Part shown: one piece after another, positions 1 to 27,287 of the stretch
How the letters are laid out: each line of letters begins with the position of its first letter
Position numbering within the stretch: the stretch's first letter is position 1
Source of the DNA: a virus
Direction: 5' to 3' (one strand)
DNA length: 27,287 nucleotides
IMG/VR virus record: IMGVR_UViG_3300008266_001178
Span: 1 to 27,287 of that record
Translations under genes and position numbers: made by a program
Notes under the pieces: generated by a model
The model's input: the letters and a program-made list of their open reading frames with translations, nothing else
What the model was told of the DNA's origin: nothing
The model's database searches: none

Positions 1-468
1 ATGGTTGATACGATAAAGGCCAAGTACGCCCCCTTCCTGTTCTCCTGCCAAATCACCGGGGACGCGATGGGCAAGAGGGGCGATTTGTCGCAGAGGGACA
101 ACGCGAACTACTACGAACAGCTCGCCAGAGGCTTGGGCCTAAGCCAAAAGCAGATTCGGATTGTCCCCAACCCAAAGCACGAAAACAGCCGGGCGCAATG
201 CAACTACCTCCTTCAATTCCACCCCGATATCAAGGTGAACCCGAAGACCTGCCCCGGTATGGCGCGGGATATGAAGATGGTGGCGTGTGACGCGAGCGGG
301 ACGATTATTAAACGAAACCGATTTATTATCAGCCAACAGTCCGACTTTGCCGACTGCTTTCGGTATCTTTGCAACAGCTTCCTGAACGAGTGGTACATCA
401 AACACCTCAAGCGAAATGGTTACAGCAAGTTCGGGCCTAACTTCATCCCTGAAACGAACCAACTATGA
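1..468 (+). CDS. Large terminase, C-terminal nuclease part (5' partial)
   Basis: Terminase packages phage DNA into the prohead; its C-terminal RNase H-like domain cuts the concatemer. The visible 155 residues look like that domain only. A GDAMGKRG segment near residues 20-27 fits the first acidic nuclease motif. A long stretch ending in SDFADCFRYL at residues 114-123 fits the last metal-binding motif, with D115 and D118 as candidate ligands. There is no Walker A or B ATPase part, and whole terminases usually have 400-600 residues, so the ATPase half most likely lies left of the window and the ATG at base 1 is probably internal. A separately encoded nuclease is possible but less likely. The stop overlaps the next start as ATGA. 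Family assignment is from motif reading. Confidence 0.8.
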   Translation: MVDTIKAKYAPFLFSCQITGDAMGKRGDLSQRDNANYYEQLARGLGLSQKQIRIVPNPKHENSRAQCNYLLQFHPDIKVNPKTCPGMARDMKMVACDASGTIIKRNRFIISQQSDFADCFRYLCNSFLNEWYIKHLKRNGYSKFGPNFIPETNQL

Positions 469-800
469 GCTGCCTTGAATGCACCGATTGCCTATCCGTA
501 GGAACCTTTGACATCTGTTGCGACAGCATCACCCTCGCCCAGGCCGACCCATCCACCACCTACAAGGTCGTAATCACCGATGTGAGCCTGAACTCCAAGA
601 CCACCTACGAACTGACCACCGGAGTGAGTGGCGATATCACCCTTTCTCCCAACGAGGGCGTTTATAGCCCCAATCGCACCTACGAGGTCAGAATCTACCA
701 CGAAGATGCCTGCGACTTCAACGACCCCCACGCAATGACAAATGACCTGCACCCCGATGCAGAGTTCTGCTTTTCCTTCCAATTTGAACGCCTATCCTAA
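465..800 (+). CDS. Cysteine-rich small phage protein, unknown function
   Basis: This 111-residue protein is not recognised. Its N-terminus is rich in cysteine (C3, C6, C9, C18, C19), followed by a region of alternating hydrophobic and polar residues that looks like an all-beta, Ig-like fold. It ends with an aromatic segment (CFSFQFE). No signal peptide or membrane segment is seen. It overlaps the terminase by four bases (ATGA) and the next gene by one base (TAATG), so it belongs to the same translationally coupled late operon. A minor virion role is an inference from position. The cysteine style resembles that of the tail protein at 7018-8754. Confidence 0.75.
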   Translation: MSCLECTDCLSVGTFDICCDSITLAQADPSTTYKVVITDVSLNSKTTYELTTGVSGDITLSPNEGVYSPNRTYEVRIYHEDACDFNDPHAMTNDLHPDAEFCFSFQFERLS

Positions 801-1078
801 TGATGACATCCAAAGACCGCAAAGGCCCGAAGCCTTCCAGACGATTCAAAATCGTTGAAGAATCCTCCAACCCTGCCCAACCCCCCAAACCAATGACAAA
901 ACAACCCAAACGACTGCACATCTACAAACCCGAAGAAATCCGGGTCAACAGAACCGGATTATTCACCCGACTGACACTTGGCTACAAAACTTATTGCATT
1001 GGATTGGAAATCAACGATGAGTTCGTTGCTATCGGGTTGATATTCAGACACATCGTGTTTTCTTTCAAACCCGTATGA
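800..1078 (+). CDS. Small basic hypothetical phage protein
   Basis: The 92-residue product is not recognised. Residues 1-45 are rich in lysine, arginine and proline and probably disordered. Residues 50-92 are more hydrophobic and may form a small beta-rich domain. The gene starts one base inside the previous stop (TAATG), and a second ATG follows immediately at 803, so the true start could be either. It ends four bases into the next gene. Coupling on both sides and sense direction support a real gene, but nothing in the sequence shows its function. Confidence 0.6.
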   Translation: MMTSKDRKGPKPSRRFKIVEESSNPAQPPKPMTKQPKRLHIYKPEEIRVNRTGLFTRLTLGYKTYCIGLEINDEFVAIGLIFRHIVFSFKPV

Positions 1079-1389
1079 CCGACTACTTCGCCTTGGAGAC
1101 TTTCTTTAGGGCCGTGGTCGTGAGTTTGATGGTCGTGTCGCTCTCCATCTCTATGGAGGACGAACAACTCCTGCACGGTCTGCAAAAGCGACTGCGACTC
1201 CTTCTCCCCCCGAACAAGTACCCAATGCTCCACAAACCGGTGTACGGATGCGTGGGGTGTATGGCTTCGTTTTGGGGAGGCATCTTTTACCTTCTCACCG
1301 CCCCGCTCTTCGGCTTCCACCCCCTTGAGATGGCCGTGGTGATGATTATGGGCGTGGCTCTTAATTTCATCTTTATCAAACTATCGTGA
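1075..1389 (+). CDS. Small membrane protein with a CVGCMASFWG motif
   Basis: The 104-residue protein has about three hydrophobic segments (roughly residues 8-26, 60-79 and 83-101), so it should sit in the inner membrane. Between the first two lies a basic, amphipathic stretch and the motif GCVGCMASFWG at about residues 58-68. This CxxC followed by small residues and tryptophan recalls small integral membrane proteins of the DUF1360 type, though this is a resemblance only. It overlaps both neighbours by four bases (ATGA upstream, GTGA downstream). A membrane protein between terminase and tail genes is unusual; it could act in superinfection exclusion or lysis, but that is speculation. Confidence 0.7.
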   Translation: MTDYFALETFFRAVVVSLMVVSLSISMEDEQLLHGLQKRLRLLLPPNKYPMLHKPVYGCVGCMASFWGGIFYLLTAPLFGFHPLEMAVVMIMGVALNFIFIKLS

Positions 1390-2030
1390 TACACAAAATC
1401 GCTTACAAACTCTTCAAAAAGGAGTTGACCCAAATGGTATGGGACGAAACCTACAAGCCCGACACAATGAAGGGGCTGAAATTCGCGTTGGTCTGCGAGG
1501 GCCACAAGTTCTACATCTACCCGAACATCTTTGACATCCCCATTGAGCGGATGGGACGGATTCAAGACCTCGTGATTCAGTTGCAGAGGATGGTAAGCAA
1601 GGAGGAGTTGGACATCTTCTTGGAGAATATGGAGAACGCGCTGAACGCCTCCGTTTCGGGCGCAGCGGTCAAGAACCTGGCGCAGATTGGCTTTTTGGTC
1701 GGGGAGATGCGCAAGAGGAAGGAGATGCTCATTCACCCGGAGGTGATGATGGAGTTAGCCGGGGCGGTGTTGATTCGTGAAGACCAGAACCCCGGTGAGT
1801 GGAATGCGGAGTTTGAGCAGAAGAAGGTGGAGTCCTTCAAAAACGCCTACAAGGGCAAGGAGTTGTATGATTTTTTCGTTTTAGCCGGGCTGAGTCAATA
1901 CTTTCCCAATATCGCACATTTAGAAGAAGATTGGACAATCTTCTGGGAGATGGCGGCCTCCCGGCTGGAAGCGACCCAGGAACTCCTGAAGTCAGAGCTA
2001 TCGGCTCGGAACTCTACTTCAGCGACCTAA
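1386..2030 (+). CDS. Tail assembly chaperone, zero-frame product (putative)
   Basis: Lying directly before the tape measure gene, this 214-residue, mostly helical protein occupies the place of the tail assembly chaperone (the G/GT genes of lambda), which coats the tape measure protein during tail assembly. The sequence itself is not recognised. The start is GTG at 1386, overlapping the previous stop as GTGA; the next in-frame ATG is at 1434. The last 160 bases overlap a second ORF in the -1 frame that runs to 2179 and lacks a convincing start codon. This layout is the classic one for a chaperone made in short and frameshifted long forms. Function rests on position and the overlap, not on homology. 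Confidence 0.7.
   Translation: MIHKIAYKLFKKELTQMVWDETYKPDTMKGLKFALVCEGHKFYIYPNIFDIPIERMGRIQDLVIQLQRMVSKEELDIFLENMENALNASVSGAAVKNLAQIGFLVGEMRKRKEMLIHPEVMMELAGAVLIREDQNPGEWNAEFEQKKVESFKNAYKGKELYDFFVLAGLSQYFPNIAHLEEDWTIFWEMAASRLEATQELLKSELSARNSTSAT
1871..1877 (+). promoter_or_regulatory. Candidate -1 frameshift slippery heptamer
   Basis: The heptamer T TTT TTC lies in the chaperone reading frame as GAT-TTT-TTC, matching the canonical X XXY YYZ pattern for -1 slippage. It starts directly after the last -1 frame stop (TGA, 1868-1870), so ribosomes slipping here would enter the downstream ORF at 1877. A scan of the overlap (1871-2027) in the correct phase found no other canonical heptamer. One such heptamer could occur by chance in that length. 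No strong downstream stimulatory hairpin is evident beyond a weak AGCC/GGCT. Confidence 0.45.
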
Positions 2031-2179
2031 ATTGGCGTGAGTTCTTCGTCTTCCTTGCGGATGGCGATATCTTTCTATACAAGGAGTATATGAAAACATC
2101 GGTTGAGGATGTCTTAACTTTGCTCAAGCACTTCCAAGAGGAAAGGCAACGCAAGGCTAAACAAAACCACAATGGCTGA
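1877..2179 (+). CDS. -1 frame extension of the tail assembly chaperone
   Basis: This reading frame is open from 1871 to the stop at 2177-2179 and has no ATG or GTG before 2090; the only early alternative start is a TTG at 1931. The part from about 1998 onward (LYFSDLNWREFFVFL and following) looks like real protein, with a small helical domain ending in a basic tail. The part between 1877 and about 1995 looks less protein-like. Slippage at 1871-1877 would give a product of about 264 residues (164 from the zero frame plus 100). The stop overlaps the tape measure start by eight bases. By analogy with lambda gpGT, the extension would contact the tape measure protein. An independent gene with a non-standard start cannot be excluded. 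Confidence 0.55.
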   Translation, partial: RFSRAESILSQYRTFRRRLDNLLGDGGLPAGSDPGTPEVRAIGSELYFSDLNWREFFVFLADGDIFLYKEYMKTSVEDVLTLLKHFQEERQRKAKQNHNG

Positions 2180-5141
2180 TAAAATATCGGTAAGTTACGA
2201 TGCGAATGTAGATGACCTCAAGAGGAAGCTTGATGAACTGATCGCAAAGAATCAGCAACTTTCCAATGCGGCCAATGCGGCCCAAAGGGCGATGTCGGGC
2301 CTTAACTCAAGCGTTACTGCCACGAACAACGCTTTCAATCAGTCCACGACCGTCATAAACAACTACAACAACTCGGTCAATACCACCAACAACAGCATAA
2401 ACCAAATGAACAACTCTATGCGTCAAACGCAAAGAGAGGTTCAGCTTTTTGAGAAAGGACTGCAAAACATTGCCGGGAAAGTGGCTGCGGCCTTTACCGT
2501 ACAATCAATAGTTCAATTTGGGGCATCTGTTATTGATACAACGAGGAAGGTTGAGCTTATGCAAAACCGACTTGCATTCGTGTTTGGCAGCGTTACCGGT
2601 GGGCGAGAGGCATTTGAAAGGCTCTACGATGTTTCCCAAAAACTCGGCATAGGATTCCAAGAGCTTGGCGATGGTTTTGCCGGATTTGCGATTGCAGCGA
2701 AGATGGCCGGGTTCTCGGCCAAAGAGTCCGAGGGGATGTTTACTAAGGTGGCGATTGCGTTACGCGGAGCAGGGGCAAACTCGCTTCAAACCCAAAGATC
2801 CTTCTATGCCCTGCAACAAATGCTCTCCAAGGGCGTGGTTGCAGCGGAAGAATTGCGTAGGCAGTTGGGTGAAGCCTTGCCTGGCGCATCCGACTTGATG
2901 ACCAAGGCATACAACCGCCTTCACCCTGCCCAACAAGTCACCAACCTTGAGTTCACAAAACTCCTTGAAAACGGGAAAATTATCTCTGCCGAGATTTTGC
3001 CAGAAATGGCGAATGTATTGGAGGAAACCTTTGCTCCTGCGGTTGCGGGTAAAGCCGGTTCTTTGGATGCATCCTTGACCAGGGTGACGAACTCGTGGGA
3101 TAGGTTCAAGTTGGCCCTTGGCGAGGCGAACTTCCAATCGGTCATCTCTTTTACGACAGAACTTACAGAAGCTATAGACCTGCTTAATCTTTCACTCACC
3201 AACGAACGATTAAGCTTGTTGGAGCGCATTGCTATTGCTCTTAACGGCATATTCAATCCTGGCGTGAAGGATTTGCTGACTGCGCAACTTTATACTGAAA
3301 AAGTGCTGAGCGACCAATTAAGAAAACAACAAGCGATTATTTACGCTTTGTCTGGTGAGTACAAAAATATGGGGGATGTGAGTGAGATATCTGCTATTCA
3401 GCGGAATAAACTTAACGAACAAGCCGCTTCCTCTCAAGCGGAGTTTAACAAATTGACACTTGAGCAACTTGAGGAAAAGAGAAAAAGTGCTGCCGCAGAA
3501 CTGAAAGACACCGAGCATCTCCTTAGTTTAGGCAAGGCAGGAACCGACCAACTCCGAATCAAAGGCAAAGCCTACCAAATGATTTTGGATAGGATGGAAG
3601 AGATACGGATAAAGAATAAAGAAACCGAAAAGCAGGAAGGTGATGCCATTGCAGCGGCCAAAGAGCGTCTTGCTCTTGAGGAAACCCGGTTGCTCAAAAC
3701 AACGGAAGGAACCGCGGCCTACTATGCGCAGCTGATAAAGGTTATTGAGGCCCGTAAGGACTTGGTGAAACTTGAGAAGGCCAAAACGCCCAACCAAATG
3801 GGCCTTGACATTGCAAAGCTTGACAAAGACCTCAATAAGGCCAAGAAGATGATTCAGTCCTTCACCCCAGAAATGGCCGACATCGTGGAGGAAGGCGTTT
3901 ATGTGCCGAGCGTAGAGGCGTGGGAAAAGTTGGATAAAGAGAATCGCAAGTTCGCTGAGAACCAACTTGAGTTAGCCTTAACGGTAGCCCAAAGGGGCGT
4001 TGAAATTACCGAGGAAGGCACGGAAGCCCGGTTGATTGCTGAAAGGAATTTAGCCCTTCAGGTCGCAGAAATTGAGAAGTTCAAAGTGAACATATCAAGC
4101 GACTCAGAGGAATTGAAAGCCTCAAAGATTAAGCTCATAAACAATAAGCTAAGGAACGAGCTGAAAAAACTCGGCTTTGATTACGTTGAAGACCAAAAAG
4201 AGATTCAAGATCGGGTTCTTGATGTAATCCAAGAAGCCAACGACCTTATTGAGAGGACTGAGGGTGATTCGTACCAAAGAAGGATTGCAAGGTCAAACCA
4301 GATGTTTGAGGATATGGCGAGGAAGATTAAGGAGGAGATGAGCAAGACGAAGGATTTTCCGACACTTGAGGCATTGAAGAAAAAGCTCAAAGAGGTTGAA
4401 GATGCCGGGGAGAAAGCCGCATCCGCAATAACCCTTGACCAAGCCGCGAATATGGTGTCTCAGGTTGGAGACCTTTATGGCGAGTTATCTAAGAGGCAAT
4501 CTGTTCTTTACGAAAATGAGCAGAACAACCTCAAGAAAATGCTTGACCAAAAGTTGATAAGTGAAGAAGAATACGAGCGCAGGTCAATGGAGTTGAAGAA
4601 AAAGCAGTTCAACCAAGAAAGGCAATCCGCAATCATATCGGCTATTATTGATGGCGCATCGGGGATTATGAAGGCTATTGCGCTTTTTCAGTATTGGCAA
4701 ATACCATTCATCACGGCATTGACCGCAACCCAAATTTCCACCATTTCTGCTCAACAGTTTCCCGGTTTCAAAGAAGGGGTGATTGACCTCAAAGGCCCAG
4801 GTTCGGAGACATCCGATAGCATTCCCGCCAGGTTGTCCCGTGGCGAGTCGGTGATGACGGCAGAGGAGACGAAGCGGTACAAGCCCGTCCTCCAAGCCAT
4901 CCGGGATGGAGAGTTTGAGGCGTTTGTGGCGAAGAAGTACACCGGGGGAATATCAGCCCATAGGGATTCCGATTCCTTTGCCCAAAACATCTCCAATTCG
5001 TTTGAGATGCAGACTGCCGAACTTGCCAACCTGCTTCGCCAAAACCGCAAGGTGGCCGTTAAGAACGTGGACGAACTTGCGAAGGCGATTAACCACCGAG
5101 GCACGGCTCACAAAGTCATTAACCGAAGAACCACCCGATGA
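2172..5141 (+). CDS. Tail tape measure protein
   Basis: The tape measure protein fixes tail length and is ejected with DNA. It has 989 residues; at the usual ~0.15 nm per residue this predicts a tail near 150 nm. Residues 1-90 are helical with an asparagine-rich run. Residues ~95-330 carry the typical tape measure domain, with segments such as QMLSKGVVAAEELRRQLGEA and GKAGSLDASLTRVTNSWDRF. Long charged coiled coils follow to about residue 800. A hydrophobic stretch lies near 828-855, then the common C-terminal motif SDSIPARLSRGESVM. The start overlaps the chaperone extension stop by eight bases, and the end overlaps the next gene as ATGA. No peptidase or lysozyme domain was recognised. Confidence 0.95.
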   Translation: MADKISVSYDANVDDLKRKLDELIAKNQQLSNAANAAQRAMSGLNSSVTATNNAFNQSTTVINNYNNSVNTTNNSINQMNNSMRQTQREVQLFEKGLQNIAGKVAAAFTVQSIVQFGASVIDTTRKVELMQNRLAFVFGSVTGGREAFERLYDVSQKLGIGFQELGDGFAGFAIAAKMAGFSAKESEGMFTKVAIALRGAGANSLQTQRSFYALQQMLSKGVVAAEELRRQLGEALPGASDLMTKAYNRLHPAQQVTNLEFTKLLENGKIISAEILPEMANVLEETFAPAVAGKAGSLDASLTRVTNSWDRFKLALGEANFQSVISFTTELTEAIDLLNLSLTNERLSLLERIAIALNGIFNPGVKDLLTAQLYTEKVLSDQLRKQQAIIYALSGEYKNMGDVSEISAIQRNKLNEQAASSQAEFNKLTLEQLEEKRKSAAAELKDTEHLLSLGKAGTDQLRIKGKAYQMILDRMEEIRIKNKETEKQEGDAIAAAKERLALEETRLLKTTEGTAAYYAQLIKVIEARKDLVKLEKAKTPNQMGLDIAKLDKDLNKAKKMIQSFTPEMADIVEEGVYVPSVEAWEKLDKENRKFAENQLELALTVAQRGVEITEEGTEARLIAERNLALQVAEIEKFKVNISSDSEELKASKIKLINNKLRNELKKLGFDYVEDQKEIQDRVLDVIQEANDLIERTEGDSYQRRIARSNQMFEDMARKIKEEMSKTKDFPTLEALKKKLKEVEDAGEKAASAITLDQAANMVSQVGDLYGELSKRQSVLYENEQNNLKKMLDQKLISEEEYERRSMELKKKQFNQERQSAIISAIIDGASGIMKAIALFQYWQIPFITALTATQISTISAQQFPGFKEGVIDLKGPGSETSDSIPARLSRGESVMTAEETKRYKPVLQAIRDGEFEAFVAKKYTGGISAHRDSDSFAQNISNSFEMQTAELANLLRQNRKVAVKNVDELAKAINHRGTAHKVINRRTTR

Positions 5142-7021
5142 GTTATACCGTTACGCTTGATAGCATCGTGCTGAATAATGAGCCGATGGGGATTGATGAG
5201 TCAAAGTTGCAGATTTACAGAGACACGGCCAACCCCGGCATATTCAATGTCTTTGCTGCGGATGTGACCTTTTGGGGCGATGGCTACGACATTCTTTACG
5301 CATACTACAACACCGAGGACACCTGCAAAACCATTAGCATCTCAATCATTGAGGACTGCGTTGATGGGTTCAAATTCTATGGGGTAATCTATGTGGATGA
5401 CCTTGAAATCAATTTGGTCAAATGCGTAATCACTTGCAGTATTGAGGACGATTCTCCGATGGGAAGGATTAACCGTTATGCTGACGTGAAAGTACCTATC
5501 AACGGAGGGCAGAGTATGAGTCCCTTAACCGATGGGGGTGTTGCATTGGCATCGGTTGGTTCTTACAAAAAGACACCATTCACAAGCGGAACTCTTCCAG
5601 GCCCAAGGGCGAATCTGCGTTGGTTCTCCATCCTTGACTTGATGAACTATATCTGCAAGTACATTACCGATGGGGCTTGCGATGTGGTAAGCACATATCT
5701 TACGGACACCACCAAGTATTACGATGCTGATAGGTGGACGTTTACAATTTACGATGTGGGTGGCCTATTCCCGGTTCCTGTATTGGGATTTACCTTCAAG
5801 GTCAAGATAAACGACATTTGGGGCAACGATGTCTTTATTGAAGAGGATATGGTGGGCCTTCAGCCTTGGGTCGTTGCTTACAACACGGCTCAACGCTTGG
5901 GAGTGAAGACTTGGAATATCATATCGGGTGGCCCGGTGACTTACTTTGGCGGTGGTGAAAACAAAGGAGACCGGCCAACGAGGGCTTGGGCCAATTCCGC
6001 AGCTCCACCAAACCCAGCAACTGACCCAGGTTACATTTACCTTGAGTTCCCTTGGCTTGTTAACTCGGTTGAGTTGGTTTCCATCAAGAACAACGACACC
6101 AATACCTTCTTGACCCTTGGCGGCTTAGGCTCTGGCGCAGACTTTGAGTACAACATAACGAAGACCACGACCCAAAACTATGGGGCAACAGGCTTCATAA
6201 TGACATCCGGGGAGATTTTGAGAGGCGGCCCTGAGAATATCAATGTGTCCTTTAATGACATTGCTCAAGGCCCATTGAAGCTCTTTAACTTGAGCATAAA
6301 GCCTCAAAACAACTTTGATGGCACTTACACAATATCTCTTGAACCCGAACCATCAACGCTGAACAGTACGCAAGCCTTTGCCCTGAATGACATTCAAGAC
6401 CTGATGATAAAGAGGAACAATGCCTTTGCGGTTTCTGCTTTAAGCACCGGGTTGAATGTGGGCAACGACTTCTACCTGCACCAATCGGTAGGCTACACGG
6501 CTGATTCTTGTGCGAATGAATCCTATTCCACATCTTCATCTTTGGCGATTGTGAAATACGAGGATGTCTTCAAGAGGACTTCAGCTATAAATTCCGAGAC
6601 CATTTACATTGCAGAAACCGAGCATCCAACCACGGGCGATGTGACGAAGGTGGCGTTTTTTCAAACGACCTATTCAACCAACCCAACGATTAACGGCCTT
6701 ACGGTTGATTTCACCAACGCCTATTCAGTCTTGCATCCTTTTGTCGCAAGGAATAACGTGAACAAGTCCCGAAAGGGGTTCTACATTGAAGGCAATACAG
6801 TTCCAAAGACCAATACCTTTCCTTGGTGGACGATACCCGATTTGACCATTGACATCAAAAACGAACTCACCTTTGAGTACCCCTTGACACCAAGCGAACT
6901 CAACATCCTGTTAGCCGACCCATACAAGTACATCCTTTGCGATGGGCGAAAGGGTTGGATAAAAAGCGTTGAGTACGACATTAAAACAGGAATGACTACC
7001 TTTGAACTTCTAACGGAATGA
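5138..7021 (+). CDS. Tail-tip / baseplate protein (putative distal tail or hub)
   Basis: This 627-residue, beta-rich protein follows the tape measure gene with an ATGA overlap, the position of distal tail and hub proteins in siphoviruses. No named domain was recognised. The N-terminal ~120 residues (short strands, cysteines in DTCK, EDC and KCVITC) could be the ring-forming domain. The centre is rich in glycine, asparagine and aromatic residues. The C-terminal 25 residues (GRKGWIKSVEYDIKTG) resemble the ending of other large tail-tip proteins. No signal peptide or membrane segment is visible. A role in the tail tip is inferred from position and composition; whether it is the distal tail protein or an adhesion hub cannot be decided here. 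Confidence 0.75.
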   Translation: MSYTVTLDSIVLNNEPMGIDESKLQIYRDTANPGIFNVFAADVTFWGDGYDILYAYYNTEDTCKTISISIIEDCVDGFKFYGVIYVDDLEINLVKCVITCSIEDDSPMGRINRYADVKVPINGGQSMSPLTDGGVALASVGSYKKTPFTSGTLPGPRANLRWFSILDLMNYICKYITDGACDVVSTYLTDTTKYYDADRWTFTIYDVGGLFPVPVLGFTFKVKINDIWGNDVFIEEDMVGLQPWVVAYNTAQRLGVKTWNIISGGPVTYFGGGENKGDRPTRAWANSAAPPNPATDPGYIYLEFPWLVNSVELVSIKNNDTNTFLTLGGLGSGADFEYNITKTTTQNYGATGFIMTSGEILRGGPENINVSFNDIAQGPLKLFNLSIKPQNNFDGTYTISLEPEPSTLNSTQAFALNDIQDLMIKRNNAFAVSALSTGLNVGNDFYLHQSVGYTADSCANESYSTSSSLAIVKYEDVFKRTSAINSETIYIAETEHPTTGDVTKVAFFQTTYSTNPTINGLTVDFTNAYSVLHPFVARNNVNKSRKGFYIEGNTVPKTNTFPWWTIPDLTIDIKNELTFEYPLTPSELNILLADPYKYILCDGRKGWIKSVEYDIKTGMTTFELLTE

Positions 7022-8754
7022 TTACTCCCAACCAACCTATTGTCTGCGTAGATAGCACTCTTGACTCAAAAAATTGGGTTCCAGACGATTGGGCAACCAA
7101 TTCGGCATATTACGATGGCGATGCCACGCTTGGGGGCGGTGCTGTTGAGTTTGGCGGTGGCTCACCAAAGACAACGGTTAATTTTTTCTCCAATAAGCCT
7201 CCTTGCAAGAACGCCATTCTTCGGGTGAATGTTAGCTCGTTTGACGTTTTAGATGGATGTACGGTCACGCTTAATGGGCTAAACGACTTGGAAATCACCT
7301 CAGCTGGATGGTGGCAAATACCAATCACCGCATCGGTTTTTGATATTTCTATTTCTTGTGCGGATAGCACTATAACCATTGTTGATATGGAGATTTTCTG
7401 CTTCTCCGTGGACGAAGAGGACTGCACCAACTGCAAGACCGGGGACTACTCTCAGCCCATCTTGATTAACATATTGACTTCCACAACCAACACCGAATCG
7501 TTGTCCTTGCAGATGCCTGCCATTTTCTGCCCAGACAGCATCGTTTCGGATTTCTGCGAAGAAGGCAGCCCTTGGGGGCTTGCGGTGTCAGAGCCATACG
7601 AAGAAGAAACTTGGATTTCTTATGAGGAAGAGCCTTGCGAATTGATTGTTGATGGAGGATGTGGGGAAGAACCGGCAACATCCCCGTGGTACGCAAGCGC
7701 AACACAATCGGCCATCTTTTTTGCGAATCAGCATTACTCCATTACCCTTACATTGGACGAGGTTGACGGTGAGTTCTGTGGCGATGTTGACATCTTGATT
7801 GACGGGGAGATTGTGAGCAATGCCGAGGGTATTTCTTGCCCAGGCACTCACACCTTCTATTTTACTTGGGACGGCCTTACCGGCACTCAAAACATAGAGA
7901 TTAGGGTTAACGCTTTGCTTGTCGGTGGCGTTTACAAGGCGAAGATGAAACTCACGGGTATTGAGATTAACCGGGCATCTGGAGCGACTGTGACCCTTCT
8001 GCCATCCGACCACTTGACGAGCGTTAATTATAGCAACAACTTCAAGACGAGCTATGTCTTCGGGGTGTTTACTGCGATTCAGCCCGACCAAGGCTACTAC
8101 TTCTATCAATTTGGATTTGGCTCCGATAGTTTGACCCCCTATTCGCAGTACGACTGCTTTAGGCTTTTGATTACGCAGGACTATTCCTGCAACGACACGA
8201 TGCAGTATTGCGTCACGGAGACCTACAAATGGGTCACGGACACTTGCAATACCATCCGCGTTCTTGCGTCCCAAGATGTCACAGACGAGAAGGGGGCTTG
8301 TGCCTTTGGCTTCCAATACCCTCCTTCGGGCGTGTTCACCGGGGGCTTCTTCCACCGCACCCGGATATATGGCGAACTGAGGAATCCGCAGTTTGATGGT
8401 GAGGTGGTTTCGTACCAGGATAGCGCGGGAAGGAAGCGCGTGGTGTACGCGGAGAGCCGGGAGTTTATGGAGATGGTCGTGAACCTATCGCCCAAGTATG
8501 TCCACAACTTCCTCCGCTTGGCTTGCAGACACGACATCTTCAACTTGAACGATAGCGTCCTGCCACAGGCCGACTACTTCACCCGCTCGGAGACCTATTC
8601 GCCCACCTGGATTCGGACGAGAACGATTGCCCCGGCATTCCTTGAGATTGAGGTGAAGGAGCAGAACTTGCGGAAGGATCCGTGTTGCGATGGCACTCCC
8701 GTGAATCCAACGGATTGCGACACTACTTGTGAGCCTTGCGAGGAGATAGGATAA
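7018..8754 (+). CDS. Cysteine-rich tail-tip / adhesion protein (putative)
   Basis: This 578-residue protein overlaps the previous gene by four bases (ATGA) and closes the tail-tip block. It is beta-rich and has over twenty cysteines, including C-terminal clusters (DPCCDG, DCDTTCEPC). Residues ~20-130 and ~240-320 look like beta-sandwich domains of the carbohydrate-binding or jelly-roll kind. The section near residues 445-515 (FHRTRIYGELRNPQFDGEV and following) is the most globular and perhaps binds the rest of the tail tip. So many cysteines in a cytoplasmically assembled protein suggest metal binding or disulfides formed after release. A role in receptor contact is inference from position; no enzymatic motif was found. 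Confidence 0.7.
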   Translation: MITPNQPIVCVDSTLDSKNWVPDDWATNSAYYDGDATLGGGAVEFGGGSPKTTVNFFSNKPPCKNAILRVNVSSFDVLDGCTVTLNGLNDLEITSAGWWQIPITASVFDISISCADSTITIVDMEIFCFSVDEEDCTNCKTGDYSQPILINILTSTTNTESLSLQMPAIFCPDSIVSDFCEEGSPWGLAVSEPYEEETWISYEEEPCELIVDGGCGEEPATSPWYASATQSAIFFANQHYSITLTLDEVDGEFCGDVDILIDGEIVSNAEGISCPGTHTFYFTWDGLTGTQNIEIRVNALLVGGVYKAKMKLTGIEINRASGATVTLLPSDHLTSVNYSNNFKTSYVFGVFTAIQPDQGYYFYQFGFGSDSLTPYSQYDCFRLLITQDYSCNDTMQYCVTETYKWVTDTCNTIRVLASQDVTDEKGACAFGFQYPPSGVFTGGFFHRTRIYGELRNPQFDGEVVSYQDSAGRKRVVYAESREFMEMVVNLSPKYVHNFLRLACRHDIFNLNDSVLPQADYFTRSETYSPTWIRTRTIAPAFLEIEVKEQNLRKDPCCDGTPVNPTDCDTTCEPCEEIG

Positions 8755-8769
8755 TTCCTATCAACCCAT

Positions 8770-8777
8770 TATCTTTG
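8770..8777 (+). promoter_or_regulatory. Bacteroidota-type -7 box upstream of the 8845 gene
   Basis: TATCTTTG matches the Bacteroidota sigma -7 consensus TAnnTTTG and lies 67 bases before the start of the virion gene at 8845. No clear TTTG element is seen at the expected -33 distance, so it could be weak or depend on a phage factor. The gene behind it has its own terminator, which supports a separate transcription unit. Confidence 0.5.
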
Positions 8778-8810
8778 CCCTATCGTGCGTTGTGGCCTGT
8801 CTGCCAATAA

Positions 8811-8840
8811 ATGACGAGATTGAAATCCTTTAATTTTTAA
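8811..8840 (+). CDS. Nine-codon leader ORF (MTRLKSFNF), doubtful
   Basis: A tiny ORF with ATG at 8811 ends at TAA 8838-8840, four bases before the start of the virion gene at 8845. It lies in the transcript predicted from the box at 8770. Ending so near the main start, it could couple translation. It may equally be chance, because short ORFs are common and the region just before the gene is simply A/T-rich, as is usual for Bacteroidota ribosome entry. Confidence 0.15.
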   Translation: MTRLKSFNF

Positions 8841-8844
8841 CAAA

Positions 8845-9423
8845 ATGGCTTATTTAGAATACGGCTGTTCCGCTTTGCCAGACCACGAACTCGTACTTTG
8901 TGGGGATTACAAGCGTGGCGGTATCTCTGCGATTGGTATTCTTGAGGAGGACGCATTTGGCTCTGGGGGAACTTTTGCAACGGACGCTGACTTCGGCGTT
9001 GCGGCAAAATACACCGCCGCTCTCGCTGCTGGAGACCTCAAAATTATCAAGAATGTTCGTGGAACGGTACCCGATGCCTCCCCCGTTGACGTTGACAACC
9101 CCGTTGGTTGCGGCCCTCAGAGCCTTTTAGCGGGCTTTGACTTTACCGCTACCTGGATGGATGCCAACACAACCGATGGAACCATTGCCTTTTATAGCGC
9201 ACTCAACAAGCGTGTAACGGGTTTGATTCTGTACCTGTGTGGTTCCAATGAGGTGATGTTCATCACCCAGCCCGTGAATTATGTGTGCCTGCCGGTTAAT
9301 GTCCCTGCTTCCAACAAGGAGCTTCAGATGTTCAACTGTACGGCCCGTGCTTCGCTCGGCCCAGACCAATTACCCAAGAAAATCACTGCGCCTTCCAACG
9401 CAGACGCTATCTTCGGAGCATAA
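8845..9423 (+). CDS. Abundant virion protein, candidate major tail protein
   Basis: The 192-residue protein has no recognised named domain. It starts with two cysteines in a short segment (YGCSALPDHELVLCGDY) and continues as a compact beta-rich protein rich in alanine, glycine and threonine, like tail tube or other repeated virion proteins. It has its own promoter-like box (8770) and is followed at once by a strong terminator (9444-9475), so it is a single-gene unit that can be expressed much more than its neighbours. An A-rich stretch (ACAAA) stands before the ATG. Of the genes in the window, it is the best candidate for the tail tube subunit, together with the 184-residue product at 21015. 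This assignment is inferential. Confidence 0.75.
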   Translation: MAYLEYGCSALPDHELVLCGDYKRGGISAIGILEEDAFGSGGTFATDADFGVAAKYTAALAAGDLKIIKNVRGTVPDASPVDVDNPVGCGPQSLLAGFDFTATWMDANTTDGTIAFYSALNKRVTGLILYLCGSNEVMFITQPVNYVCLPVNVPASNKELQMFNCTARASLGPDQLPKKITAPSNADAIFGA

Positions 9424-9443
9424 GTTTCGGTTTGGTTTTTTTG

Positions 9444-9475
9444 AATCCTCGGCCTTTGGTCGGGGATTTTTTTTT
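9444..9475 (+). terminator. Strong intrinsic terminator after the 8845 gene
   Basis: An inverted repeat pairs 9444-9454 (AATCCTCGGCC) with 9458-9468 (GGTCGGGGATT) around a TTT loop: 11 pairs, two of them G-T. A run of nine T follows at 9467-9475. It isolates the virion gene from the glycan cassette. The final T of the run is also the first base of the next promoter box. Confidence 0.85.
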
Positions 9476-9482
9476 ACCTTTG
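9455..9482 (+). promoter_or_regulatory. Promoter of the glycan cassette
   Basis: TTTG at 9455-9458 lies 16 bases before TACCTTTG at 9475-9482, fitting the Bacteroidota TTTG/TAnnTTTG promoter with short spacing. The upstream element sits in the loop of the preceding terminator hairpin. The ATG of the first transferase gene begins at 9488, only five bases after the -7 box, so the transcript would have almost no leader. Confidence 0.7.
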
Positions 9483-9487
9483 CACAG

Positions 9488-10435
9488 ATGAGTGAAAAAA
9501 CCACAGGGATAGTGATTATGGCTTTTGGAAAGTCAGCTTATCACGAAATGGCCTACAACTTCGCAATATCGGTGAAGGCATTTGATAGAGACCTCCCCAT
9601 TCAGTTGATATGCGACAAAAGGGATATGTTGATTCCCCACAATTATTGGGTCTTTGACATTATCACCATCATTGAGCAAGATGACTTGTATTCGGGCTAT
9701 GGTTTCAGCCCAGGCAGGGCCAAGACGAGGATGGACAAGTATATGGCCTTTGACAACAACCTATACTTTGACACGGATGGCGTTGCGCTCAAATCCTTGC
9801 AACCGCTGATTGATATGCTCCTTGCGTTGCCAGAGAGCGGATATTTCTATTCCCAGGTAACATCTTGGGATGACCCAAAGGGAGGAACGCCCAAGGGCAA
9901 CCTAAAAAGGGATGGAGCCGATTTCCCTGCGATGCAATGGGCTACCCTTGATACCATTTGGGAGTTCCACAAGCTTGACGATGATGCCGAGGTTGTGGCC
10001 ATAAACAGTTCGTTTATGTTCCTTCGCAAGGGCGAGAAGCTCACGGAGTTCTTTGAGCAAGTAAGGGACAACATTGACAATGGCATACCGATAGATAGGC
10101 TTAAAATGCCTTGGGGAGGCACTTACCCCGATGAACTTGCCTTCAACATCGCTTGCGCCCAATACAAGATTGACCCCTTTTGTGGCGTGAATCCCGTTTA
10201 CTTCCAATACCGAAACGCTTTATCGCCCAAGATTATTCCTTGGATGATGGAGAACTATTATGTCTTGGGACTATTTGGTGGCCCTGGGTTCTCCCACGAT
10301 TCTGCTTGGGAGCATTCTTGCGCCCTGCTTGGAGAGTATCATGCGAGATTCGGATTAACGCACCAATACAAGTGGCACAGCCTTGTAAGGCAAAAGCACG
10401 CAGGAAAGCAAAATGTGATGATAAGATGGAAATGA
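9488..10435 (+). CDS. Nucleotide-sugar glycosyltransferase (GT-A fold, GT8-like)
   Basis: This 315-residue protein probably moves a sugar from a nucleotide donor. The N-terminus (GIVIMAFGKSAYHEMA) resembles the start of GT-A enzymes. A basic segment (GRAKTRMDKYMAF, about residues 76-88) precedes YFDTDG, where D95-T96-D97 is the likely metal-binding DxD. The remainder (PWGGTYPDELAFNI and following) fits an acceptor region. The frame is open further upstream to 9281, but that part overlaps the previous gene and the terminator. The ATG at 9488 follows the promoter directly and gives the natural start. It overlaps the next gene as ATGA and opens a six-gene sugar cassette. Donor and acceptor are unknown. 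Confidence 0.8.
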   Translation: MSEKTTGIVIMAFGKSAYHEMAYNFAISVKAFDRDLPIQLICDKRDMLIPHNYWVFDIITIIEQDDLYSGYGFSPGRAKTRMDKYMAFDNNLYFDTDGVALKSLQPLIDMLLALPESGYFYSQVTSWDDPKGGTPKGNLKRDGADFPAMQWATLDTIWEFHKLDDDAEVVAINSSFMFLRKGEKLTEFFEQVRDNIDNGIPIDRLKMPWGGTYPDELAFNIACAQYKIDPFCGVNPVYFQYRNALSPKIIPWMMENYYVLGLFGGPGFSHDSAWEHSCALLGEYHARFGLTHQYKWHSLVRQKHAGKQNVMIRWK

Positions 10436-11097
10436 GCGGATTTATCTCGGTGATTACGACCTGCAAGGGCAGGCTTCATCATTTAAGACAGACATTGCCT
10501 GGATGGATGGCTCAAGAAGGAGGCAATTATGAGATTATAGTGGTTGACTATAATGACCCAAACGATTGCTTTTCCTATGTTGAATCCCTTTGCGACCCAA
10601 GGGTTAGAGCGGTAAGGGCCAACAATGATGACCCCTTTTTCAATTTAAGCAAAGCCCGGAACATAGGGGCTATGGCTATATCCGAAAAAACGGACGTGAT
10701 TTTGTTCGTGGATGCCGATACCATTATGACCAACAATGTCTTCATAAACTATCATAAAGGCAAAGTGCTGAATCCGGGCAATTTTCTTTGCGGATGGGCT
10801 AATGGCAACATGAATCTTGGGGCAGGGGCTTCTGGCAGTTGTATGGTTTGGAGGGATGACTTTTTCGCTGTGCGTGGATATAACGAGTTAGCAAATGGGT
10901 GGGGATATGAAGATGTTGAGTTTTACGAAAGGCTTGAGCGGATAGGCAGGCAACAAACAGCATTTCACAACGGCCTTGACTCTATTCAACACAGCGATGA
11001 AGAAAGGGTAATGTTTTATCGCAAAAAAAACATCCATGTGACCAGCAACGGCAATCTTTTGACAATGAAGAACAACTTTCAAAGCTCTATCGCATGA
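10432..11097 (+). CDS. Family 2-like glycosyltransferase with GWG-ED motif
   Basis: The 221-residue product has a GT-A fold: a start of the type ISVITTCKGR, the first nucleotide-binding acid near D39, DADT with D94-A95-D96 as the metal-binding DxD, and GWGYEDVEFYERL at residues 156-168. The last motif is typical of galactosyl- and N-acetylgalactosaminyltransferase C-terminal regions, with the ED pair as likely catalytic base. The frame is open upstream to 10180, but the ATG at 10432 overlaps the previous stop as ATGA, the rule in this operon, and places the first beta strand at the N-terminus. An ATG at 10426 is a close alternative. No membrane segment; it should act in the cytoplasm. Acceptor unknown. 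Confidence 0.88.
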   Translation: MSGFISVITTCKGRLHHLRQTLPGWMAQEGGNYEIIVVDYNDPNDCFSYVESLCDPRVRAVRANNDDPFFNLSKARNIGAMAISEKTDVILFVDADTIMTNNVFINYHKGKVLNPGNFLCGWANGNMNLGAGASGSCMVWRDDFFAVRGYNELANGWGYEDVEFYERLERIGRQQTAFHNGLDSIQHSDEERVMFYRKKNIHVTSNGNLLTMKNNFQSSIA

Positions 11098-11651
11098 TTC
11101 AGGTCATTAAGGCCAATGAGCATGGCGATTCAAATGTCTTTGAGGTATGTGGGATTCATGTGTATCATTCGCCATACATAGGCATAACTCGTGGCTATGG
11201 CGAGTTTATGGACTATTACAAGCCAGAGCCTTCTGCTGAATGGGTTGTGTATCAGCCTCACGATGTGGCTCTTAACTATTTTGATTTAAGGCGTGCCATA
11301 GATAATTCTCCCGGAAAGTTCTTTCAATTAAGCCTTTCGGATGATTCTTACGGCTCACACGAATTTCTTTTTAAGCGCAAACGGCAGGGATGGCATCGGG
11401 TTCCTTTCGTTGAGATTATGGTTCCTGTATTCAAGAGGGACTTTTATGATGTCGTGGCTCCCTATATGAAGGAGTCCAAGTCGGGATGGGGGCTTGATTA
11501 TCTATGGGCGCATTTGTATGGTGAGCAACCTTGGCTTTGTTGCGATTACGAAATGAGGCACAAAAACCCAATAACTTCGCATAAGTGGCGAATTGACGGT
11601 AAAACGCCTATGGATGAAATGGAATACATAACCAGAAAATACTTGCGATAA
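11094..11651 (+). CDS. DUF707-like putative glycosyltransferase
   Basis: The 185-residue protein carries FVEIMVPVFKR (residues 105-115) followed by SGWGLDYLW (130-138) and a short region with CCDYEMRHKNPI. This order resembles DUF707 proteins, a family thought to be GT-A-like transferases. An N-terminal YQPHDV segment, with histidine and aspartate, may be part of the donor site. It overlaps the previous gene by four bases (ATGA) and the next by one (TAATG), so it is made together with true glycosyltransferases, which supports a role in glycan building. Base composition is visibly more A/T-rich than the structural genes. The catalytic activity is inferred. Confidence 0.7.
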   Translation: MIQVIKANEHGDSNVFEVCGIHVYHSPYIGITRGYGEFMDYYKPEPSAEWVVYQPHDVALNYFDLRRAIDNSPGKFFQLSLSDDSYGSHEFLFKRKRQGWHRVPFVEIMVPVFKRDFYDVVAPYMKESKSGWGLDYLWAHLYGEQPWLCCDYEMRHKNPITSHKWRIDGKTPMDEMEYITRKYLR

Positions 11652-12217
11652 TGAGCGTTAAGAAAGGCATAACTTTTGTGATTCCATCCGTAAACAGGCC
11701 CACAATTCACCGGGCCATTGATTCTTTGATACGGCAAAGCAATCCTAATTGGGAATGCGTTATTGTGTATGATGGCGTTGATGGCCCTTCTTTTAACGAT
11801 GAAAGGGTTAGGTGCTTAAAGGTTGAGAAAACAGGCACAAGGGACGATGTTCACGGAATGGCTGGCCTTGTTCGCAATTTTGGCATAAAGGCCGTTGATA
11901 CGGAATGGGTTGGGTTTCTTGATGACGATGATAGCCTGGACGAGTCTTATGTTGATGTCTTGCTTAACAAGTACGAAGGGCATGATGCCGTTGTTTTTAG
12001 AATGAGATACATTGACGGGTCCGTTATACCAAGGGTGGAAGATTCTCGTATGTATTTCTCAAATGTCGGAATATCCTTTTGCTACAAAAGAAAGGACTTC
12101 CCGATTTTGTTTGACAGCAATAGGAATGGCGAGGACTTTGATATGGTAAACAGACTTCAATCCTTGTGTGAGCGATTTATAGTTGCTGAAGAGATATTAT
12201 ACAGGGTTAACCATTAA
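11651..12217 (+). CDS. Family 2 glycosyltransferase
   Basis: The 188-residue protein shows the short GT2 pattern: GITFVIPSVNRPTIHRAIDS at the N-terminus, WECVIVYDG with the nucleotide-binding aspartate at residue 41, and VGFLDDDDSLDESY with the metal-binding acids at residues 91-94. A later NGEDFDMVNRL is probably the catalytic-base region (ED). The start is ATG at 11651, one base inside the previous stop. The protein is shorter than usual for GT2 (about 220-300 residues) but ends after the core, and no membrane segment follows. The donor cannot be told from the sequence. Confidence 0.88.
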   Translation: MSVKKGITFVIPSVNRPTIHRAIDSLIRQSNPNWECVIVYDGVDGPSFNDERVRCLKVEKTGTRDDVHGMAGLVRNFGIKAVDTEWVGFLDDDDSLDESYVDVLLNKYEGHDAVVFRMRYIDGSVIPRVEDSRMYFSNVGISFCYKRKDFPILFDSNRNGEDFDMVNRLQSLCERFIVAEEILYRVNH

Positions 12218-12229
12218 ACAAAGCGAAAA

Positions 12230-13090
12230 GTGAGCATTAAGGTAAAGGCAATTTGTAATTGGACGGATTCAGCGTCCCTGTCTAAAATAATCATTCAGCA
12301 ATCTCTTTATAGCGAATCTGATGGCATTGAGTTTGTTGATGATGACTCATACGAATGGCTTTTTATTTTTAATAACAAAGTCAATGAGGAGATTCTCGTG
12401 CCGAAAGAGAGAGTCATAGGCTTCATCCAAGAACCGCCCATTTCATCGTTTTTTGACAAAGAGATTGGCAAATACTGCTCCGTTGTTTACACCTGCACGG
12501 AGCCTCACGCCTACAACATAGACGGCAATATCGTTGGTTTCCCTTGCGGGATGCTTTATCAGATGGAGGGCAATTTGACCGATTATCTGGACGGTCTTGA
12601 TAAGCAAAATAAGCGAAGAGTCATAAGCATGGTGACGAGCAATTTCTCCCACGGATTTTACTCGTTTAGACACAATATGGCAAAGGCACTTGCGACTTGC
12701 GGATGGGTTGATGTTTATGGGAGGGATTTGGATGTGCCTGGATGCAAGGGGAGTCTTGGCAACAAGGCCGATGGCTTGATTCCTTACAAGCTCTCGGTGT
12801 GTATGGAGAACAGCATTTGGGATGATTACATATCCGACAAGATTATTGACGCTGTTCTATGTAGAACCATCCCTATTTATGTGGGTGCGAGGAATATCCA
12901 CGAACATATCCCTTTCGCCATTCGCCTTGAATCTTATCGCAACGCATCCTTCGCAAAGGCTGAGATTGAACACATCGTATCTTCGGTGAATTACGACTCC
13001 CTTCTGCCCCAAATGAACGATTGGGTTCGTAAATATGCGAATGAATACACGATTTACTCAAAGATTAAACAAACCATCATAAATAGTTAG
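12230..13090 (+). CDS. GT10-type (fucosyltransferase-like) glycosyltransferase
   Basis: The 286-residue protein has the C-terminal hallmark of family GT10: YKLSVCMENS (residues 186-195), then DDYISDKIIDAV and TIPIYVGA (to about residue 220), which bind GDP-fucose or a similar donor in known members. The N-terminal half contains FIQEPP and VYTCTEP segments, as in GT-B acceptor domains. The start is GTG at 12230, preceded by AAAGCGAAAA; it lies 12 bases after the previous stop, one of the few non-overlapping joints of the cassette. GT10 enzymes make alpha-1,3 or alpha-1,4 fucosyl links, but some phage and bacterial relatives use other sugars, so substrate is open. Confidence 0.85.
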   Translation: MSIKVKAICNWTDSASLSKIIIQQSLYSESDGIEFVDDDSYEWLFIFNNKVNEEILVPKERVIGFIQEPPISSFFDKEIGKYCSVVYTCTEPHAYNIDGNIVGFPCGMLYQMEGNLTDYLDGLDKQNKRRVISMVTSNFSHGFYSFRHNMAKALATCGWVDVYGRDLDVPGCKGSLGNKADGLIPYKLSVCMENSIWDDYISDKIIDAVLCRTIPIYVGARNIHEHIPFAIRLESYRNASFAKAEIEHIVSSVNYDSLLPQMNDWVRKYANEYTIYSKIKQTIINS

Positions 13091-13092
13091 CA

Positions 13093-13677
13093 ATGTATCA
13101 CTCACAGGTAGGGCAGGACGAGTTCGTTGACAATTTTCTTGGCGGAAAGCGCAATGGCCGCTATTTGGATATAGGAAGCCACAATGGGGTTGACCTTTCA
13201 AATAGCTATTTCTTTGAGGTTCAAAGAGGTTGGACGGGCGTTTTGATTGAGCCTATGGAGGAGGAATACGCTAAATTGGTGGCCAATCGCAGCGACAAGA
13301 ATGACTTTTTTAATGTGGCGGTTTCCAATTACTTTGGCACGGCTCAATTCACGAAGATATTGGGGGGATATCACGGCCTGAATATGATTTCGGGTCTAAA
13401 GCAAAGCTTACACGAAAAGCATCTTGACAGGATTCACAGGGAAGCCAATGAGTCAAATGCCCAAGTCGTAGATGTCACCGTGTCTGTTAGAACGGTCCAG
13501 GACATATTGGACGAATGCGAACTCTATCAATTTGACTTTTGCTCCCTTGACACGGAGGGTTCAGAGTACGAGGTCGGCTATGAATCAAGGGAGAAGATTG
13601 AGTCTTTCTTGAGTAGGAAGGGCTATCGCTTCCACAGAAGCATTGGGCATGACGATGTTTACACCTTGATTCATTAA
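13093..13677 (+). CDS. FkbM-family SAM-dependent methyltransferase
   Basis: The 194-residue protein begins SQVGQDEFVDNFL and has the SAM-binding motif YLDIGSHNG at residues 24-32, the strand GVLIEPMEEEY ending in the acid expected to bind SAM ribose, and CSLDTEGSEYEV near residue 150, all typical of FkbM-type O-methyltransferases. It is last in the sugar cassette, two bases after the GT10 gene, so it probably methylates a hydroxyl of the glycan and may cap the chain. It is shorter than many family members but contains the whole core. No membrane segment. The gap after it (13678-13781) carries the next promoter. Confidence 0.88.
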   Translation: MYHSQVGQDEFVDNFLGGKRNGRYLDIGSHNGVDLSNSYFFEVQRGWTGVLIEPMEEEYAKLVANRSDKNDFFNVAVSNYFGTAQFTKILGGYHGLNMISGLKQSLHEKHLDRIHREANESNAQVVDVTVSVRTVQDILDECELYQFDFCSLDTEGSEYEVGYESREKIESFLSRKGYRFHRSIGHDDVYTLIH

Positions 13678-13720
13678 TTCGCTGGCGTTTATTGGCATTC
13701 GCAAATCCCGAATTATACCT

Positions 13721-13728
13721 TAATTTTG
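13721..13728 (+). promoter_or_regulatory. Promoter-like -7 box before the portal gene
   Basis: TAATTTTG fits TAnnTTTG and lies 53 bases before the portal ATG at 13782. No clear TTTG is found at the usual distance upstream; TTGG at 13692-13695 is too far. It is the only such box in this 104-base gap and would start head-module transcription. The gap shows no terminator for the sugar cassette. Confidence 0.45.
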
Positions 13729-13746
13729 AGGACAAAACCATTCCCA

Positions 13747-13779
13747 ATGTGCAAATGCAGAGGCGGTAAAAAGCGATAG
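13747..13779 (+). CDS. Ten-codon leader ORF (MCKCRGGKKR), doubtful
   Basis: An ATG at 13747 opens a ten-codon ORF ending at TAG 13777-13779, two bases before the portal ATG at 13782. The peptide has a CxC pair and a basic tail. It lies within the transcript predicted from the box at 13721, and its stop is spaced as in the coupled genes of this genome. It could be a coupling leader peptide, a tiny conserved phage peptide, or chance. A similar small Met-Cys basic ORF precedes the major capsid gene. Confidence 0.3.
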   Translation: MCKCRGGKKR

Positions 13780-13781
13780 CT

Positions 13782-15626
13782 ATGACAACTGAACAGGTCA
13801 AACCCTTGTTAGACCACATCATTACCGAGTACAAGAAGTACGAGGTGAAGAAGAAGTCTGACAAATTCTACATCCCTGACTTCTACCCGACCTACCGGGC
13901 CTGCGTAGAAATGGAGATGAGGCTTCGTATTCACTCCGACTACGATGCTTTCCCGGAAAAGTTGTTCAAGGAGAAGGCTCCCAACGAGCTTCCCCACGAG
14001 TTCAACTATCGCAAGAACATCTACAAGCCTATCACCGTGCCTTACTTCCATAAGGCCGTGAACATTGCCGGGCGCGTTTGGAACCGGCAGAACTACGAGA
14101 TGCGCTTTGATGACGCTTCCGAGGAGCGTTATTTCACCGAGGACTACCCTCGTTTTGGTTCTTTGGAGAACTACTTTCAGCAGATTGTGAGCTTTATGAC
14201 CTTGACCGACCCCAACGCGGTCTTGGCGATTATGCCTGCCAACCTGCAATACTTTGAGGACGGCACATTCAACGACACCGTTGAAACCACCCCGGTGGCC
14301 CATTGCTTTCACTCCAAGCGCGTTTGGGCTTGGAAGGAGAACGAGTACGCCATCATTAAGGCCGACTACGGCTCGGAGGTGGAGAATGGCCGTACCAAAA
14401 CGGACGATGGCCTTGTGTTCTTCATCTTTGACAAGAACGAGATTCAGATAGCCAAGCAGGTGGGCAAGAAGGCCGACTACACCTTTGAGATTGAGCTTTA
14501 CTACAAGCACGATATGGGCAAGCTGCCCTGCACTCGTTTGGGCGGTATTTCGGTGCAGGAGCAAGGCGATTACTACTTCCAATCCTTCTACACCCCGGCT
14601 ATCCCGGCTCTTGACCAAGCCGTGTGCGATTTCAGCACCTTGCAGATGTCCAAGTACAGCCACGCCTTCTTGCAGAAGTGGGAGTATGTGGACGAGTGCG
14701 ACAGATGCAATGGTTCGGGGCAGACTGAGGAAGCATTGGGCTTTGAGGAGAAGGTGGCGATTGCTTGTTCTAACTGCGGTGGTTCTGGTACGAAGCGGAT
14801 GTTCGGGCCGATGTCGGTCTATCAAGTGCAGACCCCGAACCGGTTTACCACCGAGGTAGAGACGAAGGTGAACATCCCCCCTGCCGGGTTCATTGAGTTG
14901 GATCCGCAGATCCTTGAGTTCTTGAACAAGCAGGTCATTACCAACATTCAGATGGCCTTTGAGTTGTTGTCCATTGATGTAATGAACAACGAGAAGATTT
15001 CGGGCCGTGAGACCGCCACAGGTAAGGCGATTGACCGGGAGGAGCTGTATTCCTTTCTGCTCCGCTTTGCCAACACGGTCTTCCACGACTTTGAGTTCGC
15101 TATCAAGACGATTGGCGAGATGCGGTATGGCGCAGACTTTGCGATGCCTGCGATTCGCTATCCGCAGAACTTTGAGATGCGCACCGATGCCGAGTTGACT
15201 GCCGAGATTGAGAAGGCTCCGACCTTCAGCAAGGCGATGTTGGCACAGCAGTATTTGGACACCCGATTCCCCATTCAAGAGGAGAAATCAGCGATTATGA
15301 AGTTGGCGGTGCAGGCCGACCCCTTGTTCAACCTGGAAACGAAGGATGTCTTGGCATTGGTTTCTACCGGGCTTGTCCCCAAATGGAAGGCCATTCTGCA
15401 CTTTGAGTTGGAGTCGCTGATTAAGACTGCGATTGCCCAAAACGAGAACTTCTTTGAACTCACCCTGGAAGAGCAGAAGGATGCCCTTGCAACCCTTGCG
15501 AAGACGCTTGTTCCGGCTGAAGAAGCCCCCAGAACGATGACTCCGCAGAGCGTGATGAATGCTCGTACTGCCGTCCCTGCCCCTGCTGAGGACGATGATG
15601 ACGAGGAAGACGAGGACGAAACCTAA
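13782..15626 (+). CDS. Portal protein (putative) with DnaJ-like cysteine insertion
   Basis: The portal dodecamer forms the DNA gate of the capsid. This 614-residue protein has the size of portals, lies directly before a MuF-type gene, scaffold and capsid, and has the composition expected: N-terminal KPITVPYFHKAVNI, a middle clip or wing region, a long helical stretch near residues 385-460, and an acidic, probably disordered C-terminus (about residues 585-614). Two cysteine motifs, CDRCNGSG at residues 306-313 and CSNCGGSG at 329-336, look like half of a DnaJ zinc-finger domain and could bind one zinc. No ATPase or protease motif was seen. Portal identity rests mainly on size and neighbours. 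The opposite strand is also open for 489 codons, a shadow. Confidence 0.8.
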   Translation: MTTEQVKPLLDHIITEYKKYEVKKKSDKFYIPDFYPTYRACVEMEMRLRIHSDYDAFPEKLFKEKAPNELPHEFNYRKNIYKPITVPYFHKAVNIAGRVWNRQNYEMRFDDASEERYFTEDYPRFGSLENYFQQIVSFMTLTDPNAVLAIMPANLQYFEDGTFNDTVETTPVAHCFHSKRVWAWKENEYAIIKADYGSEVENGRTKTDDGLVFFIFDKNEIQIAKQVGKKADYTFEIELYYKHDMGKLPCTRLGGISVQEQGDYYFQSFYTPAIPALDQAVCDFSTLQMSKYSHAFLQKWEYVDECDRCNGSGQTEEALGFEEKVAIACSNCGGSGTKRMFGPMSVYQVQTPNRFTTEVETKVNIPPAGFIELDPQILEFLNKQVITNIQMAFELLSIDVMNNEKISGRETATGKAIDREELYSFLLRFANTVFHDFEFAIKTIGEMRYGADFAMPAIRYPQNFEMRTDAELTAEIEKAPTFSKAMLAQQYLDTRFPIQEEKSAIMKLAVQADPLFNLETKDVLALVSTGLVPKWKAILHFELESLIKTAIAQNENFFELTLEEQKDALATLAKTLVPAEEAPRTMTPQSVMNARTAVPAPAEDDDDEEDEDET

Positions 15627-15635
15627 CCCTAACCA

Positions 15636-16445
15636 ATGACTTTAGAAGAGATTGCAGCCTCCAAGCAGGAAGGCTTGGACACGATTGGAGAAGAGTTTGG
15701 AAAGAAGGTGGACAAGTCGCAGGATGAACTGCTCGCTTTGCTCCTTTTAATGCTCTCCAGGCTCTCCTACGACACCGAAGGCAATCTCCTATCCACCACC
15801 GACAATTACGCTCGTGTAGAGGCTCTGATGGCCGAATTTAAGGATGCCGTATCGCGGAGCAGTTATTACGATGCGTTGGTATTCTTGGCAAAGAAGATTG
15901 ACACGCAGGCCGACTTGACCAAGCAGTATTACGATAAGTTGGGCTTTGATGTGAACTCGGCTTCGGAGGTCGGTTACGAGGAGCAGATGCGGTCTATGTT
16001 TGACGATTTGACCAACCTTGAGACGAACCTATACGCTTATATCCGAAACTTTATCCTTGCGTCCATTGCTTCGGGTTCGGCCCGGTCGCTTTTGGAGGGA
16101 GGGATTACCGAGATAATGGTGGGCGGTGGCCCTGACAAAAAGGGTCGTTTGTTCAATATGGCGGTCTTGACTGCTGACACGATGTTTGCGGTGATTGACC
16201 GTTCCTTCACCTACGCTTTGGGCAAGGCTTTGGGCATTAAGAAGTTCAAGTATGCCGGGGGATTGGTGAACGATTCAAGGCCATTCTGCGTGTCAAGGGA
16301 TGGCAAGGTTTTTGATGAGGGGATGATTCGTTCGTGGGGAAGGTTGGGCGATTGGAAGGGTAAGATTCCCGGCACGGACGAAGCCACCATTTTCATTTAT
16401 TTGGGAGGCTATCGTTGTAGGCATTGGCTTGTTCCGCAAGTTTGA
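15636..16445 (+). CDS. Minor head protein, MuF / SPP1 gp7-like
   Basis: The 269-residue protein has a helical N-terminal region and a C-terminal domain typical of the phage Mu F-like head morphogenesis family: KFKYAGGLVNDSRPFCVSR (ending near residue 218), GKVFDEGMIRSW, and GGYRCRHWLVP at 257-267, ending with the conserved Cys-Arg-His. Members bind the portal and are carried in the capsid in few copies; in some phages they are ejected. It starts nine bases after the portal stop. The stop region TTTGA at 16441 forms the upstream element of the next promoter. No toxin or ADP-ribosylating extension follows the core domain. Confidence 0.88.
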   Translation: MTLEEIAASKQEGLDTIGEEFGKKVDKSQDELLALLLLMLSRLSYDTEGNLLSTTDNYARVEALMAEFKDAVSRSSYYDALVFLAKKIDTQADLTKQYYDKLGFDVNSASEVGYEEQMRSMFDDLTNLETNLYAYIRNFILASIASGSARSLLEGGITEIMVGGGPDKKGRLFNMAVLTADTMFAVIDRSFTYALGKALGIKKFKYAGGLVNDSRPFCVSRDGKVFDEGMIRSWGRLGDWKGKIPGTDEATIFIYLGGYRCRHWLVPQV

Positions 16446-16468
16446 ATGCCCATTTTTGTTTATATTTG
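16441..16468 (+). promoter_or_regulatory. Promoter before the 16503 gene and head genes
   Basis: TTTG at 16441-16444 lies 16 bases upstream of TATATTTG at 16461-16468, the same spacing as the promoter at 9455. The predicted transcript would start near 16475 and have a leader of about 28 bases free of hairpins and rich in A and T. The first element overlaps the stop codon of the MuF-like gene. Confidence 0.7.
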
Positions 16469-16502
16469 CACCACAAACCCTTAACCATAAATCCTTAAAT
16501 CT

Positions 16503-16862
16503 ATGAATGAAAGAATCACAGGCAGAGTTGTTCCCGTGCTGAGAGCCGATGGCGAGCAAATCAAAGTCACCATTGATGTGGCAAGAAACACCGAGTTCTT
16601 GAAGAAGTACGGTATGCGCATTCTTGATGACAGCGCATTGACCACCACTCCAAGTTCGGTTCACCACGACATCGTTGAGCAGATGCCCAAACGCAGGCCG
16701 ATGCTTCGCCAGGAAGAACCCCAAGTCGTAGCCCCATTGACCACCTCCGAGATGATGGAGCAAACCCCAGAAGTCCCAGACGAGGAAGCGTTTGAAGAAG
16801 AGCCTCTGCCCCAAGAAGTACCAACCGAAGAAGCACCAACCACTAAAACCCGTAGAAAATGA
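16503..16862 (+). CDS. Small acidic-tailed head-module protein, unknown function
   Basis: The 119-residue protein is not recognised. Residues 1-42 form a compact, mixed region (RITGRVVPVLRADGEQIKV). Residues 43-110 are rich in proline, glutamate and threonine and probably disordered, ending in a basic TKTRRK tail. It stands first in the transcript from the promoter at 16441 and overlaps the scaffold gene by four bases (ATGA). Position between the minor head protein and the scaffold suggests a head assembly accessory or decoration protein, which is a guess. The ATG at 16503 is preceded by TTAAATCT and is the only sensible start. Confidence 0.7.
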   Translation: MNERITGRVVPVLRADGEQIKVTIDVARNTEFLKKYGMRILDDSALTTTPSSVHHDIVEQMPKRRPMLRQEEPQVVAPLTTSEMMEQTPEVPDEEAFEEEPLPQEVPTEEAPTTKTRRK

Positions 16863-17674
16863 GCGTAGATTCCAAAGAGATGGCTAAATGGCTGTTTGAC
16901 CAAGAGAAAGAGTTTGCATCCCTTGACGAGTTCAAGGAAGAACTTGCGAAGAAGTATGTGTCCCGTGAGGTTGCCGTTGACGATGAGGACATCCGCAATC
17001 GCGTTACCGGGAAGACCCTCGGCAGCCTTGAGACCAAGTTCAAGAGGTCTTTCAACTTGACCGAGGACGATGTGAAGGGCAAGAAACTCTCCGACCTGTT
17101 TGAGGTTGCGCAGCAGCGTATGACCGCCCAAATGGAGGAGTTGAAGGAGCAGGCCAAGAACACCGGGAAGGACGATGAGGCTTACAAGGCCCAGCTTGCT
17201 GAGTTGAAGAGGCAGAAGGGTGAGTACGAAACCTTGGCCGGTGAGTTGACGCAGAAGTTGGAGCAGAAGGAGGTTGAGTCGCAGAAGGCCATTGACAACT
17301 ACATCGTTAACCAAGAAGTGATGAAGATTAAGTCATCCCTTGCGTGGAGCGATTCGGTCAATCAGTTCGCAAGGAAGGGCTTTGACTTAGAATTGAACGA
17401 GCGTTATATCTTTGCGTTATCGGATGGGAAGTTGGTGGTGACGGATAAGAACGGAAGCCAAATCAAGAACGAGAAAGGCACGGGCTATTTGACACCTGAA
17501 GAGTTGGTTCGCACCGAGGCTGACAAGGCTCAAATGCTCAAAAAGGCAGGAGAAGCCGGGAAGCAAGGCAAAGAGCCGATTCGGACTTCAACCTCCGACA
17601 AAGAAGGCACTCGTGGAGAGCGGTTCTTGCACCCAAGGGCCGTGAAGCATAGAGAAGAATTAAACGCACGATGA
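16859..17674 (+). CDS. Capsid scaffolding protein (putative)
   Basis: The 271-residue protein is highly charged and helical. A long coiled coil runs from about residue 85 to 150 (glutamine- and glutamate-rich heptads), followed by a small globular domain (~150-215) and a basic, disordered C-terminus ending HPRAVKHREELNAR, a kind of tail that scaffold proteins use to bind the capsid lattice. It lies directly before the major capsid gene, the normal position of a scaffold, which guides shell assembly and leaves the prohead. No serine protease motif was seen, so the maturation protease is not fused here. The stop overlaps a small ATG ORF (ATGA at 17671). Confidence 0.85.
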   Translation: MSVDSKEMAKWLFDQEKEFASLDEFKEELAKKYVSREVAVDDEDIRNRVTGKTLGSLETKFKRSFNLTEDDVKGKKLSDLFEVAQQRMTAQMEELKEQAKNTGKDDEAYKAQLAELKRQKGEYETLAGELTQKLEQKEVESQKAIDNYIVNQEVMKIKSSLAWSDSVNQFARKGFDLELNERYIFALSDGKLVVTDKNGSQIKNEKGTGYLTPEELVRTEADKAQMLKKAGEAGKQGKEPIRTSTSDKEGTRGERFLHPRAVKHREELNAR

Positions 17675-17724
17675 TGTGTCGGGGGGACAATAAGCCCCAT
17701 AGTGCCTGGCTTGGCAAGAAATAG
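17671..17724 (+). CDS. Seventeen-codon coupled mini-ORF before the capsid gene (doubtful)
   Basis: ATG at 17671 overlaps the scaffold stop as ATGA, exactly as most real genes in this operon do. It is followed by a second ATG and runs 17 codons (MMCRGDNKPHSAWLGKK) to TAG 17722-17724. The peptide has a cysteine, an RGD tripeptide and a basic end. It lies in the region that also folds into the leader structure described at 17677-17730, so translation of the ORF would open that RNA. It could be a genuine tiny gene, a regulatory leader peptide, or chance. Confidence 0.35.
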   Translation: MMCRGDNKPHSAWLGKK

Positions 17725-17730
17725 CCGACA
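17677..17730 (+). promoter_or_regulatory. Predicted three-way-junction RNA in the capsid gene leader
   Basis: TGTCGG (17677-17682) pairs perfectly with CCGACA (17725-17730). Inside are two hairpins: GGGG (17683-17686) with CCCC (17695-17698) around an eight-base loop, and TGCC (17703-17706) with GGCA (17713-17716) around a six-base loop. Together they form a three-way junction 23 bases before the capsid ATG. A T-run (17735-17741) follows, so it could also act as a partial terminator. No known riboswitch class was recognised. Energies were not computed. Confidence 0.4.
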
Positions 17731-17753
17731 AATCCTTTTTTCATTCCAAAAAA

Positions 17754-18815
17754 ATGTCATACGCTTTTTCATCCTTCGTATCGTGTCCGAACATTCAGGA
17801 GCGGTTGGACGCAGGCTACTTCAATGCCGATCCAACGATGTTCCCCGGCCACATCAATACCCTTCGTGCGGTCACAAGCCCTATGAACGAATCGGGTATT
17901 CTTCAGAACCAAATTGACACCAAGAACGGTCATTACCGCCAGGTGGAAGTTGTGTATCAGCCCCGAATGACTGATTCCAACACCTCTACCTCTGCGGCCT
18001 TGAACTGTGCTGCGGGGCCAGAGTTTGGTGAAACCTCACGGGTTTACAACATTGACCCAAACACCGGTGCTTCTCGCAGGTGGTCTATCGGCTTGGACGA
18101 TTTGGCCCCTCGTTGTGAAAATGACGAGACCTACATCGCCCGGCAGTTGGCTATGCATATGCAAGCCATTAAGCGGTACATCAACCAAGAGGCGGTTACG
18201 TTCATTGCCACCAACAATGGCTTGTTCTCTTCCGACCCAGGTTCTACCGTTAACGTGGCTCGCACCTTGTTGACCACCAAGACCAAAAACACCTCCACAG
18301 GCGTTTTCTTGGATGACTTCTTGTCCGATGTGGTTTACCAATACCAACTCGCTGAGGCTTGGGATCGCCCCATCATCCTCGGTGGTGAACTCGTGCAGAA
18401 GTATATGACTGCGTTGAAGTCTCATTGCTGCGCAACGGTCAATGTTGACCTACAGCAAATGATGAACTCGGACGCTCAGTCCTACTTCTTCTTTGAGCCT
18501 CGCCTTGGTACTGCCCAAGGCAATCCCAACGGATTCTCGTTCCTCGCTCCAGGCGGTGTGCAGATGATTCGTTACAATGCCTTCCGTGGTGCTACCGGCA
18601 TCCGTGTCATTGACGATGAGTCCATCAAAAAGGGTACGATTTCTGACCCTGAAACCGGGCTTGAGTTTGACTACTATGCTCAGTTGGATTGTAACCAATG
18701 GAAGTTCTTTATGGGACTCTCCTACAAGTTCGTTACATTGCCTTCTGATGTGTTCTTCTTGAACGACCAGCTTCGCGGTGTCAACTACGTCTTTGAAGGC
18801 GTGGTGAGCAACTAA
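17754..18815 (+). CDS. Major capsid protein
   Basis: The 353-residue protein builds the icosahedral shell. Size, position after scaffold and before connector genes, and composition fit an HK97-fold capsid protein: an N-terminal arm (residues 1-60), a spine helix region (ENDETYIARQLAMHMQAIKR near 124-143), a peripheral domain with VYQYQLAEAWDRPIILGG, and a strand-rich end (EFDYYAQLDCNQWKFFMGLS). The start follows a run of seven A, the usual ribosome entry signal here, and the gene has an 79-base structured leader. A strong terminator follows the gene. The fold was inferred from sequence; individual HK97 landmarks were not proven. Confidence 0.88.
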   Translation: MSYAFSSFVSCPNIQERLDAGYFNADPTMFPGHINTLRAVTSPMNESGILQNQIDTKNGHYRQVEVVYQPRMTDSNTSTSAALNCAAGPEFGETSRVYNIDPNTGASRRWSIGLDDLAPRCENDETYIARQLAMHMQAIKRYINQEAVTFIATNNGLFSSDPGSTVNVARTLLTTKTKNTSTGVFLDDFLSDVVYQYQLAEAWDRPIILGGELVQKYMTALKSHCCATVNVDLQQMMNSDAQSYFFFEPRLGTAQGNPNGFSFLAPGGVQMIRYNAFRGATGIRVIDDESIKKGTISDPETGLEFDYYAQLDCNQWKFFMGLSYKFVTLPSDVFFLNDQLRGVNYVFEGVVSN

Positions 18816-18840
18816 TCTCTGATTGGGTTTAGTTTGGGAA

Positions 18841-18870
18841 GGGGGTGCGAAAGCATCCCCTTTTCTTTTT
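18841..18870 (+). terminator. Strong intrinsic terminator after the capsid gene
   Basis: GGGGGTGC (18841-18848) pairs with GCATCCCC (18853-18860), eight pairs with one G-T, closed by a GAAA tetraloop, followed by TTTTCTTTTT. It closes the head operon. The next promoter begins directly after it. Confidence 0.9.
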
Positions 18871-18874
18871 GTAC

Positions 18875-18902
18875 CTTGTGCCATTGATTTTTAGTAACTT
18901 TG
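18875..18902 (+). promoter_or_regulatory. Promoter of the neck operon
   Basis: CTTG at 18875-18878 lies 16 bases before TAACTTTG at 18895-18902; TTTG at 18868-18871 with 23 bases is an alternative upstream element. The ATG of the next gene is at 18907, only four bases after the box, so the transcript is predicted to be leaderless. Confidence 0.7.
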
Positions 18903-18906
18903 CCTT

Positions 18907-19911
18907 ATGAGTTGTTGGAATAATGTCATCGGCATACGCGGTCTTTGCGACCCAGGTACGGAGCCTATCAGCGGCCTCTACATCAATGATTTGACCGGCA
19001 TTAGCCTTGCCGACCTTGATTCGGGGGTTAATGAGGAGGACAAGACCGCCTACACCTTGATTCAGCGCAAGATTGACCAAGCGGCCAATATGCTGAAGGC
19101 CGAGTCTTTGGCCTACTTGCAGAGCCGTTGGAATTACACCACATCGGCTTTCAATGGCGATTTGGGCTTCTATTCGGAGTCCGTTCAGCCTCTCCCTGCC
19201 GCAGCGGTTTGGAGGGGCATTGGGATGCGTTATCGGCAGGTGGATTACATCTCCGTGACCATCTCTTCCATCAGCCTTCTGCTTCCTGCTACGGGCGTTG
19301 TCCCGGTTCGTGTGGTTGACTTGAGGACGGGTGCGACCTTGGACACTTTCAGCGTGAATGCGGTGGCTAATTCGGTGGCTCGTTTGGTGGTGAACAAGAC
19401 CTACCAATCCAACGGTCAGATGTTGAATTTGGCCGTGCTTTACAATGCCACATCGGTGGCCTCCTTCCAAACGGGTCTTTATCCGACCTATGGATGCGGT
19501 GGATGCGGTCGGGGCTATGGATGGACTGAGAATATGCTTGAGAGGGCCATTGAGATACCAACGAGTGCGCCTTTGTTGGATAGCAATATCAGCGGTGGGG
19601 CGTTCACGGGCGGTCTGAGTGTTCAGTACAATGTCGCTTGCAGTTTTGAGTCTTTGCTCTGCGCTCACATTTCACAACTCGGCTATCCATTGCTTTACAA
19701 GACCGGGATGCTATTGTTGAAGGAGATGGAGTTCTCCAAGAGGCTGAATGGGGTGATTGTGTTCAACCGGGATATGAATCAAGAGTTGGGCAATTACTAT
19801 CAGGCTCAATACGACCAATATATGCAACGCTACTTTGAGCAAGCGTCCTTGCCGGAGAATGGTTGCTTTTCTTGTAGGCAACGGGTTCGGCAAGCCTCCT
19901 TCATACCGTGA
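18907..19911 (+). CDS. Neck or connector-region virion protein, unknown family
   Basis: The 334-residue protein is not recognised. Residues ~45-75 are helical, residues ~80-190 are strand-rich, and a glycine-cysteine segment CGGCGRGYG sits near residues 196-204. The C-terminal part is helical, ends with CFSC near residue 320, and is rich in glutamine and tyrosine. The two CxxC pairs could bind zinc together. It is first in a separate transcript after the capsid terminator and overlaps the next gene (GTGA). Position after the capsid gene fits a head-tail connector or another head protein; this is inferred. ATG 18907 lies four bases after the promoter box. Confidence 0.75.
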   Translation: MSCWNNVIGIRGLCDPGTEPISGLYINDLTGISLADLDSGVNEEDKTAYTLIQRKIDQAANMLKAESLAYLQSRWNYTTSAFNGDLGFYSESVQPLPAAAVWRGIGMRYRQVDYISVTISSISLLLPATGVVPVRVVDLRTGATLDTFSVNAVANSVARLVVNKTYQSNGQMLNLAVLYNATSVASFQTGLYPTYGCGGCGRGYGWTENMLERAIEIPTSAPLLDSNISGGAFTGGLSVQYNVACSFESLLCAHISQLGYPLLYKTGMLLLKEMEFSKRLNGVIVFNRDMNQELGNYYQAQYDQYMQRYFEQASLPENGCFSCRQRVRQASFIP

Positions 19912-20357
19912 CACTTGATGAATATATCACGAAGATTCAAGGGCAGAGTTCTTCTCTGAAGAGCAATTTGGTCGCTGCCTTGGACGAGTCTGCGCCTGCA
20001 ACCCATAGCGACCAGGTACTGCCCCGCATCTTTGAGAAAGGCTTGAAACCCGATTTGGGCAAGATTGGCAATTACGCAAGCGACAAGTACAAGGAAAAGA
20101 GGCGCAAGAAGGGTTTGCAGGTTGCGTTCATTGATATGAAATTCAGCGGTGATTTGAAGAGCGAGTTCAGCAAGCCCACTCGTAGAGTTACCGGGAAGAC
20201 CACATCCATCTCCTTCAATGTCTTGACTGCTGAAAATAAGGAGAAAGTCGTTGAGAACGAGGCTCGTAGGGGGACTATCTTTGGGTTGTCTGCCCCCGAA
20301 AAGCAGTATTTCGTTGATTTATTGACCCGAACCTTTTTCGCTAAAGTATTCAAATGA
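19908..20357 (+). CDS. Neck / head-tail joining protein (putative)
   Basis: The 149-residue protein starts with GTG (GTGA overlap with the previous stop) and overlaps the next gene as ATGA. It is basic, with a helical N-terminus, a strand region (LQVAFIDMKFSGDLKSEF) and a C-terminal GLSAPEKQYFVDLLTRTF segment, which recalls HK97 gp10-like or other head-tail joining proteins that end with a short helix after an FG-like turn. The size and order (connector, joining, completion) match siphovirus neck modules. No further domain evidence can be read from the sequence. Confidence 0.7.
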   Translation: MTLDEYITKIQGQSSSLKSNLVAALDESAPATHSDQVLPRIFEKGLKPDLGKIGNYASDKYKEKRRKKGLQVAFIDMKFSGDLKSEFSKPTRRVTGKTTSISFNVLTAENKEKVVENEARRGTIFGLSAPEKQYFVDLLTRTFFAKVFK

Positions 20358-20974
20358 TAGTAACCCAAGTCATTGACGAGATATTCGCCCGGCTGAACGC
20401 CTACAAACTCGTTCGGCATACGGGCTTTGCGGAGTTGTTGCCCGACCGGGACGGCAAGATCATCCCTGCGGTTTACTGCTCCAACGGAAACTACAAGCAC
20501 GTTGTGGACGATTACGATTGGAACGAGGGCATTGCCTTCATTCGCTACAATGGCCGGGAGCGAGCCGAGGTCACGGAGGAGAACAACTTTATCGGATGCC
20601 AAGACCTGCTGAGAATCATTTATCCCTTGCGCCTTGTGATTATCGGTCGCAGGAAGGGTAAGAGACCCTACGAGGTGAGTTCGCTCGTCCAGAGCAAGAT
20701 TACGGGCCTCTACGAGGCTTTGGCGCAGACTGTCGGTGCGGTGAGTGTTGATGTGTTGGGTGTGAGTTCCGGGTATTCCATTAAGGAGAACCTGGAGAGC
20801 GAGTTTGAGGGGGCGAAGATTGCTTGGGACACGAACCTCTATATCATTACGCTTGACTTGGAGGTTGAGGTTGTGGGTGATGCGTCTTGTTTGAACACCG
20901 AGGAGCCTTGCGTCCCTACGCCTACGCCTTCGGCCCGAATCTTTGACCCGACTTTTGACCAAACCTTTAATTAG
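20354..20974 (+). CDS. Tail completion / terminator-like protein (putative)
   Basis: The 206-residue protein starts with ATG overlapping the previous stop as ATGA. It has an N-terminal helix (VTQVIDEIFARLNAY), strands and a second helix near residues 110-128, and a strand ending in TLDLEVEVVGD, an alpha/beta layout seen in small tail terminator or completion proteins. The C-terminus is a proline-threonine-rich tail. The length is greater than typical terminators (about 130-150 residues). It is last in the neck operon, and the following gap holds a promoter. The assignment is by position and secondary-structure impression. Confidence 0.65.
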   Translation: MIVTQVIDEIFARLNAYKLVRHTGFAELLPDRDGKIIPAVYCSNGNYKHVVDDYDWNEGIAFIRYNGRERAEVTEENNFIGCQDLLRIIYPLRLVIIGRRKGKRPYEVSSLVQSKITGLYEALAQTVGAVSVDVLGVSSGYSIKENLESEFEGAKIAWDTNLYIITLDLEVEVVGDASCLNTEEPCVPTPTPSARIFDPTFDQTFN

Positions 20975-20987
20975 GTCGCTCAAACTT

Positions 20988-20995
20988 TATCTTTG
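20988..20995 (+). promoter_or_regulatory. Promoter-like -7 box before the fibre module
   Basis: TATCTTTG lies 19 bases before the ATG at 21015. The expected -33 position holds TTTAA rather than TTTG. The predicted leader is short and A-rich (TTAAAATCAAACGAAT), the usual ribosome entry form here. Confidence 0.55.
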
Positions 20996-21014
20996 AACTT
21001 AAAATCAAACGAAT

Positions 21015-21569
21015 ATGGCTGTTAAGACACGGATAAATTTGGATGCGTCCTCGGTTGTGGTGAGGGACGAGACGGGTGCTTTGCAGAATACCGCTACAAG
21101 GGTCGGCACTTTGTTTGAAGACTTCTCGGATTCCGTTGCATTGCTTCGGGAGAGGGGATGCGTGAGCCTTTCTACGAGCGCAAGCGCACCATTCACTCCT
21201 GCGGCAGGCAATACGCCTGAGAAACTGACTTATGCGATGGCGAGCGTTGTGAGTACGCCTTACAATGTGAGTTCGGAAACAAGCCCCAAAGTTCAATGGA
21301 CGGGCTTGGCGGGGTTGCCTTACCGGGTGAGTGCTTCGTTGAACTTCACCGGTTCAAATGGCCGTGAGTATTACTTCTACATCGCGAAGAATGGCGTGAT
21401 AGATGTCTCTACGAGGGCATCGGTTCACCTTCACTCTTCCGACCCTCACTCGGTTTGTTTGGAGTTGTTTGCTTCGGGTGCTGCTTACTACGAGATATGG
21501 ATTGAGCAGGAAACAAATATGACCCAAATCACCCTTTTGAACGGCCAACTTTCTTTAATGAGCGTCTAA
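21015..21569 (+). CDS. Beta-rich virion protein of the fibre module
   Basis: The 184-residue protein begins with a short helical/loop stretch (residues 1-50) and continues as a strand-rich domain (YRVSASLNFTGSNGREYYF, residues ~96-114, and later ELFASGAAYYEIWIEQE), resembling jelly-roll modules of phage upper baseplate or collar proteins. It has its own promoter-like box and overlaps the next gene by one base (TAATG). Together with the fibre genes behind it, it probably forms part of the host-recognition apparatus. It is a second candidate for an abundant tail protein; a fibre role is preferred from context. Confidence 0.65.
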   Translation: MAVKTRINLDASSVVVRDETGALQNTATRVGTLFEDFSDSVALLRERGCVSLSTSASAPFTPAAGNTPEKLTYAMASVVSTPYNVSSETSPKVQWTGLAGLPYRVSASLNFTGSNGREYYFYIAKNGVIDVSTRASVHLHSSDPHSVCLELFASGAAYYEIWIEQETNMTQITLLNGQLSLMSV

Positions 21570-22090
21570 TGGCACTTGGCAGACTTTCCTCCTTCACCTT
21601 CGGGACTCGTTTCCTGACCCTTGTTTATGTCAACTCGCAGACCTTCTATGTGCCGTATGCCCACATTATTGCATACGAGTCCGACCCTACTTCCGGGGAC
21701 TTGACGATTGTCCTTTACACGCAGGGCCAGGTCAGCGAAACCTTGTCCGTGAAGAACACGGATTTGGTTGCTTTGGGCAGTAGTGCTGCTGCGTTCCTTG
21801 CTTCGTTGCAGGGCGTGATGACGAACCAACTCTTTTGGTTTGAGATATGGGCGAACTTTTTGGCCCGTGCTAAAGCGAATGGAGCGTTTGCTCCTGAGTT
21901 GGAGAGTTCTTGTGGTCGGGGCTTCCGTTATCGGATGTCTGGCCCACCGCTTGTCCCGACTGCTGACGAGGACTACGCTGACTTTTGGTACTTCAACCTT
22001 CGTTGCGATACTGACTTAGCGACTGCTAAGGAGGTCAGCGCATACAACTGCCTTCTTGCGAGATTTTCACCTTTGAACCCGAACACCTGA
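21569..22090 (+). CDS. Fibre-module protein sharing a domain with the 24691 gene
   Basis: The 173-residue protein is not recognised, but residues 1-85 align along their whole length with the 87-residue product at 24691. Both start MAL and share a pattern of LTL-Y, Q-F, a tyrosine before an isoleucine-alanine, ETLSV/ESMSV, TD and a final AFLASL/GFIATL. The C-terminal 85 residues, with FWFEIWANFLARA and cysteines near 111 and 150, have no counterpart. The domain pair brackets the two fibre genes. It may be a fibre chaperone or a small tail attachment domain; neither is shown. It overlaps both neighbours by one base. Confidence 0.65.
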   Translation: MALGRLSSFTFGTRFLTLVYVNSQTFYVPYAHIIAYESDPTSGDLTIVLYTQGQVSETLSVKNTDLVALGSSAAAFLASLQGVMTNQLFWFEIWANFLARAKANGAFAPELESSCGRGFRYRMSGPPLVPTADEDYADFWYFNLRCDTDLATAKEVSAYNCLLARFSPLNPNT

Positions 22091-22368
22091 TGTCCAATCC
22101 ATCTCTTCTTTGCGTTCCCTATCGCTTTAAGACAAGCAAGTTATACTCTCAAATCCCCGATTCGGGTTTGGGTGATTTTGTCGTTACTCGTTCTGCGAGC
22201 AACTCTGCTACGAGGGTCAATGCTGCGGGTCTTATTGAGACCGTTGCAGACAATGTGCCTCGTTTGGATTATCCTTTGGGAGGCATTACGGCAGGGTGTC
22301 CTGCGTTGCTCGTTGAGCCGAGTGCGCAGAACACCTGCTTGCAAAGTCAAACTTTCCAAAATTGGGCG
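22090..22368 (+). repeat. Fibre N-terminal repeat block (partner 23356-23637)
   Basis: The first about 93 codons of the two fibre genes encode clearly related sequence, sharing SLL-PY, LYSQIP-SG-GDF, GLIETV-DNVPRLDYPLGG and CPALLVEPSA-N. It is a diverged direct repeat of about 280 bases at a distance of about 1.27 kb, with higher G+C than the middle of each gene. It could support recombination between the two genes. Confidence 0.8.
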
Positions 22369-23352
22369 TTTACAAACGCAAGTGCAAGTTCGGGCAACGC
22401 AGCCATATCGCCAAGCAACACTCAAACCGCTGGGCTTTTTATACCTAACTCTGGCACAACAGGCCGAGGCGAAGTGGCTTGTGGAACTCTAAGCAATGCA
22501 ACCACTTATTCGTTTAGTTGCTTCATTAAGACCCCAACAAACTCACTCACATCCGTTTGGCTTTACATTTCGGACGGAGGCACTGGAACGGGGGCTAATC
22601 GTTGGGGCGTTGAAATCAATTTGTCTAATTTTACCTTAACGGATTACATTGTCGGAAACGGCTCTGTAACTTCCAAGGCGGTTGAGAATTACGGCAACGG
22701 ATGGTATCGGATTCGTGTTACGGGTCAAGTAACAAGTGCAATAAGTGGTTCATCCGTTGCGGTCGTTCGTAAGGTAAACGCTGGAGCAGACACCAATGGA
22801 ATCAACGGGGTTCTCGTATGGGGCGCACAACTTGAAGCAAGCTCCATAGCCACCTCTTACATCCCCACAACCACCGCCCCCATAACCCGTGGAGCAGAGG
22901 CCGTAAGCAAGACGGGCGTGAGCAGTTTGATTGGGCAGACGGAGGGGACGATTTATCTTGAGGTTGAACAAGACCCTTTAAATCGGGACATTTTTTCGCT
23001 TAACACAGGGACAGGAAATTCAATAATTTTTTACAAAAACAGTTCTAACATCGTTAATGCTCGTCTTTACGCAAATAGTTCAACGATTTTTACTATAGCC
23101 AATGCCGTTGCAACTAACGGGTTTGTAAAAATTGCACTTGCCTATAAAGCGGGAGATTCAGCGATGGTTATTAATGCAGGTACAGCGCAAACATCTGCAA
23201 GTAGTTTCATATTTTCTTCAGCATTAAGTTTGGTTAGCCTTACACCGAGTTGGTTTACGAATGCAGGATTCACAAAAATCCGTGCCGTGGCCCTCTACCC
23301 CACCCGCCTGCCCAATACCGGCCCTCTCTCCCTCCAATCTCTCACGCAATAA
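22090..23352 (+). CDS. Tail fibre / adhesin 1
   Basis: The 420-residue protein shows a phage adhesin layout. Residues 1-93 form a conserved anchor (VPRLDYPLGG, CPALLVEPSAQN). The next region has the common phage carbohydrate-binding pattern VENYGNGWYRIRVTG (about 198-212) and WGAQLEASSIATSYIPTTTA (244-263). After LIGQTEGTIYLEV comes a lectin-like, laminin-G-type sandwich (~285-400), and a short conserved end (TRLPNTGPLSL). The next gene is a paralogue with the same order. The central segments are much more A/T-rich than the ends. It probably binds a host surface glycan. It starts one base inside the previous stop (TGATG). Confidence 0.85.
   Translation: MSNPSLLCVPYRFKTSKLYSQIPDSGLGDFVVTRSASNSATRVNAAGLIETVADNVPRLDYPLGGITAGCPALLVEPSAQNTCLQSQTFQNWAFTNASASSGNAAISPSNTQTAGLFIPNSGTTGRGEVACGTLSNATTYSFSCFIKTPTNSLTSVWLYISDGGTGTGANRWGVEINLSNFTLTDYIVGNGSVTSKAVENYGNGWYRIRVTGQVTSAISGSSVAVVRKVNAGADTNGINGVLVWGAQLEASSIATSYIPTTTAPITRGAEAVSKTGVSSLIGQTEGTIYLEVEQDPLNRDIFSLNTGTGNSIIFYKNSSNIVNARLYANSSTIFTIANAVATNGFVKIALAYKAGDSAMVINAGTAQTSASSFIFSSALSLVSLTPSWFTNAGFTKIRAVALYPTRLPNTGPLSLQSLTQ
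22681..22968 (+). repeat. Fibre central repeat block (partner 23977-24249)
   Basis: Both fibre genes carry VENYGNGWYRI, WGAQ-E-SS--TSYIPTTTA, TR and LIGQTEGT-YLE in the same order with similar DNA. Between this block and the N-terminal block, and again after it, the two genes differ strongly. This alternation of conserved and variable parts marks them as mosaic. Confidence 0.75.
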
Positions 23353-23355
23353 CCT

Positions 23356-24660
23356 ATGTCCACTCCTTCTCTCTTAAACATCCCTTACCTCTACAAGGCA
23401 GGGACGCTTTATTCGCAGATACCCGAAAGCGGAGCGGGTGATTTCACCGTACAACGCACCACGACCGTTGCGAATCGCTCCACGAGGATTAACAAGGACG
23501 GGTTGATTGAGACCGTGTTGGACAATGTGCCTCGCCTTGACTATCCGTTGGGTGGTGCGGTGAATGGCTGCCCTGCGTTGCTTGTGGAGCCGAGTGCGAG
23601 AAATGATTGCTTCCAAAGTCAAGGATTTAGCACCTCCCCTTGGATTGCAGCGGGTGTGTCAGCCGTAAGCACCGCCTTAACCAATAGCCCCGATGGTACG
23701 CAAAATGCTTTTGATGTAACGATAAGCAATACGGGTTTCAGTAATTTACGGCAAACCATTGCTTGCGCCAACAACACCACATACACGATTTCTTGTTTTT
23801 ACAAAAACAAGGCTTTGACTGCGGGGCAGACATTTGAGATGCGTTACACAAATGAAAACATTGCGCCCAACAACTTAAACGCCATAGCCACCATTGACCT
23901 TGCGGCAGGGACTGCAAGTTACAATTTGACAGGAACTGCGGGGACGGGTTTTTCGGGAACTGCAACGGGTCGTGTTGAAAACTACGGCAATGGATGGTAT
24001 AGGATTTCAATGACCTTTACCACGGGTTCTGCGGGGGCTAATGCAAGTGGTATTTTTAGGCCCGTAGTTGGCATAAGTATTGCAAGGAATTTTTTTGCGT
24101 GGGGAGCTCAAATGGAAACAAGTTCCGTCCCCACCTCCTACATCCCCACCACCACCGCGGCAGTCACGCGGAGTGGGGATTTAATCTCAGATACAACTGC
24201 GACTGCGTTGATAGGGCAGACCGAGGGGACGGTTTATTTGGAGATGCAGGCAGATGCGGCAGGGACGGGGCAGAACTTTTTATATGTTGGCAATAATGCG
24301 TCCGATTCCATTGTGATTGGAAAGTCAGGCGTAAATTGTTTCTTTGAATTTAGAGTAAACGGAACACCTTTAATAAGTCAAAATGTCGCTCTTAGCGGAA
24401 CGGTCATAAAAGGGGCAATAGCCTATGCAAACGGCAATTATGCAGCCTATGCGAACGGCAATCTTTTGGCTTCGGGGACAACTTCAAGAACTCCCGCAAA
24501 CGCTTTGACTGCAATCGCTTTTTCAAATTTCATTAACTTACCAACAATAAACGCTGCCTCTGCAATTATGCGAGTCCGTGCCTTTGAACTCCACCCCAAC
24601 CGCATCCCCAACACGGCAGCACCCGGAGTTCTCTCCCTCGCCACTCTCACCGCACCATAA
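23356..24660 (+). CDS. Tail fibre / adhesin 2, paralogue of adhesin 1
   Basis: The 434-residue protein has the same order as the preceding gene: anchor (residues 1-93), VENYGNGWYRISM near 208-220, WGAQMETSSVPTSYIPTTTA from 249, LIGQTEGTVYLEMQ, a lectin-like sandwich, and the end HPNRIPNTAAPGVLSL. Between these blocks the two proteins differ. The central DNA again falls in G+C. Having two intact fibres with different binding parts may widen host range or allow a hetero-oligomeric fibre. The start is ATG 23356, three bases after the previous stop. No enzymatic motif was noticed, and no reverse transcriptase or template repeat that would suggest programmed diversification is present. Confidence 0.85.
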   Translation: MSTPSLLNIPYLYKAGTLYSQIPESGAGDFTVQRTTTVANRSTRINKDGLIETVLDNVPRLDYPLGGAVNGCPALLVEPSARNDCFQSQGFSTSPWIAAGVSAVSTALTNSPDGTQNAFDVTISNTGFSNLRQTIACANNTTYTISCFYKNKALTAGQTFEMRYTNENIAPNNLNAIATIDLAAGTASYNLTGTAGTGFSGTATGRVENYGNGWYRISMTFTTGSAGANASGIFRPVVGISIARNFFAWGAQMETSSVPTSYIPTTTAAVTRSGDLISDTTATALIGQTEGTVYLEMQADAAGTGQNFLYVGNNASDSIVIGKSGVNCFFEFRVNGTPLISQNVALSGTVIKGAIAYANGNYAAYANGNLLASGTTSRTPANALTAIAFSNFINLPTINAASAIMRVRAFELHPNRIPNTAAPGVLSLATLTAP

Positions 24661-24675
24661 ACCACCATCTCTCAC

Positions 24676-24683
24676 TAAATTTG
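24676..24683 (+). promoter_or_regulatory. Promoter-like -7 box before the 24691 gene
   Basis: TAAATTTG fits TAnnTTTG and lies seven bases before the ATG at 24691, so transcripts from it would be leaderless or nearly so. No TTTG stands at the expected upstream distance. Confidence 0.45.
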
Positions 24684-24690
24684 TCGCACT

Positions 24691-24954
24691 ATGGCACTAC
24701 CATCCTTAACCACCGCATCATTCCTTGGGACGCAGCTCACGCTGACCTACTCGGACGGAAGGCAGTATTTCCTCAATTACAGGGATATCAACGCTACCCA
24801 ACTTGATAGCACCTTTGGTGTGTCAAGGGTCAGAATCTACCTATCTGGTAGCCTTGACGAGTCTATGTCCGTCACAAGCACGGATGTCGCATCGCTCCCT
24901 GCACCAAACAACACCCTCGCAGGATTCATCGCAACCCTTAACTCGTACCTATAA
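24691..24954 (+). CDS. Small fibre-module protein, partner of the 21569 product
   Basis: The 87-residue protein corresponds to the N-terminal half of the 173-residue product at 21569, with matching start (MAL), LTLTYSDGRQYFLNY against LTLVYVNSQTFYVPY, ESMSVTSTDV against ETLSVKNTDL, and similar C-terminal helix. It lies directly behind the fibre genes as the longer relative lies directly before them. It overlaps the holin-like gene by one base (TAATG). The fold is probably a small beta-sandwich with a terminal helix. Function unknown; a fibre-associated role is inferred from position. Confidence 0.7.
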   Translation: MALPSLTTASFLGTQLTLTYSDGRQYFLNYRDINATQLDSTFGVSRVRIYLSGSLDESMSVTSTDVASLPAPNNTLAGFIATLNSYL

Positions 24955-25253
24955 TGTCACTCAAGCAGATGATGATGGAACTCGGCATTAATGTCGGGAT
25001 GTCCGTAGGCGGTTTCTTCGGAAGCCTCCTCCTCGTTGGAAAGCAAAAGGGCGCGTCCATTCGCACCCAAATGTTCTCCATCCTCGCAGGAACATTGTCT
25101 GCCAACTACATCACCCCCCTTGCCGTGAACTTCCTTGGCGTTGAACTTGAATCAGCCAAGTTTGCAATGGCCTTCATCGTAGGATTCAGCGGTCTAAGGC
25201 TCGTGGAAACACTCAGCGAACGCCTCCATAAGAAGGTGGACGATGAATCTTGA
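24954..25253 (+). CDS. Holin-like small membrane protein
   Basis: The 99-residue protein has two or three hydrophobic segments (about residues 10-28, 42-62 and 68-84) and a charged C-terminus (SERLHKKVDDES). Size, membrane pattern and position immediately before the endolysin gene fit a holin, which opens the inner membrane for the endolysin at a set time. The end overlaps the endolysin start by 11 bases. The start is ATG 24954 (TAATG overlap). The family is not recognised, so this is a context-based call. Confidence 0.7.
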   Translation: MSLKQMMMELGINVGMSVGGFFGSLLLVGKQKGASIRTQMFSILAGTLSANYITPLAVNFLGVELESAKFAMAFIVGFSGLRLVETLSERLHKKVDDES

Positions 25254-25842
25254 TGGCCTCTACCCATCCATCCCCCGGCACGTCTTAGACCAACTCAGCG
25301 ATGTGCAGGATAGGTACAGCATAAACACCCCCCTTCGCCTCGCTCATTTCCTTGCCCAATGCGCCCACGAATCGGGCCGATTCCTTGTAACGCGGGAGAA
25401 CCTAAACTACTCCGCTCAAGGGCTTCTAAAGACCTTCAAGAGGCATTTCAACGAACGAACGGCTAAACTGTACGCTCGCAACCCCGAAGCCATAGCCAAC
25501 AAGGTCTATGGCGGTCGCTTGGGCAATGCGGAAATCACCGATGGATGGAAGTTTAGGGGCCGTGGTTACATCCAAACCACCGGGAAGGCCAACTATGCCG
25601 AACTTGATAAAATCGTCCCCGAAGACCTCCTTGACAACCCCGACTTGGTGTCTTCCAGGTACGCGATGCTCTCTGCCGGGTTCTATTGGAATAGCAGGAA
25701 AATCAACGCGGTGGCCGACCTCGGAGCAACCGAAGAGGTCGTAGAAAAGGTCACGCTCAAGGTGAATGGAGGGACGCACGGACTGAAGGAGCGCACCGAA
25801 TACTTCTTTGAATACTACCAAATCCTGACGGTCATCGCATAA
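25243..25842 (+). CDS. Endolysin, glycoside hydrolase family 19
   Basis: The 199-residue enzyme is expected to cut the glycan chain of host peptidoglycan (or chitin-like polymers). It shows the GH19 core: LAHFLAQCAHESGRF with E43 as catalytic acid, RENLNYSAQGLL with E52 as second acid, NKVYGGRLGN, and GWKFRGRGYIQTTGKANYAEL forming the substrate groove. There is no signal peptide, so it needs a holin to reach the wall. It is a single-domain form of typical phage size. It overlaps the holin-like gene by 11 bases. The promoter-like box at 25840 begins at its last codons. Confidence 0.93.
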   Translation: MNLDGLYPSIPRHVLDQLSDVQDRYSINTPLRLAHFLAQCAHESGRFLVTRENLNYSAQGLLKTFKRHFNERTAKLYARNPEAIANKVYGGRLGNAEITDGWKFRGRGYIQTTGKANYAELDKIVPEDLLDNPDLVSSRYAMLSAGFYWNSRKINAVADLGATEEVVEKVTLKVNGGTHGLKERTEYFFEYYQILTVIA

Positions 25843-25847
25843 CTTTG
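25840..25847 (+). promoter_or_regulatory. Promoter-like -7 box at the end of the endolysin gene
   Basis: TAACTTTG overlaps the endolysin stop codon and lies 20 bases before the ATG at 25868. No good upstream TTTG at normal distance is visible. It would drive the small basic protein, the ribbon-helix-helix gene and the spanin-like gene. Confidence 0.45.
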
Positions 25848-25867
25848 AACCTATAAACCACCACGCT

Positions 25868-26029
25868 ATGCCACTCACTAAAGCCAAAGGTTATGGGAAA
25901 AAAGCAGTCTCCAAAGCCGTCTCCAAAAACATCTCCGAACTCACCAAAGCCAACAAAGCAAAGCCAAAAAGCAAAAAGCGGTCAAGAAAGCAAATTGCCG
26001 CTATTGCCTATTCTGCTGCAAAGTCATAA
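25868..26029 (+). CDS. Small lysine-rich phage protein (53 aa)
   Basis: A short ORF from ATG 25868 to TAA 26027-26029 codes for 53 residues: MPLTKAKGYGKKAVSKAVSK, then a linker and RKQIAAIAYSAAKS. The protein has about 15 lysines and a final small-residue helix. It resembles the group of tiny basic phage proteins that begin MP and end in a QxxAIA helix, close in style to DUF6496; function there is unknown, with nucleic-acid binding suggested only by charge. It has its own promoter-like box at 25840 and follows the endolysin directly. Confidence 0.75.
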   Translation: MPLTKAKGYGKKAVSKAVSKNISELTKANKAKPKSKKRSRKQIAAIAYSAAKS

Positions 26030-26041
26030 CCACTCCTGCTG

Positions 26042-26272
26042 ATGAAGATAGCCCTATCCCTTAACATCCGCAAGGACTTCGTTGAAGCCTTGGATAAACT
26101 CGTGGCGCAGACCGGCAAGAGCCGGGAAGCACTCGTAGAGGATGCGCTCTTTGATATGTTTGAAATCTTCCAGGAGTTCACGGCCATAGACCTTGACCTG
26201 GACGAGCATTTGACCGAGGAAGCGAAGAACGAAACGATGCGGAGGATCTTCCCCGAAGACGATGCCTGCTGA
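26042..26272 (+). CDS. Ribbon-helix-helix DNA-binding protein
   Basis: The 76-residue protein begins with a short strand (KIALSLNI) followed by two helices (KDFVEALDKLVAQTGKS and REALVEDALFDMFEIF), the ribbon-helix-helix pattern of CopG/Arc regulators; the strand contacts DNA in dimers. The acidic C-terminal part (DLDLDEHLTEEAKNE) has no known role. It lies 12 bases after the small basic gene and overlaps the spanin-like gene by 11 bases. As a regulator among lysis genes it could control late or lysis transcription, or be the antitoxin-like half of a pair; no toxin gene is next to it. Fold confident, target unknown. Confidence 0.8.
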   Translation: MKIALSLNIRKDFVEALDKLVAQTGKSREALVEDALFDMFEIFQEFTAIDLDLDEHLTEEAKNETMRRIFPEDDAC

Positions 26273-26807
26273 TTCCCATTTCCCCACCAAAGGGACACTC
26301 GCCCTTATCCTTCCCATCGTTGTGGCCCTCGGCTACTTCATCTTCCTGCTCAAGGACAGACCGGCAATGGTCATCCAATCGCAGGAATGCACCATTCAAA
26401 GCCAACGGGAGGCAATGGATTCAATGCAATCCCGTATCGCCCACATAGAGCCTCTCAGGGACACGATAATCCAAGAAGTGGTGCGTACCAAGGTTAAATG
26501 GAAAGAAAGGCTTGTAGAGGCTTATACGAAGCCGGACACGATTCTCGTCCCATCCTACATCCCCATCCGTTTGGATTCTTGCCAAGAGGTCGGTGCGCTC
26601 CTTGAAGAGCAGGTGGCTTTGACCGATAGTTTGCTTGTTGCTTACCGGGTGAAGGACTCCATCTGCCGGGACGCTTTGAACACCCTTGATAGCGTTGTTG
26701 CCGGGCAGAAAGCGTTGGTGCAGAAGGAGCAGAAGAAGGTTCGTAGAAACCGGGTTGTTGCGGTTGCGGTTGGATCCGCAGTCTTAGGCGCAACGCTCTT
26801 AAAATAG
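26262..26807 (+). CDS. Membrane-anchored coiled-coil protein, spanin-like (Rz-like)
   Basis: The 181-residue protein has an N-terminal membrane segment (about residues 12-29), a long charged helical region (~40-160) predicted to coil, and a short hydrophobic end (VVAVAVGSAVLGATLLK). Position behind holin and endolysin and this layout fit an inner-membrane spanin, which joins inner and outer membrane in the last step of lysis of Gram-negative hosts. The C-terminal hydrophobic tail could be the outer-membrane part, giving a single-protein (unimolecular-like) design, but no lipobox was seen. The family is not recognised. Confidence 0.65.
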   Translation: MPADSHFPTKGTLALILPIVVALGYFIFLLKDRPAMVIQSQECTIQSQREAMDSMQSRIAHIEPLRDTIIQEVVRTKVKWKERLVEAYTKPDTILVPSYIPIRLDSCQEVGALLEEQVALTDSLLVAYRVKDSICRDALNTLDSVVAGQKALVQKEQKKVRRNRVVAVAVGSAVLGATLLK

Positions 26808-26810
26808 CCT

Positions 26811-26818
26811 TATCTTTG
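26811..26818 (+). promoter_or_regulatory. Promoter-like -7 box in the final intergenic gap
   Basis: TATCTTTG fits TAnnTTTG three bases after the spanin-like gene. No plus-strand gene follows before the terminator at 26859-26895, so it would make an RNA of about 70 bases or be without function. Confidence 0.3.
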
Positions 26819-26858
26819 GCTTGCCGTTAAGGGGTTAGCGGTTTGTGTTTCATTGGTT

Positions 26859-26895
26859 AAGCCCACGAGTAGGTCGCTCCGAAAGTGGGCTTTTT
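26859..26895 (+). terminator. Intrinsic terminator closing the late genes
   Basis: AAGCCCAC (26859-26866) pairs perfectly with GTGGGCTT (26885-26892), with five T at 26891-26895. The 18-base loop can form a small GAG/CTC stem. It ends the plus-strand late region two bases before the stop codon of the convergent gene. Read from the other strand there is no T-run. Confidence 0.8.
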
Positions 26896-26897
26896 CA

Positions 26898-27287
26898 TTA
26901 ATACATCCTCGTACAATGCGAGAACTCGGCCACAATCTCACGGACATCGTTGCCTTGTTCGTTGGTTCGCCTGCTCATCTTTAACTTCATCCAATAGCCT
27001 CCCAGAGGCTTTGGTGGCCTTCCCTTCTCAACGTGGAATCCTCCAAGCCCTCCATCCCATTCTTCCTTGTAGGTGGCCGTGCGAATCTGGTGGATGTCCC
27101 TCTGCGAAATGACCTTGGTAGTACGGTCGTACCGATGCACCCTGTTGATGTGGTGGTACAGTTCGTGGACGTGGCCCATCCAGGTGCAGTCGTATCCTTC
27201 CATCGCCATCATTAGTCTGGAGTCCTGAAGCACTCCCTTTGTGACCACCCCTCCCCCCCCGAAACCATGCGCGTAATGTGTTACGAA
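26898..27287 (-). CDS. Metallophosphoesterase, C-terminal part (5' partial)
   Basis: On the minus strand a frame is open from the right window edge to TAA at 26898-26900, giving 129 residues. The first residues read HGFGGGG, the late His-Gly metal-binding motif, and 20-30 residues later comes TWMGHVHE, the GHxH motif of calcineurin-like phosphoesterases. The end, with GRPPKPLGGYWMKL, is typical of phage and SbcD-like members that act on DNA or nucleotides. The GTG at 27248 lies after the HG motif and therefore is not the true start; the N-terminal metal-binding motifs lie outside the window. It is convergent with the late genes and probably begins an early/replication region. A run of eight G in the coding strand is a possible sequencing trouble spot. 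Confidence 0.75.
   Translation of the reverse strand, partial: FVTHYAHGFGGGGVVTKGVLQDSRLMMAMEGYDCTWMGHVHELYHHINRVHRYDRTTKVISQRDIHQIRTATYKEEWDGGLGGFHVEKGRPPKPLGGYWMKLKMSRRTNEQGNDVREIVAEFSHCTRMY

Follow-up and report, generated by a model that had tools for sequence, protein, structure and literature searches.

How much head and tail protein a phage makes is commonly attributed to promoters and to the strength of start sites. Mu-gpT-DE and similar candidate cis-regulatory RNAs in Rfam lie upstream of phage structural genes, and gp32 acts on its own mRNA in phage T4. The leader of T4 gene 32 opens with a 5'-terminal pseudoknot of about 28 nucleotides, after which comes an A/U-rich start region without structure (PMC535899, PMC3014915). 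Here we analyze a window of 27,287 nucleotides (positions 1-27,287 of IMG/VR virus record IMGVR_UViG_3300008266_001178), in which leaders of related design precede the genes for the presumed major capsid and major tail proteins. We consider it probable, while well short of certain, that this design is a cis-acting, post-transcriptional control element common to the two mRNAs, with pairing between the messages as a suggested component. A literature search found no report of such a leader, and it reads as an unreported element of one phage group, probably associated with Bacteroidota.

Results

The capsid locus and its relatives

The gap of interest separates a presumed scaffold gene (16859..17674, + strand, as are the tail gene, promoter box and leader elements described below), which is named by position only and has its TGA stop at 17672-17674, from a presumed major capsid gene (17754..18815, + strand). 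The capsid gene follows a portal-like gene (phrog_7376) and the scaffold gene and has no family match; the structure model of its product is unusable (pLDDT 31), and both capsid and scaffold identities are presumed from gene order beside the portal-like protein. Relatives of the capsid gene were found at 73 loci among viral contigs, with two more recovered via alignment; searches of annotated phages and of the bacterial genome collection found none. The gap could be compared across about 70 related phage contigs from IMG/VR, which carry 29 distinct leaders, with capsid identity down to 59%; the leaders fall into groups represented by the window, L042, L036/L058, L049/L057, L064, and L125.

Several other features of the window were noted in passing. 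Residues 304-337 (14691-14792) of the portal-like protein (13782-15626) correspond to a DnaJ-type CXXCXGXG zinc-ribbon (Pfam PF00684, below cut-off). Between the tail and head modules (9491-13677) lie genes whose translations give the impression of glycosyltransferases and a methyltransferase, and two genes in the region 22090-24660 (22090-23352 and 23356-24660) are apparent tandem duplicates with the common segments PRLDYPLGG..CPALLVEPSA and IPTTTA. The region 3' of the capsid gene (18840-18907) contains a terminator-like hairpin, GGGGGTGCGAAAGCATCCCC, with a T-run; 3' of this hairpin, a few bases before the next ATG, is a TAACTTTG box that would yield a nearly leaderless mRNA.

Tandem pseudoknots in the capsid leader

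The conserved feature of the gap, across the approximately 70 contigs, is a pair of tandem H-type pseudoknots; conservation reaches 5' to about 17663, and a sister feature is present at 8782-8815. When the leaders are read side by side, the pattern UGUC-loop-GACA-(A-rich)-strand emerges. Pseudoknot A (17675..17698) is composed of P1, pairing UGUC (17677-17680) with GACA (17686-17689), and P2, pairing GGGG of the loop (within 17681-17685) with CCCC (17695-17698), with AUAAG as L3. In the leader alignment, 97.3% of cells are paired and five of the eight pairs have two-sided changes; 19 cells show such changes compared with 5.9 in shuffles, pairing collapses when the strand is slid by any step, and a permutation test gives 0/20000. 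The strand tracks the loop through GGGG/CCCC, GAGG/CCUC, GGAG/CUCC, GGGA/UCCC, GAUG/CAUC, and UGGCA paired with UGCUA or UGCCA.

Pseudoknot B (17703..17726) has the same unit design as pseudoknot A and the tail copy described below (UGCC-loop-GGCA-strand), with P1 formed by UGCC (17703-17706) and GGCA (17713-17716), P2 by GGCU (17708-17711) and AGCC (17723-17726), and AGAAAU as L3. Its P2 partners change together by inspection (GGCU/AGCC, GGUUA/UAACC in L064, and GAAG/CUUC); it is not significant alone (permutation 1163/20000, with few lineages), nor does the whole-leader alignment register it. Comparison among relatives gives strong support to pseudoknot A and the tail copy and moderate support to pseudoknot B, and the predicted leader structure as a whole is well supported. 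The fixed pattern GTGTC..GACA..GTGCC returned one chance match in viral contigs. In every leader and lineage checked, 3-20 nt separate the beginning of the scaffold stop from pseudoknot A, and both the stop codon and its distance vary between leaders. Downstream of the pseudoknots, the start region of the capsid gene (17727..17753) is A/U-rich, a composition kept in relatives, and has no Shine-Dalgarno sequence; Bacteroidota hosts do not rely on such sites.

These structures differ from those proposed in a preliminary description of the window, which had folded the gap into a three-way junction followed by a T-run and had set this fold in competition with a mini-ORF coupled to the scaffold stop. 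The pieces of the junction are present in the window: UGUCGG (17677-17682) is perfectly complementary to CCGACA (17725-17730), and this outer stem encloses GGGG/CCCC and UGCC/GGCA hairpins, with the T-run 3' of them. Among relatives, however, the outer stem is broken or missing: 65.5% of its cells are paired, compared with a mean of 65.6% in shuffles, and it shows one two-sided change and no covariation. The single-sequence fold of the gap is unexceptional relative to dinucleotide shuffles (z -0.33; 70/200 shuffles at least as stable). The inner pairings do exist, as parts of the two H-type pseudoknots. The mini-ORF likewise exists in the window, where its 17 codons (ATGATG...) overlap the scaffold TGA, but in other leaders it has 17, 18, or 26 codons, only 7 in L007/L012/L019/L042, and no ATG at this place in L036, L049, L057, L058, L064, L066, and L125. 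A contest between its translation and RNA folding is therefore not supported by the relatives, and the proposed attenuation at the T-run fares no better, given that the run varies between leaders (e.g. TCTTTATTT or AACTTTGATTTTT). Unpaired substitutions in stems and loss of the open mini-ORF among relatives had been named in advance as the signs of chance; both are observed, for the outer stem and the mini-ORF, whereas a different structure passes covariation. The broader reading of the gap as a structured RNA, here conserved, with a probable role in controlling capsid expression, is supported. Moreover, the statement that no known riboswitch matches agrees with our Rfam comparison, in which no family, riboswitches included, reached its gathering score in the window and matches near the gap were at chance level only.

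A twin pseudoknot at the predicted 5' end of the tail mRNA

The unit occurs one further time, 5' of the gene at 8845..9423. We presume that this gene encodes the major tail (tube) protein because the structure model of its product (pLDDT 67.5) best matches tail-tube proteins, the top PDB match being the phage T1 tail tube (E 1.9e-3, prob 0.99) with a TM of only 0.36. In contig IMGVR_UViG_3300011116_000838 (L118/L226/L235), an extra tail-tube paralog directly precedes the main tail gene; it has a TATCTTT box of its own and no pseudoknot leader.

The gap at 8755-8844 contains one unit of the capsid-leader design, UGUGGCCUGUCUGCCAAUAAAUGAC. This pseudoknot (8791..8815) has P1 formed by UGGC (8793-8796) and GCCA (8803-8806), and P2 by GUC (8799-8801) and GAC (8813-8815); 91.8% of cells are paired, 16 cells show two-sided changes compared with 4.9 in shuffles, and the permutation test gives 6/20000. 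The loop strand covaries in relatives as GUC/GAC, CCC/GGG, UUGAC/GUCAA, UCCGA/UCGGA, GAACU/AGUUC, and GAGG/CCUC. Both leaders can be described by the unit UG-UGNC-loop-GN'CA-A-rich-loop strand, in which the third pair of P1 differs between copies (U-A, C-G, or G-C) in front of two unrelated genes.

The tail gene also has a promoter -7 box, TATCTTTG (TAnnTTTG; 8770..8777), which is kept in relatives. In Flavobacterium, TAnnTTTG spans positions -12 to -5 (PMC9723704), and this spacing places the predicted start of the tail mRNA at or near 8782, the first base of AUCGUGCG. No TAnnTTTG box was found in the capsid gap. Judged from promoter type only, the host of this phage group is probably a member of the Bacteroidota.

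Comparison indicates that the unit is confined, in the genomes examined, to the capsid and tail leaders. A descriptor of the unit that allowed A-rich third loops only, and which misses some true copies such as both of those in G009, recovered these leaders and three strays from ten fetched genome sequences. Where one contig carries two copies of the tail gene, the leader is kept on the main copy and absent from the paralog. In addition, among the at least 238 matches listed in a search of viral and bacterial collections with the tail element, all nine that had both promoter and pseudoknot stem were tail-gene homologs from the same phage group.

Complementary elements 5' of the pseudoknots

The capsid leader begins with a short element, AACGCACGAU (17663..17672), that overlaps the first base of the scaffold stop, has the core ACGA, and is conserved in all leaders, with an AACGA variant in the L064 group. 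It is complementary to AUCGUGCGUU (8782..8791), the element at the predicted 5' end of the tail mRNA, whose core is invariant while the spacer on its promoter side varies. In 31/31 tabulated phage pairs, the elements that directly adjoin the capsid and tail pseudoknots on the 5' side are complementary over 7-11 nt. The complementarity is seen in all five lineages holding both genes, with matching double changes: capsid and tail elements read AACGCACGAU and AUCGUGCGUU in the window, CGCACGACA and UGUCGUGCG in L049, CACGACA and UGUCGUG in L036, AACGACACGC and GCGUGUCGUU in L064, and GCACGACA and UGUCGUGC in L125. The spacing from element to pseudoknot is 3-5 nt, and that from promoter to element is 4, 5, or 8 nt.

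Out of 120 permutations, cognate pairing falls within the top 4 when scored by length and the top 2 when scored by energy, and it outdoes every one of 20000 shuffles (0/20000). All element pairs contain ACGA/UCGU, so that much of the match is common by descent and the independent evidence amounts to about two columns with two-sided change. A match of such length also arises by chance somewhere in a shuffled genome; as we read these sequences, the weight of the match is that it returns at one and the same position in each lineage. For L064, some of the match may fall upstream of the transcript start, and the elements are not always predicted to be unpaired by folding that cannot model pseudoknots. 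Other partners for the capsid element were considered and set aside. Pairing with ATCGTG inside the capsid gene (17780) is lost in other lineages, and pairing with 16S rRNA was dropped by reasoning because it does not track the variants. A third site, CGCACGAY, located about 10-12 kb downstream of the capsid gene in several genomes, is coding-like, lacks pseudoknot context, and is not present in all lineages.

Discussion

The model that we favor is one in which the capsid gap encodes a cis-acting RNA made up of a short 5' element, two compact tandem pseudoknots, and an A/U-rich start region, with the tail mRNA bearing a similar leader having one pseudoknot at its predicted 5' end. On the basis of their position, the unit that they have in common, and the analogy with the T4 gene 32 operator, we infer that these leaders act after transcription, affecting how the mRNAs for the most abundant structural proteins are translated, how stable they are, or both. 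Base-pairing over 7-11 bp might, moreover, join the 5' end of the tail mRNA to the capsid leader where the scaffold and capsid genes meet, linking both messages so that head and tail production would be adjusted together. The evidence for mRNA-mRNA pairing is suggestive, and sequence alone cannot separate it from a DNA-binding site common to the two loci. We propose only tentatively, and at somewhat less than even odds, that the 5' end of the tail-tube mRNA pairs with the scaffold-capsid junction to form a complex of two messages, flanked by matching pseudoknots, and that this complex keeps head and tail synthesis in balance. Pairing is placed slightly ahead of protein binding and of protection from decay because it is the only one of the three to account for the complementary elements.

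The first of these alternatives, in which the pseudoknots of the two leaders are bound by a phage protein that represses or activates translation, as gp32 does on its own T4 mRNA, and the 5' elements form part of its binding site, is rather unlikely yet deserves attention: the T4 gene 32 leader has the same layout, and the conserved P1 letters (UGNC/GNCA) and A-rich L3 resemble recognition or triplex constraints. It leaves unexplained, however, why the 5' elements are complementary rather than alike. A single-strand-binding protein of family PF00436 is also absent from nine records, although these are fragments and the point is weak because gp32 belongs to another family. Failing to account for the complementary elements in the same way, a role in which the pseudoknots protect two 5' ends against decay, that of the tail mRNA and that of a processed capsid mRNA, seems doubtful to us. 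Such a role would suit the predicted 5'-terminal location of the tail copy and two genes that should both need abundant mRNA; the capsid gap lacks a TAnnTTTG box, so that a capsid mRNA could conceivably be processed out of the scaffold transcript.

An inverted site for one DNA-binding regulator, lying in opposite orientations at the tail start and the scaffold-capsid junction and leaving only the pseudoknots to act as RNA, would give the same sequence pattern, matched changes included. We regard this as improbable because the spacing to the promoter varies while that to the pseudoknot is tighter, the capsid gap has no promoter-like box, and the genomes searched have no consistent third site. 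Stimulation of readthrough or frameshifting by the pseudoknot directly after the scaffold stop can be dismissed almost entirely: a stop-to-pseudoknot spacing of 3-20 nt is seen in viral recoding signals, but here the stop codon and its distance vary, the frames past the stop shift between leaders with loop lengths that differ by single bases and have no conserved open frame, and the tail copy follows a promoter rather than an ORF end. We give just as little credence to the three-way junction with T-run attenuator and competing mini-ORF, every piece of which exists in the window, since its outer stem and mini-ORF are not conserved, its fold is no better than shuffles, and the standard that its own description set already refutes it.

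If the favored model is correct, a pseudoknot leader and complementary elements would tie two main structural mRNAs together at the RNA level, and these probable Bacteroidota phages would offer a concrete, testable RNA element. Among known systems, the tandem pseudoknot repeats of type III antitoxin RNA, which is encoded beside a ToxN-like toxin gene, bear a loose resemblance to the capsid leader, although the scanned neighbors here look structural. Mu-gpT-DE type RNAs are likewise conserved structured RNAs placed before a phage head gene, but no Rfam model matches here and the architecture appears to differ. In bacterial regulation by mRNA-mRNA base-pairing, a non-coding part of one message is complementary to the leader of another, as is proposed for the phage leaders; here, by contrast, both partners of the putative pairing would be phage structural mRNAs, with a predicted 5' terminus on one side and related pseudoknots next to both. 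The T4/RB69 gene 32 operator is similar in having an H-type pseudoknot in a phage leader upstream of the start site, supported here by covariation, and an A/U-rich start region 3' of the pseudoknot, evident here from sequence. It differs in that the leaders described here comprise a tandem pair of units on one mRNA plus a single unit on the other, serve structural genes rather than a single-strand-binding protein, and carry complementary 5' elements.

Follow-up and report, generated by a model that had tools for sequence, protein, structure and literature searches.

Exchange of binding domains at conserved motifs is already known in phages, and the four-slot array described here is a variant of it. 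In work by Tetart from 1998, recombination between conserved motifs in the distal tail-fibre locus of T-even phages reportedly swaps adhesin specificity. The present locus resembles the T-even locus in that exchangeable binding segments are flanked by conserved motifs, where recombination is the proposed route of exchange. It differs in having two whole-domain cassettes per gene, tandem genes and position-specific anchors. With domain-shuffled receptor-binding proteins it shares recent domain exchange across phage lineages; it adds four slots in a fixed array, junctions that stay constant, cassette exchange from slot to slot and conservation of the domain edges at the nucleotide level.

Three further systems are comparable. 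In flexible phage modules and metaviromic islands (PMC7468147, PMC3909814), cores are up to 99% identical while host-recognition genes fall to about 40% nucleotide identity, and variants shuffle between modules. The unit there is described as a gene or an island, whereas here it is a single domain within a gene. The Ackermannviridae tailspike complex (PMC11414711) likewise contains adjacent receptor-binding proteins whose N-termini are constant and define the position, while the binding parts vary. That complex is branched and built of enzymatic tailspikes with XD and TD domains, whereas the proteins here are short fibres with two predicted lectin-like domains. The E217/Pa193 fibre (PMC10329688) is described as having carbohydrate-binding and lectin-like domains and as binding O-antigen, but is encoded by one longer gene rather than two tandem genes.

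The window analysed here is the environmental phage record IMGVR_UViG_3300008266_001178, with a length of 27,287 nt. Two tail-fibre open reading frames, copy 1 (P0001; 22090–23352, 420 residues) and copy 2 (P0002; 23356–24660, 434 residues), lie in tandem on the plus strand, 3 nt apart. Both match the PHROG 5939 tail protein profile significantly (E = 1.9e-44 and 3.2e-31), the matches covering only positions 372–761 and 374–717 of 801. A plus-strand gene of the conserved backbone, encoding 173 residues (21569–22090), lies just upstream and overlaps the start of copy 1; it has a relative in 25 viral contigs. An 87-residue open reading frame (24691–24954, plus strand) follows the array. In relatives, the gene at the place of the 87-residue gene is matched by the 173-residue upstream gene.

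As judged from sequence comparison, each fibre gene is composed, in order, of an anchor (N), an inner cassette (M), a junction, an outer cassette (V) and an end block (E), all on the plus strand. The anchor of copy 1 (22090–22332, residues 1–81) is of the slot-1 type N3. It ends where the 96.6% backbone identity to contig L008 stops, at 22332, and contains boundary island 1 (22294–22332, residues 69–81). The inner cassette M1 (22333–22815, residues 82–242) is a predicted β-sandwich, delimited by reassortment, the L008 comparison and the structure model. Island 2 (22816–22875, residues 243–262, WGAQ...SYIPTTT) comprises the end of domain 1 and the linker, and is defined by synonymous conservation and breakpoints. 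Island 3 (22921–22962, residues 278–291, IGQTEGTIY) marks the start of domain 2 by synonymous conservation and is the weakest of the boundary islands. The outer cassette V1 (22963–23268, residues 292–393), also a predicted β-sandwich, is delimited by reassortment and the model. The end block occupies 23269–23352, and identity to L008 (98.1%) returns at 23290.

Copy 2 has the same layout. Its anchor (23356–23604, residues 1–83) is of the slot-2 type N2 and contains island 1 (23566–23604, residues 71–83); identity to L008 (98.1%) stops at 23603. Reassortment and the L008 comparison delimit the inner cassette M2 (23605–24096). Island 2 (24097–24156) begins where the match to L132, a contig sharing V2, starts. 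Island 3 (24202–24243) is defined by repeat D6 and synonymous conservation, and the outer cassette V2 (24244–24570) by the L132 comparison. In the end block (24571–24660), the backbone match returns at 24572 (L086), 24575 (L010 and L084) or 24637 (L008).

The original prediction that the two genes share anchor, central and end blocks is correct. The proteins are paralogues with 40% identity (BLASTP, E = 5e-80). The shared blocks form direct repeats of 72–88% identity at a spacing of 1272–1305 nt, in agreement with the predicted 1.3 kb. Between these blocks, nucleotide identity is only about 22–49%. The longest exact stretch common to both copies is 14 nt, and at fourfold codons for identical residues the third positions agree at 41 of 90 sites. 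Judged by these alignments, the two copies are old relatives rather than near-identical repeats. The proposed recombination between the genome's own two copies was not shown, and the longest exact match available to it is those 14 bases. What the alignments reveal is exchange from genome to genome, in some cases across slots 1 and 2. Deletion through the shared blocks was likewise proposed; none was demonstrated, though 3 of 26 backbone loci have a single copy with the downstream sequence present.

The variable cores had been described as A/T-rich. The G+C content of the central block is 56.9% in both copies, and that of the end block 63.6% and 64.3%. The outer variable domain has 37.7% in copy 1 and 43.3% in copy 2, and the inner about 47%, compared with about 50–51% upstream. 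In a windowed analysis, positions 22948–23259 of copy 1 have 37.5% G+C, and just 0.33% of equal-size windows of the record are lower; the lowest value of the record lies near 12070, outside the fibre genes. Since the outer domains are low and the inner only slightly low in raw G+C, the description fits the outer domain, chiefly that of copy 1. Throughout the family, the cassettes nonetheless have a base composition of their own. Third positions of the inner domain are A/T-rich, GC3 is lower in V than in N in 104 of 104 genes, and fourfold-site G+C is lower in V than in N in 96 of 104.

The gene family comprises 142 HMM hits from 120 loci, together with the window; the loci were taken from the best 80 of 486 and the best 80 of 576 relatives. 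A set of 104 genes was used for pairwise comparison. It omits L001, L002 and L083, which are repeat copies of the window or of the contig of L003, as well as reading frames cut at a contig end and exact duplicates. The 104 genes contain 29 M types and 57 V types in 83 combinations. All 15 multi-gene M types occur with more than one V type, and 17 of 19 multi-gene V types with more than one M type. Among 5356 gene pairs, which are mutually non-independent, M is at least 70% but V at most 45% identical in 136, and the reverse holds in 52. In discordant pairs, one cassette of 97–100% nucleotide identity lies beside another near 35–45%. For example, copy 1 and L004 share 95% of residues in M and 24% in V, and copy 2 and L017 share 82% and 23%. 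Conversely, L132 matches copy 2 with 78.7% nucleotide identity over 24097–24581, the V region, and has no match in M. The family-wide conservation profile displays the same block pattern.

Independent combinations are thus accompanied by high recent identity in differing contexts, as in domain shuffling, and the comparison shows that inner and outer cassettes are exchanged independently between phages. Cassette replacement, as originally predicted, is strongly supported, and each gene holds two independent cassettes rather than one core. The relatives display exchanged cores between constant ends, the opposite of uniform divergence along the gene.

The exchange is also seen between genomes with closely related backbones. 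Contig L008 is 96.6, 98.1 and 98.3% identical to the window around and between the cassettes, and all four cassettes differ. Fourteen genome pairs are at least 90% identical in the upstream DNA; of their 56 slots, 49 are replaced. These pairs exclude those reaching 90% over only part of the flank and draw on 13 of the 26 backbone loci. Left out were loci with identical genes (L141, L142, L144 and L012), with a cut or split copy 2 (L138, L147 and L148), with one copy (L134, L137 and L149) or with cut arrays (L136, L139 and L084). The anchors are position-specific in all eight two-gene arrays. V cassettes of 93–96% identity occupy slot 1 in some genomes and slot 2 in others: V of copy 1 in L143 and L150 is 96 and 94% identical in nucleotides to V of copy 2 in L152, and V of copy 1 in L151 and L152 is 95 and 93% identical to that of copy 2 in L016. 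By these alignments, genomes whose backbones are almost alike have different cassettes in most or all of the four slots, while the anchors keep their position. Since the slots of such genomes hold different domains, it appears that the phage alters its attachment to bacteria through domain exchange.

The same layout is found in cyanophages S-CAM4, ACG-2014j US23 and S-WAM2, which were deposited as isolates. No exchange of cassettes is seen between isolates P12024S and P12024L, in which the fibre gene agrees at about 98% from the anchor through the inner domain. Among cultured phages, those of Nonlabens come nearest in the anchor and first domain, but an identity of about 31% is too distant for naming the host. 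In an alignment scan of genome contigs for the host, no relative was confirmed, and the 614-residue protein of the window (13782–15623) has no match in the phage collection.

Structure models of the two fibres are of modest confidence, with pLDDT of 66.8 and 66.5. These models, at pLDDT of about 67, match laminin-G, neurexin, galectin and CBM40 folds with E values of 1e-3 to 1e-6. The best phage-protein match of both is the Pseudomonas phage E217/Pa193 tail fibre (8env, 9b45), with 16–19% identity and low whole-chain TM scores of 0.30–0.36. Neither fibre contains a Pfam family above the cut-off, so a role in sugar binding is suggested by fold resemblance. In the proposed reading, the M and V domains would bind cell-surface sugars, each anchor would hold its fibre at a separate position on the tail, and domain swaps would change the hosts bound.

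Refined mapping placed the breakpoints at residues 80–85 and mostly 245–264, near the edges of the predicted domains (residues 79–252 and 279–405). The crossovers are spread across tens of codons within conserved stretches. In the 18 listed of 35 M-sharing pairs, nucleotide identity falls in three segments from about 100% to 71–95% and then to 26–42%. The exchanged piece is edged by above-background identity, as in borders of the De Paepe type. Of 4767 unlike gene pairs, 32% have an exact run of at least 23 nt in the junction and 0% have one inside M or V. In island 1 and the end block, such runs occur in just 6% and 5% of unlike pairs, with a median exact homology of 11 and 10 nt.

Synonymous sites are more conserved at breakpoints and domain edges than elsewhere. 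When anchor-type combinations are weighted equally, which lowered the excess, it is moderate (0.173 versus 0.050) and lies mainly in island 2; the island boundaries were chosen after the initial synonymous result. The conservation may reflect a constraint on codons or RNA rather than recombination, a reading of the islands that we regard as possible. The moderate excess and the post hoc boundaries are in its favor, as is Tyr206, which lies within domain 1 and is equally codon-fixed (TAT in 93 of 98). Other phages, too, often contain a G+C-matched synonymous spelling of TSYIPT, in at least 120 stretches. Against it, the preferred codon of one amino acid shifts with position: ACC for Thr255 (81 of 104) but ACG for Thr287 (76 of 96), and CCT for Pro71 (96 of 100) but CCC for Pro259 (93 of 103). 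The junction RNA has no consensus fold (alifold energy 0.0, 49 sequences), and the mean z from folding single sequences is only −1.03.

The idea that island 2 is a universal DNA motif was examined and dropped. The exact 17-mer occurs in at least 120 viral stretches, 79 of the 81 listed occurrences reading TSYIPT in a frame of more than 150 residues. For the G+C-matched spelling, all 81 listed occurrences are in TSYIPT reading frames; an A/T-rich spelling occurs in 19 stretches. With the G+C-matched spelling likewise in at least 120 stretches, the claim for the islands is confined to the 104-gene family.

A more speculative and rather doubtful proposal is that the islands form a shared nucleotide socket, conserved because it enables recombination. 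Cassettes would be tradable only if their DNA edges matched, and selection for exchangeability would fix the edge codons across phages although other synonymous sites are saturated. The edges would then be a self-maintaining standard that lets A/T-rich binding domains circulate, as a common pool, among many phage lineages.

It is also conceivable, though unlikely, that exchange is mostly illegitimate, and that crossovers are seen at domain edges as only such chimaeras fold and survive. The coincidence of breakpoints with predicted domain edges fits this explanation, as does the short exact homology usual in island 1 and the end block. However, the crossovers fall within conserved stretches and not at one functional point, the junction often offers at least 23 nt of exact homology, and its synonymous sites vary less than protein-level selection would lead one to expect.

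A dedicated diversity system, namely a diversity-generating retroelement (DGR), an invertible segment or a site-specific recombinase, is very improbable. Variation is indeed limited to the binding domains and flanked by conserved sequence, but the cassettes differ throughout rather than at scattered adenines, and the crossovers are not confined to one site. Searches of nine phage records, fragments included and most of them incomplete, detected no RVT_1, Resolvase (PF00239) or Phage_integrase (PF00589) match, while control genomes were positive; an enzyme supplied by the host is still conceivable. Eight pairs of inverted repeats, of 20–29 nt and 71–80% identity, were reported for 18000–27287.

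Assembly chimeras joined at the shared junctions are less credible still. Nearly the whole family consists of metagenome contigs, and breakpoints coincide with islands that resemble shared k-mers; yet in 11 groups of loci separate metagenomes yielded identical full-length genes, shared cassettes are often 93–97% rather than 100% identical, and the cyanophages deposited as isolates have the same pattern. Differences in rate, with constrained anchor, junction and end and two domains diverging fast in place, would by themselves yield the conserved ends and variable cores of the family profile, but this explanation was rejected as having almost no likelihood, since M and V give conflicting identities in the pairs counted above and V cassettes of 93–96% identity sit in different slots.

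We consider it very probable that the locus is a four-slot host-recognition array; its domains would be swapped by homology-driven recombination, which would alter host binding. Such exchange would occur during co-infection, the crossovers falling within the short conserved boundary stretches that flank the domains, and would probably involve a mismatch-tolerant phage annealing protein of the Rad52 kind. A Rad52-family gene (PF04098) is above the Pfam cut-off in two of the nine mostly incomplete records, neither being the window; in PHROGs, the Rad52-like protein matches an exonuclease family best (E = 4.9e-5). No Rad52 match is present in the 36.9-kb record G006, and the other records lacking one are short or fragments. 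The profile search detected RecT and ERF families in none of the nine. Rad52-like phage recombinases carry out relaxed homologous recombination, as described for lambdoid phages in E. coli (PMC3945230). The mosaics there are similarly edged by partly identical sequence, and the recombination tolerates divergence; it was demonstrated in that system, whereas here it is proposed from sequence comparison.

If the array works as proposed, host recognition would be a two-by-two combinatorial code, in which two tail positions each carry two exchangeable domains drawn from a shared pool. This would help to explain why near-identical phage genomes have wholly different binding parts. Both the unit of exchange and the site of cutting would be readable from sequence. 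The conserved junctions would make testable the old idea that short shared boundaries are kept since they permit exchange, and the cyanophage isolates with the same layout would provide a laboratory handle.

The 27,287-base virus record contains two tandem tail-fibre genes on the plus strand, copy 1 (22090-23352, 420 aa) and copy 2 (23356-24660, 434 aa), both of which match PHROG 5939 'tail protein'. Each gene is sequentially composed of an N-terminal anchor (N), an inner cassette (M), an outer cassette (V), and a constant end block, and the cassettes are bordered by three conserved stretches: island 1 at the anchor/M edge, island 2 at the junction after M, and island 3 at the start of the second domain. 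The two proteins share 40% sequence identity. Their N-terminal, central, and end blocks are common to both copies and form direct repeats spaced 1272-1305 nt apart. The G+C content is 56.9% in the central block, and 37.7% and 43.3% in the outer variable domains of copies 1 and 2, respectively. The duplication behind the two copies is evidently old, judging from a longest exact shared run of 14 nt and from fourfold sites at identical residues, which match at 41 of 90 positions. A 173-aa gene (21569-22090) precedes the array and an 87-aa gene (24691-24954) follows it. By eye, the latter resembles the N-terminal half of the former; in relatives, the upstream protein matches the gene at the place of the 87-aa gene, although the window's own copy failed to attain the E-value threshold used there. 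Small genes that seem related thus lie on both sides of the array.

AlphaFold2 models of copies 1 and 2 have pLDDT values of 66.8 and 66.5. The copy 1 model comprises a low-confidence N-terminus, a β-sandwich (residues 79-252), a low-confidence linker (253-278), and a second β-sandwich (279-405); copy 2 has a similar layout. The modeled domains have folds similar to those of laminin-G, galectin, and CBM40, and each model has the fibre of phage Pa193 as its best structural match. Among gene pairs sharing M, which are not independent of one another, refined breakpoints show that sharing ends at aa 245-264 in 27 of 35 pairs and starts at aa 80-94 in 24 of the 26 pairs with different anchors.

Two scans of viral contigs returned 486 and 576 relatives, and the best 80 of each yielded a family of 104 distinct full-length genes. 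The conserved blocks are constant in position across this family, and M identity and V identity are nearly uncorrelated across gene pairs (r=0.19). In 136 of 5356 pairs, an M identity of 70% or more stands beside a V identity of 45% or less, and the reverse holds in 52. The genes comprise 29 M types and 57 V types in 83 combinations. All 15 M types represented by more than one gene are paired with more than one V type; of the 19 such V types, 17 are found with two or more M types. Nucleotide identity drops from near 100% to 35-45% at cassette edges (e.g. L010 vs L014 and L018 vs L022). Gene pairs within one locus (n=15) share 10-33% identity in M and 19-33% in V, and none carries the same cassette type twice, 15 pairs being too few to claim avoidance of duplicates. 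Two loci, L025 (3304-7291) and L105 (6001-9986), contain three tandem fibre copies, each with its own anchor type.

From the 26 loci with the window's backbone, 13 distinct two-gene arrays were compared, forming 78 pairs. In 14 pairs the upstream DNA (up to 1.5 kb) matches from end to end at 90% identity or more. Among the 56 slots of these close pairs, 49 show at most 60% nucleotide identity and seven are retained at 83-96%, while the anchors share 78-98%. Anchor type follows position, N3 in copy 1 and N2 in copy 2, in eight of eight such two-gene arrays; the other three multi-copy loci (L025, L043, and L105) have different anchors. On sequence comparison, the same cassettes are found in both gene positions despite the position-bound anchors. 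The V cassette of L152 copy 2 is 96% and 94% identical in nucleotides to the copy 1 V of L143 and L150, and that of L016 copy 2 is 95% and 93% identical to the copy 1 V of L151 and L152. Three backbone relatives, L134, L137, and L149, possess only one fibre gene. In L134 (7519-7533) and L137 (6306-6320), the upstream gene is followed by the same short spacer and a copy-2-type anchor, which suggests one common event or an ancestral one-copy form. The second fibre gene of L148 (7252-8455) is read as a pair of ORFs, 7252-8271 and 8114-8455, that overlap, which may reflect a frameshift or sequencing error.

For the window's own slots, protein-level identity of copy 1 to L004 is 95% in M and 24% in V, and that of copy 2 to L017 is 82% in M and 23% in V. 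The M of copy 2 also has relatives at 50-60% aa identity in slot 1 of other phages. The V of copy 2 occurs in L132 at 78.7% nucleotide identity (24097-24581), and the rest of copy 2 is matched by L132 only in 35 nt of island 1. Contig L003 equals the window over 16090-27287 at 100%. L008 matches the backbone at 96.6% (20331-22332), 98.1% (23290-23603), and 98.3% (24637-25176), and in between shares only the junctions, at 86-87%. All four cassettes have therefore been replaced in an almost unchanged backbone.

Third-position G+C averages 0.56 for N, 0.36 for M, and 0.33 for V across the 104 genes. It is lower than in N for V in all 104 genes and for M in 103; at fourfold sites, the corresponding counts are 96 and 97. 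Correlation with the G+C of flanking DNA is r=0.44 for V and r=0.81 for N (n=100). The original prediction took the A/T-rich cores to suggest cassette replacement from a different source; these values are consistent with a domain pool of its own composition, but equally with relaxed selection. Elsewhere in the window, a cluster of genes resembling sugar and methyl transferases (9281-13677) lies amid structural genes. It includes family 2 glycosyltransferases (10180-11097 and 11651-12217), a family-10 (fucosyltransferase) match (12230-13090), and an FkbM methyltransferase (13093-13677). The lowest G+C among 312-nt windows of the record is near 12070.

Across 3856 gene pairs that carry different types of N, M, and V, the match rate at third positions is 0.49, compared with an expected 0.36, and synonymous peaks lie at aa 71-79, 245-261, 282-289, and 396-412. 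With equal weight per anchor-type combination, 37 boundary columns, picked after the peaks had been viewed, show an excess of 0.173, compared with 0.050 for 52 conserved columns elsewhere (Mann-Whitney p=3.7e-4). The excess is largest in island 2 (0.27), followed by island 1 (0.17), the end (0.14), and island 3 (0.07). Tyr206, which lies within domain 1, departs from this boundary pattern. Codon preference depends on position, Thr255 being ACC and Thr287 ACG, which argues against plain codon bias. A search for a consensus RNA fold found none. The island 2 spelling is not universal in phages and was dropped as a universal phage motif.

Among 4767 unlike gene pairs, runs of at least 23 exact bases occur in the junction (aa 243-292) in 32%, in island 1 in 6%, in the end in 5%, and in M and V in 0%. 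RecA is given a minimal pairing segment of 31-34 bp and Red-beta one of 23-27 (PMC3945230). Set against these minima, homology-driven exchange is plausible at the junction and weaker at the remaining edges unless mismatches are tolerated; exchange itself is inferred from the sequence comparisons. Rad52_Rad22 scores above the Pfam cut-off in two of nine records (44.5 and 37.6 kb). RecT, ERF, RVT_1, Resolvase, and Phage_integrase are found in none of the nine, among them the window, and all six families are absent from a 36.9-kb record. In PHROGs, an exonuclease family is nearest to the Rad52-like protein.

The cyanophages S-CAM4, ACG-2014j US23, and S-WAM2, deposited as isolates with genomes near 190 kb, contain two adjacent fibre genes with two position-specific anchor types (starting MPLFT and MPVFT). 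These pairs (S-CAM4, L419 1575-4191; US23, L417 1710-4284; S-WAM2, L418 2908-5566) are annotated as hypothetical proteins. S-CAM4 and US23 share 96% identity across the first gene's end and the second gene's anchor (to aa 81); their cassettes differ. Assembly chimeras are disfavoured by this layout in deposited isolates and by 11 groups of loci in which separate data sets yielded identical genes. In their single fibre gene, P12024S and P12024L (L154 and L420) show no exchange in the anchor and first domain, which are ~98% identical, a point against the generality of exchange. Their fibres differ in repeat number near the C-terminus, another route to fibre variation. No earlier description of a four-slot array with nucleotide-conserved edges was found in the titles and abstract starts searched, a partial coverage of the literature.
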